A stretch of DNA of 60,161 nucleotides from IMG/VR virus record IMGVR_UViG_3300049596_000421, positions 1-60,161 of that record. One strand, given 5' to 3'. A program made the translations under genes and the position numbers. Below, one piece after another: positions 1-60,161 of this stretch. This DNA is from a virus. Numbering within the stretch: the stretch's first letter is position 1; every line of letters begins with the position of its first letter. The notes beneath the pieces are model-generated. The model had not been told where the DNA came from. It made no database searches and saw only the letters and a program-made list of their open reading frames with translations.

Positions 1-1
1 T

Positions 2-3000
2 AAAAAAGAATTGTTTGATGAGGCTCGTCGTATGACAAAAGATTTTAATATGGATGCGGTTTCATTTAAAATGAAAACATTCTATTATTCTCCGTTAACT
101 GAAGTATTAATTGATTGTTTTGCAACCGTCGCTATTAATAATTTTACTTTAAAAAATATGTTAAGGTTTAATGATTTAAGAGACTACACCTTTAATTGTA
201 CTCATATTGAAGATGGTGGTTATCACTTATCATTTTTTATGTCTCCGGAAGATATTAGAAAGAAGATTTTAAGTTTCTCACATACAGAATATAATTTACC
301 GGAATTTTCAGACTTAAATAAAATTAAACATAGAATGTTTACCGGTGTTGATATTTTTGAAAGACCTGAGTGTCCAACAATTCATTATCATAGTATTTCA
401 TCTGAATTTCCTATTGAATTTTATAGACACGAGATATTTTTTAAAAACACTTTTGACCGACTTTATTTAAAACCTGAAACCAAACGAAGAAGAAATGGTT
501 CGATGCAAATTCCTTTAGAAATTGAAAATCTACAACTTACGGTTAATAATCATCAACCTAAAATTATTGTTGAGATTGGAACCGCAAATGGAGGAACATT
601 GGCAAGATGGTTTGAAGTCCCATCATCAGAAATTGTTATTAGTATTGATTACCCAATTGGTATTCACGGAGGACAAGGATTTGAGGAAAGAACTTATGTT
701 ATTTCAGATGCTTTAGAACAGGCTAATTTAACAAACAAACAATTTTTCGCAATTAATGGAGATTCAAAACACCCTTATTTAGTTGAGAGATTACGAGAAA
801 TTTTAGATGGTAAAAAAGTAGATTTTCTTTTTATTGATGGTGACCATACATATGAAGGTGTTAAGGGAGATTTTGATTTGTACGAACAATTCTTAAATGA
901 AAATTCTATTGTTGGATTTCACGACATTATTGATAGTCAATTCCACTCTGAGAATAATTGTTTTGTTTCAACACTATGGTCAGAACTTAAACAAAAATAT
1001 GAAAGTGTTGAATTTATGTATCCCCAATTATTAGATGGAAATATTTTAGAATATTTTTATAATGCCGCCAATCACAAAGGAGGGTTTGCTGGAATAGGTT
1101 ATATAGAATACTCAAAAAAAAAAGATTTATCCAATAACATCTCATTAGTTGTTCCGATATATAACAATGTTGAAGAAACAATTATTAATGTTCAAACAAC
1201 CTTATCAACATCAAAACATATTGATGAGGTTATCTTATATTCAAATGGAACCGTAGAATCTGAAAATGACAAATTAAGATTGTTTTCAGAAACAAACCCA
1301 ATAATTAAATTGATTATTGTTGAGAAGGCGATTGGTTTTATCAAAGCGGTTAACGAATCATTTAAACTTTGTAAAAACGAATATATGCTTTGTTTAAATA
1401 GTGATGCGTCATTATATGATAATTGGGAGACACAATTACTTGATTTATGTCAAAATGAAAATAATGGGTTAGTTGGGCCTGTATTATGTGATGGGTTTAT
1501 ATTAGGTTGTTGTTTTATTGTTAAAAAATCTATTTTAAATAAAATAGGATTATTAAATGAAGGATATGGTTTAGGTTATTATGATGACAACGATATATCA
1601 AATAGAGTTAGTTCTAACGGATATGAATTAGGTTATAGTCAAATTAAATCCGGATATGATTGGGAGGACCAATTTGTTAATTTCCCAATTAATCATTCTC
1701 AAGGTAAGTCATTTAATTTAGTTGATAGTGATTTAATTACCGGTCAACAACGGACAAATAAATTAAAACTTGAAAAGTTCATTATCACAGAAAAAGTTGT
1801 TGTTTTAAAAAATTTAAGTTATGAAGATGTTAAATCATTATTAAATGAAGATGATGTTTTTATTATTGTCAATAAATCAGGTGATAATTTTGAAAAAATT
1901 AGATATGATGACGATATTGTTAGATTATCTCATATTTTTGAATGTACAAAAGAAATGGTTATTGAAGACATTGTTACTTCAACAACAAAAGGAAAAAAAG
2001 TTGAGTTTAGAACAATTAATAAACCAAAGTTTACTTGGTTAGCAAAATATGATGATTACGCATCGATGGGAATCCTATCTCAAAAGATTCTTGGAAATTT
2101 ACAAATTAGTGACGCTTCTTGTAAAGAAATTATTGGAGTCACCGAAACTAAAAATGAATTAATTCACGATTTAATTAAAAAACCAATCAATCACGATTTG
2201 GGTATTATGTTCGCATACCCTGATATGGTTGGTGAGTTAAAGGAATTTAAAACTAAAGTTATTTATACCGGAGTTGATACCACAGGTGGTTATAGTCGAT
2301 TTGTAGAAAAATCTAAAGAAATTGATTACATCCTAACCCCATCTAACCTATCAAAAGATAGAATGATTAAAATGGGTGTGACAAAACCAATTTTTGTGTT
2401 TCCTCACGGAATAGAAAAAAATGAATTCACATACAAACCAAGAGTAGTGAGTGATAAGTTTAAATTCTTATATGTTGGTGAATGTAGTGATAGAAAAGGT
2501 ATTTTCCACTTATTAAGAGCGTTTACTGAATTATATAAAAATAACCTCAATGTTGAATTACATTTAAAATCAAACACCGCAATGATATTCTATGGAGGTA
2601 ATGAAGTTCAAAAATATGTTGATGAAAATTCAAATATATTTTGGGATATATCCGATACCGGTCACGAAAAAACTTTAGAATTATATAATGAATGTCACGT
2701 CTATATTTACCCATCAAGAGCTGACACTTTTGGTATGACAGTATTAGAAGCGATGGGTTGTGGATTACCGGTCATTTCAACATCAGAACCAGGTTCAACT
2801 GAATTAGTTAGAGGGATGTATATCGATATACCGACTAATGAAGTTCCTGTAGTTGGACATCCTTGGATGACCGGAAATTGGGGTGAGCCAAGTTATCAAA
2901 TGTTAACACTTCTAATGAAGACTATACAGGAAAATTATAATGATTTTTCAAAACCTGAAAAATTAAAAGAAATTTCTGAATATGTTAATAAAAATTATTG

Positions 3001-3649
3001 TTGGGAAAAAATTACCGAAAATTTTGAGAATAATATATTACCTAATTTAGTAAAAGAAGTTAAAATTGTTACACTATTAACGTCATATAAAAGACCTCAC
3101 CATATTAAAAATATAATTAATTGTCTTAAAGATATTAGAGAAAATGGTTATAACAATGACATATATATTGTTGATAATACCAATGATGATTCAAAAGAAG
3201 AAGTTACAAAAGTAATCAATGACAATATTGACAACAAATTCACCTTATATTCCTCAAGTTTTAATTTAGGTCAACGAGGCGCTCTTCTTCAAATGTTAGA
3301 CGATATTAATATTGATGATTATGATTTTATACAATTTACCGACCAAGATAATTTATTATTAGAACCTTTAAGTACGTATTGTAATATTTTAAATGAAAAT
3401 CCGGACATATTTTTTGCAAGTGGGTATATGAGTAAAGAACACGGAGAACTTGGGTGGAGAAACACAAGGTTTGGTAATTTATGTGAAAAACGCTCATTAA
3501 GAGCGGGTCATATGTTTATGAGAGTAAGTGATTTAAAGAATATGTTACCAATTCATTTAGATAGTCAATACGGACAACCACATAATTCATCTTGGTACGC
3601 AGGGTTAGATTGGGAAGTTTCATATTGGAACCCAAAATCTCCGGCATAA
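2..3649 (+). CDS. Multi-domain glycosyltransferase/methyltransferase protein, 5'-truncated
   Basis: The reading frame is open to the window edge, so the true start lies upstream. Residues are numbered here from the TTG at position 11. About residues 1-155 resemble the C-terminal half of GT17 (beta-1,4-GlcNAc-transferase-like): GGYHLSFF, then an SFSHTEYN segment, then a D-L-x-x-I-K-x-R run. Residues 183-310 form a CmcI/cephalosporin-hydroxylase-like SAM methyltransferase (VEIGTANGG, FLFIDGDHTYEGV, GFHDI). Residues 376-570 are a GT2 domain (SLVVPIYNN, LCLNSDAS). Residues about 725-1012 are GT4 (FLYVGECSDRKG; ADTFGMTVLEAMGCGLPV near 904-921). Residues about 1017-1212 are a second GT2-like domain (TLLTSYKRPHH, FTDQDN). 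It heads the modification island and probably acts in the host cytoplasm on a glycan or glycoprotein. Individual family calls are good; the sugar, acceptor and order of reactions are unknown. Confidence 0.85.
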   Translation, partial: KKELFDEARRMTKDFNMDAVSFKMKTFYYSPLTEVLIDCFATVAINNFTLKNMLRFNDLRDYTFNCTHIEDGGYHLSFFMSPEDIRKKILSFSHTEYNLPEFSDLNKIKHRMFTGVDIFERPECPTIHYHSISSEFPIEFYRHEIFFKNTFDRLYLKPETKRRRNGSMQIPLEIENLQLTVNNHQPKIIVEIGTANGGTLARWFEVPSSEIVISIDYPIGIHGGQGFEERTYVISDALEQANLTNKQFFAINGDSKHPYLVERLREILDGKKVDFLFIDGDHTYEGVKGDFDLYEQFLNENSIVGFHDIIDSQFHSENNCFVSTLWSELKQKYESVEFMYPQLLDGNILEYFYNAANHKGGFAGIGYIEYSKKKDLSNNISLVVPIYNNVEETIINVQTTLSTSKHIDEVILYSNGTVESENDKLRLFSETNPIIKLIIVEKAIGFIKAVNESFKLCKNEYMLCLNSDASLYDNWETQLLDLCQNENNGLVGPVLCDGFILGCCFIVKKSILNKIGLLNEGYGLGYYDDNDISNRVSSNGYELGYSQIKSGYDWEDQFVNFPINHSQGKSFNLVDSDLITGQQRTNKLKLEKFIITEKVVVLKNLSYEDVKSLLNEDDVFIIVNKSGDNFEKIRYDDDIVRLSHIFECTKEMVIEDIVTSTTKGKKVEFRTINKPKFTWLAKYDDYASMGILSQKILGNLQISDASCKEIIGVTETKNELIHDLIKKPINHDLGIMFAYPDMVGELKEFKTKVIYTGVDTTGGYSRFVEKSKEIDYILTPSNLSKDRMIKMGVTKPIFVFPHGIEKNEFTYKPRVVSDKFKFLYVGECSDRKGIFHLLRAFTELYKNNLNVELHLKSNTAMIFYGGNEVQKYVDENSNIFWDISDTGHEKTLELYNECHVYIYPSRADTFGMTVLEAMGCGLPVISTSEPGSTELVRGMYIDIPTNEVPVVGHPWMTGNWGEPSYQMLTLLMKTIQENYNDFSKPEKLKEISEYVNKNYCWEKITENFENNILPNLVKEVKIVTLLTSYKRPHHIKNIINCLKDIRENGYNNDIYIVDNTNDDSKEEVTKVINDNIDNKFTLYSSSFNLGQRGALLQMLDDINIDDYDFIQFTDQDNLLLEPLSTYCNILNENPDIFFASGYMSKEHGELGWRNTRFGNLCEKRSLRAGHMFMRVSDLKNMLPIHLDSQYGQPHNSSWYAGLDWEVSYWNPKSPA

Positions 3650-3670
3650 TTAACAAACTATTTATACAAT

Positions 3671-3889
3671 ATGAACGAAATTAAATACCCAACAGAACTT
3701 ACTTATTTTATATCATATGATGATTATGAGACATTACCTCACTATGGTGAGGTAACGTCGGGTCAAATTATGAGAACACCAAAACCTAATATGTTTACAA
3801 CAACAATTCGTGAAGAATTTGTTCAGGAATTATTGAAATTTAAAGTTGACTATGATAAACCATCAACAAATGAGTTAACATTTAATTAA
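3671..3889 (+). CDS. Small hypothetical protein (72 aa)
   Basis: I do not recognise this 72-residue protein. It is rich in Tyr and Thr, has no membrane segment and no clear motif. It sits 21 nt after the large glycosyltransferase gene and 2 nt before the first Thr-Pro-linked adhesin, on the same strand, so it is probably co-expressed with the adhesin. Its start is preceded by a TATTTATA element (3659-3666) only 4 nt upstream, closer than elsewhere, so that match may be chance. The codon composition resembles its neighbours and supports a real gene. Confidence 0.55.
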
Positions 3890-3891
3890 AA

Positions 3892-6800
3892 ATGCAGGTA
3901 ATTCAAATCACAAGTTTAACGGGGCACTCCCCTTATGATATTACAATTTGTGATGTTACCAACACGTATTGTTATTTAGGTATTTCAGGGGCTACATCGG
4001 CACCTTTAACAATTAATATCCCAACAGAACTTACTAATGTTCAAGAAGTGTTAGTTGTTATTACTGACTCTCTTGGTTGTTCAGAGATTCAATATCATTA
4101 TTGTGATGAACCAAAACCATCACAAACACCAACCACCACACCCACACCAAGTCCGACACCCCCTTTATGTAATTGTATATCATTTGAAAATACTTCAGGG
4201 GTAACATTAAATTATAGTTATACTAATTGTAACGGAGAATTTTTTAATGGAGATATCTATTCAGCAACAACATTATTTGTTTGTGGACATAATCCATCCG
4301 CAGATAGTGGTGTGATAATTAACATATCTTCAGATATTTGTATTGATAATGTGTGTCCGGGACCAACACCAACACCAACTACCACCCCAACACCAACTCC
4401 AACATTATTACCAATTGTTGGTTATTTTGAAGATAGTTGTGACCCACTAAATCAATTTACATTAGCGAATATCCCAATATCATTTAGTCCTTTATCAGGG
4501 GATTACTATATTGAGAGTGACGGGTTTGTTGGTTGTGCAACTTATGTTGTAAGCTCATCGACTAATTATATTTATTCATTTATTTCAATGGGGTCTCAAC
4601 CGAGTATCTACCATTGTCAGAAAGCCAATTTTATTTACCCTTGTCCAAGTAGTACGCCAACACCAACACCAACATCAACACCTTGTGTTGGTTGTAAGAA
4701 TTATATCTTATATGGAGGTTCAGGTAGAGGTGGTAACTCTACATTTCAATATATACCTTGTGGGGAAGTTTCATCAATTAATATTGATATCCCAAGAAGT
4801 GATTTTGGTACTGAGTTTAGTCAAAATATATGTGCCGAATGTAATAGTGTTTATAAATTAACCACTAGTGGGAGTTACGGTATTGTGGGGGCGTGTCCAA
4901 CACCAACACCGACACCAACATATACACCAACACCAACACCAACAACACCGGTTAAATATATCTTATTCCAAGTTCAATCTTGTTGTTCTAAAAAAATTAT
5001 AAAATACATAATGTTACCATCAACATTTTTACCTGGTACGGCAATTGTTAATTCATATGGTGAATGTTTGGAAATAATTGATAAATCTCGGGGAGATGCG
5101 TGGGTAACTGATTATTGGAATCATTTAACAACATATGTGGATTGTGAGTTATGTATTAAATATCAAACTTGTGACCCAATCACACCACCACCATTTATAT
5201 CCGTTTGGACGACAACATCTCCTAACGAAACTATTGTATTACCATATGAAACTTCAGGGTTTTATTATGGGACTATTGATTGGGGTGATGGAACTATTAC
5301 TACTAATGATTATGTTAATAGGTCACACATTTATGTAACACCAGGAACTTATACGATAACAATAACCGGAACATTAATTGGTTGGTGTTTTGGGTTATAT
5401 CCCTCAAGTGCATTAAACATTGTCGAGGTATTACAATGGGGTTGTTTGCAATTAGGAAATTCAGGTTTTAATTTTGTCAATTGTCAAAATTTAACATTAA
5501 ATAATGTTAGTGATGTTTTAAATTTATCAGAAACAAATAGTTTATACTCAACATTCTCCGATTGTAATAGTTTAACTACAATAAATAATGTTAATTCTTG
5601 GGATACATCAACGATAACCAATATGGTTGACACTTTTATTTATTGTTATAATTTTAATGATGACATCAGTAATTGGGATGTTAGTAATGTTACCGATTTT
5701 GGAGGTATGTTTAATAACGCCTGGTCATTTAATCAACCAATTGGTATTTGGGACACTTCTAGTGCTCTTAGTATGGTTAATATGTTCTTTTATTCATCAA
5801 ATTTTAATCAAGATATTGGAAATTGGGATGTGTCAAATGTGACTGATATGAACGATATGTTTAATAGTGGTGTTCAATTTAATAATGGAGGTTCCCCATC
5901 TATTAATAGTTGGTTAACATCTAATGTTACAAATATGTCGGGTATGTTTCTCTCAACCCCATTTAATCAACCAATTGATAGTTGGGATACATCAAGTGTT
6001 ACTTCTACGTCATTTATGTTTTTTAATACAACCCAATTTAATCAACCATTAAATTCTTGGGATGTAAGTAATGTTATAAATATGTCGTATATGTTTAACC
6101 AAGCAATATCCTTTAATCAACCTTTAAATTCTTGGAACGTCGGTAATGTTACTACTATGTCTAGTATGTTTAACGGAGCAAATGTATTTAATCAAGACAT
6201 TGGTAATTGGGATGTTAGTAGTGTAACTGATATGGTAGCGATGTTTAGGGATGCGTCATTATTTAATCAAGATATTGGTAGTTGGGATGTTAGTAGTGTC
6301 ACTAGTATGGGTTTAATGTTTCAAAGATTTAATACCTTAGTTAGTTCATTTAATAATGGTGGGTCCCCATCTATAAGTGCGTGGACACCATCATCAGTGA
6401 CAAGTATGTTTGGTATGTTTAACGGAGCAAATGTATTTAATCAAGACATTGGTAATTGGGATGTTAGTAATGTTATAACTTTTGGAGGTATGTTTTTAAC
6501 CGGTGGGATTTTTAATAATGGAGGTTCTCCGTCAATTAGTGGATGGACAATTAACACTTCAAGTAGTGTTAGTATGTATATTATGTTTGGTTTTGGAGCG
6601 TTTAATCAACCTATAGGTTCGTGGAATGTTTCAAAGGTTACTACTATGACTGAAATGTTTAGGGGAAATTTCTCGTTTAATCAAGATATAGGTGGATGGG
6701 ATGTTAGTAGTGTTACCGATTTTACTAATTTTATGCAGGGTAAAACATTTTCGGATTATTCAACAACAAATTTAGACGCAATATACAATGGGTGGAGTTC

Positions 6801-6930
6801 ATTACCTTCACTACAACCATTTATTAATATTAATTTTAACACAATTAAATATACCGCAGCTAGTTCAGCAGGGAAATCAATACTTCAAGGAGCACCAAAT
6901 AATTGGACAATTACCGATGGTGGTATATAA
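3892..6930 (+). CDS. Thr-Pro-linked Cys-bead adhesin with PKD-like and DUF285 (BspA-like) repeats
   Basis: This 1012-residue protein looks like a virion fibre/adhesin. An N-terminal Ig-like segment (1-72) precedes four Cys-rich beads at about 93-155, 174-251, 265-335 and 354-428, separated by Thr-Pro linkers (about 74-91, 156-173, 252-264, 336-353). A PKD-like domain follows (about 434-497; [10 protein letters not shown] and [13 protein letters not shown]). Residues about 505-1000 are tandem DUF285 repeats with the signature [10 protein letters not shown]-x-x-MF and FNQ(P/D)I, as in BspA-like and Mycoplasma surface proteins. No signal peptide or membrane segment is evident, which fits a virion protein rather than a secreted one. 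The DUF285 arrays suggest binding to a host surface ligand. Three of the bead types recur in the proteins at 15877 and 19591. Family calls are solid; the exact position on the virion is inferred. Confidence 0.85.
6164..6469 (+). repeat. 57-nt direct repeat pair within the DUF285 coding array
   Basis: The 57 nt at 6164-6220 are repeated exactly at 6413-6469, 249 bp apart. Each copy encodes the segment around [17 protein letters not shown]. Neighbouring DUF285 units match only at protein level, so this exact copy suggests a recent duplication or gene conversion within the array. Confidence 0.85.
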
Positions 6931-6942
6931 TTACTATTTATC

Positions 6943-6973
6943 TTTTTATAAAAAATATTATTTTTTATAAAAA
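6943..6973. repeat. Perfect all-A/T inverted repeat (15-bp arms)
   Basis: Positions 6943-6957 are the exact reverse complement of 6959-6973 around a single central T. It lies between the adhesin stop (6930) and the next ATG (6985). As RNA it could fold into a hairpin with a small loop, but no T-only tail follows, so it is not a textbook intrinsic terminator. Confidence 0.6.
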
Positions 6974-6984
6974 AAAGATATTAA

Positions 6985-8232
6985 ATGAAAATATTTGTCC
7001 AAATTGCGTCCTATCGTGACCCTCAACTTATCCCAACAATTAAAAATATGTTGGAGAATGCAAAAAAACCTAAAAATTTAGTAATCGGAATTTGTCGTCA
7101 ATACCATCCTGAGGATGGATTTGATGATTTATCTGAATATGCGAAAGATAAACGATTCAGAGTTGTTGATGTTCTATATACCGAATCTAAAGGTGTATGT
7201 TGGGCAAGAAATCAAGTACAACAATTATATAAAGGTGAGGAATATACCCTTCAAATCGATTCTCATATGAGATTTGAGAAGGATTGGGATGACACTCTAA
7301 TCAAAATGATTAAACAACTTCAAAAGAAAGGGTTTAAGAAACCTTTGTTAACAGGATACGTATCTTCATTTGACCCGGACAATGACCCGGCAGGTAGAGT
7401 TAAAGAGCCTTGGAGAATGGCTTTTGATAGATTCATTCCTGAAGGGGCGGTATTCTTTTTACCTGAAACAATCCCGGGATGGGAAACACTTACCGAACCG
7501 GTGACTTCACGATTTTATTCTGCCCATATGGCGTTTACCTTAGGACAATTTAGTCTTGAGGTTCAACACGACCCTGAATTTTATTTTCACGGAGAAGAAA
7601 TATCAATTGCTGTTAGAGCATTCACTCACGGATATGATTTATTCCACCCACATAAAACTGTAATTTGGCACGAATATACTCGTAAGGGTAGAACCAAACA
7701 ATGGGATGACGATAAAGAGTGGGGTAAGAAAAATGAATTATCACATAAGAAAAATCGTCAATTATTTGGTATGGACGGTGAAGAAGTTACTTTGGATTTT
7801 AGTTATTATGGTTTTGGAACCGAAAGAACTTTAAAAGATTATGAAATATATTCAGGACTTAAATTTTCAAATAGAGCTGTTCAACAACATACATTAGATA
7901 AAAAATATCCACCAAACCCTCAAATTTTTGAGACTGAGGAAGAATGGTTGGCAAGTTATGCAAGTATTTTCAAACATTGTATTGACATTGGATTTTCTCA
8001 AGTTCCTGAAAAAGATTATGAATTTTGGGTTGTTGCTTTCCACGATGAAAAAGACGAAACACTTTTTAGAAAAGATGCGGACATCAACGAGATTAATAAT
8101 ATGTTAAGAGACCCTGATGGGTATTGTAAAGTTTGGAGAGATTTCCAAACAACTCATAAACCAAAATACTGGGTTGTTTGGCCGTTTAGTAAGTCAAAAG
8201 GTTGGTGTGATAGGATAACGGGTAACTTATAA
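6985..8232 (+). CDS. GT60-like polypeptide GlcNAc-transferase (GlcNAc family)
   Basis: The N-terminus (IFVQIASYRDPQLIPTI) and the segment QIDSHMRFEKDWD match the GlcNAc/GT60 glycosyltransferase family, with the SH-x-R-F motif in place of a simple DXD. Further along are FHGEEISIAVRAFTHGYD and HEYTRKGRTKQWDDD, which fit the second half of the family domain. Characterised GT60 enzymes transfer GlcNAc from UDP-GlcNAc to hydroxyproline (Skp1) or to Thr of mucin-type polypeptides. At 415 residues it is full length, with about 80 extra C-terminal residues. It lies directly after a Thr-Pro-rich adhesin gene and 2 nt before the next gene. Family assignment is fairly strong; use of the phage fibres as acceptor is inference. 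Confidence 0.75.
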   Translation: MKIFVQIASYRDPQLIPTIKNMLENAKKPKNLVIGICRQYHPEDGFDDLSEYAKDKRFRVVDVLYTESKGVCWARNQVQQLYKGEEYTLQIDSHMRFEKDWDDTLIKMIKQLQKKGFKKPLLTGYVSSFDPDNDPAGRVKEPWRMAFDRFIPEGAVFFLPETIPGWETLTEPVTSRFYSAHMAFTLGQFSLEVQHDPEFYFHGEEISIAVRAFTHGYDLFHPHKTVIWHEYTRKGRTKQWDDDKEWGKKNELSHKKNRQLFGMDGEEVTLDFSYYGFGTERTLKDYEIYSGLKFSNRAVQQHTLDKKYPPNPQIFETEEEWLASYASIFKHCIDIGFSQVPEKDYEFWVVAFHDEKDETLFRKDADINEINNMLRDPDGYCKVWRDFQTTHKPKYWVVWPFSKSKGWCDRITGNL

Positions 8233-8234
8233 AA

Positions 8235-9083
8235 ATGGTTAAAATTTACGATGAATACGATTCATATTTAGAGGGAGGACATTTTTCATCACCAAGAAAA
8301 AATTTGGGGAATAAGTTGTTTATATATTCCGCTTGTAGAATAATTAGTGAGATATTAGGGTATGAATTAATATCTCCCGAAAATGCGTTAGTAAGAAGAG
8401 AAGACACCGAAAATGGGCGATATAAAGAAATTATATTCCCGTTTAAAGGGGTTAAAGGAAACATTGTGGATAACCCAATTAAAGTTATTCAAGATGGTGA
8501 CATCATACATTTAGGTAGTATTGAAAATTTAATACAATCTTACCCAAATCACGGATTTATAAATCAATCATATTTTTCAAAATATGATTACATTAAACCA
8601 TATAAAACTAAAGTTAAAGAATACTTTAAAAGTATTGTTAAAGATAAAAGGGTTGGTAATGATTTAGTGATTATGTTAAGGAGTAGTAATCACGACGGGA
8701 GTTTTGTTTTACCTGACAGTTATTACCTTAATATCATATCTCAAGAAACTTTTGATAATCTATATATTTCATTTGACCATATAAACAAACATCAATCGTT
8801 AATTAGTAAATTAGAAAAATATAACCCTAAATTAATTGATGGTGATATACTTAACGTTTTTTCAGAAATTACATCATTTAACACAATAATTGCGGCTCAA
8901 GGAACATTTTCTTTTTGGGCTTGTTTTCTATCTAACGCTAATAAAATATATTGGCCAATTACTAATGATGGTCCAAATTCCGGCAAAAACTCAGATAATC
9001 CGGTATTCAACTCATACGTTAATTTAACGGTTGATGATGAATCAAGATATGAATTAATAAACGTAACAGATATATACAAATGA
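8235..9083 (+). CDS. Putative fucosyltransferase-like glycosyltransferase
   Basis: A 282-residue protein with features reminiscent of alpha-1,2-fucosyltransferase-type GT-B enzymes: an N-terminal NLGNKLFIYSACRIISEILGY segment, then VIMLRSSNHDGS where the family has its H-x-R-x-x-D peptide, and a C-terminal segment TIIAAQGTFSFWACFLSN like the SSFSWWAAWL region. The match is by pattern only, and the fucosyl donor is not established. It starts 2 nt after the GT60-like gene and overlaps the next gene by 4 nt (ATGA), so it is translationally coupled in the glycosylation operon. Confidence 0.5.
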   Translation: MVKIYDEYDSYLEGGHFSSPRKNLGNKLFIYSACRIISEILGYELISPENALVRREDTENGRYKEIIFPFKGVKGNIVDNPIKVIQDGDIIHLGSIENLIQSYPNHGFINQSYFSKYDYIKPYKTKVKEYFKSIVKDKRVGNDLVIMLRSSNHDGSFVLPDSYYLNIISQETFDNLYISFDHINKHQSLISKLEKYNPKLIDGDILNVFSEITSFNTIIAAQGTFSFWACFLSNANKIYWPITNDGPNSGKNSDNPVFNSYVNLTVDDESRYELINVTDIYK

Positions 9084-9760
9084 TAAAAACAATAGCTTTT
9101 AGTCTTTTTGGTACCGAAATGAAGTATTACGTAGGTGCTGAAAAAAATGTTATAATTAATAAAGAATTATTACCAGATTGGACAACCGTAATTTATTACC
9201 ATCCTCAAAACATAATTGAAGGTTATGTCGAAAAACTAGCGTCATTAGGAGCAACAATGGTGGATGTGTCGAATATTAAATTAGGCAATAAAGAATCGAT
9301 TCATTTCCCATATTTTTGGAGATTCCTTTCGTTTTTACAAGACAGTCCCTCAATAGTTAGAGATTTAGATAGTAGAATTTCTGATAGAGAAGTGAAATAT
9401 ATTAGAAAATGGGAAGAAACAAATGAAGATTATTTTATAATAAGAGACCATCCGTGGCACGCACCCGTACCAAGTGGGTTATTTGGTATTAAGAAAAAAA
9501 TAGAAGAGTTTGAACAACACTTTATTGAATTTGTTAATATTGATGAATTACGTTGGGGTTCCGACCAAGAAATTTTGAGAATTTATATGGAAAATATTAG
9601 TGATGATAATGTGTTTTATTGTGGTTACGATATTCAAACCAATTATATACCTAGAGACGATAAAACCTTTTTTATTGGAATGCAACTAAATGAAAATGAT
9701 GAACCAACAGTCCCAAGTGGAGTGCAGTGTTTAAATTACCTAAACGAAATAAATTTATAA
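9080..9760 (+). CDS. Putative glycosyltransferase-like protein
   Basis: A 226-residue protein with an N-terminal Rossmann-like beginning (TIAFSLFGTEMKYY) and a central segment SPSIVRDLDSRISDREV followed by IIRDHPWHAPVPSGLFG. DLDSR has the placement of a DXD metal/nucleotide-sugar motif after a helix, as in small sugar transferases of capsule loci. It overlaps the preceding gene by 4 nt and is 1 nt from the next. I would call it a glycosyltransferase from context and motif; the family is not certain. Confidence 0.5.
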   Translation: MIKTIAFSLFGTEMKYYVGAEKNVIINKELLPDWTTVIYYHPQNIIEGYVEKLASLGATMVDVSNIKLGNKESIHFPYFWRFLSFLQDSPSIVRDLDSRISDREVKYIRKWEETNEDYFIIRDHPWHAPVPSGLFGIKKKIEEFEQHFIEFVNIDELRWGSDQEILRIYMENISDDNVFYCGYDIQTNYIPRDDKTFFIGMQLNENDEPTVPSGVQCLNYLNEINL

Positions 9761-9761
9761 A

Positions 9762-10523
9762 ATGAAGTATTGTTTTACAACTTTGGCAGTCGGTGAGCCA
9801 TATGAAGAATTAACCGCAAAGTTATACACAAGTTTAAGAGATAAAACTCAAAACTGTGAATTTTTTATAACAACAAATAATCCTAACTTTCCTGATTTAG
9901 GTGAAAAAATCCACATTAATAGAGAGTCATTACAAAGTCTACACGATTCAAGAGGTGGGTTTAGTTTTCATTTAAATTATAAGTGTTTATCAATCAAACA
10001 CGTTTTATCTAATGAAAAACAAATGTTAGCGTTAGACCCTGAATTTAAAAAATTTGATTATGTAATCTTTACTGATGGTGATTGGATTATGGAAAAAGAT
10101 TTTTCTGAAGAGAAAATTTTAAATATGTTAAATTATATGGAAACTGAAGGATTTGATTTTGTATTTGAAAGACCTGCAAGTATTGGTGACGGTAGACGAG
10201 ACCCTGAAAATAGTTTCTATAGAGATAAAATTTACGATTATGATATATTAGAATACGATAAGTGGGATGAAGCTCACGTTGTTAATGAACAATGTTTGGT
10301 ATTTAAAAATAATTATAAATTTAGATTTTTTGCCCAAAGATGGGAACAATTTTTATGGTATTCAATCCATAACGATATTCGAAATTACCCCGACGGTTTC
10401 GAGATTGGAGTATCAGCTTTAGAAGCGGGGATGAAATGGCACTACAATGGAGTGTTTAATCACTTTTTACAAGGGTGTTTTGGATTTTATACTAAACTTG
10501 GTGATTATCACATTAGATTTTAA
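9762..10523 (+). CDS. Putative GT-A type glycosyltransferase
   Basis: A 253-residue protein with an N-terminal FTTLAVGEPYEEL and the segment YVIFTDGDWIMEKDF, where DGD resembles the GT-A DXD motif after a hydrophobic beta strand. A later EQCLVFKNNYKFRFF and a C-terminal WHYNGVFNHFLQGCFGF resemble the acceptor half of GT8/GT6-like folds. No membrane helix is seen. It lies inside the tightly packed island. The glycosyltransferase fold is likely; donor and acceptor are unknown. Confidence 0.55.
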   Translation: MKYCFTTLAVGEPYEELTAKLYTSLRDKTQNCEFFITTNNPNFPDLGEKIHINRESLQSLHDSRGGFSFHLNYKCLSIKHVLSNEKQMLALDPEFKKFDYVIFTDGDWIMEKDFSEEKILNMLNYMETEGFDFVFERPASIGDGRRDPENSFYRDKIYDYDILEYDKWDEAHVVNEQCLVFKNNYKFRFFAQRWEQFLWYSIHNDIRNYPDGFEIGVSALEAGMKWHYNGVFNHFLQGCFGFYTKLGDYHIRF

Positions 10524-10534
10524 TTATATATATT

Positions 10535-11071
10535 ATGTCACACAAAGAACAACAAGATTTCCTAACGTATGTTAGAGACAAATTCCCAAATAAATTTGAG
10601 AATTGTAGAGTTTTAGATATCGGCTCATTAGATATCAATGGTAATAACAGGTATTTGTTTACAAATTATGAATACATCGGACTAGATATTGGTGAAGGAA
10701 ACAACGTAGATGTTGTATGTAGAGGTCACGAATATAATGACGAAAAATTATTTGACGTAATTGTATCTTCAGAATGTTTTGAACACGATGAATTTTGGGA
10801 ATTAACAATAAAGAAAGGTATCGATTTACTTAAACCGGATGGGGTGTTTTTATTTACTTGTGCCACAACAGGTAGACCGGAACACGGAACAAAAAGAACA
10901 TCACCAAGTGATAGTCCATTTACTTCAAGTTTAGAGAACGATTATTACCGAAATTTAGAAGAAGGTGATATTCGACAATCAATTAATGTTGATGAGATAT
11001 TTTCAGAATATGAATTTCAAAGTAGACTAAATTGGCCACAAGACTTGTATTTTTGGGGTATTAAAAAATAA
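10535..11071 (+). CDS. Class I SAM-dependent methyltransferase
   Basis: This 178-residue protein has the methyltransferase-11-type layout. Motif I is RVLDIGSLDINGN (residues about 25-37), the acidic motif II end is YIGLDIGEGNNVDVV, motif IV is FDVIVSSECFEHDEFW, and LLKPDGVFLFTCAT is the post-motif strand. A substrate-side segment GRPEHGTKRTSPSDSP follows. It is short but complete for the family. Its place among glycosyltransferases suggests methylation of sugars or of a nucleotide-sugar product, which caps or decorates glycans in many surface loci. The target here is inferred only. Confidence 0.75.
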   Translation: MSHKEQQDFLTYVRDKFPNKFENCRVLDIGSLDINGNNRYLFTNYEYIGLDIGEGNNVDVVCRGHEYNDEKLFDVIVSSECFEHDEFWELTIKKGIDLLKPDGVFLFTCATTGRPEHGTKRTSPSDSPFTSSLENDYYRNLEEGDIRQSINVDEIFSEYEFQSRLNWPQDLYFWGIKK

Positions 11072-11074
11072 TAT

Positions 11075-11998
11075 ATGAAATCAAAAATAGTTACAGCATA
11101 TTGGATGGATGTTGAGGGGTATCCATTTCAAGGTGTACTTCCAATTAGAAAAATAAGATATCAAGGTTCTTTAATTTCTCATTGTACTGGTAGTGGACTA
11201 CCGGTTATTTGTTACACTCATAGTAAAAATTATGACGAACTTAACAATATTAAAGTGAAGTATAATTTAACTAATTTAGAGTTGAAAATATTAGAACTAT
11301 CTGATGTAAAATATCACAATGAAATTGAAAGGGTTAGAAATAATAATTTCGATACTGATTTGGATGGTAGAGGTCCTGAAATAATGTGGGGAAAATTTGA
11401 TGTGTTAGAAAGAGAACTTGATGGATTTGATAGAGTTTATTGGGTTGATGTTGGTTTACAACACCCTGGCATATTCCCTTGGATGTACTCTAAAGTTCAC
11501 AATGAGAATTCTGAAAATTTAGGTGTACCAACAAATTGGTGGGCTCATTTAGATGTGTTTAATTTTTCAAAATTAATTGATAGTGATGTGTATGATAAAT
11601 TAAATAACATCTGTGAAAATAAAATAATGTTTGTTTGTTCATATGGACCTCAAATAAGTTATCCGTTTTTAAATTATGGAATATTAGACAAATCGTTTGA
11701 ATCTCCATACCCGGTTGGTGGTATGGTTGGTGGTGATGTTCAAATATTAAAAAAATACATAAATTTATTTTGGGAATTCACTGAGAAAATTTTAGAAAAA
11801 AACATACTTTGCACAGAAGAAGTAATTATGAAACCGTCATATGATTTAATTGGTGACGATGAAAAGGTTACACTTATGTTTAACGCGTTTGCATCTGGAG
11901 AACACGATGATTATCACTACACTATGTGGAATAAAGAAAAAAATACAGCAAAACCTTTCTATATGATGTGGCACGATATAAAAAATTTTAACATATGA
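11075..11998 (+). CDS. HtrL-like/glycosyltransferase-like protein
   Basis: A 307-residue protein starting SKIVTAYWMDVEGYPFQG, with a central ELDGFDRVYWVDVGLQHPGIFPWMY. That segment parallels YMFWVDAGLTNTIHPGYF in the protein at 14167, which I assign to the HtrL/YibB family, so the two are probably distant paralogues. VDVG may play the role of a DXD-like motif. It overlaps the next gene by 4 nt (ATGA). The function is likely glycan modification, but the biochemical activity of this family is poorly defined. Confidence 0.45.
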   Translation: MKSKIVTAYWMDVEGYPFQGVLPIRKIRYQGSLISHCTGSGLPVICYTHSKNYDELNNIKVKYNLTNLELKILELSDVKYHNEIERVRNNNFDTDLDGRGPEIMWGKFDVLERELDGFDRVYWVDVGLQHPGIFPWMYSKVHNENSENLGVPTNWWAHLDVFNFSKLIDSDVYDKLNNICENKIMFVCSYGPQISYPFLNYGILDKSFESPYPVGGMVGGDVQILKKYINLFWEFTEKILEKNILCTEEVIMKPSYDLIGDDEKVTLMFNAFASGEHDDYHYTMWNKEKNTAKPFYMMWHDIKNFNI

Positions 11999-12870
11999 AA
12001 TCAGTCATAACCGCGTCATTTAATAGTGGGTTAGGAGATATGTATACAAATCTTTATCAAATTTATTATTTACAAGAAGAATTAAAAAAAATTGGATATG
12101 AGGTTAAAACAATCATTGATTTAGGGCGTAACCCTTATAAAATGTATAGTGAAGACAGAAACATATTTAAAAGAATTTTTAAATTAGATTTGTTAGATGA
12201 GTTGGAAATTGTGATAGGTAATCTTGAAACAGTTAATGATGATTTAAGTCAAGATTTAATTAAGGTATATAACTATGAACATATTCATACAGTATTTGTT
12301 GATGAAAAAAGTGACGAATTTGATAACATTAAACACGTAAAACATTCTTGGTATTATAGAGATGATTTACCAAAAATTAACCTATTTAGTGATGAGGTAA
12401 CAAAATATTGTGAATTAAAATCTAAAGAGATAGGTGATAATTATATTGGATTACATTATAGACCATTTTCATCAGATAATGAGGATAATATTGAATCTGA
12501 TTTAGAAAATTACAAATTAGAAATAAATAATATTTTAGAAGAAAACCACGATAAAATTGTGTTTATTTCGACAAATAAATTTTTAGTAAAGGAGTATTTA
12601 AAAAATAGTAACTACACTAACTACTATATCAATGAGTTTGTTTTTCCTAACGTACACGACAGTATTAGGGAATTAAAAATTAACGATGACGATTTATTTG
12701 AAATTTTAAAAGAAACATTATGTGATATGTATTTACTGTCAAAATGTGAGAAAATATATAGGATTGCAAATTGGTTTTCCGCTTTTTTATCTTTCTCTTG
12801 TTTATATAATCAAACCAATGTTTCTAATACGTTAAGATATTACCCTGAATACCCAATATTACCACTTTAA
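11995..12870 (+). CDS. Hypothetical protein of the glycosylation island, GT-B-like
   Basis: A 291-residue protein starting SVITASFNSGLGDMYTNLYQIYYL, which resembles the first Rossmann half of GT-B transferases and heptosyl/fucosyl-type enzymes (G-L-G-D-M). The C-terminal DMYLLSKCEKIYRIANWFS resembles the conserved D-x-x-x-L-S-x-C-x-x-x-I segment of fucosyltransferase-like proteins. In between, IGLHYRPFSSDNED could be the H-x-R-x-x-D-like loop. It is coupled to the preceding gene by a 4-nt overlap. I regard a sugar transferase as likely but cannot name the family with certainty. Confidence 0.45.
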   Translation: MKSVITASFNSGLGDMYTNLYQIYYLQEELKKIGYEVKTIIDLGRNPYKMYSEDRNIFKRIFKLDLLDELEIVIGNLETVNDDLSQDLIKVYNYEHIHTVFVDEKSDEFDNIKHVKHSWYYRDDLPKINLFSDEVTKYCELKSKEIGDNYIGLHYRPFSSDNEDNIESDLENYKLEINNILEENHDKIVFISTNKFLVKEYLKNSNYTNYYINEFVFPNVHDSIRELKINDDDLFEILKETLCDMYLLSKCEKIYRIANWFSAFLSFSCLYNQTNVSNTLRYYPEYPILPL

Positions 12871-12904
12871 AAAGTATAAAAAATTAAACTAATAATATAA
12901 TAAA

Positions 12905-13483
12905 ATGGATTTTTACTCACAAATTGGACAAGATAGACTTGTCTTAAAATATTTAAAAAATAAAATGAACGGCACCTTTGTTGATGTTGGTTGCGGATTT
13001 CCTAAACTTATCAACAATACTTATGTCTTGGAAAATAACTTTAATTGGGGTGGGATATCAATTGATATTCATATGTTCACTGAAGAAGATGGTATGGTAT
13101 GGGATGACTGTAGAAACACAAAATTAATTTTAGCAGATGCTTTAACGATTAATTATTCGTCGTTATTTAAAGAAAATAACTTACCAATAAATATAGATTA
13201 TTTAAGTATGGATTTAGAGCCACCAGATTTGTCATTGGAATGTTTGTTTAAAATACCATTTGATGAATATACTTTTAATATTATCACATTTGAGGTTGAT
13301 AACAATAGAGAGGGTGATACACGAAGAATTTCAGAAAGTAGAGAATTTTTAAAATCAAAAGGTTATACATTAATAGGTTCAATTTGTAGTGGACAAGATG
13401 ACGTATATTTACATAATTCGTTAATTGAATTGACTAACGAATTTACATTTTTTGATGAGGATATCATATGGACAAAACAATAA
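12905..13483 (+). CDS. FkbM-family methyltransferase
   Basis: A 192-residue protein with the FkbM (Methyltransf_21) signature: the start YSQIGQDRLVLKYLKNK, motif I GTFVDVGCGFPKLINNTY, then WGGISIDIHM, IDYLSMDLEPPDLSLE and FNIITFEVDNN. FkbM enzymes are O-methyltransferases often found in glycan and polyketide tailoring loci. The length is near the minimum for the family. The 34-nt gap before it is A/T-rich without an RBS. Likely role: O-methylation of a sugar made by the island. Confidence 0.75.
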   Translation: MDFYSQIGQDRLVLKYLKNKMNGTFVDVGCGFPKLINNTYVLENNFNWGGISIDIHMFTEEDGMVWDDCRNTKLILADALTINYSSLFKENNLPINIDYLSMDLEPPDLSLECLFKIPFDEYTFNIITFEVDNNREGDTRRISESREFLKSKGYTLIGSICSGQDDVYLHNSLIELTNEFTFFDEDIIWTKQ

Positions 13484-13499
13484 TTTGTTAAAAAAACTT

Positions 13500-13507
13500 T
13501 ATTTATA
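13500..13507 (+). promoter_or_regulatory. TATTTATA element upstream of the 13533 gene
   Basis: Exact TATTTATA, 25 nt before the ATG, one of the recurrent elements of this genome. No -33 TTTG box is seen at a suitable distance. Confidence 0.3.
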
Positions 13508-13532
13508 ATTAACCATAACTTATATTCTTACT

Positions 13533-14165
13533 ATGAATTACGAAGATAAAATAACTAAAAAATCCGATTTAAAATGCAATGATAGTGTTTCGGTATATAA
13601 CGGCTCTTGGGGAGCTCAACAAAATCCAAATGTTTTTGAAACGTTTCATTATTTTTTAAATGATATTAAACCTAAACAAATTTTAGAAATAGGTACATCA
13701 ATAGGTGGGTTTACGTCATTCTTAAATTATACCTGTAAAAAACTTGGTATTAATTCTCACATTATCTCTTACGACATTAATGAACTTTCTTGGTATGAAG
13801 ATATGAAATCGGAAGGTGTTGATGTTAGAGTGGAAAATGTATTTACTCCTAACTATGACGAAGTTAAACAAGAGGTTATAGATTTTATCAATAATGATGG
13901 AGTAACTTTAGTTCTTTGTGATGGTGGTGATAAAATAGGTGAGTTTAATTTATTATCAAATTACATTAAACCGGGTGACTTTATAATGGCTCACGATTAT
14001 TCCCAAGACTCGGAAACATTTGAATCAAATGTTAATAATAAAATATGGAATTGGCACGAAATTTCCGATAAGGACATCGAAGATGCTTGTGTTAAAAATA
14101 ATTTAATAAGTTATAAAAAAGACGTTTTTGATAACGTTGTTTGGGTTTGTAAAACAAAAATATAA
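13533..14165 (+). CDS. CmcI/cephalosporin-hydroxylase-like SAM methyltransferase
   Basis: A 210-residue protein with motif I KQILEIGTSIGGFTSFL (residues about 49-65), a second strand HIISYDINELSWY, VTLVLCDGGDKIGEF and KPGDFIMAHDYSQD. This is the layout of CmcI-like methyltransferases, the same fold as residues 183-310 of the first gene (ID-G-D-H replaced here by CDGGD). It lies 49 nt after the FkbM gene behind a TATTTATA element and only 1 nt before the next ATG. Sugar O-methylation is the most likely role. Confidence 0.7.
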   Translation: MNYEDKITKKSDLKCNDSVSVYNGSWGAQQNPNVFETFHYFLNDIKPKQILEIGTSIGGFTSFLNYTCKKLGINSHIISYDINELSWYEDMKSEGVDVRVENVFTPNYDEVKQEVIDFINNDGVTLVLCDGGDKIGEFNLLSNYIKPGDFIMAHDYSQDSETFESNVNNKIWNWHEISDKDIEDACVKNNLISYKKDVFDNVVWVCKTKI

Positions 14166-14166
14166 T

Positions 14167-15840
14167 ATGTCAGTAACTATAGTAACCGGTTTATGGGATA
14201 TAGGTCGAGGAGACCTTCAAGAAGGATGGTCGAGGTCATTCCAACATTATTTAGATAAATTTCAACAACTATTACAAGTTGATGTTAATATGATAATTTT
14301 TGGTGACGAAGAATTAGAAAAATTTGTATTAAATAATAGACGTAGTGAAAATACTCAATTTGTTCGTAGAGATTTATCTTGGTTTAAAAACAATGATTTT
14401 TTCAATAAAATACAACAAATAAGAACTAACCCTGATTGGTATAATCAAGTTGGATGGTTAAGTGAATCGACACAAGCCAAATTAGAGATGTACAACCCTT
14501 TGGTTATGTCCAAAGTATTTCTTTTGCACGATGCGAAAATTTTAGATAAGTTTGATTCAGAATATATGTTTTGGGTTGATGCTGGATTAACCAATACAAT
14601 CCATCCAGGATATTTTACGCACGACAAAGTATTAGACAAACTACCCCAATTAGTTAAGAATTTTCATTTTGTTTGTTTCCCTTATGAAACAAATAGTGAA
14701 ATCCACGGATTTAAATATTCTGAGTTATGTGAATTGGCAGGGAAACCCGTTAATATGGTTGCAAGAGCCGGATTCTTTGGGGGTAAAAAAGATGTTATAT
14801 CAGAAATTAATAGTATATATTATGGTTTAATGAATGATACATTATCTCAAGGATTGATGGGGACAGAAGAGTCATTATTTACAATTATGACGTACAAATA
14901 CCCAGATTTAATAACTTATTCTGAAATAGAAGGTAATGGTTTAATGGGTAAATTTTTTGAAGACTTAAAAGATATGACAGTTGAGATTAAATCTGAAGTG
15001 TCTGATGACGTTGTCACAAATAATTTAGACGATTCAAAAGTTGGACTTTATGTTATTACATTTAACTCACCAAAACAATTGGAGGTTTTAATAAAATCAA
15101 TGTTAGATTATGATGCTGACTTTATTAATAAACCAAAAAAATTCTTATTAGATAACTCAACGGATTTATCTACAACACCACAATATATTGAATTATGTGA
15201 AGAGTATGGATTTGAACATATTAAGAAAGATAATATTGGTATTGTTGGGGGTAGAGTATTTGTTGCCGAACATTTTGAAGAAACTGATTTAGATTTTTGT
15301 TGGTGGTTTGAGGATGATATGGCATTTCACCCTAAAAAAGATGAGGTTTGTAGAAATGGATTCCCAAGATTTGTTAACAATTTATATCAAAAATCATTAG
15401 ACATTGTAAAAAAAGAAAATTTTGATTTTTTAAAATTAAATTTTAGTGAATTTTTTGGTGATAATAGTGTTCAATGGAGTTGGTATAATGTTCCTCAGGA
15501 TTTTAGACAATCTCATTGGCCCAACAATAAAAAATTACCGGTTCAGGGGTTAGACCCAAATTCCCCAAAAACAAAATTTAACGAAATTAATATTCATAAA
15601 GGATTACCTTATGTGTCAGGAGAAATTTACTTATGTAATTGGCCAATTGTGTTAACAAAATCCGGAAATTATAAATGTTATTTAGAAACTAAATGGGCTC
15701 ACCCATTTGAACAAACTCTGATGTCTTACGCTTATCAAGAAACGGTGAAAGGTAACATTAATCCGGGGTTATTATTATTAACACCAACGGAACATAACAG
15801 ATTTGAACACTATGACGGTTCTTTAAGAAAAGAAAGCTAA
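14167..15840 (+). CDS. HtrL/YibB-like plus GT2-like fusion protein
   Basis: I choose the ATG at 14167, directly after the preceding stop, rather than an in-frame ATG at 14128 that would overlap the upstream gene by 38 nt. The result is 557 residues. Residues about 1-270 match the HtrL/YibB family (SVTIVTGLWDIGRG, YNPLVMSKVFLLHDA, YMFWVDAGLTNTIHPGYF, MGTEESLFTIMTY). Residues about 290-557 form a GT2-like domain (VGLYVITFNSPKQLE, FLLDNSTD, NIGIVGGRVFVAEHF, WWFEDDMAFHP). EDDM is the expected metal site. HtrL proteins occur in LPS and glycan loci and are glycosyltransferase-like in fold. The fusion suggests two consecutive transfers on one product. Confidence 0.7.
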   Translation: MSVTIVTGLWDIGRGDLQEGWSRSFQHYLDKFQQLLQVDVNMIIFGDEELEKFVLNNRRSENTQFVRRDLSWFKNNDFFNKIQQIRTNPDWYNQVGWLSESTQAKLEMYNPLVMSKVFLLHDAKILDKFDSEYMFWVDAGLTNTIHPGYFTHDKVLDKLPQLVKNFHFVCFPYETNSEIHGFKYSELCELAGKPVNMVARAGFFGGKKDVISEINSIYYGLMNDTLSQGLMGTEESLFTIMTYKYPDLITYSEIEGNGLMGKFFEDLKDMTVEIKSEVSDDVVTNNLDDSKVGLYVITFNSPKQLEVLIKSMLDYDADFINKPKKFLLDNSTDLSTTPQYIELCEEYGFEHIKKDNIGIVGGRVFVAEHFEETDLDFCWWFEDDMAFHPKKDEVCRNGFPRFVNNLYQKSLDIVKKENFDFLKLNFSEFFGDNSVQWSWYNVPQDFRQSHWPNNKKLPVQGLDPNSPKTKFNEINIHKGLPYVSGEIYLCNWPIVLTKSGNYKCYLETKWAHPFEQTLMSYAYQETVKGNINPGLLLLTPTEHNRFEHYDGSLRKES

Positions 15841-15855
15841 TTCCATATTATGAAG

Positions 15856-15863
15856 TATTTATA
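15856..15863 (+). promoter_or_regulatory. TATTTATA element upstream of the 15877 adhesin
   Basis: Exact TATTTATA 13 nt before the ATG, followed by an A-rich leader; same element as before the tube and chaperone genes. Promoter role inferred. Confidence 0.4.
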
Positions 15864-15876
15864 ATAAAAACTTTAG

Positions 15877-18800
15877 ATGGAATTTTTTATAAAGAAAAAC
15901 GCAACCTTACCCTTATTAAAATTACAGGTAGTTAAAGACGGTAGAAGTGATTACAATAATTTTATGGAATTATTGGAGACATCCACCATATTCTTTTCTA
16001 TGGTTAATTCTGAGACAGGGATTCCTAAGATAACTTCAAGACCGGGAGGGTTTGTTGAAAAAATATTTGACGACCCAAATGCCGAACCTGAATACTACAT
16101 TTACTATCAATTTACCAAACAAGATACAAGTATTGAAGGTAGATATGAAGGGCAATTTTTAATTAAAACATTTGAAGGTAATGTCATATTACCTATTAGA
16201 GAAAAATTATTTATATATGTTCAAGAATCGTTTATTGCTGACGATTTAGAGTATAATACTTGTTATACCTCAACATTCCCTTGTTGTGGTAATCCGGATA
16301 TTATTGAGAATCCGGATGAAAATACTATCACTATTGTTCCACAATATTATCCGGGTTCAATAGGTGTATTATACACCGTAACATCAAGATATCCGGTGGA
16401 TACTGATATCACAGTAACATTTAAAAATGTTTTAGGTGTTACTACGGGTGACCCAATAATTATTGATTCTTCAGTTTCAATCTTTACAGGTAGTAAAGAG
16501 GGTATAACTGAACTTATTATTGATGAAGATTTCGATAGATTAAATTTATACACACTATTTTCTGATATTATATTAACAGATAATGGACCTTCACAATACT
16601 TTAATGTTCCTATTATTGGAGGACCAATTGAAATTGACCCTATAAAACCAAGACCTTTTCCAAAATATATATCGGCATATGTTACAAGTTGTTGTGATGA
16701 TACTGAAAAATGTATGATAAAAATACCATCCTTCATAGATATTGTGGTTGGTAATAGTCTTTTAGGGAGTGATGGAATATGTTATACAATTCAAAAATTA
16801 AATATTGTTTGTGATATGGATATGGATAATATAGTGTCTTATGGACAATCATATTATGAAAATTGTAAATTTTGTCTTTCAAAGTATCCTTGTGAAGTTA
16901 TTAAAGAAACTCCAACACCAACTCCAACATCAACACAAAACCTTTGTTTAGTTACTCCAACACCAACACCAACAACTAAAAAAGATTGTGTTAGACCTGA
17001 ATTAAATACTGTTTTAATTAGTAGTGGGAACACATTCCTATTGTATTTTACAGTAACGGGTCCTTGTACAACAATGTTAGTTAATTGGTCGTCAGATAAT
17101 ATTACTTTTAATAGTGAATCAGGTAGTTGTTCATCACCAAGAAGTATTACAATACCAGGTTCATTACCTCCAACAATATATTTTAATATTAGTCAATTTA
17201 ATAATGAATGTCCGACATTTACATCTAATACTTTAACGTATAATGTAATACCGGTAACACCTACACCAACACAGACTAATACTGCAACTCCAACACCAAC
17301 GGGGACACCATTACCTTCTGTTGTGGTGGGGTTTGTTGATTGTTGTGATAGTTCAAATATTTTTATAATATCAGAGATGCCATCATTTGATGGTGGATAT
17401 GATGGGACGTATTTTGTTCAAAGTTCAGGTTTTAATGGTTGTGCGACAGTTATAGAATTAATTGATAGACCAAAATTTGTGTATTCTTATATTGGTTTAA
17501 TAAAACAAAAAGATTGTCAAAGTTGTTTTGATAATACAGGAACGGTTTGTTCTACTCCTACTCCAACACCTACTGTTACACCAACAGTTACACCATTAGT
17601 TTGTGATATTGATTTTGAGGTTATTTTGTTAAGCCCAACACCAACCCCAACACAAACACCTACAAATACAATAACCCCAACACAAACACCTACAAATACA
17701 ATAACACCCACACTTACGGTTACACCAACACCAACAAAACCAAGTCCACCTTGTTTTGGGTATTTATATAATTTTTATGCAATAACCGGTACAACAACTC
17801 AGTCACTTACTAGTAATGATGATTGGGTGGTACCAACAAAGGCTAATTTAGATACACTTGTTTCTTCTGTTGGTAATAATGGTAATTCATTAAAGTTAGT
17901 TGATGTTACCACATATTGGGACTCAAACAATATAAATGCGACTAATAGTTCAGGGTTTAGTGCTATTGGTAATGGAAGTAGAAATAATCTTTTCTTCACA
18001 TCTCAAAAAAGTTCATCAGTGTATCGTTCAATAACACCATATAATAGTGGTGGTTCTTATGTGATGAGTTTAAATTCTAGTCTTAGTACTGTAACTGTGG
18101 ATGGGGCACCATCACACCTTAATGGGTATGCAATTAGATTAGTAAAAAATACAACAGCATTAAATCCGGGACAAACAGGCACTTACATTGGAAACGACGG
18201 AAAAACATATAACACAATTTGTATTGGGACACAGGAATGGATGTCTCAAGATTTAAGAGAAACGTCATATAGAAATTTATCTTCAATACCAAATATTGCT
18301 AACCAAACAATTTGGAATGTGTTGAATAGTGGTGCTTATTGTATATATGATAATAATCCATATAATGTTAGTGGGTGTCAAATAACACCAACACCAACTA
18401 AGACATCAACTCAAACACCAACACAAACACCTACAAATACAACTACACCTACTCAAACTCCAACAATTTATTGTATTGAAATAGTGGGTGAATCTGGTTG
18501 TGGTTATGTTTATCCTACTCAAGGAGTAGGTTTAATGGGTGGTAAAAAATATTGGACAGGAACTACCGCAACTGGTAATCCTTTTATGATATATTGGGAT
18601 ACTACTCAATATTGTTGGGTTGTTAAAAATACTAACACAAATGAATTGTGTTCTAGATTATACATTAATTCAGAATACCCTATTGGTGATTACACCGAAT
18701 GGGTGTCTGTTGGAAATGTAACACCGAGTTGTTCGTGTTTATCAGACGATACTTATTTTGGTACAAGATTAATTACTTGTACAACACAAACTCCAACACC

Positions 18801-19578
18801 AACAAAAACTCCAACACCTACTGTTACACCAACAAAAGGAACAATAGTAGTACCTCAATGTTCGGTAATATACCAAACTTCAAGTACTTTGTTTTACTCA
18901 TATGATAAAAACACCAATGTTTCTACATTGTTAAATTTAAATACTATCCCACAATCACTTGGTGGTGATGTTGCTCACACAATTAATAAATTATGGAGAT
19001 ATAACAGTATAGGACAAATATATGAATCTAACATAACATTAAACCCATTTTCATCCACAGCTAATCGAACTATTAATATAAGTGTTAATTTAGGACCGGG
19101 GTTATGTGCCATTGATGATACTCATTTAATTTCTTCAACACAAATTAGTGGTGTTGGTAGTGATACTGTAATTAAAATCACATTAAACCCTAACAATACC
19201 TGCACAATAGAAAATTTATTTGCGCTGCCTTTAGGAAGATATATTTCAGGGGATTTTATATACACAACAAATGGTAAAATTATACTAACATCATTTAGTT
19301 CAGGTAATCCATTGTCGTATTATATTTCACAATATGTTTTAATTGGTAATATCTGGACAATTGAATTTGATAAAAATATTACAACCACAGCACCTAAACC
19401 ATTTGGTTTAGGTATAATAGACGGAGGTATTTATATTTTTAGTGAATCAAATCTAAAACAAATAAGTATAACATTTCCTTATACCGTTACACAAGTAAAT
19501 AATATTGGTAAACCGGTGGGTGGGGCATCACAAGTTCCAAGTTGTTGTAACGTAACATTTATAACATCACAATCATAA
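15877..19578 (+). CDS. Giant modular fibre/adhesin with Cys beads, Thr-Pro linkers and FISUMP-like domain
   Basis: A 1233-residue protein. The N-terminal about 260 residues ([19 protein letters not shown] start, then an Ig-like repeat) look like a virion-attachment region of baseplate-fibre type. Beads follow: about 262-342 (CC...C..C...PC type), about 370-458 (Ig-like), 481-558 (VVGF-CC type) and about 865-968 ([12 protein letters not shown] type), joined by Thr-Pro linkers. Residues about 625-835 resemble the FISUMP domain ([28 protein letters not shown]-like [26 protein letters not shown]). The last 240 residues look like a beta-propeller or lectin-like repeat region. It starts 13 nt after a TATTTATA element. 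The domain composition suggests a host-binding fibre; the exact virion location is not shown by sequence. Confidence 0.75.
17643..17702 (+). repeat. Perfect 2 x 30-nt tandem repeat in a Thr-Pro linker
   Basis: Positions 17643-17672 and 17673-17702 are identical 30-nt units encoding a Thr-Pro-rich decapeptide ([10 protein letters not shown]). An exact tandem copy indicates slippage or recent duplication and shows how linker length can vary. Confidence 0.85.
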
Positions 19579-19590
19579 TAATAAAACAAT

Positions 19591-21537
19591 ATGGGAACAT
19601 TTTTAGAGATAACAACAACAAATTATAACGGACAATTAGCCGAAATAACCTTTTTCCCTTGTTCGGGGGGGACTATTTTTATTGGTCAAGTCACTTTACC
19701 ATATTATTATGATAATCCTTATTATTATGGTACATATCAGATTTATATACCTAATTACAATGAATATTGTGATTTAGTAATTCCTTGTCCAACACCGTCA
19801 CCAACATCCACACCAACACTTACACCAACTCGTAAAATAAGAAATTTACCGTATAGAGTATTATCTTGTTGTAGTCGTCTTTCGGGTGTAATAATATTAC
19901 CATCAACTTTTGATATTGGTATGACAATATTAACTACCTCTAAATTATGTATGACAATTATTGATTTTGCACCAAAAGGTAGTATACCAACATTTACTTG
20001 GTCAGGTATTTCATATGATGGTTGTGAAAAATGTTTAGAAGATTATCCTTGTAATCCTAACCCAACTCCGACTCCAACCCCAACTAGTTGTAAAGGTTGT
20101 CAAAGTTATACCTTAGATGGTGGTTTAGGTAGACGTGGATACACTGAATTTAGTTACATCCCTTGTGGTGAACGAACACCTGTCACCATTTTTATAGATA
20201 GAACGGATACAATACCTGGAAATACACTTACAGTTTGTGCGGAATGTTACTATGGTATTGTAATATTATCCGGTCCGGGTAGTTATGTGATATCGGGAGA
20301 ATGTGTTAAACCAACACCAACTCCAACACCAACTAAAACTCCAACCCAAACACCGTTAACAAATTTTTGTCTTATAATAAGTCAAGAATGTGGAACGGTT
20401 TTCCCTATTGAAGAAAAAGAGTTAATAAATGGTAAAAAATCTTGGACAACCACAATAAATGGTAATCCTGCTTTAATATATTGGGATAACATACAACTTT
20501 GTTGGGTGGTTAAAAATACGGATACTGATGAAGAATGTTCTAAGTTATTTATTGATTCTGAATACCCTGTTGGGGATTACACTCAATGGGTTTCGACAAT
20601 ACCACCTACAGAAGGTTGTTCGTGTTTATCAACAGACACTTATTTTAATATACAATTAATTAATTGTCCGACACCAACACCTACACCAACAAATACTGTT
20701 ACACCAACAGTAACTCCAACAATGACATCCACACCAACACCAACAATGACACAAACTCCAACAAATACGGTGACATCGACTAGCACACCAACAAATACGG
20801 TAACATCGACTAGTACACCAACACCAACAAATACTGAAACACCTACTCAAACACCAACAAACACCTCAACGACAACACCAACACCAAGTGTAACATCTTC
20901 ACCATTACCACCAATTATTGGATATTTTCAAGATTGTTGTGATGAAACTATTAAGTTTAAAGTGGGTTCATTGGTTCAATCATTAAATATTGGAGAATCA
21001 TACTATGTTGTGACAGATGGGTATTCAGGGTGTACAATAGCTATTAATGAAACACTTGTTTCGGTTCAATACTTGGAGACATTAGTTTTAAGTCAGGAAG
21101 GTAATTGTGAAACTTGTAACGTTAAATATTCAAAAGTGTGTCCGACACCAACTCCAACCCCAACTCCAACAAATACAGAAACTCCGACACCAACTCCAAC
21201 ACCAACTGAAACCCCAACACAAACACCAACTAATACGGAAACCCCAACACAAACCCCAACACCTACTATAACAGAAACCCCAACTCAAACACCAACACCA
21301 ACAAATACAGAAACTCCGACTCAAACACCGACGAATACGTTAACATCAACACCGACACCTACTATGACACCCACAACAAGTCCTGAAGTGTGTATTGATT
21401 GTAATGTATCAGGGTATACTTATATTATATCTGATTCAGTGATTTATCCTACACCAATGCCAACAAGAACTTCAACACCGACACCAACTAAAACACCGGA
21501 TAATACAATATACACAATATGGGTACATATTGAATAA
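19591..21537 (+). CDS. Thr-Pro-linked Cys-bead fibre protein
   Basis: A 648-residue protein made almost wholly of beads and linkers. An N-terminal domain spans 1-66. Cys beads lie at about 87-154 (VLSCC type), 167-238 (CKGC type), 258-360 (FCLIISQECG type) and 441-518 (IIGYFQDCC type). Thr-Pro linkers lie at about 66-80, 156-166, 240-256, 360-440 and 518-598; the last two are 80 residues each and also carry Asn, Glu and Ser. Each bead has a counterpart in the proteins at 3892 or 15877. The protein ends soon after the last linker, so it may be mainly a stalk or spacer. It starts 12 nt after the preceding stop. Virion fibre role is inferred from composition and neighbours. Confidence 0.75.
   Translation: MGTFLEITTTNYNGQLAEITFFPCSGGTIFIGQVTLPYYYDNPYYYGTYQIYIPNYNEYCDLVIPCPTPSPTSTPTLTPTRKIRNLPYRVLSCCSRLSGVIILPSTFDIGMTILTTSKLCMTIIDFAPKGSIPTFTWSGISYDGCEKCLEDYPCNPNPTPTPTPTSCKGCQSYTLDGGLGRRGYTEFSYIPCGERTPVTIFIDRTDTIPGNTLTVCAECYYGIVILSGPGSYVISGECVKPTPTPTPTKTPTQTPLTNFCLIISQECGTVFPIEEKELINGKKSWTTTINGNPALIYWDNIQLCWVVKNTDTDEECSKLFIDSEYPVGDYTQWVSTIPPTEGCSCLSTDTYFNIQLINCPTPTPTPTNTVTPTVTPTMTSTPTPTMTQTPTNTVTSTSTPTNTVTSTSTPTPTNTETPTQTPTNTSTTTPTPSVTSSPLPPIIGYFQDCCDETIKFKVGSLVQSLNIGESYYVVTDGYSGCTIAINETLVSVQYLETLVLSQEGNCETCNVKYSKVCPTPTPTPTPTNTETPTPTPTPTETPTQTPTNTETPTQTPTPTITETPTQTPTPTNTETPTQTPTNTLTSTPTPTMTPTTSPEVCIDCNVSGYTYIISDSVIYPTPMPTRTSTPTPTKTPDNTIYTIWVHIE
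20668..21384 (+). repeat. Low-complexity Thr-Pro coding repeats (two long linkers)
   Basis: Two blocks, about 20668-20910 and 21142-21384, consist of degenerate ACACC(A/G)AC(A/T)-type triplet pairs encoding alternating Thr and Pro with Asn, Glu, Gln and Ser inserts. Similar shorter blocks lie at about 4357-4410, 4645-4683, 4897-4950, 16915-16980 and 17632-17751. Extensive short identity among blocks offers homology for recombination between fibre genes. Confidence 0.8.
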
Positions 21538-21555
21538 TATAAAAATTAACAAATT

Positions 21556-22815
21556 ATGTTTACACAAGAGATAAAAAATAAATTAAACGAATTATATCAA
21601 ACCACACCTGATTATGTTGGTGTTGGTTATGGTCGTAAAACAGTTCAGGGGTTTGAAACCGATGAGATGTCAATTGTTTTTACAGTCCCAAAAAAGAAAC
21701 CATTAAATGAAATTCCATTAAATGAACATTTACCTAAATTTGTTGAAATTAATGATACAATTTATAGGACAGATGTTCTTGAAATTGGGCAAGTTGTTAC
21801 AATGGCTGATTCCGTCGTTTGTAATAATCCTTTAATAAGTCCAGGTTGTTATACTTGGACACCATTAGGTTCTGTTAATCCTCCAAACAGGGCGAGTTAT
21901 AGACCATTAGTTGGTGGGATATCTTTAACTGCACAACGTTTAGCACCCGCTGTTGGAACATTAGGTTTAATCGTTGTAGATAGTTTAAGTCAAACATTAG
22001 TTGGATTAACAAATAATCACGTTGTTGTCCAAGACGCGTCATACACTAGTTATAGAAATTTAAATAGTAATATTATTGTTAATGAATATAAATCTTCAGC
22101 ATATCAAAATGGTGAAGTTGTTCCTTCAGTATCAACAAGAATTGGTGAAGTTGTTAGATATGTTCCATTAAAAAGTGAACCTGAATTAAATACTGTTGAT
22201 GGTGCGTTAGTTTCATTATGTGCTAACACTGTTAGTAACACAACATCTTTCACTCAATTAGGGATTAATTATAATCAACCTATGAAGTTTGCGACAACCG
22301 CCGAAATCAATAGTTTAACTGTAACACCAAGAACAATTTTAAGTAGTGGTAGAACATCAGGTGTAAAATCTGGTGATTGTGGATTAAAAATAAAACTTTT
22401 AGGTGGAACTGCTGTTGTTGGTTCGTATCCTTTACAGACTTCCGGCAGAACGGTTTCTTTTAATGATTTAATTGTTTTCACTAGATTAAGTGAGGGTTGT
22501 AATTTTCCAATTTATGGGGGTGATTCCGGTTCTGTCCTTATTGCAGATTTTAATGGTGAATATAAAATAATTGGATTAAATTTTGCTGGGTCATCTCAAG
22601 TTCCCGGTTCAACAACACAAATTGGTCAATTTGGTTATGCTTGTAGAATAGATAATGTCGCCTTTGAATTAGGTATTGAAGCTTGGAGTGGGAATTCTTT
22701 AAATACTGTAACAACTATTGAAAAAGTAATAACCCCTGGAGGTAGTCCTAATAAGACAATTATTGTCGATGGTAAAACATATTGGCAAGTAGGTTTATCA
22801 CCTTATTTAAACTAA
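21556..22815 (+). CDS. Trypsin-like serine protease domain protein
   Basis: A 419-residue protein with a chymotrypsin/trypsin-fold signature: the catalytic His in LTNNHVV (about H155), an Asp in NTVDGALVSL (about D215) and the nucleophile in YGGDSGSVLI (S324), followed by GEYKIIGLNFAGSS as the expected last strands. The N-terminal 90 residues include YVGVGYGRKTVQG, as in bacterial proteins with a small domain before an S1-like protease. No signal peptide is present. It sits between two fibre-type genes with 18- and 25-nt gaps, so it is expressed with them. It could process fibres during assembly or act on the host surface; neither is shown by sequence. The triad assignment is by motif only. 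Confidence 0.75.
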   Translation: MFTQEIKNKLNELYQTTPDYVGVGYGRKTVQGFETDEMSIVFTVPKKKPLNEIPLNEHLPKFVEINDTIYRTDVLEIGQVVTMADSVVCNNPLISPGCYTWTPLGSVNPPNRASYRPLVGGISLTAQRLAPAVGTLGLIVVDSLSQTLVGLTNNHVVVQDASYTSYRNLNSNIIVNEYKSSAYQNGEVVPSVSTRIGEVVRYVPLKSEPELNTVDGALVSLCANTVSNTTSFTQLGINYNQPMKFATTAEINSLTVTPRTILSSGRTSGVKSGDCGLKIKLLGGTAVVGSYPLQTSGRTVSFNDLIVFTRLSEGCNFPIYGGDSGSVLIADFNGEYKIIGLNFAGSSQVPGSTTQIGQFGYACRIDNVAFELGIEAWSGNSLNTVTTIEKVITPGGSPNKTIIVDGKTYWQVGLSPYLN

Positions 22816-22840
22816 ATAAACAAAACAAACAAAATAATTT

Positions 22841-25474
22841 ATGCCATTTTCATCATCAATTTGTTTAACTAATATAGGAACATTACCATTAGGTAGTAAT
22901 GTGAATATTTATTCTAACGCAAACAATTACTCACCAGCATTTCAAACAAATATATCTCTTTCGGATTTAACATCAAATTGTCCATATATTTTAACTAATA
23001 TACCTGATGGGACAACGCAAATCAAATTTGAGGATACTGTATCTCATTGTTGTTATAATCTTATATTATCGCCAAATAACTTATGTGATTTATTTGATAT
23101 TCAAATATCAGGGTTTTCCTCAACAACTATCAGTCAAATTATTGCGGGGTTGTTAGTTGGTTCTGTTGATGCAAACATCACAGATTATGTGATTGATTGG
23201 TATGGACCTGACAATAATACAACAGTAGAATTTACATCAGGTTTTGGGACATTATTTGGTCCTTACGACCAAACACACCCATTCAATCGAATGTCTCTTC
23301 CGGGATATTATGCACCTATGATTAGACAAATACGAATTAATGGAATTAATTATTCAATAACAGGTGGTACAGGTTTTGTTCAAGCAAACATTGATTGTTT
23401 AAAAAACCAAATAGTTCAGGTATTTCCATCAAATTGTGTGGGTAATCGACAAGGTCCAAATTTGAATTGGGGTAATTATAATAATTTTTATTTTTCAGAT
23501 GGAGCGGCCTTTAATGCTGTTCCGGAATCATTGTCATTGGGGTTTGACCTTGATATTAACACCAATTATTTTGCTTGGCAATTTAAAGCCGAAAACGTTA
23601 GTGACACAATTAAACTAAGATTTGTTAGTGATAACTATCCACTACCAGGAATTGTTTTAGAATATTGGACTGTTGGTGATGAATATACTGAAACAAATTT
23701 TACAACACAACCAAAAGTGATGAAAGTTTACCCACAATCATTTTTTAAAAAAATAACAAATCTCACTAAGTTTTTACGAAGTGAAAATGATAAAATATTT
23801 ATTGAAATAACTCCAAACGCCTCAATAAGTAGAACAAATTGGGAATTATATTTTAATTGTTTAGATACTTTTGATTGTGAAACTTGTTTGGATACTACAT
23901 CACTTCCATATAAATTAATGTCAAACTCTGTATCTTTTAATGAGGGGTCTTGTGGTATATATGAATTTAGTGCCGCAGTATCAGGATGTACTTGTAATTC
24001 TATCTTTAATACGGACCTATATAGGTATATAATAGAGGGGAGTGGACTTCAACAAATTAATGGACCTTCATTGAATGGAAATATTTGTAGTACTAATTCT
24101 TTAGGAACTATAGTTTGGGGGGGTACAGTTTTTAGAAGTGCAATAGTTTGTTATCTATACCCAATATACCCTGTGAGATATGTTTGTGACCCTACACCAG
24201 GAGGTGTTACAACATTTGTTAAAAACAATAGTGGTGTTGGTGGTATTGGTAATATTTATATGACTTTTGAATTATTATCAGATTTAGAAGTGTATTTTAA
24301 TTCATATCAAAATAATGTTGTGGCGCAGGGATTAGGAACACCATTTGATAATACCAATATTAATTATTATCGTTATTTTTATTTAGATGTTCCTGTAATA
24401 CCATCAAACGACACATTTAGAACTTGTGCTTCTGATGCGAATTTAGTGCAAAGTTATCAAATACATACGTCAAGTGTGGTAACTACAGGATTTACAGAAA
24501 CTGTTTTTTGGATGAATGTTACAATGCCCACAACCACTTATAATATGAATTTTGATTCCTGTGATTTAGGTTGTGTGAATAGCGCATCTGGGGCAACAAT
24601 AGATATTAATCAAAATTCTTTAAGTCAATTTAATCAACAAAACTTTACTAGTTCTATTTCCGCAAAAAAACTTGAACCATTTAGTGGTTATTTTACCGTG
24701 TCACAAGTTAATAGCACAAATACTCCAGCAACAAGTGGTTCAATATGGTTAAATAATGTTATAAATGAAACCATACCAACATCGGGAAATACTTACACAC
24801 CAATACCGTCTTTATCGGCAACCACTTGTGATTTATCATCATATACTTCAGAATATTATCCAATACCATTATATCCATATATGGTATATAAAAAATCGTC
24901 TGGAGCTTATTATGCTAGAATAACTATATCAAACACTATTGATATAGTTTACAATTCAAGTAATCCACCTGTCTTAGTTTATTCGTATAATTTAACTACA
25001 CAAACTTTAGACTATATTAATAACTCTTATTTTACGGGGCCAAACATAATATTAACTAGCTCGTCATTTAATAATGGTAATTTTATAGCGGTCGGATTTA
25101 AAAATAACACCTACTGTTCTCAATTAAATAATTCACCTCAAATGAGTTGGAATGTAAATACTGAAACCTTACTACCAACTCAAACTATAACAAGTTATGA
25201 AATACTTTGTGAAGATTTAGATGCTTCAAACTTTATTCATTGGAAAGTAACGGGTATTAATCCAAACCAAACTAGTATTACTCAAAACGGTACTTGGATT
25301 AGTAATCCATCATTAGTTATTCACCCAACAGGATACCCTTCAGGTGATAGAGTAAATGGATGGAACGGACCTTGTCCACCTTCAGGGACTCATAATTATA
25401 GAGTTCAAGTGACTGCGAGATTATCTGATAATACCTCAATTATAAGTAATTATTTAACATTTAAATCAACATAA
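22841..25474 (+). CDS. Large virion/fibre-like protein of unknown function
   Basis: An 877-residue protein rich in Ser, Thr, Asn and beta-strand-like segments, with scattered Cys pairs (SHCCYNL, CETCLD, GCTCNS). Its N-terminal about 80 residues are Ig-like and similar in style to the starts of the adhesins at 3892 and 19591, ending in a CC motif. Near the middle is a region typical of beta-sandwich fibre proteins, and the last 90 residues resemble an Ig/fibronectin-like domain (QMSWNVNTETLLPTQTITSYE, then THNYRVQVTARLSD). No membrane segment is seen. It is the last gene before a strong terminator. I do not recognise a named family. Confidence 0.65.
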   Translation: MPFSSSICLTNIGTLPLGSNVNIYSNANNYSPAFQTNISLSDLTSNCPYILTNIPDGTTQIKFEDTVSHCCYNLILSPNNLCDLFDIQISGFSSTTISQIIAGLLVGSVDANITDYVIDWYGPDNNTTVEFTSGFGTLFGPYDQTHPFNRMSLPGYYAPMIRQIRINGINYSITGGTGFVQANIDCLKNQIVQVFPSNCVGNRQGPNLNWGNYNNFYFSDGAAFNAVPESLSLGFDLDINTNYFAWQFKAENVSDTIKLRFVSDNYPLPGIVLEYWTVGDEYTETNFTTQPKVMKVYPQSFFKKITNLTKFLRSENDKIFIEITPNASISRTNWELYFNCLDTFDCETCLDTTSLPYKLMSNSVSFNEGSCGIYEFSAAVSGCTCNSIFNTDLYRYIIEGSGLQQINGPSLNGNICSTNSLGTIVWGGTVFRSAIVCYLYPIYPVRYVCDPTPGGVTTFVKNNSGVGGIGNIYMTFELLSDLEVYFNSYQNNVVAQGLGTPFDNTNINYYRYFYLDVPVIPSNDTFRTCASDANLVQSYQIHTSSVVTTGFTETVFWMNVTMPTTTYNMNFDSCDLGCVNSASGATIDINQNSLSQFNQQNFTSSISAKKLEPFSGYFTVSQVNSTNTPATSGSIWLNNVINETIPTSGNTYTPIPSLSATTCDLSSYTSEYYPIPLYPYMVYKKSSGAYYARITISNTIDIVYNSSNPPVLVYSYNLTTQTLDYINNSYFTGPNIILTSSSFNNGNFIAVGFKNNTYCSQLNNSPQMSWNVNTETLLPTQTITSYEILCEDLDASNFIHWKVTGINPNQTSITQNGTWISNPSLVIHPTGYPSGDRVNGWNGPCPPSGTHNYRVQVTARLSDNTSIISNYLTFKST

Positions 25475-25484
25475 TAAAAAAACA

Positions 25485-25512
25485 CCCTCCCCTAAAAAGG
25501 AGGGATTTTTTT
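25485..25512 (+). terminator. Rho-independent terminator after the fibre block
   Basis: Stem CCCTCC (25485-25490) pairs with GGAGGG (25499-25504), loop of 8 nt, followed by ATTTTTTT. It is preceded by an A-run. It closes the glycosylation/fibre transcription unit 11 nt after the stop codon. Confidence 0.85.
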
Positions 25513-25518
25513 ACCTAT

Positions 25519-25551
25519 TTGACTTACTCAAAGATTTCCAATATATTTATA
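25519..25551 (+). promoter_or_regulatory. Host-type promoter with overlapping TATTTATA before DNA polymerase
   Basis: TTGACT (25519-25524), a 17-nt spacer and TATATT (25542-25547) read as a sigma70-like promoter. In Bacteroidota terms it is TTTG, 20 nt, TATATTTA (one mismatch to TAnnTTTG). TATTTATA at 25544-25551 overlaps it. The leader to the ATG at 25610 is about 50 nt. Confidence 0.55.
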
Positions 25552-25565
25552 GAAACAAGACAAAC

Positions 25566-25579
25566 CTGACGTAAGTCGG
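25566..25579 (+). promoter_or_regulatory. Small leader hairpin with GTAA loop upstream of DNA polymerase
   Basis: CTGAC (25566-25570) pairs with GTCGG (25575-25579, one G-U pair) around a GTAA loop, a GNRA-type tetraloop in RNA. It lies 30 nt before the polymerase ATG. T4 gp43 represses its own mRNA by binding a hairpin operator in the leader, so an analogous role is possible but unproven. Confidence 0.35.
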
Positions 25580-25609
25580 AGCCAATATGTCATTCTAAAA
25601 AATATATTT

Positions 25610-28399
25610 ATGGTAACACAAGAAGAAATTAAGGCATTCCTTGAAGGGAATGACCCCGAAGAGCACATAGTTGCTATCGAGTATGATTACGTCACCGACG
25701 CAATCTACAAAATTAAAGAAATCCCTGGTCAGGGAAAGATAATCAAAAAAGATACATTTACGGCATTTGCTTGGGTTGGAGACTTGAGAGATTTGAATTT
25801 TTATTCAAAATCTAAAGACTTACAAAAAGAGGCAATGAAAAAACACGGAATCATCATTGATAAGTTAGAAACCAAAGGTAATGAGAGATTAGAAAAAGGT
25901 CTTAAATTTATGGTTAAATCAATGAAAGGTTATCGTTCACTCATTCAATTTTTTAAAGAGGGTGGTGTCGACCCGTGGGGTGAAAAAACAAAAGGAAAAT
26001 TAACGGTACTTCCACCGGTTGAGCAGTTCCTTATCTCAAGAGAGAAAAGATTATTCAAAGGATATGAAGAATACAACGACATCACGAGACTCGGATTTGA
26101 CTTGGAGACGACTGCTCTTGAACCTAAAGACGGTCGTATATTTATGATTGGAATTAAAACCAACAAAGGATACCAAAAAGTTATTGAATGTGCTGACGAA
26201 GACCAAGAAAGAAGAGGGTTGGTGGAATTCTTTAACATCATTGATGAACTTAAACCATCAATCATTGGTGGATACAATTCTGCAAACTTTGACTGGTTTT
26301 GGATATTTGAGAGATGTAAAGCTCTTAACTTAGACATCAAAAAGATTGCAAAATCTTTAAACCCGGCAAGACCCATCTCTCAAAAGGATGGTATGTTAAA
26401 ACTTGCCAACGAGGTAGAAAGATTTTCACAAACTCAATTGTGGGGTTATAACATTATTGATATTATCCACTCAGTTCGTAGAGCTCAGGCAATTAACTCA
26501 AGTATTAAATCCGCCGGGTTAAAATACATTACTCAATACATTAAGGCTGAAGCTCCCGACCGAGTTTATATTGACCACTTAGAGATTGGACCGATGTATG
26601 CCAAAAAAGAGGAGTATTGGTTAAACGTTGAGAACGGAAAATATAAAAGAGCGGATAATCCGGACTTCAATAATTTAGACACAAGATTTCCGGGTAAATA
26701 CCTAAAGGTTACCGGAGATAACATTGTGGAGAGATATCTTGACGATGACTTAGAGGAAACGTTGACAGTGGATGATGAATTCAACCAAGGAACGTTTCTA
26801 TTAGCATCGATGGTACCAACAACATATGAGAGAGTTTCCACAATGGGAACCGCAACACTATGGAGAATGATTATGTTGGCTTGGTCATTCAAGAACAATT
26901 TGGCTATTCCTGCAAAAGAAGAGAAGACAGACTTCGTAGGAGGACTTTCAAGACTACTTAAGGTGGGTTACTCTACCAACGTACTAAAACTCGATTACTC
27001 TTCTCTATATCCATCTATTCAGTTAGTTCACGACGTGTTCCCTGAGTGTGATGTAATGGGTGGGATGAAAGGAATGTTAACATACTTCCGTAACGCTCGT
27101 ATTATGTATAAAAACTTGGCGTCCGAGTATAAGTCAACAGATTCTAAAAAATCACTATCATACGATAGAAAACAATTACCATTAAAAATCTTTATCAACT
27201 CGATGTTTGGTGGGTTATCCGCTCCACACGTTTATGAGTGGGGGGAGATGAATAGTGGGGAAAGAATTACCTGTACCGGAAGACAATATCTTCGTCAAAT
27301 GGTAAAATACTTTGTTAAGAGAGGATATACACCTTTGGTACTTGATACCGATGGGGTTAACTTTAGTTTACCTGAAGGTGGTGTTGACGATAGAGTTTAT
27401 ATCGGAAAAGGATTGAATTGGTTGGTTGAAGAAGGTAAAGAATATAGAGGATATTACGCCGACACCGCAGAATACAATGATTTGTTTATGAAAGGCGAGA
27501 TGGGGTTAGATTGTGATGGGACTTGGGATTCTTGTATTAACTTGAGTAGAAAAAATTACGCAACTATGGAATCTAATGGTAAAATTAAATTAACCGGGAA
27601 TTCAATTAAGTCTAAAAAATTACCATTATACATTGAGGTGTTTTTAGATAAAGGTGTGAAATTGTTATTGGAAGGAAAAGGACAAGAATTTATTGAGTGG
27701 TATTTTGAATATCACCAAAGGATATACAACCAACAAATACCATTAAAACAAATTGCCCAAAGAGCAAGAGTTAAACTATCTGTTGAAGATTATAAAAAGA
27801 GATGTGGTATGAAAACTAAAGCTGGTTCATTAATGAGTAGAATGGCTCATATGGAATTAGCAATCAAACACAATTTAAAAGTATCGTTAGGTGATGTAAT
27901 TAGTTATGTCAATAATGGATTAAAAGCGTCTCACGGAGATGTTCAAAAAATTACCAAAAATAATTACACTAAAAAAGCGTTAGATTTGTTCACATCAGTA
28001 AATGGTGTAGAACCTGAAGATAAATCTACCTCAACAATACAATTAAATTGTTATATGTTAGACCAAACTGAGATTGAGAATAACCCCGATTTAACAGGCG
28101 ACTACAATGTTGCAAGAGCAATCTCAACATTTAATAAAAAAGTCGAACCATTATTAATTGTTTTTAACAAGGAGTTAAGAGAAAGTTTATTAATTGCAAA
28201 CCCTGAAGATAGAGGGTTCTTTACTAAAACTCAGTGTGAATTAATTGGTGGTATTCCAAATAAAGAAGCCGACCAAGATACTATTGAGGATTTATTAACA
28301 ATTACTGATTTGGAATTAAAGTTTTGGGATAGAGTTGGAGTTAGCTCTGAATACATTTATGAACTGGCAGAACCGGGTTGGGAAGAACATATTAATTAA
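25610..28399 (+). CDS. Family B DNA polymerase (T4 gp43-like replicase)
   Basis: A 929-residue replicative polymerase with 3'-5' exonuclease. Exo I is LGFDLETTAL (D164, E166), Exo II is GGYNSANFDWFWIF (220-233) and an Exo III-like segment is VERYLDDDLEET. Polymerase motif A is LKLDYSSLYPSI (D462), motif B is KIFINSMFGGLSAP and motif C is LVLDTDGVNFS (D579, D581), with the usual Ser of DTDS replaced by Gly. T4 gp43 is 898 residues, so it is full length. It follows a terminator and its own host-type promoter and leader hairpin, and is followed by a bidirectional terminator, so it forms a single-gene unit. It should work with the gp32-like, RNase H and DnaB-like genes at the right end. Confidence 0.95.
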   Translation: MVTQEEIKAFLEGNDPEEHIVAIEYDYVTDAIYKIKEIPGQGKIIKKDTFTAFAWVGDLRDLNFYSKSKDLQKEAMKKHGIIIDKLETKGNERLEKGLKFMVKSMKGYRSLIQFFKEGGVDPWGEKTKGKLTVLPPVEQFLISREKRLFKGYEEYNDITRLGFDLETTALEPKDGRIFMIGIKTNKGYQKVIECADEDQERRGLVEFFNIIDELKPSIIGGYNSANFDWFWIFERCKALNLDIKKIAKSLNPARPISQKDGMLKLANEVERFSQTQLWGYNIIDIIHSVRRAQAINSSIKSAGLKYITQYIKAEAPDRVYIDHLEIGPMYAKKEEYWLNVENGKYKRADNPDFNNLDTRFPGKYLKVTGDNIVERYLDDDLEETLTVDDEFNQGTFLLASMVPTTYERVSTMGTATLWRMIMLAWSFKNNLAIPAKEEKTDFVGGLSRLLKVGYSTNVLKLDYSSLYPSIQLVHDVFPECDVMGGMKGMLTYFRNARIMYKNLASEYKSTDSKKSLSYDRKQLPLKIFINSMFGGLSAPHVYEWGEMNSGERITCTGRQYLRQMVKYFVKRGYTPLVLDTDGVNFSLPEGGVDDRVYIGKGLNWLVEEGKEYRGYYADTAEYNDLFMKGEMGLDCDGTWDSCINLSRKNYATMESNGKIKLTGNSIKSKKLPLYIEVFLDKGVKLLLEGKGQEFIEWYFEYHQRIYNQQIPLKQIAQRARVKLSVEDYKKRCGMKTKAGSLMSRMAHMELAIKHNLKVSLGDVISYVNNGLKASHGDVQKITKNNYTKKALDLFTSVNGVEPEDKSTSTIQLNCYMLDQTEIENNPDLTGDYNVARAISTFNKKVEPLLIVFNKELRESLLIANPEDRGFFTKTQCELIGGIPNKEADQDTIEDLLTITDLELKFWDRVGVSSEYIYELAEPGWEEHIN

Positions 28400-28404
28400 A
28401 ACAG

Positions 28405-28433
28405 AAAAGGTGTCATATTCGACACCTTTTTTT
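28405..28433. terminator. Terminator between DNA polymerase and convergent minus-strand genes
   Basis: A 10-bp perfect stem AAAAGGTGTC (28405-28414) / GACACCTTTT (28421-28430), 6-nt loop, T-run to 28433. It serves the plus-strand polymerase. Reading the other way it ends the minus-strand group with a weaker T-run (TTTTCTGTTTT). Confidence 0.85.
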
Positions 28434-28776
28434 ATTCTAATTTTAATCCATCTGAACTCAGAATGTACCAGTTACCTTCAACTCTAAAGAACTCAACGGC
28501 AGCACCTCTATCAATAAGTATTTCGTCATATTGTTCATCAATTTGACCCATCATTGGTAAAATTAAGACTTTTGTTAAAGTTTTAATCACAATATGTTCT
28601 GTTGTGTTTTGGTCTAAAATTATTTTACAATAATCAATATCTTTAACTAAAATAAATTCTTCACCATTTGTTCTATGTTCCGGAATAGTAATTGTTTTAA
28701 TTGCCGTTCTATTCGGTAAATCAGACATTGCTCCGAATAATTTGTTACCAATTTTTGTTCTTGTTATAAAAGTCAT
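28432..28776 (-). CDS. Hypothetical protein (114 aa), possible virion protein
   Basis: An unrecognised 114-residue protein, predicted mostly beta, with segments MTFITRTKIGNKLFGAMSD and GAAVEFFRVEGNWYILSSDG. The latter resembles beta-hairpin endings of small phage head or tail proteins. It is the last gene of a minus-strand group, 5 nt after the neck-like gene and ending at the bidirectional terminator. The neighbour suggests a structural role, which is inference. Confidence 0.55.
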   Translation of the reverse strand: MTFITRTKIGNKLFGAMSDLPNRTAIKTITIPEHRTNGEEFILVKDIDYCKIILDQNTTEHIVIKTLTKVLILPMMGQIDEQYDEILIDRGAAVEFFRVEGNWYILSSDGLKLE

Positions 28777-28781
28777 ATAAA

Positions 28782-29903
28782 TTAAATTACGTATATTTGT
28801 CGTGGCATCGCTCTAAACTTTAATTGTTTGTTAAGGTTTTCCGCAATATTTGCTTCACGTTCCATAACCTTTTCAGGTTTTAATCTGGTTAATCTCCCCT
28901 CGGTACCAATTAATTCTTCAATTAGTTTTGTTTTTTCGTCTTTAGCTTCAGTTGCCAATGATGTATAATCCATTGTTAATTCACTGTCAGGTGTTTTAAC
29001 GTTACCACTAAATTTACCACGGACTCTTGCTAAAGTTTCTTTAACGTATGCGGTAAACCAACGACGAACCCAAACTTGAGCCGGATTATTTAAATCAATC
29101 CAATCAATTTCTTCAAATGGAACGTCTGATGGTAATGTAATAATATCAGGATTTGATTTAAGACATTTGTCTCTATCGGCAGGACCAACATCATAATACC
29201 AATACCATACTTTACCTCGTTTCATTGTTGCTTGTCCAAAGTCAAATTTACCTCCGGGTACTTGCATTAAATGTAACGCCTTTTTACCCTCAGGTAAAGC
29301 GGTAATTCTATATGTTAAATCACCAGCAATTATTCTTCTTTGGATATTGTTTTCTTGTAACCTTAATAGCATATCAAAGGCTGGCATCATAAACATAGAA
29401 CCTGACATACCCATTTGTGCAAAACCACCGGGACCCCCCATTCCGGCAGCACCTAACGAACCAAAAGACCAAGGGTCTAATAATATACTATTAAGTTCTG
29501 CGGGTGTGTACCACATAATTTCGTTAATTTCTCTATTTGCGGGAATTTCGTAAATTTGTTGTCCGGGAACTAAATCTATAAAATCTTTTTTAAGTTCCCA
29601 ATCACCACCGGCTTGTAGTCCAACAATTTTTGAATAAGCGTAGGTATATCGAGTTTCATAATCTAAACTTTTAGTTATGAATGCTCGTGATAATGATTGT
29701 GTATCTAAATTTAGATTATATAATGATGTCCATTGAGATTCAATTAACCAATCTTGAACATATTGTGAATAATCGCTAATTGATAGTTCCAGTAAACTAT
29801 CCATCATTTCGTCTTCAATTTCTACTGAACGAAGTGGTGCTCCAAGTAAGTGTTTAATTCTTGTATAGAGTTTGGTTCTTTCCGGTTCTGATATAATCGC
29901 CAT
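28782..29903 (-). CDS. Neck protein, T4 gp13-like (putative)
   Basis: A 373-residue protein whose N-terminus (LYTRIKHLLGAPLRSVEIEDE, then LLELSISDYSQYVQDWLIE) resembles the helical start of gp13-type neck/head-completion proteins of T4-like phages. A beta part follows (LVPGQQIYEIP, VWYWYYDV). A Gly/Met-rich insertion occupies about 149-173. The C-terminal ALARVRGKF-like helix (KETLARVRGKFSGNVKTPDS) and the following acidic helix fit connector proteins. It lies next to gp14-, gp15-, gp18- and gp19-like genes in near T4 order, though on the opposite strand. It starts 17 nt downstream of a minus-strand TATTTATA element. The family call is moderate. Confidence 0.55.
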   Translation of the reverse strand: MAIISEPERTKLYTRIKHLLGAPLRSVEIEDEMMDSLLELSISDYSQYVQDWLIESQWTSLYNLNLDTQSLSRAFITKSLDYETRYTYAYSKIVGLQAGGDWELKKDFIDLVPGQQIYEIPANREINEIMWYTPAELNSILLDPWSFGSLGAAGMGGPGGFAQMGMSGSMFMMPAFDMLLRLQENNIQRRIIAGDLTYRITALPEGKKALHLMQVPGGKFDFGQATMKRGKVWYWYYDVGPADRDKCLKSNPDIITLPSDVPFEEIDWIDLNNPAQVWVRRWFTAYVKETLARVRGKFSGNVKTPDSELTMDYTSLATEAKDEKTKLIEELIGTEGRLTRLKPEKVMEREANIAENLNKQLKFRAMPRQIYVI

Positions 29904-29920
29904 ATAGGTTTGTTTTTCTA

Positions 29921-29928
29921 TATAAATA
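29921..29928 (-). promoter_or_regulatory. TATTTATA element before the gp13-like gene (minus strand)
   Basis: TATTTATA on the minus strand 17 nt before the ATG, followed by an A-rich stretch ending AAAAACAAACC, similar to the leader of the sheath gene. Confidence 0.45.
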
Positions 29929-30813
29929 TCAGCTAAGAGTATAAATTAAATTTTCTTCGGGGAAAACAAAGTTACCATCTTTAATTTTACTATTTTTATT
30001 ATCAAATATTAAAACTTCTTTATTGTTTTTGGCAAATATTATCCAATCTGTGTGATATTTTTTAACATTCCCTGAACCCATTACTATAGAGTATTTATTA
30101 TCTGTTACAAAATGAGTAAATGGTTTAATTTGTGCGGTTTTTAATTCACCATCAATTTTTATTTCACAATCAATTCCGTCAATCATATCCTCTTTACTAC
30201 CAAGTTTCCCAACGGCTTTAACGTTATCATTACCAAATTGTTTTTTAAGGATTTCAATTGTTGTGTCTTCACGTTTTTGACCCCAAGCGTGAGTTTGTCC
30301 TAAAACCATCATAAGAGATTGAAACGTTGTTGAGTTTGTGTCAAATATCCTATCTTTATACTCATCAATAACATCAACAAATCGTTTAGTTTCTTTTAGT
30401 TGTTCAAACACACTAGGATTATGGAATGAAATTGGTTGTTGTTTTGTGTGTAATAAAACTTTATTAACATCTCTAAGAAGAACACAAAAACAACTATAGT
30501 TTGTATTCAATTTGTTAATTACTGAACGTCCTTCTTGTTCTAAATCATATATTCCGGACATTTCACCTTCACCATATTTACCCCAACCATAGTAATTATT
30601 AGGGAAAACATCTTTTAGTATAAGATTAATTGAGTTTTTAAATAAATTCTTAACACCGGGGTTTATGTTAAATATTTGTCTAATTTCCTCAACTTTTGAT
30701 GAGGTACATTTTTCAGCTTTGGATTCCGATAACACTAAAGTTATTTTTCTATCCGTTTCATTTTTTTTAATCTCTTTAATTAATAGATTAACTTTGTTTT
30801 CTGTATTTTTCAT
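29929..30813 (-). CDS. Putative PD-(D/E)XK-like nuclease or hypothetical protein
   Basis: A 294-residue protein without a family I recognise overall. The C-terminal half shows a restriction-endonuclease-like pattern: E182 in GQKREDTTIEIL, then D212/D215 in MIDGIDCEIKIDGELK, then Q228-I-K230 in KTAQIKPF. This is the Q-x-K variant of the PD-(D/E)XK site with the helix-strand order expected. A following HTDWIIFAKNNKEVLIFD resembles the last strand and helix. It has its own TATTTATA element and runs with the SNF2 gene. A role in DNA processing or host DNA attack is possible; the motif is suggestive only. Confidence 0.5.
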   Translation of the reverse strand: MKNTENKVNLLIKEIKKNETDRKITLVLSESKAEKCTSSKVEEIRQIFNINPGVKNLFKNSINLILKDVFPNNYYGWGKYGEGEMSGIYDLEQEGRSVINKLNTNYSCFCVLLRDVNKVLLHTKQQPISFHNPSVFEQLKETKRFVDVIDEYKDRIFDTNSTTFQSLMMVLGQTHAWGQKREDTTIEILKKQFGNDNVKAVGKLGSKEDMIDGIDCEIKIDGELKTAQIKPFTHFVTDNKYSIVMGSGNVKKYHTDWIIFAKNNKEVLIFDNKNSKIKDGNFVFPEENLIYTLS

Positions 30814-30828
30814 AAAGGCTTGTTTTAA

Positions 30829-30836
30829 TATAAATA
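30829..30836 (-). promoter_or_regulatory. TATTTATA element before the nuclease-like gene (minus strand)
   Basis: Exact TATTTATA on the minus strand 15 nt before the ATG; the leader TTAAAACAAGCC resembles the sheath and polymerase leaders. Confidence 0.4.
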
Positions 30837-30850
30837 TCTAAACAACCGAA

Positions 30851-32656
30851 TTAACCTCGATTGTTTATTCTATTCATAATATCTGAGATGAAATCACCCT
30901 TTTCATCTATGTTGTCACCCATTACGGTTCCAATGTTTTGTTTCTTTTGATTTACCATATCATAGATGATTCCTTCTATTGAGTTATCAAATATTGGGTA
31001 GTAAACCGATACTGAATTTTTTTGTCCGTATCTATATGCTCTATCTTCCGCTTGAGCCAAATCACCCGGAACAAATGATAAGTCATTAATGATTACTGCC
31101 TCTGCGGCGGTTAATGTGATTCCCACACCGGCTGCTTTAACATTCCCAACAAATACTTTAATCTTTTCATTATCTTGAAATTGGTCAACAGCATATTGTC
31201 GTTGAGGTTTTGATGTTGAACCATCTAATCTCACAGCTTGTTTCCCAAAATGGTCGGCAATTCTGTTTAATGTTTCAGTAAAGTTGGTAAAGATAATAAC
31301 TTTTTTGTCTTGTTCCAAAATATTTTCAGCTAATTCTATCGTATCTTTGATTTTTTCTTCGGCAATCACTTGACGAACCTTCATTAACTTACTGAATTGA
31401 ACTGTTAAAGATGTTGATTCGTCCGGATTCTTATTATACCAATCATAGTATTCACCCATCAATCCTTCGTAAAGTTTTGACTTTAATCTTAGATAGACAG
31501 GTGTAATAATTTTCTCGGGTAAATCTAAGACTTCAGTTTTTAATCTTCTTAAAACTTGTCGAGATGTTCTATCTCTTAACTCTTCCAAATTTGATGCTCC
31601 GGTAACATTCCATATCTTACGAGTTCCTGCTGTAAATTGATAACCTTGACAATATCTAATAGCGTAAGCCATCCAATTTTGAGAAACCGGACTTTCAATT
31701 AATGATAATAAATTGAAATAGTTCATTGGTCGGTTAGTCATTGGTGTTCCCGTTAATAACCATACTCTCTCACATTTTTTAGAGAAACTATTAACCAATT
31801 TTGTTCTCGCCGCTTGTCCATTACTAACATAGTGTGCCTCATCCAAAATAATTAAATCAAAATTTCCTTGGGTTATTAAGGAGTTTTCTTTATCTTTTAA
31901 GTCGTAAAAGTTTTTAAGAATATCGTAATTAACAATTACAAAATCGTGTTCTATTGAGAAATTTTTACCTTCAGAAATATAAACACTCCTATCGGTATAG
32001 TTCTCAATCTCTCTTTGCCAGTTAATCTTTAACGATGCCGGACAAACAATCAATATTTTCTTTGCACCGGTTTCTAATGCCGCTATAATAGTTGCGGTGG
32101 TTTTACCTAATCCCATATCATCGGCAAGAATAAACCTTTTAGACCCGGCAAGTTTTTCAATTGCCTCTTTTTGATGTTCCAATGGTGGACGATTAGAGTA
32201 TTTTGAATAATCCACAACAATATTCTTAATTGTGTGTGTTTTAATCAAAGCACCTTTTGGTAGCCAAAAATCGTGGATAGTTTCAGAATCTAATACTTTT
32301 CCCCAAACGTGGTAGGATTTTTCTTTCTCAACTAATAGCTTTTCCACCCATACCTGTTCGGGGATTTTAAGTAATAATTTTTCATCAGCAATTTTTTTGG
32401 CAAAGTAGGGGTCTAAATCAACCCATCGTTTGGCTACCTTAGGTGTAACTTCGTAATAATTTATAATGTAATCACATTGAGCTCTTGTAGGAAAAAATCT
32501 TTTGTTAGTTTCCTTTTGATGTTTTAATTTTAGGATATAGTTATTCGCCCCCTGATAAGTTTCAAGGAGAGATATTGCTCGTTGTTCTATTGTTAAATTA
32601 GAATTTTCAGATGTATTGTTTTCCAAATTTAATCTTTTAATAGAAATATAACACAT
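30851..32656 (-). CDS. SNF2-family (SMARCAL1/HARP-like) helicase
   Basis: A 601-residue superfamily 2 enzyme. Motif I is ILADDMGLGKTT (about 177-188), Ia is LIVCPASLKINWQ, II is ILDEAHYVS (DEAH about 272-275), III is LLTGTPMTNRP, V-VI are GVGITLTAAEAVIIND and AQAEDRAYRYGQ. This is the compact SNF2 layout of annealing helicases, without a chromatin domain. About 150 N-terminal residues precede the ATPase. Such phage enzymes are thought to act in recombination or fork remodelling (T4 UvsW has a related role but a different family). The ATG at 32656 gives an 18-nt divergent gap. Since a TATTTCTA element lies just inside the first codons, a TTG at codon 11 is an alternative start. Minus strand, with the nuclease-like gene 37 nt downstream. 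Confidence 0.88.
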   Translation of the reverse strand: MCYISIKRLNLENNTSENSNLTIEQRAISLLETYQGANNYILKLKHQKETNKRFFPTRAQCDYIINYYEVTPKVAKRWVDLDPYFAKKIADEKLLLKIPEQVWVEKLLVEKEKSYHVWGKVLDSETIHDFWLPKGALIKTHTIKNIVVDYSKYSNRPPLEHQKEAIEKLAGSKRFILADDMGLGKTTATIIAALETGAKKILIVCPASLKINWQREIENYTDRSVYISEGKNFSIEHDFVIVNYDILKNFYDLKDKENSLITQGNFDLIILDEAHYVSNGQAARTKLVNSFSKKCERVWLLTGTPMTNRPMNYFNLLSLIESPVSQNWMAYAIRYCQGYQFTAGTRKIWNVTGASNLEELRDRTSRQVLRRLKTEVLDLPEKIITPVYLRLKSKLYEGLMGEYYDWYNKNPDESTSLTVQFSKLMKVRQVIAEEKIKDTIELAENILEQDKKVIIFTNFTETLNRIADHFGKQAVRLDGSTSKPQRQYAVDQFQDNEKIKVFVGNVKAAGVGITLTAAEAVIINDLSFVPGDLAQAEDRAYRYGQKNSVSVYYPIFDNSIEGIIYDMVNQKKQNIGTVMGDNIDEKGDFISDIMNRINNRG

Positions 32657-32674
32657 TTTATAATATTTATCAAT

Positions 32675-33187
32675 ATGAATAATAAAGTACCAATTACAAG
32701 GATAGGTAAGTTCTTCGGAGCGGAGGATTTCAAGTTAGAACAGGACTTCGGAACCGAATGGTTACACGGGGATATGAACTTTACATTAGTTTTATATCGT
32801 GTAGATAGATATAAAACAAAAGCCGACGACGTGTATGGAGAAACATCTGTTGATGGTATTAAATTTTTACCACCGGTTGAATTCAAAGGGTATGTTCAAA
32901 TTATGGCACCCGAGAACAAATATTTAGGTACTTCTAAAATTGACCAAATGGAACCGGGTAACCTTAAAGTGTCGGTTTATCAAAGAGATTTGGATAGTTT
33001 AGAGGTGGAAATTAGTTATGGTGATTACATTGGATACTACGAAACAGAAGATAAAGTAAGGTATTATACGGTTAATAACGATGGAAGGGTAACTTCTGAC
33101 AACAAACATACAATTGGGGGTTACAAACCGTTTTATAGAACTATTATGGCATCTCCGGTTACAAATAACGAATTTAGAGGTCTATAA
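32675..33187 (+). CDS. Neck protein, T4 gp14-like (putative)
   Basis: A 170-residue protein starting PITRIGKFFGAEDFKLEQDF. The C-terminal half has SYGDYIGYYETEDKVRYY, then VNNDGRVTSDNKHTIGGYKP, then FYRTIMASPV. This resembles the end of gp14-type neck proteins of T4-like phages. It is shorter than T4 gp14 (256 residues). It is the first gene of the rightward structural block, divergent from the SNF2 gene with an 18-nt gap, and its stop overlaps the next ATG by 1 nt. The T4 order 13-14-15-18-19 supports the call; the sequence match alone is moderate. Confidence 0.5.
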   Translation: MNNKVPITRIGKFFGAEDFKLEQDFGTEWLHGDMNFTLVLYRVDRYKTKADDVYGETSVDGIKFLPPVEFKGYVQIMAPENKYLGTSKIDQMEPGNLKVSVYQRDLDSLEVEISYGDYIGYYETEDKVRYYTVNNDGRVTSDNKHTIGGYKPFYRTIMASPVTNNEFRGL

Positions 33188-33609
33188 TGAAAGTAGTAAT
33201 AACAGAAAATAGATTATTTAATTCAATCTACAAATATATTGATGAAACCTTTAACTCAAATGATATGGATTGGGTTTATGGTCTTGGTGTAGATGATGAT
33301 GGATATGTTGATATTGATATGGAAAATGAAAACTTTTTAATTTTCTTTAAAGGTGAGTGGGAAGGTGAAGAAGATTCTGATTCTGTTTTTCATTATTTTG
33401 ATGTTGACTACTATGATAAAAATGACCCTTCACATAAACCTTTTAGAGACAAATCACCAACTTTAGAAGTTTTGGGTGAGTATGGAAGACACTTAGACTC
33501 TATGTTTGATAACCATTGGCACGAACCAATGAAAAAATGGTTCCAAGATAATTTTCATTTACCGGTTAAAACATTATCAACATATTACAATTATGAAAAT
33601 TATAATTAA
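33187..33609 (+). CDS. Acidic hypothetical protein with MKVVITEN leader
   Basis: A 140-residue, strongly acidic protein (many Asp/Glu, e.g. MENENFLIFFKGEWEGEED). It begins MKVVITENRLFNSIYKYI, which parallels the start of the next protein (MKIIIKENQYKKLL). The rest shows no family I know. It is coupled to the gp14-like gene (1-nt overlap) and overlaps the next gene by 17 nt, so it belongs to the head-tail connection block. Virion or assembly role is inferred from position. Confidence 0.55.
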   Translation: MKVVITENRLFNSIYKYIDETFNSNDMDWVYGLGVDDDGYVDIDMENENFLIFFKGEWEGEEDSDSVFHYFDVDYYDKNDPSHKPFRDKSPTLEVLGEYGRHLDSMFDNHWHEPMKKWFQDNFHLPVKTLSTYYNYENYN

Positions 33610-34039
33610 AGAAAATCAATATAAAAAATTATTAGAAACTGTTACCAATAATGAAGAAAAACAACATATTGGTGATAAAGTTATGGTTTATTATAATTTA
33701 CATAAACACACTTTTTCAGTAACCTATAACGGAAGAGTAATCACTCACGCCGACTATGTTAAATTGGTTGATGTTGAATTTAGAGTTAGACAAGGTGGAA
33801 GAGAAAAAGTTATAAACGACAAAAGAAAAAATGTTCATTCATTTGTTATTGGTTATTTAGTTGATTATTGTAGTTACCCTTGTAAAGATATACCAAGTGA
33901 ACCTAATAACAATATTGTGACTTATAACCCATATAAGTACAATTCATTTGTTATGAAAGATACTGAAGAACCAATATACCAAGCAAGTGTGGTACAAATG
34001 ATAAATTCAAGAAACAAAATATTTATAACAAAACAATAA
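33593..34039 (+). CDS. Hypothetical protein with MKIIIKEN leader
   Basis: A 148-residue basic protein. The first 14 residues match in pattern the start of the preceding protein; the remainder does not align visibly. A middle segment VRQGGREKVINDKRKNVHS is strongly basic, and CSYPCKD carries two Cys. It overlaps the upstream gene by 17 nt and ends 1 nt before the gp15-like gene. I do not recognise a function. The leader contains I-K-E, compatible with the (L/I)-x-E sites of T4-type prohead proteases. Confidence 0.55.
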   Translation: MKIIIKENQYKKLLETVTNNEEKQHIGDKVMVYYNLHKHTFSVTYNGRVITHADYVKLVDVEFRVRQGGREKVINDKRKNVHSFVIGYLVDYCSYPCKDIPSEPNNNIVTYNPYKYNSFVMKDTEEPIYQASVVQMINSRNKIFITKQ

Positions 34040-34040
34040 A

Positions 34041-35075
34041 ATGGGTTTACCAAGTAAAATAAAGAAAAATATACCATTAACGGAGTCCAAAACACTTCTA
34101 CCAAGAAGACACGAACTTTTGGATAAAATCAATAAAGACGGAACTTATCTTCCAAAATCTTTATTGCACGCTGACTTAGATAGAGGATTTTTAGATTTTG
34201 TTCGAGATGACTTAAAAGTTGTTGTTGAAGGTAAGACAATTCCTACAGTCGATATTTTAGTTACGACACAGAATTGGGCTCAATTTACGGAAACTTGGAA
34301 TTTTCAAAATATTGATAAAAATGTTGAACCTCCATTTATAACTGTTGTTAGAACACCTGAAGTTAAATTTGGTAGCAACCCCGCTCTTGTATACAATATT
34401 CCTAATAGACGACAATATTTTTATGCTCAAGTACCTACTTGGGATGGACAACGAAATGGGATGGATATTTACACAATACCCCAACCAGTACCGGTAGACA
34501 TTACTTATTCTGTTAAGATTATTTGTAATAGAATGAGAGAGTTAAATAAACTTAACCAAATCATTTTAGAAAAATTTGCATCGAGACAATCTTATGCGGT
34601 TATAAAGGGACATTATATTCCAATCGTTATGAATGGTATTACTGATGAGTCAGTATTTGATGTTGAAAAAAGAAAATATTATATCCAAACATATGATTTT
34701 ACTATGTTGGGGTTTTTAATTGATGAGGATGAATTTGAGGTTTCTCCAGCAATTACAAGAGTATTACAGGTTGTCGAGTTTGAAAAAAAGACAACAAGAC
34801 GTAATAAGAAAAAACCAATCGAGGAAGGTCCCGGAAGTCAGGCGTTGTTTTTAGTTGATAATACGACATTAACTCAAGTCTTTAATTATGTTGTTGATAT
34901 TAAGATTGGTGAAACAACTAATGTTTATTCATTTGACGTTTACATCAATGATGATTATTATGGGTCTGATTTGGATTTAATACAAATTAATTCAGGTGAT
35001 GTTTTAAGATTAGAAATTGTTAAAAACAATGAACTAATAGAATCAACAATTCAATTTATTGATAAGATATTTTAA
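34041..35075 (+). CDS. Tail terminator/sheath stabiliser, T4 gp15-like
   Basis: A 344-residue protein whose core (about residues 60-245) follows the gp15 pattern: TVDILVTTQNWAQFTETWNF, VPVDITYSVKIICNRMRELN, then a helix ILEKFASRQSY, then KYYIQTYDFTMLGFLIDEDE near the core end. T4 gp15 is 272 residues. Here about 90 C-terminal residues after a basic stretch (KKTTRRNKKK) form an extra beta-rich domain. gp15 forms a hexamer closing the tail tube and sheath and docks it to the neck. Its position after a gp14-like and before the sheath gene matches T4 order. The end converges with a small antisense gene, sharing 4 nt (35072-35075). Confidence 0.65.
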   Translation: MGLPSKIKKNIPLTESKTLLPRRHELLDKINKDGTYLPKSLLHADLDRGFLDFVRDDLKVVVEGKTIPTVDILVTTQNWAQFTETWNFQNIDKNVEPPFITVVRTPEVKFGSNPALVYNIPNRRQYFYAQVPTWDGQRNGMDIYTIPQPVPVDITYSVKIICNRMRELNKLNQIILEKFASRQSYAVIKGHYIPIVMNGITDESVFDVEKRKYYIQTYDFTMLGFLIDEDEFEVSPAITRVLQVVEFEKKTTRRNKKKPIEEGPGSQALFLVDNTTLTQVFNYVVDIKIGETTNVYSFDVYINDDYYGSDLDLIQINSGDVLRLEIVKNNELIESTIQFIDKIF

Positions 35076-35236
35076 TCTTCACCATAGATGTCTTTTGTTG
35101 GTTTACATTTCTCAACAATTAGTCGTTCTAAAAAACGATACATTTTAATTCCCTTCTTATCACAGTAGGTTTTAAGAATCTCGTGTGTCTCCACCGATAT
35201 CTTTAAATTTTTAATCTTTTTAACGTCTTTATCCAT
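35072..35236 (-). CDS. Ribbon-helix-helix DNA-binding protein (54 aa), antisense between gp15-like and sheath genes
   Basis: The minus strand from an ATG at 35234-35236 to TAA at 35072-35074 encodes 54 residues. The core NLKISVETHEILKTYC followed by DKKGIKMYRFLERLIVEK has the ribbon-helix-helix layout: a short beta strand with alternating K-I-S, then a helix, a G-I turn and a second helix. MetJ/Arc-type proteins dimerise and bind operators through the beta ribbon. A TATTTATA element (35272-35279, minus strand) lies 35 nt upstream of the start, back to back with that of the sheath gene. Probable transcription regulator of the divergent late genes; the target is inferred. Confidence 0.75.
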   Translation of the reverse strand: MDKDVKKIKNLKISVETHEILKTYCDKKGIKMYRFLERLIVEKCKPTKDIYGED

Positions 35237-35271
35237 AAGTAGAAAAAAGGCAGAAAATAATCTCCCTAAAA

Positions 35272-35323
35272 TATAAATAGTTGCTACGAAGTAAAGTATT
35301 TTGATTTTTTTTTAATATTTATA
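35272..35323. promoter_or_regulatory. Divergent TATTTATA elements and candidate operator
   Basis: Minus-strand TATTTATA at 35272-35279 faces the ribbon-helix-helix gene, and plus-strand TATTTATA at 35316-35323 precedes the sheath gene (ATG 35354) with the leader AAACAAGACAAACTA. Between them an imperfect palindrome TTGCTACGAAGTAA (35281-35294) is a possible operator. Confidence 0.45.
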
Positions 35324-35353
35324 TATAAATAAAATTATAAACAAGACAAACTA

Positions 35354-38300
35354 ATGGCAACAAACAGCAAAGTATTCGTATCTCCTGGGGTATATACTTC
35401 CGAAGTTGATTTAAGTTTCGTAGCACAGAGTGTGGGTGTAACCACATTAGGTATCGTAGGTGAGACACAAAAAGGTCCTGCTTTTGAACCAATCTTTATA
35501 CGTAACTTTGATGAATTTTCAACTTTTTTTGGAGGTACATCACCTGAAAAATTTATTAATACACAAATACCGAAGTATGAGGCTTCGTATATCGCAAAAT
35601 CTTATTTACAACAATCTAATCAGTTGTTTGTTACAAGAATTTTGGGATTGTCAGGATATGACGCGGGACCTTCTTGGTCTTTTAGAACAATAGCGAACGT
35701 AGATAAATCAACAGTCGATTTCGATTGTTCAGGTAGTACATATGATATACCAACGTGTTCAACAATTTGTACAGGCTATACTGAATATTTATTTACACTA
35801 CCTTTCACAGGATGTAATGACGATATAAGTTCAGTTGTATTTGGACCTATAGTTGGTGACCAATCTATTATAACTAACAAATTTAACGAAAGTTATCAAA
35901 ATTTTAATGGGACAACATCAACAATTGCATCTAATTTCCAACAACAAATTTTCAATGTTATTGTATCTTCAACAACTCTATCAACATCCGCAACATCATT
36001 ATATTGTTACGGAACAATATTAGGTAGTGATTATGACATATTATATTCAAGTGGTTTCAGTGGTGTTACTAATGTTTTTGGAGTAAATAACGTTGATTCA
36101 CATTTAGCTGATTACACAGCACCTGAAAATGACCCTTGGTATTACGCATTATTTGATAATAATAATGGTAGTTATTCGGGTAGTTCATATTCATCTATAA
36201 TTGGAACTCTTGTTCAAAGTTCATCATCATCAAATTGTGCGTCATTTACGTCATTTAATGTTAGTGGTGTAACAGGAAGTATAAACTACGATAATAATAC
36301 TATTAGTGTTGTTTTACCATATAACGCAACTTTTTCAGGAACAAATTTATCAACAGTTGTTGCAGGATTTGATGCTTGTTGTACGGGGGTAACGGTTAGT
36401 AGTGTTCCACAAGTAAGTGGTGTTACATCTAATAATTTTACAACACCAGTTAGTTATCTTTTAACACCAAATGATGGAATATCACAACCTGAGACTTGGA
36501 TAGTGTCAGTTACAATACAAAATCCTTGTAATCCAATTACATCAGGAAATACAGGTTCACAAAACACAGGAACAATTAAGACTTGTTATACAGGTAGTGT
36601 TGTAGGTAGTGTTTATGTTTATACAGGGACATCATACACTGATTTTGACGATTTAGTTATAGCAACTCTTCGTTCAAGAGGTATCGCAACATATGGTACA
36701 GATAGTGATGGTCCTGAGTATCAAGTTTCAGGATTAACTGATGTTACAATGAATTGTACCGGAGGATATTCAACTATTGGTAAAAACCCATATTCTGAAT
36801 TTGGATTAAACATAACTGATAAAGATAATAACACATTTTTCTTTGAAACATCATTTAGTGAGTCGGATTCTAAATACATATCTAAAGTGTTTGGTTCATC
36901 TAACTTTTCAAAACCAAGAACTACGGTTCCATTATTTGTTGAAGAAAGATTCCAAACATTATTAAACTATGGTTATAATAAAGGGTATATTAGAGGTATT
37001 AATTGTGATTTAATAGCGTTACCAAGAGCAAAAGGTAATAACCCATCAAGTATAGCGTTTTATTTAGAAAAATATCAAACACCTTCTTCTCCTTGGGTTG
37101 TTTCTGAAGTAAGAGGTAGTAAAGTATATAATTTATTTAGATTTACAACAATTTCTGATGGTGATGATGCAAATACCGAAGTTAAAATTTCTATCGCAAA
37201 TATGTCATTTGGTAATTTAACTTTTGATATTTTGGTTAGAGATTTTTACGATACAGATAATAATCCGGTAGTTATTGAGAAATTTACAAATTGTTCTATG
37301 AATCCTCAAGACAATTCGTTTATAGCACAAAAAATCGGAACAACTGATGGTGAATACGCATTAAACTCTAAATATATTATGGTTGAAATGAATGAGGACG
37401 CACCAATAGATGCGTTACCTTGTGGATTCCAAGGTTTTAATTTTAGAAGTTATGGAACATCCAAATCACCATTCCCAATATATAAAACTAATTATGATTA
37501 TCCTGGTGAAGTAGTGTTTGACCCTCCTTTTGGATTAAGTTCAGGAGGTAACTTGGTAACTCAAAGCCCTGGTGATAATGTTCGTAGAACTTATTTAGGG
37601 ATTTCAACAGGATACGGTGCGGGTTATGATTCAGATTTTTTCCAATATAAAGGAAAACAACTACCAGGAAATTTATGTAGAGACACTGAAGGTGCTAATT
37701 GGGCTTTCAGAACAAAAGGTTTCCATATGGATATTAACGCATCAACAATTGTTTACCCGGGAACATCTGTTCCGGAATTTTATGTTGGTTCAGCTCCGTT
37801 TACATCTGACCCTAGTAGTGAGGCAAGTCCTTATTACAGAATTTACTCACGTAAGTTCTCATTATTAGTTCAAGGTGGGTTTGACGGTTGGGATATTTAT
37901 AGAGAATCGAGAACTAATACCGACACATTTAAAGTGGGTAATAGAGGTTATTTAAACGGAGCTTGTTCGGATATTAAATATCCAACAGCTACAGGTTGGG
38001 GTTCATTTAAACAAATTACCGTTGGAAACAATAGTGTTGATTGGGGTAATACTGATTATTACGCTTATTTATTAGGACAACAAACATTTTCTAATCCTGA
38101 AGCAGTAAATATTAATTTATTTGTTACACCAGGTATTGATTATATAAATAACAGTAATCTAGTTGAAGATGCTATTGAAATGATTGAATTTAATAGAGCG
38201 GATTCGTTGTATATTTGTACAACACCTGATATTGATTTATTCACACCAACAGTTGATTTAGCAACTGATTTAATTTATCCACAAGAGTCTGTAAATGGAT

Positions 38301-38941
38301 TAGAAGATAGTGGTATTGACTCTAACTACACGGCAACTTACTACCCTTGGGTATTAACTAGAGATAGTGTTAATAATACACAAATCTACTTACCACCTAC
38401 GGCTGAGGTTACAAGAAACTTGGCGTTAACAGATAACATCGCATTCCCTTGGTTCGCGGCGGCAGGTTACACAAGAGGTATTGTAAACGCTATCAAAGCG
38501 AGAAAGAAACTTACTCAAGAAGATAGAGATACTCTTTACCAAGGACGTATCAATCCAATTGCTACTTTCTCTGATGTTGGAACGGTAATTTGGGGTAACA
38601 AAACTTTACAAGTTGCTCAATCTGCTCTTGATAGAATAAATGTTAGAAGATTATTACTTCAAGCTCGTAAATTGATTTCAGCGGTATCTGTAAGATTATT
38701 GTTTGAACAAAACGACCAAAAAGTAAGACAAGACTTCTTAGACGCGGTTAACCCTATCTTGGATGCTATCAGAAGAGACAGAGGTTTATATGATTTCCGA
38801 GTTACAGTATCGTCAGACGCTGCTGATTTAGACAGAAATCAAATGACAGGTAAGATTTATATCAAACCAACCAAATCGTTAGAATTTATAGACATTACGT
38901 TCTATATAACTCCAACCGGAGCTTCTTTCGAGAATATATAA
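35354..38941 (+). CDS. Contractile tail sheath protein, T4 gp18-like, with large insertion
   Basis: A 1195-residue sheath subunit, versus 659 in T4. The N-terminus (VFVSPGVYTSEVDLS, then GIVGETQKGPAFEPIFIRNF) and C-terminus (IWGNKTLQVAQSALDRINVR, LLEQND-like LLFEQNDQKVRQDFLDAVN, then GLYDFRVTVSSDAADLD) are classic sheath. Between about 115 and 440 lies a Ser/Thr/Cys-rich insertion. It includes an Ig-like segment at about 296-392 (SINYDNNTISVVLPYNATF ... YLLTPNDG ... WIVSVTIQ) of the DUF5018-like kind seen in Bacteroidota proteins. A central region (about 640-850) also exceeds the T4 domains. The insertion probably faces outward on the sheath lattice. An 11-bp inverted repeat follows the gene. 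Confidence 0.92.
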   Translation: MATNSKVFVSPGVYTSEVDLSFVAQSVGVTTLGIVGETQKGPAFEPIFIRNFDEFSTFFGGTSPEKFINTQIPKYEASYIAKSYLQQSNQLFVTRILGLSGYDAGPSWSFRTIANVDKSTVDFDCSGSTYDIPTCSTICTGYTEYLFTLPFTGCNDDISSVVFGPIVGDQSIITNKFNESYQNFNGTTSTIASNFQQQIFNVIVSSTTLSTSATSLYCYGTILGSDYDILYSSGFSGVTNVFGVNNVDSHLADYTAPENDPWYYALFDNNNGSYSGSSYSSIIGTLVQSSSSSNCASFTSFNVSGVTGSINYDNNTISVVLPYNATFSGTNLSTVVAGFDACCTGVTVSSVPQVSGVTSNNFTTPVSYLLTPNDGISQPETWIVSVTIQNPCNPITSGNTGSQNTGTIKTCYTGSVVGSVYVYTGTSYTDFDDLVIATLRSRGIATYGTDSDGPEYQVSGLTDVTMNCTGGYSTIGKNPYSEFGLNITDKDNNTFFFETSFSESDSKYISKVFGSSNFSKPRTTVPLFVEERFQTLLNYGYNKGYIRGINCDLIALPRAKGNNPSSIAFYLEKYQTPSSPWVVSEVRGSKVYNLFRFTTISDGDDANTEVKISIANMSFGNLTFDILVRDFYDTDNNPVVIEKFTNCSMNPQDNSFIAQKIGTTDGEYALNSKYIMVEMNEDAPIDALPCGFQGFNFRSYGTSKSPFPIYKTNYDYPGEVVFDPPFGLSSGGNLVTQSPGDNVRRTYLGISTGYGAGYDSDFFQYKGKQLPGNLCRDTEGANWAFRTKGFHMDINASTIVYPGTSVPEFYVGSAPFTSDPSSEASPYYRIYSRKFSLLVQGGFDGWDIYRESRTNTDTFKVGNRGYLNGACSDIKYPTATGWGSFKQITVGNNSVDWGNTDYYAYLLGQQTFSNPEAVNINLFVTPGIDYINNSNLVEDAIEMIEFNRADSLYICTTPDIDLFTPTVDLATDLIYPQESVNGLEDSGIDSNYTATYYPWVLTRDSVNNTQIYLPPTAEVTRNLALTDNIAFPWFAAAGYTRGIVNAIKARKKLTQEDRDTLYQGRINPIATFSDVGTVIWGNKTLQVAQSALDRINVRRLLLQARKLISAVSVRLLFEQNDQKVRQDFLDAVNPILDAIRRDRGLYDFRVTVSSDAADLDRNQMTGKIYIKPTKSLEFIDITFYITPTGASFENI

Positions 38942-38949
38942 TAAATAAA

Positions 38950-38980
38950 ATTATGACTCATCGTAATGGTGAGTCATAAT
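38950..38980 (+). terminator. Strong inverted repeat after the sheath gene (possible terminator or processing site)
   Basis: ATTATGACTCA (38950-38960) is perfectly complementary to TGAGTCATAAT (38970-38980) around a 9-nt loop. No T-run follows, so it is not a canonical intrinsic terminator. It may slow transcription or protect the sheath mRNA 3' end. Confidence 0.4.
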
Positions 38981-38998
38981 AAGCCTTAATATAAAGAT

Positions 38999-39817
38999 AT
39001 GTTAAAAAATGAAATAAATGAAGGTATTGACGAGTTTGGTGCCCCCGATGAGAAGTATTACGCATTTGATTGGGATGACAACATAGTATCAATGCCGACA
39101 AAGATTATCTTAAAAGATGAAGATGGTGATGAAGTAGGGATGTCTACTGAAGATTTTGCAACTTATAGAGAAGAAATTGGTAAGGAACCATTTGATTTTG
39201 ACGGACATACTATTGTTGGGTTTGGAGAAGAACCTTTCAGATATTTTGGTGTTAAAGGGGACAAACAATTTATTGTGGATTCTATGACAGCAAAACCTGG
39301 ACCGGCTTGGGAAGATTTTGTTGAGGCAATTAACAATGGTTCAATATTTTCAATAGTGACAGCTAGAGGACACACACCATCAATATTAAAAGAAGCTTGT
39401 TATAACTACATTGTGTCAAACATTAATGGTATTGACTCAAATGAGTTAGTTAAAAATTTAGAGAAATATCGTGATTTGGCGGATGAAGAAAACGTTTCTA
39501 AAAGAGAAATGATTAGAGAATATTTAGATTTATGTAAATTTTATCCTGTAAGTTACGGGGAAGGTTCTGCAACAAATCCGGAAGAAGGTAAAATCAAAGC
39601 ATTAAAAGAATTTGTTAATTATGTTAAGGAAATGTCACAACATATTCAAAAAAAGGCATTTTTAAAAAATAAAATAAATAATTACTTTGTCCCTAAGATA
39701 GGTTTTTCAGATGACGACTTAAAAAATGTGGATGTTGTAAAAAAACATTTTGAGCAAGACCCAGAGAATATAATTAAAACATATTCAACAGCTGGAGGAA
39801 TTAAAAAAGAATATTAA
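38999..39817 (+). CDS. HAD-superfamily phosphatase-like protein
   Basis: A 272-residue protein with HAD motif I AFDWDDNIVSMP (D24, D26), motif II-like SIVTARGHTPSIL (T about 121) and a motif IV-like GFSDDDLKNVDVV (about 234-246). A Lys for motif III may be in VSKREMIREYL. Between motifs I and II lies a cap-like insertion of about 80 residues. HAD enzymes use the first Asp as nucleophile for phosphoryl transfer. It lies between sheath and tube genes, an unusual place for an enzyme. The C-terminal 60 residues are basic. Substrate is unknown: a nucleotide 5'-phosphate or polynucleotide 3'-end is possible, by analogy with phage HADs. Confidence 0.7.
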   Translation: MLKNEINEGIDEFGAPDEKYYAFDWDDNIVSMPTKIILKDEDGDEVGMSTEDFATYREEIGKEPFDFDGHTIVGFGEEPFRYFGVKGDKQFIVDSMTAKPGPAWEDFVEAINNGSIFSIVTARGHTPSILKEACYNYIVSNINGIDSNELVKNLEKYRDLADEENVSKREMIREYLDLCKFYPVSYGEGSATNPEEGKIKALKEFVNYVKEMSQHIQKKAFLKNKINNYFVPKIGFSDDDLKNVDVVKKHFEQDPENIIKTYSTAGGIKKEY

Positions 39818-39942
39818 AATATTTATTATTAATAACTAATAAATAAAAAATAATTAAATAAACTATTAATATAAAAACTAGGATTTCTAGAATGATAGAT
39901 TTTTTAATTCTAAAAGTCAAGAGAAAAAAATTAAATAGGTTA

Positions 39943-39950
39943 TATTTATA
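39943..39950 (+). promoter_or_regulatory. TATTTATA element before the tail tube gene
   Basis: Exact TATTTATA followed by ATAAACAAGATAAA, close to the sheath leader (ATAAACAAGACAAA). The distance to the ATG at 39993 is 42 nt. The rest of 39818-39942 is A/T-rich and holds no coding frame I can support. Confidence 0.5.
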
Positions 39951-39992
39951 ATAAACAAGATAAAAAAATAAAAATTAAAAAACAAATAGAAA

Positions 39993-40481
39993 ATGGCTGA
40001 TTTATTAATGAAAATGCCCATACCGTATGAACCAAAAAGACAAAATAGGTTTATTGTACGATTCCCTTCTACATTAGGGATTAACGAATGGTTTGTAGAG
40101 TCGGCTGCTAGACCACATATCACTATTAAAGACGTTGAAATACCCTTTTTAAATACTTCAACATATGTTGCGGGTAGATTTACTTGGGGGACAATTAATG
40201 TTAAATTTAGAGACCCAATTGGACCTTCTGCGTCACAAGCTCTTATGGAGTGGGTTCGTTTATGTGCTGAGTCAGTTACAGGTCGTATGGGGTATGCTGC
40301 GGGATATAAGAAAAACATTGACCTTGAGATGTTAGACCCAACAGGGGTTGTTGTCGAAAAATGGATATTAGAAGGAACTTTTTTAAGTGATGTTAACTTT
40401 GATACTTTAGCTTATAGTTCAGACGCGTTGGCAACAATTTCAGCAACACTTCGTATGGATAGATGTGTATTAGTTTACTAA
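39993..40481 (+). CDS. Tail tube protein, T4 gp19-like
   Basis: A 162-residue protein, the same size as T4 gp19 (163). Conserved features: PYEPKRQNRFIVRFP near the N-terminus, WFVESAARPHITIKDVEIPF, YVAGRFTWGTINVKFRDPIG and LDPTGVVVEKWILEGTFLSD, ending in SATLRMDRCVLVY. This fits the gp19/Hcp-like tube fold that polymerises under the sheath. It follows the sheath and HAD genes behind a TATTTATA element and is 1 nt from a small gene. High confidence. Confidence 0.93.
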   Translation: MADLLMKMPIPYEPKRQNRFIVRFPSTLGINEWFVESAARPHITIKDVEIPFLNTSTYVAGRFTWGTINVKFRDPIGPSASQALMEWVRLCAESVTGRMGYAAGYKKNIDLEMLDPTGVVVEKWILEGTFLSDVNFDTLAYSSDALATISATLRMDRCVLVY

Positions 40482-40482
40482 A

Positions 40483-40689
40483 ATGATTAGAGAATTAACA
40501 ATAGAAAAAATTCGTAATTCTCCAACATTAAGTGATGAAAAATGGGTTTCCGTTAATCTACCAGATGTATATTCTAAAATACTTAAATTAACAAAACATA
40601 TGAATAGTGATTGTGAGTTTATGGTTCGATTAGAATTTATTAATAAATTACTTTCTGAAAAAAAAATATGTTTATTACATTTTAAATAA
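40483..40689 (+). CDS. Small hypothetical protein (68 aa)
   Basis: A 68-residue, mostly helical and charged protein (MIRELTIEKIRNSPTLSDE start). No known family is recognised. It starts 1 nt after the tube gene's stop and ends at a strong terminator, so it is co-transcribed with the tube gene. It may be a tail assembly factor, by position only. Confidence 0.5.
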   Translation: MIRELTIEKIRNSPTLSDEKWVSVNLPDVYSKILKLTKHMNSDCEFMVRLEFINKLLSEKKICLLHFK

Positions 40690-40713
40690 AACCCACATTA
40701 CGTGGGTTTTTTT
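40688..40713 (+). terminator. Rho-independent terminator after tail tube unit
   Basis: AAACCCAC (40689-40696) pairs with GTGGGTTT (40702-40709) around ATTAC, followed by a T-run. It separates the tube unit from the chaperone unit, which begins behind its own TATTTATA element. Confidence 0.9.
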
Positions 40714-40748
40714 GTTTTTAAACTTTATATAAAAAAAACATATCCTAT

Positions 40749-40756
40749 TATTTATA
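40749..40756 (+). promoter_or_regulatory. TATTTATA element before the chaperone gene
   Basis: Exact TATTTATA 16 nt before the ATG at 40773, directly after a terminator. This context makes a promoter role likely. Confidence 0.5.
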
Positions 40757-40772
40757 ATAAAAACAAAACTAT

Positions 40773-41528
40773 ATGGAACAAAATTTAATAGATGCTGCAA
40801 CACAAAACTTCAGTTTACCACACGATGTGGTTCAATTACCAACGGGTGGTATTTTTTATAAATCAAAAAAGAAATCGGTTAAAATTGGTTATTTAACAGC
40901 AAATGACGAAAATTATTTAATTGGAGCTAGTCGTAGTAGTGAAAATATTATATTAAAATTATTACGAAATAAAATGTATGAACACGATTTACGTCCTGAA
41001 GAACTTTTAGATGGGGATGTTGAGGCGATTTTAATATTTTTAAGAAATACGTCATTTGGTTCTGATTATAGTATTAACTTAATTGACCCTGGTACAGATA
41101 AACCATTTGTTGGTACTGTTGTATTAGATGAATTAAATATTAAAAAAACTGAATCTAAACCTGATGAAGATGGTACATTTACAACTAAATTACCAAAAAC
41201 AGGAATTACTGTAAAATTAAGACCAACAACCTTCTATGATACTATTGAATTAGATAAACAGGAAGCACAATACCCTATTGGTAGACAAGCACCAAAAATT
41301 ACTTGGAAATTATTAAAACATATTGTTGAGATTGACGGTGATTCAGACAGGTCAAAAATTAGTTTATTTGTCGATTCAATGCCAATTATGGATTCTAAGT
41401 ACATAAGAAGTTTTTTAAGAGAAAATGAACCGTCATTGGACTTAAAAAGAAGTGTAATCGCCCCTTCAGGAGAATTGGTATCTTTCGAGATAACCTTTGG
41501 GGTGGACTTTTTTCGACCTTTCTTCTAA
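40773..41528 (+). CDS. Tail assembly chaperone / gp26-like baseplate hub protein, zero-frame product
   Basis: A 251-residue protein starting with helical residues, then VVQLPTGGIFYKSKKKSVKIGYLTA, a gp26-like feature. It continues with LRNKMYEHDLRPEELLDGDVEAILIFLR and FTTKLPKTGITVKLRPTTF. The end SFEITFGVDFFRPFF resembles the F-F-W/R-P endings of T4-like gp26 proteins. It lies directly before the tape measure gene, the canonical place of tail assembly chaperones. The +1 frame downstream continues in a helical segment typical of the second half of such chaperones, and a shift-prone TTT-CGA sits at 41511-41516, so a longer fused product is likely. Confidence 0.72.
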   Translation: MEQNLIDAATQNFSLPHDVVQLPTGGIFYKSKKKSVKIGYLTANDENYLIGASRSSENIILKLLRNKMYEHDLRPEELLDGDVEAILIFLRNTSFGSDYSINLIDPGTDKPFVGTVVLDELNIKKTESKPDEDGTFTTKLPKTGITVKLRPTTFYDTIELDKQEAQYPIGRQAPKITWKLLKHIVEIDGDSDRSKISLFVDSMPIMDSKYIRSFLRENEPSLDLKRSVIAPSGELVSFEITFGVDFFRPFF

Positions 41529-41667
41529 TCATAAACAATTATTAATTGAGGAGTATCTATATTTGGCTCAATCAATACACGTATCATATTCGGATTTTCA
41601 TTCAATGCCGACATATGTTAGAAAATACTTAATAAATCGAGTAATCGAGAATAACACACCAAACTAG
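41515..41667 (+). CDS. +1-frame extension of the tail assembly chaperone (programmed frameshift product)
   Basis: The frame shifted +1 from the chaperone is open from 41494 to the TAG at 41665-41667 and encodes LLIEEYLYLAQSIHVSYSDF then HSMPTYVRKYLINRVIEN. The Y-S-x-x-x-x-M-P-x-x-x-R-x-x-L-I pattern is that of gp26/gp51-type and other phage tail chaperone C-termini. It has no usable start: the only ATG (41605) is internal to the conserved segment. A +1 slip on TTT at 41511-41513 (to TTC at 41512-41514), before the rare CGA codon, would fuse it to 247 zero-frame residues, giving 297 residues. The TTT TTT CGA C site resembles the UCC UUU CGU C site of influenza PA-X. Alternative: a separate, re-initiated small gene. 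Confidence 0.6.
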   Translation, partial: DLSSNHKQLLIEEYLYLAQSIHVSYSDFHSMPTYVRKYLINRVIENNTPN

Positions 41668-41691
41668 TGATTTAAAAACTATGTTTGGTGT
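41656..41691 (+). promoter_or_regulatory. Inverted repeat at the end of the frameshift product
   Basis: ACACCAAAC (41656-41664) pairs with GTTTGGTGT (41683-41691), with an inner 4-bp stem in the 18-nt loop. It spans the stop codon of the +1 frame and lies just before the tape measure promoter element. It could be a weak terminator or mRNA end. Confidence 0.4.
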
Positions 41692-41694
41692 ATT

Positions 41695-41702
41695 TATTTA
41701 TA
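41695..41702 (+). promoter_or_regulatory. TATTTATA element before the tape measure gene
   Basis: Exact TATTTATA 13 nt before the ATG at 41716, preceded by another TATTTAT. Same class as the sheath, tube and chaperone elements. Confidence 0.45.
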
Positions 41703-41715
41703 AACACATTTAATT

Positions 41716-43488
41716 ATGGCAGGAGAAGGAACACCGGTAACACCAGCACCCGGAGACGCGACAAGAGGATTAGGAGAAGCAATTGGTTCTAATTTTAACC
41801 CTGAGGCGATTGCTAAAGTAGTATTGACACTTGATAAGGCGTCAAGCGAAATGCTTAAATCGTTTGGTAGAGGTCAAGAGATGGCGGACATATTACGTAT
41901 TAGTATGTCAAATTCTGTTACTGAAGTTAGAAAATTAGGTGGTGATATTGCCGATGTTCTTGCAACCCAAAAAGCCGCTTCTGAGGCGTTAGGGAGAAAT
42001 GTGATATTATCTGAAAAAACAACTAAAGATTTATACGCCACGATGAAAGTAACTGGTGTTGAAGTTGGTAAAATTGTTACAGGTATGGCGGATGTTGGTA
42101 TTTCGTCAGTTAGAGCGACTAACGAAATGTTAAAAGTTGTTAATATTGCAAGAGAATCGGGGGCAAATGCTCAGGCTGTTTCGGCTAAGGTTATTGATAA
42201 TATGAACGCACTTAACAAATATAATTTTGCTGGTGGTGTTGAAGGGTTGGCTAAAATGGCGGCTCAAGCGACATCATTAAGAATTGATATGTCTCAAACA
42301 TTAGGGTTTGCTGAAAAAGTGTTTAATCCTGAAGGGGCGATTGAGGTTGCCGCTGCGATGCAGAGATTAGGTGTGTCTCAAAGTTCTTTATTAGACCCAT
42401 TAAAATTAATGGATTTATCTCAAAATGACCCCGCTGAATTACAAAATCAAATTGCTCAAATGAGTAAACAATTTGTTCAGTTAGGTAAAGATGGTAATTT
42501 TGAAATTATGCCGGGAGCAAAAAGACAATTGAGAGAAATTTCAACCGCTATGGGTATTCCTTACGACCAACTTACCAAAATGGCGTTAGGTGGTGCGGAT
42601 TTAGATAAGAAGTTAAAAGAAATTACATTCCCAAGTGCAACTGAAGACCAAAAGAAAATGATTGCCAATATGGCTGAAATGGGTGAAGGTGGAACTTATG
42701 AAATCAAAACAGCTGCGGGAGACACAAAAAAAGTTAGTGATTTAACACCTGAAGAAATAAAGGCTCTCGAAAAAATGGCTAACGCCAAACCGGAGTCAAT
42801 GGAAGATTTGGCAAAACAACAATTATCTGCAACTCAATCTATTGCCGCGGCAATTAATAGTTTAGGGGATAGAACAGGTTTAGGTTTGGCTAGTAGTAAA
42901 ACTGCGGGGGGAATATTAAAAGGAACAAGGGCTGTTGCTACGGCAGGTTCTGAAATAATGGGTGAGGGATTATCGGCAAAAAATATTGGAAAAGGGATTG
43001 ATAAAGCGGCGGACACATTAACCGGAGCTGTTGCAGAATATGCCAATACAGGAAAAATATCCGCTAATTTAGGAACAATTATGAGTGATTTTGGTAGTTT
43101 TATTAGTAAAGAAATGAAAGAATCATTTTCAAATGTTAAAGCTCAAGCAGATAAACTAGATAAAGAATTTCCATTATTTGGTGATATTGCTAGAGCGGCA
43201 CAAGTTGCGACTGGAACTGCTCTTCCTAGAAATGCAACATCAAATATACCAACAGGTGGTGTGGGAACAAATAGTATGAATGGTACACAATCATCGACTC
43301 AGAAATCAACGGTTGATGTTAACGTAAATCACACAATTAATATTACAGCACCTGCCGGTATAGATACAAAAACACTTCAGAACGCATTAAACGAACCTGA
43401 TGTTAAACAACAAATAGTTAAAATGTATCAAGATACGGTGTCAGATACTATTGGTAGACCTATCCCTAGTAAAAATGAACCTCGTTAA
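41716..43488 (+). CDS. Tape measure protein (T4 gp29-like role)
   Basis: A 590-residue, Ala/Lys/Met-rich, largely helical protein without obvious globular enzyme motifs. It is located directly after the frameshifting chaperone, the canonical tape measure position. The length equals T4 gp29 (590). The N-terminal half consists of long amphipathic helices (VVLTLDKASSEMLKSFGRG). A small hydrophobic stretch (GTRAVATAGSEIMG region) and the C-terminal VDVNVNHTINITAPAGID then LQNALNEPDVKQQIVKMYQD resemble tape measure C-termini. It sets tail length and is ejected into the host. It starts 13 nt after TATTTATA. Family call rests on context plus composition. Confidence 0.75.
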   Translation: MAGEGTPVTPAPGDATRGLGEAIGSNFNPEAIAKVVLTLDKASSEMLKSFGRGQEMADILRISMSNSVTEVRKLGGDIADVLATQKAASEALGRNVILSEKTTKDLYATMKVTGVEVGKIVTGMADVGISSVRATNEMLKVVNIARESGANAQAVSAKVIDNMNALNKYNFAGGVEGLAKMAAQATSLRIDMSQTLGFAEKVFNPEGAIEVAAAMQRLGVSQSSLLDPLKLMDLSQNDPAELQNQIAQMSKQFVQLGKDGNFEIMPGAKRQLREISTAMGIPYDQLTKMALGGADLDKKLKEITFPSATEDQKKMIANMAEMGEGGTYEIKTAAGDTKKVSDLTPEEIKALEKMANAKPESMEDLAKQQLSATQSIAAAINSLGDRTGLGLASSKTAGGILKGTRAVATAGSEIMGEGLSAKNIGKGIDKAADTLTGAVAEYANTGKISANLGTIMSDFGSFISKEMKESFSNVKAQADKLDKEFPLFGDIARAAQVATGTALPRNATSNIPTGGVGTNSMNGTQSSTQKSTVDVNVNHTINITAPAGIDTKTLQNALNEPDVKQQIVKMYQDTVSDTIGRPIPSKNEPR

Positions 43489-43528
43489 AAATAGGTTATT
43501 AATCTATTTATTATAAAAGAAAAAAAAT

Positions 43529-46500
43529 ATGCCAAATAGTACATTATCATTTGCTTCATCATCTTCATTTAGAGATATTTTATTGGCTAAAAATTTAGTC
43601 CCATATAGTGTTATTGGAGTATATACTCCTGCAACGGGAAATATTAATACTGAAGTGACTTTAAATAACTTTAATGTAATTGATTCTCCAAATGATTTAA
43701 TTGCTAATGACCCATTTGCTCAATTATTATATCCATTAAACGAATATGGACCTAATGGTGGTTATAACTTAAATATTAATTTTAATGGACCTCTACTTCC
43801 GGTTAACCCAAATCAAGGGGAATACGGACCAAATGATACCGTATTAGATTTAGTAAATGAGTTTTTCATTGATGCGGCGTATATCGATAATTACTATGGA
43901 CCTGTTGGTGGGTTTAATGATATGTATGGGGTTACAACTCAGATATTGGGTCAACCCATACATCAACCTTATTTACCAATAAATTTTGTTGCTTCTTCGT
44001 ATTCTCCTTATGCGATTTTATTATCGACAAATCCAACAGGGAACAATGGTTCATTATCTCAGGATTCTTATTTGGCGAGATTAGGGGCGACATATCTTAA
44101 TCAATTATTTCAAGATAGAATTAATAGACAAATTTTTATTAACACTGTTGGTCAAGTAAATTTAGAATCATTATCCGACCCTTTTGAGGCTAGTTTAATT
44201 ATATCAGGACAAGAACCTTTAGTTTATAGAAATTGGAAGATTACATCACCGGAAGACCCTATTACAGCGGCGGCAGATTTAATTACAAGATTAGGTGGTG
44301 CGTATTGGCCGGTTTCATTAATACCGGGTGATTATTTTAGTGATAATACAAGAAATGGACAAACACAACAAACATCAAATGCTTTAAACGTTGTTAATCA
44401 ATTAACCGGTGGTTTTTTAGGTCCTATTTTAAATATTAAAAGAAATCCTTCTGAAATATTCTTAGCAAATACCGGAAACGGACAAAGGTCTGTTTTATTC
44501 AGAAATCTTAATTATAACCGTTATCAACCAAGTTATGATAAAAATTTTGGAGGATTATTAGGTGTTGGACAAGCAATTGTTAGTTTAATCAATCCTGACA
44601 ATGGAACGTTAGTTGGAGGTTATTATGTTGGTAGTAGAAATTCTGAACCATCAACAATAACTTCTCCACCAAATCAAGTACCTGTTAATGCTTTTGGACA
44701 ACAGGAAGATGTTCCAGTGTATGGACCATCAGAATTAGGTATTTTATATGAAGGTAACCAAGATACTCTTAATTTTGGACTCGCGGCTAAATCATTAAGT
44801 GATGGTGGTGGTATTGATGGTCAATTTGTTTGGACATCACCAAAATACAAACCAAACGCGGGGTTTAAAGCAACACCGGGTGGGGGTTCAGGTTCTGCCG
44901 ACCCTGATTATAATTTAATTAGTAGTAACTATACTCGTGATGAGTCAACTAATTTTACATTTAAGAAAACATCTATTTTAGACCAAACGCAAAGATTGGT
45001 TGATTCTGCGGATAATGTACAAGGGATTACAAGATTAAAACACGTTGGTAACGCAATTAATCAAGTTAGTAAAGTATTTCACGATGGGTATAAGGAAATG
45101 ACAAAAGGTTCTCAAGTTGTTTCATATACTGACCAAACAACAGGTGGTGACGCAGGTATTGAGTATTGTAGAGTTTTTACTAAAGACACGCCATACTACA
45201 CTTATAATGATTTACAAAAAGTTGATGGTATTACAACATCCGGAAGAAAGTTTGCTGGCTCAGTGTTTGATAACACATTCAATTTAAACATTTCACCAAC
45301 AAGAAATCCGGGTTCAACAAATATTATTGCGGATGGACCTAATGGGGTTGGGGGGTATGCTAAAAAATATATGTTCTCAATTGAAAATTTGGCTTGGAGA
45401 ACATCAAGTAAACAAGGTTTTACTTACGATGAATTACCTGTTTGTGAAAAAGGACCAAATGGTGGTAGAGTAATGTGGTTTCCACCGTATGATATAAGAT
45501 TTACAGATACAAGTAACGCTAACTGGACAGAAACTTCTTTCTTAGGTAGACCTGAACCAATATATACATATAAGGATACTCGAAGAACAGGAACGTTAAG
45601 TTGGAAAATTATTGTCGACCATCCTTCTGTTATGAATGTTCTTGTTGAAAAACAATTAAAAGGACAAAATAAGGAAAGAATAAATTCTATTATTGATTCG
45701 TTTTTCGCGGGTTGTGTTAAATATGATATATATGAGTTGGCTAAAAAGTTCAATACGGTTCCAACAAAAGATTTATACACTTATCAACAAATCTTAAACA
45801 ACCCAAATTTGGATACTAATACTGCTAAAGAAGTTATTAGTAGTGTTCAGGGGAATCCGTCTGTTGGTACTGTTACAACAGGTAATGGGCCGGGGAAATT
45901 AAACCCTGAGTTATCTGTTGCTGATTTAGATTCAAAATATAATAATTTTGGGTTTTATTTTGATAATGATATTCCGGGGCCTAATAATAGAACAGCAACA
46001 ACACCTAGTTCAACGTACAAGTCGGATTATGATAATTATACCTATAGTATGAATCAAGACCAATATGTTGCAATATCAAGTAAAACATTTGCACCTCCTA
46101 GTACTAATTTAAATGTTAAAGAATTTTTTGAAAATGTTGTTATTGATAATTTTAATTATATAAATACGGGGTTTGTTGAAGACGCTTTTAAAATATTAAG
46201 TGAGAAGACAGGGACAATTAAAGTATCTTTAAGAGCCGCGGCGTCTGCTCCGGCAAGTAAAACATATAATGTGGCGTTATCAAAAAGAAGAGCTAATTCT
46301 GTTATTGATTATTTAAAAACAACTAAATTAGGTAAATTTATTACTGAAGATAAAACATTAACATTTACTAGTATTGAAACTTTAGGTGAGGATGATACTG
46401 CGATACCAAAAACTTCAAAAGGTTCTTTTGGGGCTGCGGTAACTTGTACCAATGATATTAAAGATAAAAATGGAAAATCAACACACGATTCTCAATGGTA

Positions 46501-48454
46501 TTCTGTGGCGGCAATGGCTTGTAGACGGGTTGTAATTACGGATATAACTGTAACGGCAACACCATCAGACAAACCTGTTGAACCTGTTGAAAAACCTGTT
46601 ATTGTAAATGTGCCAACTGAATCGACAACTCCAAAACCAAAACCAAAACCAACATATAGAACTGAAAAAACAATAAAAGAAGGGATTAGTAAATTAATTT
46701 TGAGAAGATTACTTTCCGAATGTGATTATTTCGATGTTATTAAAAAAGAGGTTCCTATGTTATATGATTCTATTCAGGAAAAAATTAAATATTTTAATCC
46801 TGCGTTTCACTCTATGACACCGGAAGGATTAAACTCTCGTTTAACTTTCTTAAACCAATGCGTTCGTCCTGGTGAATCAATTCCTGTAATTGGGGATAAT
46901 GGACAGATAGTTGCAAATGACGCCTTAAACACCTCCTTTGGAGCACCACCGGTTTTAGTTTTAAGGATTGGTGATTTTTATAATTGTAAGATAATACCTA
47001 AAACGATTGGGTTTACTTATGAACCTTTGGTTTTTGATTTAAATCCGGAAGGTATTGGTATTCAACCAATGATTGCTAATGTTACAATGAATTTTGATAT
47101 TATTGGTGGTATGGGTCTTGAAAAACCTGTTGAAGAATTACAAAACGCTTTATCGTTTAACTACTATGCAAATACTGAAATTTATGATGAAAGAGCTAAG
47201 TGGACTGACGATAGTTGGAAAAAATTAGATAAACAATATTTCCAATCTTTAATTGACGAACAACCAACTGTAACTCAAGTTGATAATCAACAAACAAACT
47301 CTGCGGGAGAAACTATTGGACAAATTCAAACAACTGTTGACGGTGCTAGTGGTCAAACAGGTGATATTACCTATATGAAAATTATGGATAGTTTATTAGA
47401 TGTTAGTAAAGAATATATTGTAAATCTTGTAAACCAATATGAAAGTACGATTAAATCGTATAATGGTGGTATTTGGGAATTAATGTCTAAGGAAAGACAA
47501 TACATTGATGGGGAATTTAATATGGGAACATCAAGTAATTTAGTACCAATCTATGGTAAATCAGTTTATGAACAAAATGTTAATGAATTGTTTTCGGAAT
47601 TACTTAATGATATTTCAGGAGCAACTAATTTTATTATTGTTGGGTTAAATTCTGTTTTTACAGACACTAAAGCGGTTAGAAGTGTGACGACTAATTTAAC
47701 TAATTATATAAATGCTATGAAAGTTGATTTTAGTAATGGTATTGAGGAACTCAGCAATAAAATTGTTGAGCAAGAACAAAATATGGTACAAGTTTTTAGA
47801 AAAATTAATTATGTGACAACATTATCCGATGGTGTATTAATTGATAGTAAGGCAAAAATTTATACTATAACGGCAACTGAAGAAGTTAATAGAGCTGATA
47901 GTAGAGAACAGGCGGATACATTCCAAGAGATGTTATTTGACTATCATTTAGTTGATGATAGAATGAATGATTATAATGAAGTTTTAAGTAGTAGTGATTA
48001 TAATATTATAAGTAATAAGTATACAGAACCCGGTGGATTTACCTCGGCAATATTTTCTGACATAACAGATAAAAGATTTTTTATGGTTATGGCACAAGTG
48101 TTTAATAACCGTAGTAATTTTAACACATTTAAATCGGCAATTATTACTAATGAGTTAGATAATACATATGATGGGTTATCTAAACAATTTAATAAAATTG
48201 TTGATAAATTTAGAGATAATGTGATAAAAGAGTTAGAAAGTGAAGAAAAAAATGTGAAATCTATTAAAAAATCGACATCATATATTACTTGGGTTAAAGA
48301 AAATGTTTATAATAAAGGAAAAACACGTAAGTTTACTTATACTACAGAACCTTCACCAACAAACGATGAGCAAACTAAAAACTTAATATTATTGTATAAA
48401 GGTGAGAATAATGGTGATAAAACAATATGGACGGATAAAACTCAATTTAATTAA
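43529..48454 (+). CDS. Giant baseplate protein with internal OmpA-like domain (gp48/gp54-like region)
   Basis: A 1641-residue protein. Residues about 185-300 include SLSQDSYLARLGATYLNQLF. Residues about 610-720 include MFSIENLAWRTSSKQGF, then WFPPYDIRFTDTSNANWTE, then YTYKDTRRTGTLSWKIIVD, a pattern I associate with baseplate proteins of T4-like tail-tube-initiator type. Residues about 870-1010 are OmpA-like: VSLRAAASAPASKTYNVALS then KRRANSVIDYL, with MACRRVVITDITV at the end. A Lys/Pro-rich linker (KPKPKPTYR) follows. The C-terminal 500 residues are helical and charged. OmpA-like domains bind peptidoglycan. It lies between tape measure and gp53-like genes. The baseplate role is likely; the domain boundaries are approximate. 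Confidence 0.65.
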   Translation: MPNSTLSFASSSSFRDILLAKNLVPYSVIGVYTPATGNINTEVTLNNFNVIDSPNDLIANDPFAQLLYPLNEYGPNGGYNLNINFNGPLLPVNPNQGEYGPNDTVLDLVNEFFIDAAYIDNYYGPVGGFNDMYGVTTQILGQPIHQPYLPINFVASSYSPYAILLSTNPTGNNGSLSQDSYLARLGATYLNQLFQDRINRQIFINTVGQVNLESLSDPFEASLIISGQEPLVYRNWKITSPEDPITAAADLITRLGGAYWPVSLIPGDYFSDNTRNGQTQQTSNALNVVNQLTGGFLGPILNIKRNPSEIFLANTGNGQRSVLFRNLNYNRYQPSYDKNFGGLLGVGQAIVSLINPDNGTLVGGYYVGSRNSEPSTITSPPNQVPVNAFGQQEDVPVYGPSELGILYEGNQDTLNFGLAAKSLSDGGGIDGQFVWTSPKYKPNAGFKATPGGGSGSADPDYNLISSNYTRDESTNFTFKKTSILDQTQRLVDSADNVQGITRLKHVGNAINQVSKVFHDGYKEMTKGSQVVSYTDQTTGGDAGIEYCRVFTKDTPYYTYNDLQKVDGITTSGRKFAGSVFDNTFNLNISPTRNPGSTNIIADGPNGVGGYAKKYMFSIENLAWRTSSKQGFTYDELPVCEKGPNGGRVMWFPPYDIRFTDTSNANWTETSFLGRPEPIYTYKDTRRTGTLSWKIIVDHPSVMNVLVEKQLKGQNKERINSIIDSFFAGCVKYDIYELAKKFNTVPTKDLYTYQQILNNPNLDTNTAKEVISSVQGNPSVGTVTTGNGPGKLNPELSVADLDSKYNNFGFYFDNDIPGPNNRTATTPSSTYKSDYDNYTYSMNQDQYVAISSKTFAPPSTNLNVKEFFENVVIDNFNYINTGFVEDAFKILSEKTGTIKVSLRAAASAPASKTYNVALSKRRANSVIDYLKTTKLGKFITEDKTLTFTSIETLGEDDTAIPKTSKGSFGAAVTCTNDIKDKNGKSTHDSQWYSVAAMACRRVVITDITVTATPSDKPVEPVEKPVIVNVPTESTTPKPKPKPTYRTEKTIKEGISKLILRRLLSECDYFDVIKKEVPMLYDSIQEKIKYFNPAFHSMTPEGLNSRLTFLNQCVRPGESIPVIGDNGQIVANDALNTSFGAPPVLVLRIGDFYNCKIIPKTIGFTYEPLVFDLNPEGIGIQPMIANVTMNFDIIGGMGLEKPVEELQNALSFNYYANTEIYDERAKWTDDSWKKLDKQYFQSLIDEQPTVTQVDNQQTNSAGETIGQIQTTVDGASGQTGDITYMKIMDSLLDVSKEYIVNLVNQYESTIKSYNGGIWELMSKERQYIDGEFNMGTSSNLVPIYGKSVYEQNVNELFSELLNDISGATNFIIVGLNSVFTDTKAVRSVTTNLTNYINAMKVDFSNGIEELSNKIVEQEQNMVQVFRKINYVTTLSDGVLIDSKAKIYTITATEEVNRADSREQADTFQEMLFDYHLVDDRMNDYNEVLSSSDYNIISNKYTEPGGFTSAIFSDITDKRFFMVMAQVFNNRSNFNTFKSAIITNELDNTYDGLSKQFNKIVDKFRDNVIKELESEEKNVKSIKKSTSYITWVKENVYNKGKTRKFTYTTEPSPTNDEQTKNLILLYKGENNGDKTIWTDKTQFN

Positions 48455-48456
48455 AA

Positions 48457-48783
48457 ATGAATAATAAACAAAATTATAATAGATATAATGAATTTTTATT
48501 AAATGGTGAACAAAGTATTGTGCCATATATCTCCATTTCAAGTAAATCGTCCGATAAAAGATTAATTTATAAAATTGGGCAATCTAGATTAGATAAGATA
48601 TCTCAGCAATATTATGGTACACCTACATTTGGTTGGTTAATACTTGCGGCAAATCCAATTTTTGGAGGTCAAGAATGGAACATCCCAGATGCTGCTATAT
48701 TGACAATCCCATTTCCTTTAGTATCATCATTACAAGAATATAAATCACAATTAGACAATCATTTCTATTATTATGGTAGGTAA
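48457..48783 (+). CDS. Baseplate wedge subunit, T4 gp53-like (LysM-like)
   Basis: A 108-residue protein with the gp53 core: RLIYKIGQSRLDKISQQYYG, then TPTFGWLILAANP, then WNIPDAAILTIPFPL. This is a LysM-like pattern (D-x-I-S-x-x-Y-Y-G, W-x-x-I/L-x-x-A-N). T4 gp53 (196 residues) also carries a LysM-like fold and joins wedges in the baseplate; this version is about half that length. It starts 2 nt after the giant baseplate gene and its end overlaps the next gene by 11 nt. Good confidence. Confidence 0.78.
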   Translation: MNNKQNYNRYNEFLLNGEQSIVPYISISSKSSDKRLIYKIGQSRLDKISQQYYGTPTFGWLILAANPIFGGQEWNIPDAAILTIPFPLVSSLQEYKSQLDNHFYYYGR

Positions 48784-51700
48784 ACCCGAAAATATATTGG
48801 TCGAATTCGACTACAACAATATTACAATTATTGACCCAAACAAAGTTGTTGATAGTGATAATAAAGTGATGGATAGATTTGTTAAGCAAGAAGATTTAGT
48901 TATGTATGCCAATCTTGAATGTAGTGTTTTACCGAGAACTAAATTGGCTCTTGGTACTGCAAACAACGATTCTATTAGAACAGTCTCAATTGCTAAAATT
49001 AATTTTTTAAAACCTGGTGATAAGGCTTATTTGGATAATTCATATACTGATGAATTAACCGGTAAGGGGGCTATTAAAGGAGAAGGAGTTAATCAACCAA
49101 CATTTAACGGGGTTGTTAATCCAAACAATAGTGATGATTTTTATATTAAACAAACCATTAGTTCTAATGGTAAACCAGGGGCAACCGATAATGGTTTACT
49201 TGGAATCACATCGATTAATATTAGACAAGGGTTAGATTTCTTACCAACATTTGATATTAGATTAATTGATGTCAAAGGTCGAGCCTTATTTGAAGCGGGG
49301 GATAATTCACCATACGCAGCCTTTTTTAATTTACCGTATCCATTGTTTCATTTAACTATTAAAGGTTTTTTTGGTAAAGCTGTTAGGTTGGGATTAATGT
49401 TACAAAATTTTACAACAACATATGATGCAAATACGTCTAACTTTACTATTGATTTAAAGTTTTACACATACAAATATACAGTATTAAGTGATGTAACTAT
49501 GGGAGCTCTTTTAGCAACTCCACATATGTACCAATCAAGGTTTAATATAAGTAAAACTAGTGGAGGTCCAAGTACAACAACTAAAACTGAAAATGTTGTT
49601 GTTGAGAGAGGTTATCAGAAAATTAGGGAAATGTATAGTGAGTATAAATCAAAAGGGTTAATACCTAATGATTTTCCTGAAATTACTTTAATGCAAATGA
49701 AGGATAGAATTGAAAATTTTATTAAAAATATTCTTGATTCATTTACTAAACAAAATTTAGACCCACTTACTAATTTAGATACCTACGGAATTCATTTAAC
49801 AGATTATCAAAAAGAAGTTTTTTATAATGTAAAAACTTCGTGGTTAAATGAATTTATGGATACTGAGAATTATTATATTTTAAAAAAAACCGGAACAAAA
49901 GTTTACACTTTTAAGAAAAATTTAGATGGACAAAAGAAAATTGATGCAGTTTCAAAATTAAAAGGTTTAATTGAAAAATATAATAAATTATTAAATGAAA
50001 ATGTAACCTGTGGTTCAAAAGGTAGTTACACTATTAATGGTAAAAAAACACAATGTGTTATACCAAATAATATTGAATACAAAATTTTCCCAAAAAATTT
50101 TAATGCCAACGATATTAATTTAGAGGAGACATATAAGTTACAACGAAAAAACAGTCAACCAACACCACAAGATTTAACAAATTTCCAAGCTGATTTAGTA
50201 AATTCAAACACATTTAATAATGTTGAAATAACTCTTAAAAACGGAAGTAAAGAAGTTGTTTCCCAATATTTTGTGTTTGAAGGGGTAAACTCTTTTATTG
50301 ATTTTACGGATAAAATGGGTAAAGATTTAAAAACTAAAAGAGGGTTAATTGAGGATGAGTTAACCAAAGCTCTTTCTGAGTTATTAGAAAATAAAGATAA
50401 TGGTATTGGGTTTGTCCCAACAATTAGAAACGTATTGGCGGTTGTGTTTGCTAATGGTGAGGCTTTCCTACGTTTATTAGACGATGTTCACACAAAGGCT
50501 TGGGAACAAAGAGATTCTAAAATAAGAAAAGGTGTTATTTTTGATAAACAAATCGCTAACGCTAGTGCGGATAATAAAAGTTCGGGGGATGATAAAAATC
50601 AACCGGTTTATCCTTGGCCTCAAGTAATTAAAGAAACAACAGGGGAAAAAGGACAGGAAAAATATGAATTAAGATATCCTGGTGATAGTGATATTATTGG
50701 AGAAACTAAAGGTTATTTATATGATGTGTGGCCGGAAATAGAATTTGTTGAAGAATTTATTAGTGGTTTGACACAAAAAACACCACCACCACCCCCACCA
50801 ACAAAAACTTCAAACTCGACAAAAGAACCAAATAGGGTTTCGTTAGGGGCTATTGAATTCCCAATTAGTAATGAGGTTTATGAGAATAAAGTGGTTAGTA
50901 AGTACCTATATGAGATATACGAAAGAACATTATTAACTTCTCATTATTCTAAATTAGATAGAACTAACAATTTAACATCTGAGGCTGATAAAGTTTCAAA
51001 TGTGGTTAGTGAAGGGGAAAAAATTAACATAACTCAGAGTTTGTCAGATAACAGTGATGTAGAATTAATAAAAAATTTAAAAGAATATAATCTTAATTCA
51101 TCCAATTTTGAAAGTGTGTTAAAACATATCTCAAATGAAGGGGTAGCACTTAGCTGGCAGAATTATATACGAGGAATTTTCAACACAGGGTACATTAAAA
51201 ATACTGTAGAAAACGCTTCATTTGAGTTTATTACTAATGATGTGATAAACGATTCAAAGGCTCAACCCTTAGTTTCATTAACTAATGAAAAAGATATTTC
51301 GGATTATATTTCAACATCAACAACCTCTAATAAATATGATTTTGCGGATACCTATCCATTTACAGATAAAGATTGGGTAAAAGGTAATTTGGCGGATGGA
51401 GTGTCTACAGATGAAAAATTGGCGTTTAATACGACAAAAACATTAATATATAACCCTAATAAAAAAGTAGTTTCAAATTTTAGTGATACTCAATCAGAAG
51501 ATGTTAAAAAACCAATAACTAATTTTGTTTATAAAAATATTGTAATGCCAACAATATTTGATAATGATTTAAGAAATTTCTATAGTGATAGAACATATAC
51601 AAATCAATTACCGACTGAAGGGGACGTAAAATATTTAAATTATTCGGGGCTTGTTAGCAGTTATCAAACAACATCAATTTTTAATACACCGTATTTTATA

Positions 51701-54700
51701 AATTCGATTCAAGAGGGGGTTGAAAATTCTATAAATTCGGTAAAAAACCCTTATGTTAGTTCTGCGTATTTGTTTATTAATAGCTTACCTTTATCGACAT
51801 TAAGAGAAAAATATAAAACCTACACAGGAAACGAAACAAATTATTCTGACGAAAATTTAGATTATATTTTTGCGTCTATGAAAAAGTTTGCTGCGTTACA
51901 TAAAGTTCCATATGCTTGGGTATTAAAAATAGGTTCCATTTGGCATCGATATAAAACATATGTTAATACTAATGTTGATATTTTAAATAATTCTTGGAAA
52001 AATTTTGACGCTAAAAAGAATTATGACCCTGTTAACAATAGTGCAACAACTGTTTATAATTTTACAATTCCGGGTCAAGTGTCGGCAACGACAATGGTTT
52101 TAGAAACAACAAATGTGATACCAACATTCCCAATGGGGGCTAATAGTGTTCAAACAATAATTAATACGGGGTTTTATCCTAAATTAATTAATGATTTTAA
52201 TGTTTTTTATCAAGGATATAATGTTTATACAGGGTACACTAGTTCGGATATTCAAAATGGGTTTAATGAGGGTATAGTATTAAATTACGTACCTGAATCG
52301 GTTATAAATAATGTTACAGGTACCACAACCGGAAATAGTAGAACAATCTCGGTTATTCCTTGGTCCGTATCTATTGTTGCTGATTATGGTCAATATATTT
52401 ATGTTTTACCTTCTCACGGGGCATTAATTAATCAAACAAAAGATGAATGTTTTGATAAGACGGATAATTTAGTTTATCCGGTTACTGGCAATACGTCAAT
52501 GTATAATGGTTCTGTTAGATTATTTTGGGCGTCACCTAATTATGGGTATTTTGATAATAGTAAGGTTTCAAAACCTGAACCAATTCATTATTTAAAACAA
52601 GTGTTTTCAGGTCAGAGTTCTCAAGAAAATTTCTCAATTAATGGTATTACAAATGATTATACAAAAATGAGTGAAATCTTTTCAGTTTTTGATAGAGATG
52701 CTTTAGATGAGTTTGAAAAAGAGTTTTTAAATTTCACAATATCTGTTTACGATTATGAAACAGATAAAAACTCAACAGATACTGACACAGAAAAATCGTT
52801 CAAAAATTTTCAATCATTAATGAGGAATATGATGAAAATCCCAAATACATCGACAAATAATTTGGAATGGGTTGAGAATGTTCAAGAGAAACAATTAACA
52901 AACATTTCTAATATAATTTCACAATTTTTAAATTATGACATTTATTTTAAATTAGGTAATCCATCATCATTTAATAAACAATTGTTCTACACATTTTCAA
53001 ATAATCATAGAATAGAGACACCAATTACGTGGGATTACTATAATTATACAACACCAAATTGGTTACCAACGGGAACTACATTAAATAATTCAATTATCTC
53101 ACACCCATTAGAGTGGGCGGCTTTAGAGACATATGTTGGTTTTTCTGAGATACCTAAATTAACGTATAAAGATGGTGGGTCATACATTACAGATTTTTTT
53201 ATTGATTGTAATGTTGCTTTTGATGTGTATAACATTGAAAAATTAGCACCAATTATTAAAATATATGCAACTCAAAAATTAAAAGATAATACATTAAATT
53301 ACGAAAAGTTTGTTAAATTAATGAATGGGTATTTAGATAATTTAGATTCATTCACTGATAGGGTTATAAATAGCACTATGATTAAATTACAAAAAACGTT
53401 ACCTAACGTTAACTTTACACCACAAACTAAACCCGAAACAGTATTAGATAGTAAACAAACTAAATTAGAATTGTGGGAATCATTTAAAGCAACAAACGAT
53501 AAGTGGATTTCGGGTATAGATTTTAAAGAAAAAACATTATTTGAAGATGTTTTATTATTAGATAGGGCGAGTAGAGATGTTGGTAATTTAATTCTTGTGG
53601 ATATTGAAAAATTAAAAGATGATTTAAACGGTATTAATGTGACATCAACAATGTTAAATTATATTCAAACTATATTAGTTAGAAATAACTTTGTTGTTAT
53701 GAACATACCTTCATATGTTAATTTTTATAACGTTCAAGATGCGGTTAAAAACCCAAAACCTAAGGCTGAGGGAACGTTAGAATTTGCTAACACCTTATTT
53801 GGTACATTTATGAATGTTGACTATAGAAATTCTTCCGCAAAAATGGTTTGTTTTTACGCAGGAAAACCAAGTGAACAATTGGACTTAAAAGAAAATGTTG
53901 ATTACCGTTATAGAAACGATGCGTTTGATTTAAGACGTGAGGATAATCCATTAGTTGAAAATCAAATAGGGAAAAACGATTGGGATAAATCAAATAAAGT
54001 TGTCGGGTTTAATGTTGATTTTGGACCACAAAATCAATCAATATTTCAAGGATTTAATATTAGTCAAAATCCGGGATTAGCAACAGCTGAATCATTAGAG
54101 GTTTTAAATCAAATGGCGAACCAATCAAATAATAGAGGTGGAGCAACTCAAAATACGTCATTATATAATTTGTATAAAAATAGAAGTTATTCTTGTCAAG
54201 TGACTATGATGGGTAATGCTATGATACAACCAACAATGTATTTTAATTTAAGATATGTTCCGATGTTCAGTGGTCCTTATATGATACAAAAAGTTAATCA
54301 TTCAATTACTCCAGGACATTTTGAAACAACGTTTGAGGGTATAAGACAACCAACGGCATCTTTACCTAAGATTGACAATTATATTCAATCTTTAAAAACA
54401 ACATTATTACAATCAATTATTGAGAAAAATAAAAAAGATAAACAAGAAAAAGAAAAGGCAGCAATCTCCGCAACAACTTCTAATATTATTAATCAAAAAG
54501 ATGCTAAAGTTAGTGATAGTATTGACCAAGATGGGACAACTCAAAGTAATAGTCAAAAATGTCCACCAACTAAGGTTAAAAACGACAAATATGGTAACTT
54601 TACCGTTACTGATGATAAATTAGCAACTAGTTCAACATATAAAGAAGTTGTAGATTTAATATCTTCAAAAACAACCGACCAAAAACTTCGTTATGCAGTT

Positions 54701-55459
54701 TTTGCTAAAATGTATTTGAGTTCATCTCAAGGTGGTATGTTACAGTCAAATTCATTTAATTATAGTAATACTGATTTATTACAAGATTGGGGTCCATCAG
54801 TTGAAAGTTTCTTTAAAACAAAAAAATACTATTGTAGTAATTCAAATATTCCATATGTAACTTTTAGTAGTTTAAATCAAAATGTGGATTTCTTAATTTC
54901 TAGATATGAAAAAAGAGTTGATAACGTTAAAACTATAACCGCAAAAGATATTACAAAATTCTTAATATTATACGGAGAAAGTGGTATTGAACCGGACTCG
55001 GTTTATACGTCTGTAAGTTCAACAGATATTACAACAATTGAAAGTAATGTTCAAAACGCTATTAATATTTATAACCCAACAAGTGGAAATGTTACAGGGG
55101 TGGTACCACCAGCGAATGTTCCGGCACCACCGTCATACCTTAAAATAGTTAATTTAGGTGTGTTTACTAGTTTACAAGGGAATGATTATAGTTATCGTAA
55201 TATTCTACAATCTAACGGAAAATACATTGTGTTAAAAATTGAAGACCCTAATTTCACCTTTGATAAGTTAGGTTCAACAACATTTGTTGATGCTAATAAT
55301 CAATCGGTTGGGTATAGTTGTTCAGGTGGTTCAGGAGCATTAACTTGTACAGTTAATGGTAAATCTCCCGGTTTATATACTATGGTTCAGGAGTATTATC
55401 CGTATAAACCACAAAATTGGGATAAGTTTGAAATACGTAGTTCTCAATTTACTCAGTAA
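48773..55459 (+). CDS. Giant baseplate hub protein (2228 aa)
   Basis: The largest gene of the window. Residues about 140-250 (GLLGITSINIRQGLDFLPTF, IRLIDVKGRALFEAGDN, YPLFHLTIKGFFGKAVRLG) resemble a hub domain of gp27/late-control-D type. Residues about 1805-1880 (CQVTMMGNAMIQPTMYFNLR, VPMFSGPYMIQKVNHSITPG, HFETTFEGIRQPTA) are the typical closing hub domain with the P-M-F-x-G-x-Y-x-I pattern. Between them are about 1500 residues of inserted, mostly unrecognised domains. After about 1930 a C-terminal region (RYAVFAKMYLSSSQGGMLQS, SNSNIPYVTFSSLNQNVDFL) could be an enzymatic or peptidoglycan-active domain, unproven. It starts at ATG 48773, inside the end of the gp53-like gene (11-nt overlap). 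Confidence 0.68.
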   Translation: MVGKPENILVEFDYNNITIIDPNKVVDSDNKVMDRFVKQEDLVMYANLECSVLPRTKLALGTANNDSIRTVSIAKINFLKPGDKAYLDNSYTDELTGKGAIKGEGVNQPTFNGVVNPNNSDDFYIKQTISSNGKPGATDNGLLGITSINIRQGLDFLPTFDIRLIDVKGRALFEAGDNSPYAAFFNLPYPLFHLTIKGFFGKAVRLGLMLQNFTTTYDANTSNFTIDLKFYTYKYTVLSDVTMGALLATPHMYQSRFNISKTSGGPSTTTKTENVVVERGYQKIREMYSEYKSKGLIPNDFPEITLMQMKDRIENFIKNILDSFTKQNLDPLTNLDTYGIHLTDYQKEVFYNVKTSWLNEFMDTENYYILKKTGTKVYTFKKNLDGQKKIDAVSKLKGLIEKYNKLLNENVTCGSKGSYTINGKKTQCVIPNNIEYKIFPKNFNANDINLEETYKLQRKNSQPTPQDLTNFQADLVNSNTFNNVEITLKNGSKEVVSQYFVFEGVNSFIDFTDKMGKDLKTKRGLIEDELTKALSELLENKDNGIGFVPTIRNVLAVVFANGEAFLRLLDDVHTKAWEQRDSKIRKGVIFDKQIANASADNKSSGDDKNQPVYPWPQVIKETTGEKGQEKYELRYPGDSDIIGETKGYLYDVWPEIEFVEEFISGLTQKTPPPPPPTKTSNSTKEPNRVSLGAIEFPISNEVYENKVVSKYLYEIYERTLLTSHYSKLDRTNNLTSEADKVSNVVSEGEKINITQSLSDNSDVELIKNLKEYNLNSSNFESVLKHISNEGVALSWQNYIRGIFNTGYIKNTVENASFEFITNDVINDSKAQPLVSLTNEKDISDYISTSTTSNKYDFADTYPFTDKDWVKGNLADGVSTDEKLAFNTTKTLIYNPNKKVVSNFSDTQSEDVKKPITNFVYKNIVMPTIFDNDLRNFYSDRTYTNQLPTEGDVKYLNYSGLVSSYQTTSIFNTPYFINSIQEGVENSINSVKNPYVSSAYLFINSLPLSTLREKYKTYTGNETNYSDENLDYIFASMKKFAALHKVPYAWVLKIGSIWHRYKTYVNTNVDILNNSWKNFDAKKNYDPVNNSATTVYNFTIPGQVSATTMVLETTNVIPTFPMGANSVQTIINTGFYPKLINDFNVFYQGYNVYTGYTSSDIQNGFNEGIVLNYVPESVINNVTGTTTGNSRTISVIPWSVSIVADYGQYIYVLPSHGALINQTKDECFDKTDNLVYPVTGNTSMYNGSVRLFWASPNYGYFDNSKVSKPEPIHYLKQVFSGQSSQENFSINGITNDYTKMSEIFSVFDRDALDEFEKEFLNFTISVYDYETDKNSTDTDTEKSFKNFQSLMRNMMKIPNTSTNNLEWVENVQEKQLTNISNIISQFLNYDIYFKLGNPSSFNKQLFYTFSNNHRIETPITWDYYNYTTPNWLPTGTTLNNSIISHPLEWAALETYVGFSEIPKLTYKDGGSYITDFFIDCNVAFDVYNIEKLAPIIKIYATQKLKDNTLNYEKFVKLMNGYLDNLDSFTDRVINSTMIKLQKTLPNVNFTPQTKPETVLDSKQTKLELWESFKATNDKWISGIDFKEKTLFEDVLLLDRASRDVGNLILVDIEKLKDDLNGINVTSTMLNYIQTILVRNNFVVMNIPSYVNFYNVQDAVKNPKPKAEGTLEFANTLFGTFMNVDYRNSSAKMVCFYAGKPSEQLDLKENVDYRYRNDAFDLRREDNPLVENQIGKNDWDKSNKVVGFNVDFGPQNQSIFQGFNISQNPGLATAESLEVLNQMANQSNNRGGATQNTSLYNLYKNRSYSCQVTMMGNAMIQPTMYFNLRYVPMFSGPYMIQKVNHSITPGHFETTFEGIRQPTASLPKIDNYIQSLKTTLLQSIIEKNKKDKQEKEKAAISATTSNIINQKDAKVSDSIDQDGTTQSNSQKCPPTKVKNDKYGNFTVTDDKLATSSTYKEVVDLISSKTTDQKLRYAVFAKMYLSSSQGGMLQSNSFNYSNTDLLQDWGPSVESFFKTKKYYCSNSNIPYVTFSSLNQNVDFLISRYEKRVDNVKTITAKDITKFLILYGESGIEPDSVYTSVSSTDITTIESNVQNAINIYNPTSGNVTGVVPPANVPAPPSYLKIVNLGVFTSLQGNDYSYRNILQSNGKYIVLKIEDPNFTFDKLGSTTFVDANNQSVGYSCSGGSGALTCTVNGKSPGLYTMVQEYYPYKPQNWDKFEIRSSQFTQ

Positions 55460-55477
55460 CATTTACAAATAAACAGA

Positions 55478-55485
55478 TATTTATA
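55478..55485 (+). promoter_or_regulatory. TATTTATA element after the hub gene
   Basis: Exact TATTTATA followed by TATAAAAAAGATT, 13 nt before the ATG at 55499. Confidence 0.45.
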
Positions 55486-55498
55486 TATAAAAAAGATT

Positions 55499-55723
55499 AT
55501 GGATACAAAATCATTATTAGAAAATTACTTAGGTAAAAAAACCCGTACAACTGAAAAAGATATGGGTAACGGTTCAAAACAAGTATGTGATTTAGATTCA
55601 GGAGATTGTTACACAATTAGAATGAAAGACGGTCTAATCGAAAGAGTTGACAATACAATGAGTCAAAATAGAAAAATACAAGTTGAAACAACAACTGGTG
55701 TAAAACAATTATTAAACGGATAA
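55499..55723 (+). CDS. Small hypothetical protein (74 aa)
   Basis: A 74-residue protein (MDTKSLLENYLGKKTRTTEK start) with a CDLDSGDCYTIRMKDGLIER beta hairpin and two Cys. I do not recognise it. It lies 39 nt after the giant hub gene behind a TATTTATA element and 1 nt before a coiled-coil protein. The N-terminal LLE would fit an (L/I)-x-E prohead protease site, but this is weak. Probably a virion or head protein expressed with the next gene. Confidence 0.55.
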   Translation: MDTKSLLENYLGKKTRTTEKDMGNGSKQVCDLDSGDCYTIRMKDGLIERVDNTMSQNRKIQVETTTGVKQLLNG

Positions 55724-55724
55724 A

Positions 55725-56387
55725 ATGAAAAAAATAGACAATAGAATTTTAGAAGAAATTGCTAGATATAATTCAATTAATAGTTATATTGTAGAACAAG
55801 ACGCTACATTACCTCCACCTCCGGGTGAAGACCCAAATGCTTTACCACCTGCTGGTGGAGCTCCGGCACCTATTGACCCAAATGTGGCACCATCATCACC
55901 TGCGGCTCCGGAAGGACCTCAACCTATTGATGTTGCGACAGACCCTGATGTGGAAAAAGTTGGTGATGAGGCGAAAAGTGGTAACACGGAAGAAATGGAT
56001 ATTACTGATTTAGTAAAATCTCAAAAAAACGTTGAACAAAAACAAGAAGAATATTTTGACAATCTATTTCAACATTTGGATAACTTAGAATCTAAGTTAG
56101 GTGAGATGGATGGTATTATGACTAAATTAAACGATTTAGAAATGAAGATTGAAAAATATAGAGAAAAAACACCTCAAGAAAAATTAGAACTTAGAACATT
56201 AGATTCGGGTCCGTTCAATCAAAAATTAAGTCAATTTTTTGACGATAAAGAAGAGGATATGGAAAAATCAGGAAAAAATGAGTATATTTTAACTCAAGAT
56301 GAGGTGGAAGATTATTCACCAAACGAAATTAAAAAAACATTTAGAAATTTTGATGATTCAACATCAGGGTTCCAACAAGTAAGATAA
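55725..56387 (+). CDS. Proline-rich, coiled-coil protein (possible head/scaffold component)
   Basis: A 220-residue acidic protein. Residues 1-30 are helical (MKKIDNRILEEIARYNSINSY) and end in IVEQ, matching an (L/I)-x-E cleavage site. A Pro/Ala-rich stretch (about 30-75) follows. Residues about 90-150 form a coiled coil (NLFQHLDNLESKLGEMDGI, then MTKLNDLEMKIEKYREK), and the acidic C-terminus ends STSGFQQVR. Such a layout is seen in phage scaffold and head-associated proteins, but no family is recognised. It is the last gene before a UUCG-loop terminator. Confidence 0.55.
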   Translation: MKKIDNRILEEIARYNSINSYIVEQDATLPPPPGEDPNALPPAGGAPAPIDPNVAPSSPAAPEGPQPIDVATDPDVEKVGDEAKSGNTEEMDITDLVKSQKNVEQKQEEYFDNLFQHLDNLESKLGEMDGIMTKLNDLEMKIEKYREKTPQEKLELRTLDSGPFNQKLSQFFDDKEEDMEKSGKNEYILTQDEVEDYSPNEIKKTFRNFDDSTSGFQQVR

Positions 56388-56393
56388 TTAAAT

Positions 56394-56417
56394 GGGTCTT
56401 CGGACCCTTTTTTTTTA
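56394..56417 (+). terminator. Rho-independent terminator with TTCG tetraloop
   Basis: GGGTC (56394-56398), loop TTCG (56399-56402), GACCC (56403-56407), then a T-run. The UUCG loop makes a very stable hairpin. It ends the structural block. Confidence 0.9.
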
Positions 56418-56426
56418 CAAAACAAT

Positions 56427-56455
56427 TTGACAAACACACGGCTGACACTTATACT
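56427..56455 (+). promoter_or_regulatory. Host-type promoter before the ssDNA-binding protein gene
   Basis: TTGACA (56427-56432), 17-nt spacer, TATACT (56450-56455). TTTG at 56426-56429 also fits the Bacteroidota -33 box. It lies 10 nt after a terminator, and the leader to the ATG at 56485 is about 25 nt. No TATTTATA here, consistent with early or middle expression. Confidence 0.6.
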
Positions 56456-56484
56456 TTTATAAACCTTTAAATATTTTAAACACT

Positions 56485-57339
56485 ATGGCGACAAATTCAT
56501 TAGACGCAGTTTTGGCTCAATACGAGAAAGCAAAACAAGGTAGTACTTCTTCTACCTCAAAATTTACACAAGAAGAAAGAATGAAAAAATACTTCGCGGC
56601 AATCCTTTCAGATAAGGAAACTCAAGGCCAAAGAAGATTAAGAATCTTACCAACAACAGATGGTTCTTCACCATTTAAGGAAGTTTGGTACCACGAGATT
56701 CAAGTTGATGGAAAATTCCAAAAATTTTATGACCCGGGAAAAAATGACAGTGAACGTTCACCTTTAACTGAGGTTTACGAAGAACTTCGTTCGACAGGAA
56801 ATGAAAATGACAAAAAATTGGCGTCAAATTACTTGGCACGTAAATTTTACATCGTTAAAGTTATTGATAGAGATAACGAAGAAGATGGTGTTAAATTTTG
56901 GAGATTCAAATCTAACTACAAAAATGAAGGTATCTATGATAAAATCATACCTATCTACAGAAACAAAGGTGATATTGCTGACCCTGAAAAAGGAAGAGAC
57001 CTTATCCTTGAATTAACTAAAGCTAAAACTCCAAAAGGAGCGGTTTACACGGTAATTCAAACAGTTATGTATGATGATGCAGCTCCAATTCACGAAGACA
57101 CAAAACTTGCTGAAAGTTGGGTTAACGATGAATTAACTTGGGAAGATGTTTACTCTAAAAAACCGGTTGAATACTTAGAAGCTATTGCAAGAGGTGAATC
57201 TCCAAAATGGAATTCTGACAAAGGTGGTTATGATTATGGTAACTCTGATGAAAGTGAAACTTCATTTGGTGGTTCTAAACCATCGGCTCCGATTGACCCA
57301 CAAGCGGGTGCTGAAGAGGATTCAGATATGCCGTTCTAA
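56485..57339 (+). CDS. Single-stranded DNA-binding protein, T4 gp32-like
   Basis: A 284-residue protein (T4 gp32 has 301). It begins with a short basic helix region, then an OB-fold core (RRLRILPTTDGSSPFKEVWY, KFYIVKVIDRDNEEDGVKFW, RFKSNYKNEGIYDKIIPIY). A Gly/Ser-rich linker leads to an acidic tail EEDSDMPF, the usual protein-interaction tip of phage and bacterial ssDNA-binding proteins. It has no Cys, so the zinc-binding motif of T4 gp32 is absent. It is transcribed from its own host-type promoter and followed by a large hairpin and the UvsX gene, consistent with replication/recombination. Confidence 0.88.
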   Translation: MATNSLDAVLAQYEKAKQGSTSSTSKFTQEERMKKYFAAILSDKETQGQRRLRILPTTDGSSPFKEVWYHEIQVDGKFQKFYDPGKNDSERSPLTEVYEELRSTGNENDKKLASNYLARKFYIVKVIDRDNEEDGVKFWRFKSNYKNEGIYDKIIPIYRNKGDIADPEKGRDLILELTKAKTPKGAVYTVIQTVMYDDAAPIHEDTKLAESWVNDELTWEDVYSKKPVEYLEAIARGESPKWNSDKGGYDYGNSDESETSFGGSKPSAPIDPQAGAEEDSDMPF

Positions 57340-57350
57340 TCAAACAAAAC

Positions 57351-57400
57351 TTAGACACATAATTTGGACACTAAGATTACTTGGTGTCCAACTTGTCTAA
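57351..57400 (+). ncRNA. Nested stem-loop between ssDNA-binding protein and uvsX genes
   Basis: An inner 12-bp stem (57364-57375 with 57380-57391, one G-U pair, loop ATTA) is nested in an outer 7-bp stem TTAGACA (57351-57357) / TGTCTAA (57394-57400). No T-run follows. It is a strong, structured intergenic RNA that could regulate or process the two-gene message; function inferred. Confidence 0.5.
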
Positions 57401-57431
57401 ACAAATTAAAAAATTAAATTAACATATACAT

Positions 57432-58436
57432 ATGGCGATTAAAAAACACGATTTTAAGTCCATTAAGGACAAATTCTCGACATCTGCAAAATACAAACCA
57501 CAAAGGTTTTTCGACTTAGGTCCTGACTTTTTGGACGCTGTTGGTATTCCGGGACCGGCTATAGGACACTTAAATATGTTCTTGGGTCACTCAGATACAG
57601 GTAAAACAACTGCGTTGGTGAAATGTGCTGTTGATGCTCAGAAAAAACAAATATTACCGGTATTCATTATTACCGAACAAAAGTGGTCATTTGAACACGC
57701 AAAACTTATGGGTTTTGATTGTGAAGAAATGGTTGATGAAGAAACGGGAGAATTAGAATGGGACGGGTTTTACATCTTCAATAATAACTTTAGTTATATT
57801 GAACAAATTACTGACTATATTAATAGTTTACTTGATGCTCAAGAAAAAGGTGAGTTAGATTATAGTTTGTTATTCTTATGGGATTCTGTAGGTTCAGTTC
57901 CTTGTAAAATGACTTTTGAAGGCAAGGGCGGCAAGCAACATAATGCGGCTGCGTTGGCCGATAAAATTGGTATGGGTATCAATCAAAGAATTTCAGGAAG
58001 TCGTAAAGCGGATTCTAAATATGAGAATACTTTGGTTATTGTTAACCAACCTTGGGTTGAACTTCCGGATAATCCATTTGGACAACCTAAAATCAAAGCT
58101 AAAGGTGGTGAGGCGATTTGGTTGAACTCTTCTTTAGTTTTTCGTTTTGGAAATGAGAAAGGTGCGGGAACAACAAAAATTACTGCGACTAAAGATAAAA
58201 GAACTATCAAATTTGCAGTGAGAACTAAAATCTCAGTAATGAAGAACCACATCAACGGATTGGGTTATGAAGATGGTAAGATTATTGTAACACCTCACGG
58301 ATTCTTGGCAGGTAAAGAAACTACCGAAGAAAAAGCGTCTATTGAGAAGTACAAAAAAGAATACTCTGAATATTGGAAGAATATCATCGGAACAGATGGT
58401 GATTTTGATTTGAAAGAGGTAGAAGAAAAAGACTAG
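57432..58436 (+). CDS. uvsX: UvsX/RecA-like recombinase
   Basis: A 334-residue RecA-fold protein. Walker A is LGHSDTGKTTALVK (52-60), Walker B is LLFLWDSVGSVP (146-157) and the following KGGKQHNAAALADKIG plus IVNQPWVELPDNPFGQP match the UvsX family. GGEAIWLNSSLVFRFG is the usual late motif. T4 UvsX has 391 residues, so this is somewhat short at the N-terminus. It catalyses strand exchange with the gp32-like protein encoded just upstream. It starts about 30 nt after a large hairpin, preceded by an A/T-rich leader without an RBS. Confidence 0.93.
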   Translation: MAIKKHDFKSIKDKFSTSAKYKPQRFFDLGPDFLDAVGIPGPAIGHLNMFLGHSDTGKTTALVKCAVDAQKKQILPVFIITEQKWSFEHAKLMGFDCEEMVDEETGELEWDGFYIFNNNFSYIEQITDYINSLLDAQEKGELDYSLLFLWDSVGSVPCKMTFEGKGGKQHNAAALADKIGMGINQRISGSRKADSKYENTLVIVNQPWVELPDNPFGQPKIKAKGGEAIWLNSSLVFRFGNEKGAGTTKITATKDKRTIKFAVRTKISVMKNHINGLGYEDGKIIVTPHGFLAGKETTEEKASIEKYKKEYSEYWKNIIGTDGDFDLKEVEEKD

Positions 58437-58458
58437 TAACGAATACAAACAAAAACAA

Positions 58459-59463
58459 GTGACTAAAACACTTTTGGTTGACGGAAACAATTTAGTAAAA
58501 ATTGGTTTCCACGGGGTTAAAGATTATTATCACAATGGAAAACACATAGGTGCCATCTGGCACTTTGTGAATACCATTAGACGTTTCATAGATGAACAAA
58601 ACTTTGATAAGGTTGTTGTTATGTGGGACGGTGATGATAACTCTTCTGCCCGAAAACTTATTTACCCCCAATATAAAGAACAACGTAGAGACAGAGACAA
58701 CGAGTATAAGTTAGATTCTTTCACTGAGCAGAAAGAAAGAATCAAACAATACTTGGAGGACTGTTATATAAGACAAATCAACATCGATAATAACGAGGCG
58801 GATGATTTGATTGCTTACTATTGTCAAATCTCTGAGAACGAACAAAAGACTATCTATTCGGGGGATAAAGACCTTACACAACTTATTTCAGATAAGGTAT
58901 CTGTATATTATCCGAGAACTAAAGAAACTTATCATATAGGGAGTAAAATCAAATGTGATTTTTACGAATTTCCACACGAAAACATTAGAACTTATAAGAT
59001 ATTATCTGGTGATAAATCAGATAATATTGATGGGATATATGGGTTGGGTGAGAAAACTCTTATTAAGTTTTTTCCTGAGCTACTTGAGAAACCGGTTTCA
59101 ATTACCGATATTTTAGAAAAGGCGGAAATCCTTCTGAAGGAGAATAAGGATAACAAGACGTTACAAAATTTGTTATCAGGTAAAACTAAAAGTGGTGTTT
59201 ATGGGGATGAGTATTTTGTAATTAACGAAAAAATCATAAATTTGTCCTCACCTCTAATTAGTGAGGATGCTAAGGAACTTGTTGAATTATATTATAAGGA
59301 AAGTTTAGACCCTGATGGTAGGGGACATCGAGGACTTATTAAGATGATGATGGAAGATGGGTTTTTTAAGTATCTACCGAAGGGGGATGATGCGTGGGTA
59401 AATTTTGTTAGACCTTTTATGAAATTAACAAGAAAAGAAAAAAGAAATTATAACAACAATTAA
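58459..59463 (+). CDS. rnh: RNase H / 5'-3' exonuclease (FEN family, T4 Rnh-like)
   Basis: Starts with GTG at 58459, since KTLLVDGNNLVKIGF follows at once and no ATG lies nearby upstream. The 334-residue length is close to T4 RNase H (305). Metal-binding Asp/Glu are at D8 (LLVDGNN), D57-D60 (VVMWDGDDN), E113-D116 (NNEADDLIAYY), D136/D138 (YSGDKDLTQL) and D185/D188 (LSGDKSDNIDG). A helix-3-turn-helix follows (GIYGLGEKTLIKFF). It removes RNA primers from lagging-strand fragments. It lies 22 nt after uvsX, same strand. Confidence 0.93.
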   Translation: MTKTLLVDGNNLVKIGFHGVKDYYHNGKHIGAIWHFVNTIRRFIDEQNFDKVVVMWDGDDNSSARKLIYPQYKEQRRDRDNEYKLDSFTEQKERIKQYLEDCYIRQINIDNNEADDLIAYYCQISENEQKTIYSGDKDLTQLISDKVSVYYPRTKETYHIGSKIKCDFYEFPHENIRTYKILSGDKSDNIDGIYGLGEKTLIKFFPELLEKPVSITDILEKAEILLKENKDNKTLQNLLSGKTKSGVYGDEYFVINEKIINLSSPLISEDAKELVELYYKESLDPDGRGHRGLIKMMMEDGFFKYLPKGDDAWVNFVRPFMKLTRKEKRNYNNN

Positions 59464-59471
59464 TTAAAACT

Positions 59472-59924
59472 ATGAAAGACCAAGAATCGGTAAAATTAGA
59501 ATTCTTAATGATGGTAAACGATAACATCATTGTACAGAGATTTTTTAACGTGAGAGAGTTCAACAATGAGGGGAAAAACTCATTAGAACTTTATGAATTA
59601 CTTCGTGAATTTAAAGACGATATTCAAACACAATTATCATTAAAAACCGTAACGTATATGACGGATAATATGTACGAAATTATTAACAATCCTGCTATTT
59701 TGGAAACGTCTTATACAGATGGTCCGGAGTACTTTAACATCTTCATCAAACAAAATGATGTGACAATTTGTCATAGACAGGTGGACGCTAAAGTGTACCC
59801 TCCAAAGATAAGATATACTGTAGATGTACGCCCACACCTAAAAAACCTATTGATGAACTTAACTGACATCTTTTCATCTAAAAATTTAACAAAAAAATAT
59901 ATAGATGTTACCCTAAGTGTGTAG
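59472..59924 (+). CDS. Hypothetical protein in the replication block (150 aa)
   Basis: A 150-residue protein, not recognised. It starts MKDQESVKLEFLMMVNDNII with an IVQRFFNVREFN strand. The second half (YFNIFIKQNDVTICHRQVDA, KVYPPKIRYTVDVRPHLKNL) looks beta-rich, then a terminal helix. In T4 the genes next to rnh include dsbA, 33 and 59, but I see no specific similarity. Position between RNase H and DnaB-like helicase suggests a replication accessory role, by context only. 8 nt after rnh. Confidence 0.6.
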   Translation: MKDQESVKLEFLMMVNDNIIVQRFFNVREFNNEGKNSLELYELLREFKDDIQTQLSLKTVTYMTDNMYEIINNPAILETSYTDGPEYFNIFIKQNDVTICHRQVDAKVYPPKIRYTVDVRPHLKNLLMNLTDIFSSKNLTKKYIDVTLSV

Positions 59925-59954
59925 TATTTATTATTACACTAAAAGAAAAAATAT

Positions 59955-60161
59955 ATGGCGTCAAACAAAAATTTCGAGTATCTAGGTAGTACCTTTCAGA
60001 TACAATTATTAAACCAAATCATTATCGACAAAGATTTCTCAAGGTCTATTATAGATGTGATTGAAACAAGTTATTTTGAGAATAAATACTTCAAATTAAT
60101 CATCCAAATGATTAAGGAATATTATACAAAATACGAACACACACCAACCTTTGACACATTA
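59955..60161 (+). CDS. Replicative DNA helicase, DnaB/T4 gp41-like (N-terminal part, cut by window edge)
   Basis: Only the first 69 codons are in the window. They read ASNKNFEYLGSTFQIQLLNQ, then IIIDKDFSRSIIDVIETSYF, then KYFKLIIQMIKEYYTKYEHT, then PTFDTL. This matches the N-terminal helical domain of DnaB-type/gp41 helicases, including the start Y-L-G-x-x-F-Q. The ATP-binding RecA-like domain lies outside, so the call rests on the N-terminal pattern and replication context. It starts 30 nt after the preceding gene's stop; the gap holds a small inverted repeat GTGTA/TACAC. Confidence 0.75.
   Translation, partial: MASNKNFEYLGSTFQIQLLNQIIIDKDFSRSIIDVIETSYFENKYFKLIIQMIKEYYTKYEHTPTFDTL

Follow-up and report, generated by a model that had tools for sequence, protein, structure and literature searches.

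Phage genomes abound in glycosyltransferases, and the usual guess is that they act on DNA or on sugars of the host surface. A virus record of 60,161 bases, analysed here over its whole length and called the window below, raises the question of whether such an enzyme may instead modify the phage's own proteins. The window includes genes for a contractile-tail sheath (PF17482) and for a family B DNA polymerase; the nearest polymerases of deposited phages share just ~23% identity with the latter. It also contains a glycosyltransferase gene beside genes for adhesins with threonine-proline (Thr-Pro) linkers. This locus offers a concrete alternative to the usual guesses, namely peptide O-glycosylation of adhesin linkers by a constant primer enzyme and a swappable glycan cassette. 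The evidence below suggests that large aquatic phages probably sugar-coat their own Thr-Pro adhesins.

The glycosyltransferase gene spans 6985..8232 on the + strand, from an ATG at 6985 to a stop codon ending at 8232, and encodes 415 amino acids. The first-pass annotation had called it GT60-like, and this identity is borne out by several features. The protein matches the Pfam family PF11397 ("GlcNAc") with an E-value of 4.4e-70 and 237.3 bits against a curated cut-off of 21, and a genome search recovered the same match. PHROG 24687, labelled 'glycosyltransferase', also matches (E 2.9e-170). In an alignment of 113 phage and bacterial homologues, which are 29 to 82% identical to the window protein, the invariant residues are D92, H94, E205, R211, G216-Y217-D218 and H229. 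D92-S93-H94 (codons 7258..7266, + strand) form a DxH motif, which replaces DxD in both GT60 and GT27 (PMC7185993). In GT27, the metal is bound by a C-terminal histidine (PMC7185993), and by analogy with the C-His described there H229 (codon 7669..7671, + strand) is a candidate metal-binding residue. Three marks of GT60 are present in the protein: a profile score beyond the Pfam threshold, a DxH motif instead of DxD and a C-terminal His.

No Pfam family other than PF11397 was matched at E <= 0.01, and the sequence does not place the protein within GT27 itself. Likewise, phmmer searches of PDB sequences returned no GalNAc-transferase at E <= 1, and no sensible match to a solved GT60 structure at that threshold. 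The PDB entries that were matched by sequence, T7 RNA polymerase and unrelated fragments, were discarded. GT60 and GT27 are close families that share a common mode of Ser/Thr O-glycosylation (PMC7185993). The premise of the first-pass annotation that known GT60 enzymes act on polypeptides agrees with the literature, in which polypeptide Thr/Ser is the target of the described GT60 and GT27 enzymes (PMC9472816, PMC7185993).

Structure prediction points in the same direction. An AlphaFold2 model of the 415-aa protein (mean pLDDT 95.5, pTM 0.88) consists of a GT-A domain at approximately residues 1-300 and a C-terminal beta domain at approximately residues 325-415. In a Foldseek search of the PDB, ranks 1-42 were polypeptide GalNAc-transferases. 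These enzymes also filled rows 1-29 of the VIA-align results, with Z-scores of 22.3-19.4 over 262-281 residues, an rmsd of 3.4-3.8 and 12-15% identity. The next rows were a Leptospira glycosyltransferase (Z 17.9), chondroitin polymerase (17.3), GlfT2 (17.0) and TarP (16.1). The model therefore predicts a GT-A fold near GT27, of the peptide-transferase type, although fold likeness by itself is not proof of the acceptor. Modelled separately, the C-terminal domain reached a pLDDT of 90, and its best Foldseek match (E 0.088) was not significant, a negative that carries no information.

These rankings bear on the alternative that during infection the cluster makes or modifies a polysaccharide or LPS of the host surface, for example as a superinfection block, and that the GT60 enzyme acts on that glycan. 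In the predicted structure, peptide transferases (Z 19.4-22.3) outrank chondroitin polymerase and TarP (Z <= 17.3). The model is also a single compact protein, with no membrane helix visible by eye in its sequence or secondary structure. The first-pass annotation had argued against glycolipid and polysaccharide acceptors; consistent with this, the best profile match was GT60 and the first structural matches were polypeptide GalNAc-transferases, rather than a glycolipid or polysaccharide family.

If the acceptor is a protein, the nearest candidates are the neighbouring gene products. Directly upstream, a 1012-aa Thr-Pro-linked adhesin is encoded at 3892..6930 (+ strand), and only 54 bases separate the end of its ORF from the GT60 start. 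The GT60-like gene thus follows a Thr-Pro-rich adhesin directly, as had been noted at first pass. The adhesin begins with bead modules, connected through four Thr-Pro linkers (4111-4176, 4342-4425, 4633-4698 and 4876-4968; span 4111..4968, + strand), which together hold 28 Thr and 20 Thr-Pro, and continues with DUF285 repeats (PF03382, five stretches). Two further Thr-Pro-linked proteins are encoded on the + strand: one of 1233 aa at 15877..19578, with six linkers and a Fib_succ_major match (PF09603), and one of 648 aa at 19591..21537, with seven linkers containing 97 Thr. All three are proposed acceptors, with 197 Thr and 105 Thr-Pro pairs spread over 17 linkers in total.

The expression signals of the region were also inspected. 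A promoter-like site lies ~54 bases before the GT60 start (6904..6931, + strand). With 11/12 consensus matches it is the best in the region, where the number of sigma-70-like sites is not above chance. The window holds 27 copies of the motif TATAAATA against 15.8 expected by chance, a count reached in 1/100 shuffles. A late-promoter link between GT60 and the tail genes did not emerge, as the sole + strand TATAAATA in 1-29,900 sits inside the upstream adhesin (6075-6082).

To see how general this neighbourhood is, viral contigs were scanned at the protein level for close relatives. Of the 417 obtained, the 80 best (77-96% identical) were retrieved together with flanks of up to 10 kb per side, and removal of duplicates by DNA similarity left 50 clusters. 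An ORF was counted as Thr-Pro-rich if a stretch of 40 residues in it held 10 or more TP or PT pairs. By this measure, the ORF immediately upstream of GT60 was Thr-Pro-rich in 43 of the 50 non-redundant relatives, and the one immediately downstream in none (0/50). When genes were shuffled within each locus 20,000 times, the count averaged 8.0 and never exceeded 18, against the 43 observed. Thresholds of 8 and 12 pairs gave upstream counts of 43 and 40 (n=50). Among the seven misses, locus L021 has a tiny antisense ORF (61 aa) between GT60 and a Thr-Pro-rich ORF, and another has a Gly-Thr-Ser-repeat protein upstream. Related phages also supplied a placebo anchor, their DNA polymerase gene, which had a Thr-Pro neighbour in 6/72 cases upstream and 0/80 downstream. 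In the close clade, the pairing of GT60 with a Thr-Pro protein is the rule and goes beyond chance.

The upstream proteins themselves are between 98 and 3,315 aa long, and their N-terminal and C-terminal modules vary. In BLAST comparisons with the linkers masked, shared modules connected 46 of 51 of them, the window's included. Because most upstream proteins share modules, the close-clade adjacency could be inherited. This sharing fits a second alternative, in which GT60 glycosylates a virion or other phage protein elsewhere than at Thr-Pro linkers, the linkers being spacers and the gene order that of an inherited island.

Distant lineages argue against this alternative. An alignment-based scan gave at least 592 confirmed relatives, the best 80 of which formed 62 clusters. 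Once clusters with less than 4 kb on either side were left out, 45 of 62 were kept, and 24 of these 45 were <60% identical to the window protein. Within this best-80 set, a Thr-Pro ORF lay within 10 kb of GT60 in 18 of the 24 lineages below 60% identity. It was directly upstream in 9/24, where 5,000 shuffles averaged 3.1 and reached 8 at most, and directly downstream in 3/24 (shuffled mean 3.1). Across all distant clusters from the same best 80, the upstream count was 14/45 against a mean of 5.3, there was no enrichment directly downstream (3/45, shuffled mean 4.9), and the six-gene neighbourhood, three per side, was mildly enriched (25/45, mean 20.0, maximum 27). Six of the 24 lineages had no Thr-Pro ORF within 10 kb; in two of them (L480 and L482) the upstream neighbour carries looser Thr/Pro-rich linkers. 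In addition, a pattern of four Thr-Pro codon pairs was found in 26 of 41 whole distant records (the 24 lineages <60% identical plus 17 XacN1-like contigs), compared with one match for the reversed pattern. The association therefore recurs at low GT60 identity and in other gene orders. The nearest structures, which are polypeptide Thr/Ser transferases, likewise speak against a non-linker acceptor.

Reverse searches gave a more mixed picture. With five Thr-Pro codon pairs as the search pattern, at least 120 loci in 119 records were returned. Among the matches listed, PF11397 was present in 17 of the 119 distinct Thr-Pro records; the 102 without it, many of them fragments, favour the view of linkers as spacers. 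A control scan used five Gly-Ser pairs, and 47 of its 120 loci were compared, these being in records of at least 20 kb among those listed. At that length, PF11397 occurred in 16/81 Thr-Pro records vs 0/47 Gly-Ser records (Fisher P 0.0005), and in records of at least 100 kb it occurred in 7/9 vs 0/4, again among the matches listed. No Thr-Pro ORF was found in the 72 listed Gly-Ser loci of at least 8 kb. Relatives chosen by their polymerase (43 of at least 30 kb among 80 fetched) had PF11397 in 32/43 and the Thr-Pro pattern in 28/43, absence in short records being uninformative; in those of at least 100 kb, the counts were 11/11 and 10/11.

Taken together, the conserved synteny, the distant lineages and the Gly-Ser control strengthen the link between GT60 and Thr-Pro linkers. 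They also lend weight to the first-pass suggestion that a GT60 gene beside a Thr-Pro adhesin is a clue to protein-linked glycans. That the enzyme has some protein acceptor is likely. That it starts O-glycans specifically on the Thr-Pro linkers of adhesins is the reading we lean towards, with less assurance.

GT60 relatives are also found in bacteria, where 188 were confirmed and the best 80 were examined. Type VI secretion genes (TssF, TssA) were detected by tblastn in 18 of these 80 loci and in three extra regions. The 18 loci are mostly from Burkholderiales, with one each from Neisseriaceae and Morganella, and GT60 sits within the secretion cluster. For example, the Pfam domains of the GT60 neighbours in one locus include TssF, ImpA_N, fimbrial, RHS, PAAR and VgrG-type domains. 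Pro-rich repeats with Thr or Ser were present in the VgrG protein of 11 of the 12 type VI loci with a whole ORF recovered, and in two loci the repeats were purely Thr-Pro. Two Sphingomonas MAGs encode, close to GT60, a protein of 1,200 aa that combines a glycoside-hydrolase-like domain with Pro/Thr-rich linkers; by eye, this protein has a baseplate-like look. In Edaphobacter, a PF11397 homologue was seen by eye among apparently ordinary sugar-metabolism genes.

The bacterial evidence counts as a lead rather than a result. Across 120 Burkholderiaceae genomes there was no association between GT60 and Thr-Pro tracts: (TP)6 occurred in 37, PF11397 in 4 and both in 1, which leaves 36/37 (TP)6 genomes without PF11397 and 3/4 PF11397 genomes without (TP)6. 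These counts indicate that bacterial Thr-Pro tracts do not need GT60, and the commonness of such GT60-less tracts is a further point for the linkers being spacers. Weighed with the recurrence in distant viral lineages, modification of a phage protein away from the linkers appears unlikely. A wider generalisation, that GT60 initiates mucin-type O-glycosylation of contractile-tail particles with a hypervariable cassette, maybe also on type VI spikes or adhesins, is tentative, and we would sooner doubt it than adopt it.

The arrangement of the remaining genes suggests how a glycan on adhesin linkers might be built. The locus follows the order adhesin, GT60, 1-9 variable genes, a conserved HtrL/YibB-type gene and often another Thr-Pro protein. 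In the window, the variable cassette lies entirely on the + strand. It starts with a probable glycosyltransferase at 8235..9083 (weak PHROG 2644 match; 3/42 relatives), two family-less genes at 9080..9760 and 9762..10523 (5/42 each) and a SAM methyltransferase at 10535..11071 (PF13489; 3/42). These are followed by genes at 11075..11998 (11/42, and 8/19 XacN1-like loci) and 11995..12870 (1/42), by a gene at 12905..13483 without a convincing profile match (0/42), whose product we take by eye to be an FkbM-type methyltransferase, and by a methyltransferase at 13533..14165 (PF01728; 8/42). The HtrL/YibB-type gene at 14164..15840 (+ strand) encodes 558 aa and matches PF09612 (E 1.2e-19), with a C-terminal half of its own. 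A multi-domain methyltransferase/GT2/GT4 protein, cut by the window start (2..3649, + strand; 3/42), belongs to the same island.

These presence counts refer to 42 close-clade representatives with at least 8 kb downstream. Only two genes are constant among them, GT60 in 42/42 and the YibB-type 558-aa protein in 38/42; every other sugar-island gene of the window occurs in 0 to 11 of the 42. A second set of 42 representatives, taken over all 50 clusters, has a full YibB-type ORF. Their GT60-to-YibB intervals contain 148 ORFs in 47 families, 26 of which are confined to a single locus. The YibB-type gene is immediately followed by a Thr-Pro-rich ORF in 19/42, where 3.8 are expected. Elsewhere, a YibB-type gene was found in 16/19 XacN1-like, 34/80 distant viral and 14/80 bacterial loci among the fetched best matches. 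This constant-variable-constant order is what would be expected if the glycan is primed by GT60 and made variable by the cassette, with a step common to all left to the YibB-type enzyme, and gene order is the guide to this putative sequence of steps.

An island so rich in sugar-transfer genes resembles a polysaccharide cluster, which speaks for the host-polysaccharide alternative, as do bacterial homologues such as that of Edaphobacter that appear by eye to sit among sugar-metabolism genes. The linkage of GT60 to Thr-Pro proteins counts against it, as do the structural rankings, and we regard a host surface glycan as an improbable acceptor.

Isolated phages provide a link to virion proteins. 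GT60 was found in only three of 50,697 deposited phage records, XacN1, CM1 and RAS14. The same three were the only ones with a full-length YibB-type match, and three Synechococcus phages had a partial one. In XacN1, ORF334 is the GT60 protein (48% identical to that of the window), and the YibB-type protein is 42% identical to the window's. The same island encodes ORF325, a 3,313-aa protein with C-terminal Thr-Pro linkers. Its PHROG match is to a virion structural family (E 5.6e-73), and it adjoins the baseplate wedge gene ORF324. RAS14 also has an ORF325-family protein (WAX21643) in its GT60 island, likewise carrying a Thr-Pro linker. XacN1 proteomics (deposited data PXD008065) is reported to show at least two glycoproteins, and ORF328 and ORF334 were suggested as glycosyltransferases that may make them (PMC5852040). 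Among XacN1-like phages, a Thr-Pro gene was present in 10/19 fetched loci and directly upstream of GT60 in only 2/19. A phage glycosyltransferase gene is thus linked to genes for virion proteins, and the close-clade adhesins are presumably also part of the particle.

XacN1 also bears on the remaining alternative, that GT60 glycosylates modified bases of phage DNA, as happens in some T4-like phages. DNA glycosylation is frequent in T4-like large phages, and a carbamoyltransferase gene adjoins GT60 in XacN1. Thymidylate-synthase-family genes are present in 13/21 GT60-bearing records, a count that does not separate base modification from ordinary thymidylate synthesis. Glycosylated cytosines should block the restriction enzymes BssHII, NaeI and SpeI. 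XacN1 DNA was mapped by digestion with precisely these three (PMC5852040), which speaks against a DNA acceptor, as do the predicted polypeptide-transferase-type fold and the linked genes, which are adhesins and sugar genes. We judge DNA to be a very unlikely acceptor.

For the favoured reading, glycosylation of adhesin linkers, the following mechanism can be proposed. The product of 6985-8232 would be a soluble GT-A enzyme of the GT60 family that O-glycosylates polypeptides. Inside infected cells, it would attach a first sugar to linker Thr and perhaps Ser, either ahead of virion assembly or in its course; this sugar is probably a HexNAc, alpha-linked and supplied as a UDP-sugar. The products of the cassette, which separates GT60 from the HtrL/YibB-type gene, would extend and decorate this first sugar. 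As these cassette genes appear to be exchanged among phages, each phage could bear a different glycan on a constant type of linker. Such glycans may stiffen the linkers and protect them from proteases, or may change how the particle is displayed to hosts.

The idea is testable on the three isolated phages. If it holds, many large aquatic phages carry self-made and variable glycan coats, and such coats would matter for the stability of the particle, for receptor binding and for how hosts or grazers recognise it. A polypeptide-transferase family described in protists would then also reach into phages, and perhaps into bacterial injection machines. GT60 enzymes and phage-made virion glycans are each already known; searches of titles and abstracts in one literature collection found no description of a phage system that combines GT60 with Thr-Pro adhesins.

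Several known systems resemble parts of this locus. The phage enzyme shares both the Pfam family PF11397 and the DxH motif with CAZy family GT60, to which the UDP-GlcNAc polypeptide alpha-GlcNAc-transferases TcOGNT of Trypanosoma cruzi and Skp1 Gnt1 of Dictyostelium belong. Unlike these CAZy examples, the phage enzyme is presumably cytosolic, and its gene lies beside adhesin genes and a sugar cassette. TcOGNT1 makes the GlcNAc-alpha-Thr of mucins (PMC9472816), and by analogy a Thr-rich acceptor is plausible for the phage enzyme too.

The GT27 polypeptide GalNAc-transferases are the best structural matches of the phage enzyme and share its DxH motif. They carry a C-terminal ricin-type lectin domain. 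No lectin domain was recognised in the phage protein, and the Foldseek search of its C-terminal domain says nothing either way. GT27 and GT60 have been placed in the same clade (PMC7185993).

Phage particles with glycans on their own virion proteins are known from mycobacteriophages, where the C-termini of capsid and tail-tube proteins are glycosylated (Freeman et al. 2023, as cited in PMC12619734); here, a GT60-type enzyme and adhesin linkers are proposed instead. Glycosylated linkers as such have a precedent in bacterial cellulases and scaffoldins, in which Ser/Pro/Thr-rich interdomain linkers are O-glycosylated and resistant to proteolysis (PMC6794216). These are secreted cellular enzymes whose transferase goes unnamed in the text of that source, whereas the phage case concerns linkers of adhesins. 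A further parallel is XacN1, for which the text of PMC5852040 reports glycoproteins while not stating which proteins, residues or enzyme are involved. Like the window phage, XacN1 combines a GT60 enzyme, a YibB-type protein and a Thr-Pro protein of a virion family.

The island's second constant gene, at 14164-15840, encodes an HtrL/YibB-type protein from a family whose function is listed as unknown in Pfam. This protein occurs together with the GT60 enzyme in three deposited phages (XacN1, CM1 and RAS14), which are the only ones among 50,697 phage records to carry either at full length.

Between the window's Thr-Pro proteins and the polymerase is a protease-like protein (21556-22815; PHROG 20754), which might act in adhesin processing or be co-packaged with the adhesins; similar genes were found in only 3 of 42 non-redundant close-clade viral relatives with at least 8 kb downstream of GT60, drawn from the best 80 of 417. 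An 877-aa protein (22841-25474) ends in a phosphatidylethanolamine-binding-protein-like domain (PF01161), seemingly an uncommon feature in a phage adhesin. At the window edge, a single incomplete protein (2-3649) fuses methyltransferase, GT2 and GT4 domains. The motif TATAAATA, the T4 late promoter core, occurs 27 times in the whole window vs 15.8 expected, including plus-strand copies at 35272 and 35324, 5' of the sheath gene.

In one close viral relative, L060, Gly-Thr-Ser-Gly repeats replace the Thr-Pro linkers in the protein encoded 5' of GT60 (2-2407), possibly another Thr-rich acceptor.

Among bacteria, two Sphingomonas MAGs encode, near GT60 genes, a 1,200-aa protein (L563, 4387-8004; L576, 4388-7996) that combines Pro/Thr-rich linkers with an Rv2525c-type glycoside hydrolase-like domain and is possibly a contractile-injection baseplate protein. 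Burkholderia relatives, Neisseriaceae and Morganella also carry PF11397 homologues within their type VI secretion clusters (L549-L593, L608 and L649-L651, among the best 80 of 188 plus three extra regions), a context examined in detail at the bacterial locus L568. In Burkholderiales, the homologue typically has a gene for a fimbrial-type adhesin on one side and an RHS gene on the other. Long repeats of Pro-Thr or Pro-Ser are frequent in the VgrG encoded near the homologue in type VI clusters.

What the first reader, a model, noticed from the sequence alone, without database searches (positions are those of the whole stretch)
41494..41667. Likely +1 programmed ribosomal frameshift in the tail assembly chaperone
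The gene before the tape measure stops at 41528, but the +1 frame continues with a conserved chaperone-like C-terminus and lacks its own start. Within the shared 35-nt window is TTT TTT CGA C, where tRNA-Phe can slip from UUU to UUC while a rare CGA waits. The same logic is used by influenza PA-X (UCC UUU CGU C). Most phage chaperone frameshifts are -1, so a +1 event would be noteworthy.
Basis: partly seen in the sequence, partly recalled or inferred. Interest (0 to 1): 0.8.

Follow-up and report, generated by a model that had tools for sequence, protein, structure and literature searches.

The report
+1 frameshift makes phage tail chaperone
A phage tail-building helper protein appears to be made in a short and a long form because some ribosomes skip one base at a run of Us, and the same +1 skip site is kept in hundreds of related phages while T4's closer relatives skip the other way or use two genes.

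Summary
ORF 40773-41528 (PF12322, the T4 gp26/gp51 family) is followed in the +1 frame by ORF 41494-41667, which has no ATG near its start. All 156 distinct relatives in three clades keep the +1 frame open 136-325 nt past the stop; only 4 of 220 control gene ends do. Further remote lineages keep it too. The +1 tail is under purifying selection (dN/dS about 0.2) and its profile matches the other clades' tails (E 7.7e-11).

The site is UUU followed by C or U. Slip Phe codons are 100% TTT where background Phe columns are mixed. The A-site codon is CGN in 33 of 34 close relatives, third base free, so CGA itself is not required. CTA variants and interrupted T runs argue against -2 shifting and transcriptional slippage. 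A GGGG element, Shine-Dalgarno-like, lies upstream in the window clade.

All +1 phages, plus two that lost the site and gained an ATG, form one well-supported group. On the other side, cyanophages use -1 at U_UUU_UUC and T4 has two genes. The T4 chaperone assignment was published before (Vladimirov 2022, not readable here). The +1 group is, as far as I could find, undescribed. Nothing was tested experimentally.

The parts
40773..41528 (+). 0-frame gene: short form of the tail assembly chaperone (251 aa; T4 gp26/gp51 family)
   Evidence: Pfam PF12322 E=2.1e-9; PHROG 150 E=1e-12; AlphaFold pLDDT 85, best PDB fold hit HK97 tail assembly chaperone 2OB9, prob 0.60, E=0.72
41494..41667 (+). +1-frame ORF giving the C-terminal tail of the long form; no ATG start
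   Evidence: conserved in 156/156 relatives; dN/dS 0.21 in the window clade; profile match to other clades' tails E=7.7e-11
41508..41514 (+). Shift site TTT TTT C; peptidyl-tRNA-Phe slips UUU to UUC (or UUU to UUU at the first codon)
   Evidence: TTT in 34/34, 58/58 and 60/60 of the clades' first slip codons that code Phe; no background Phe column is all TTT in clades I and M
41514..41516 (+). 0-frame A-site codon CGA (CGN in relatives; first base C fixed, third base free)
   Evidence: 33/33 CGN where Arg is kept, while the other conserved Arg columns are mostly AGA
41499..41505 (+). GGGGTGG, Shine-Dalgarno-like element just upstream of the shift site; proposed stimulator (inferred)
   Evidence: GGGG in 34/34 of the window clade at -9 from the shift codon; pairing energy with the anti-SD -8.9 against -5.7 for synonymous recodings
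41526..41528 (+). 0-frame stop codon TAA that ends the short form
41515..41667 (+). Part read in the +1 frame after the shift (50 aa, DLSSNHK...NNTPN); fusion about 297 aa
   Evidence: the same 297-aa product is read in relative L006
39993..40481 (+). Tail tube gene (context)
   Evidence: PHROG 4542 tail tube E=7.2e-27
41716..43488 (+). Presumed tape measure gene (context; by position only)
   Evidence: No convincing family hit; the gene in this place is annotated tape measure in Flavobacterium phage immuto and Bacillus phage SP-15

Best explanation
The locus is a tail assembly chaperone gene of the T4 gp26/gp51 family, expressed as two proteins. Most ribosomes stop at 41528 and give the 251-aa short form (TAC-N, the G-like protein). 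A minority, with peptidyl-tRNA-Phe on UUU in the P site (41508-41513), slip one base forward (UUU to UUC) while the next codon waits. They go on in the +1 frame to 41667 and give a fusion of about 297 aa (TAC-NC, the GT-like protein). In the window's clade an SD-like GGGG element upstream probably helps. The long form's tail is inferred to link the tape measure-chaperone complex to tail tube subunits, as in lambda gpG/gpGT. Shown by comparison: overlap, missing start, conserved shift site, coding tail, homology of tails. Inferred: the +1 slip itself, its efficiency, the stimulator and the assembly role.
For: PF12322/PHROG 150 match and place between tail tube and presumed tape measure genes. 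The +1 tail ORF is in 156/156 distinct junctions of three clades against 4/220 control gene ends, and in SP-15, GXN1, LR756508 and the latter's kin. Slip codons are invariant TTT; constraint starts sharply at the first TTT in clades I and M. CGN is kept at the shift site where AGA is the rule elsewhere. Tail dN/dS 0.21-0.37, like the gene body. Tails homologous from the FF onwards: window tail E=5.8e-6, W vs I/M profiles E=7.7e-11. CTA variants fit only +1 slipping at UUU-C. Where the slip site is lost (L344, L350) the tail has its own ATG, and these two nest inside the +1 group.
Against: No experiment. The overlap also holds a conserved TTG that could in principle start the tail ORF. No downstream RNA structure was found. 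The upstream SD-like element is strong only in the window's clade. The codon that slips may be the first or the second of the pair, and no single position fits every lineage. The match to the HK97 chaperone fold is weak (E=0.72).
Confidence: 0.92

Rival explanations
1. The tail is a separate small protein, started at the TTG at 41497 or by reinitiation after the stop.
For: TTG lies in frame at this place in 33/34 of the window clade. In L344, L350 and Cygsa01 the tail has its own ATG just at or after the stop.
Against: The TTG is the 0-frame TTT GGG (Phe-Gly) and is not kept in other clades; 21 of 63 clade-M and 8 of 59 clade-I junctions have no ATG, GTG or TTG up to +24. Tail homology begins at the FF of the shift site. 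Invariant TTT and CGN choices are not explained.
Confidence: 0.04
2. The same +1 frame is reached by a -2 frameshift.
For: In TTT TTT TGG sites a -2 re-pairing of tRNA-Phe is possible; phage Mu is a known -2 case (established knowledge).
Against: TTT CTA TGG, TTT CTT TGG and TTC TTT TGG sites do not allow a good -2 re-pairing but all allow UUU-to-UUY +1 slipping.
Confidence: 0.02
3. RNA polymerase slips on the T run and makes mRNAs that lack one base.
For: T6-T7 runs in the window clade and clade M.
Against: 28 clade-I junctions have TTT CTT TGG and three have TTT CTA TGG, with no run longer than three T.
Confidence: 0.01
4. A sequencing error or a decayed gene split by an indel.
For: Such overlaps can arise by indel errors.
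Against: The same frame relation is in 156 distinct junctions and in isolates of four hosts, with purifying selection in both frames.
Confidence: 0.005

Closest known systems
T4 gp26/gp51 tail assembly chaperones (PF12322; Vladimirov, Gautam and Davidson 2022, cited in PMC10885494 and PMC12846349)
   Same: Same protein family. gp51 carries a C-terminal tail that matches the cyanophage frameshift tail, E=2.3e-5, which in turn matches the I/M +1 clades' tails, E=4.5e-5.
   Different: T4 makes short and long forms from two genes; here one gene with a +1 shift.
Cyanophage gp26 with the small ORF annotated gp51 (e.g. S-RIM8)
   Same: Short form plus tail in another frame, junction at a poly-U site coding FF.
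   Different: -1 frame at invariant U_UUU_UUC in 74/75 junctions, not +1.
Lambda gpG/gpGT and the conserved tail-gene frameshift (Xu 2004; Atkins 2016, PMC5009743)
   Same: Gene before the tape measure, short major form and long minor form by frameshifting.
   Different: Usually -1; a +1 minority is known (HSTV-2 in PMC5009743; 350 forward candidate sites in SEA-PHAGES training data in PMC10885494).
Influenza PA-X +1 site UCC_UUU_CGU (reference in PMC5009743)
   Same: UUU_CGN, P-site tRNA-Phe slip onto UUC before an Arg CGN codon.
   Different: No UCC; UUU is preceded by UUU; other clades have UGG or CUN in the A site; here an SD-like element lies upstream in the window clade.
Bacterial prfB +1 frameshift (SD-like element, CUU_UGA_C)
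   Same: G-rich SD-like element just upstream and a +1 slip onto UUY.
   Different: No stop codon in the A site, UUU instead of CUU, spacing longer by two or more bases; no autoregulation implied. The prfB details are from general knowledge.

Membership tests
PF12322 / T4 gp26-gp51 family | Profile match above the curated cut-off | tested here: met
   37.8 bits against a cut-off of 24.5, E=2.1e-9
Tail assembly chaperone with frameshift (G/GT) | Gene directly before the tape measure gene and after the tail tube gene | tested here: met
   Tail tube by PHROG; next large gene presumed tape measure by position and by relatives' annotation
Tail assembly chaperone with frameshift (G/GT) | Overlapping downstream ORF without its own start, conserved in frame | tested here: met
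   156/156 junctions
Tail assembly chaperone with frameshift (G/GT) | Shift in the -1 direction (the usual case, not an absolute requirement) | tested here: not met
   The tail is in the +1 frame; the -1 frame closes early
Tail assembly chaperone with frameshift (G/GT) | Chaperone fold as in HK97 gp13 (2OB9) | tested here: inconclusive
   2OB9 is the best of all PDB hits, prob 0.60, but E=0.72
Tail assembly chaperone with frameshift (G/GT) | Binds the tape measure protein; absent from the virion; fixed short:long ratio | not testable with these tools
   Needs biochemistry or proteomics
PA-X type +1 site | UCC_UUU_CGN | tested here: not met
   UUU_CGN is present but UCC is not, here or in relatives
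prfB type SD-stimulated +1 site | SD-like element a few bases upstream of the slip codon | tested here: met
   GGGG 34/34 in the window clade; weaker and not universal in clades I and M
prfB type SD-stimulated +1 site | Stop codon in the A site | tested here: not met
   A-site codons are CGN, UGG, CUN or UUU

The most novel reading that the evidence does not exclude
One tail-chaperone family has changed the direction of its programmed frameshift. At an equivalent Phe-Phe poly-U site, a large group of marine, freshwater, Bacillus and Streptococcus phages shifts +1 at UUU-Y with sense codons in the A site, helped in places by an upstream SD-like element. The sister group shifts -1 (cyanophages), uses a separate ORF, or has duplicated the gene (T4). 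This gives a natural series for learning what sets shift direction in bacteria.
Probability: 0.75. Interest if true: 0.7.

Novelty: new variant of a known kind. Interest (0 to 1): 0.6.

Why it matters
Reviews call T4 the exception to the tail-gene frameshift, and later work showed that it has two genes instead. The data here show that a very large part of the wider T4-like family solves the same problem by a +1 frameshift that annotation misses: the tail is called a tiny hypothetical protein or not called at all. Bacterial +1 sites with sense A-site codons are few. Hundreds of natural variants of one site, with a sister group shifting -1 at a near-identical sequence, make shift direction directly testable.

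Tried and rejected
Downstream RNA structure: none. Aligning tail-only rows with full proteins for folding: they misaligned, so that alignment was dropped. T4 gp51 tail directly against the I/M tail profile was not significant (E=0.16); the link holds only through the cyanophage tails. Cyanophage tails against the window clade's tails gave no match. PDB sequence search gave nothing useful. 'Rare CGA needed' was rejected: the third base is free. No tRNA genes in the window.

Full report
Observation. The 0-frame gene 40773-41528 and the +1 ORF 41494-41667 are as described. The shared stretch reads GGG GTG GAC TTT TTT CGA CCT TTC TTC TAA. The gene product matches PF12322, the T4 gp26/gp51 family (E=2.1e-9), and PHROG 150. 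The gene lies after a tail tube gene and before the presumed tape measure gene.

Conservation. A scan of IMG/VR with the window protein gave 80 loci; scans with two remote relatives, Flavobacterium phage immuto and Microcystis phage Mel-JY01, gave 80 each. Together they give 156 distinct junctions: clade W (window) 34, clade I 59, clade M 63. In every one the +1 frame is open across the 0-frame end and runs 136-325 nt past it, while the -1 frame closes after a median of 17-38 nt. As a control, 220 other gene ends in the same loci were scored: 4 have a +1 frame open at least 14 nt before the stop and at least 130 nt beyond it, against 156/156. Bacillus phage SP-15, Streptococcus phage GXN1, the uncultured phage LR756508 and ten of its IMG/VR kin show the same frame relation. 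For a few loci (seen for L159) the stop was walked from the end of the match and so lies one stop further on; this does not change the result.

Coding of the tail. After the 0-frame stop the +1 frame changes mostly at third codon positions, with median dN/dS 0.21 (W), 0.33 (I) and 0.37 (M), close to the gene bodies. The window's tail matches the I/M tail profile (E=5.8e-6) and the W and I/M tail profiles match each other (E=7.7e-11), in both cases starting exactly at the FF of the shift site. These are E-values for single comparisons.

Shift site. W: TTT TTT CGN CCT (33) or TTT TTT CTC CCT (1). I: TTT CTT, TTT TTT or TTT CTA before TGG (one TAC). M: TTT TTT (60) or CTT TTT (3) before TGG or TAC. 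Most kin of LR756508, and GXN1, have TTC TTT followed by T or C. In clades I and M the slip Phe columns are 100% TTT, no background conserved Phe column is all TTT, and synonymous constraint begins sharply at the first TTT. In W the Arg codon is CGN in 33/33 although other conserved Arg columns are mostly AGA, so the base after UUU must be C. Each variant keeps, in one of two adjacent codons, a UUU or CUU that can re-pair one base forward onto UUY. CTA variants exclude slipping at the second codon, and TTC TTT variants exclude the first. A -2 shift or transcriptional slippage fits only some variants.

Stimulators. No RNA structure was found. W has an invariant GGGG at -9 from the first TTT. 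Gly GGG is 10% in gene bodies but 100%, 66% and 58% within 15 nt upstream in W, I and M. Pairing with the anti-SD is -8.9 kcal/mol in W against -5.7 for synonymous recodings; the excess is small in I and M. The null ignores relatedness, so this is support and not proof. No start codon in the +1 frame follows this element at a useful distance in the window, so it is not there for initiation of the tail.

Relatives that do it otherwise. In cyanophage-like loci 74 of 75 junctions have T_TTT_TTC with the tail in the -1 frame; Vibrio phage Bakedbeans is alike. T4 gp26 and gp51 are both PF12322, and the gp51 tail matches the cyanophage tail (E=2.3e-5), which matches the I/M tails (E=4.5e-5). The small ORF annotated gp51 in cyanophages is thus the tail. 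In a tree of the 0-frame proteins all +1 rows fall on one side of a 100/100 branch, with L344 and L350 (slip site lost, tail with its own ATG) nested inside; the -1, duplicated and coupled forms are on the other side. Branches are long and the root is unknown, so which mode came first is open.

Fold. AlphaFold2 of the short form (pLDDT 85) has the HK97 tail assembly chaperone 2OB9 as its best PDB match, probability 0.60 against 0.09 or less for the other hits listed, though E=0.72.

What is known. Reviews state that the G-T frameshift is conserved except in T4 (PMC5009743). Vladimirov et al. 2022 identified the T4-like chaperone genes; from citing papers, some T4-like phages carry a short and a long gene copy (PMC10885494) or poly-T -1 sites (PMC12846349). 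The paper itself is not held. +1 chaperone shifts exist elsewhere. I found no report of +1 in this family, and the named isolates are annotated with separate hypothetical proteins or none. So this is a new variant of a known kind.

Noticed in passing
L250, L255-L334: Cyanophage-like phages: 74 of 75 gp26 junctions have invariant T_TTT_TTC with the tail in the -1 frame. The small ORF annotated 'gp51 baseplate hub assembly catalyst' seems to be this tail, often with a start called too far downstream.
   Followed up: partly
L249 (Synechococcus phage S-SCSM1) 3160-3374: The only cyanophage-type junction with the tail in the +1 frame: extra bases after TTT TTC GCT TAG compared with its kin. Either a sequencing error or a real switch to an own ATG.
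   Followed up: no
L344 and L350, near locus position 1400: Two loci nested in the +1 group lost the TTT-Y site; the tail ORF now has its own ATG 5-8 nt after the start of the stop codon and an extra N-terminal stretch. A natural loss of the frameshift.
   Followed up: partly
L252 (Pseudomonas phage Cygsa01) 2806-2982: Chaperone stop and tail start overlap as TAATG, which suggests coupled translation instead of frameshifting.
   Followed up: no
window 40688-40710: Terminator-like hairpin with T run just upstream of the chaperone gene.
   Followed up: no
window 41655-41691: Inverted repeat ACACCAAAC...GTTTGGTGT next to the stop codon of the tail ORF, without a clear T run.
   Followed up: no
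window 35354-38941: Tail sheath protein of 1195 aa; sheath family matches cover mainly the C-terminal third, so a large insertion or extra domains precede it.
   Followed up: no
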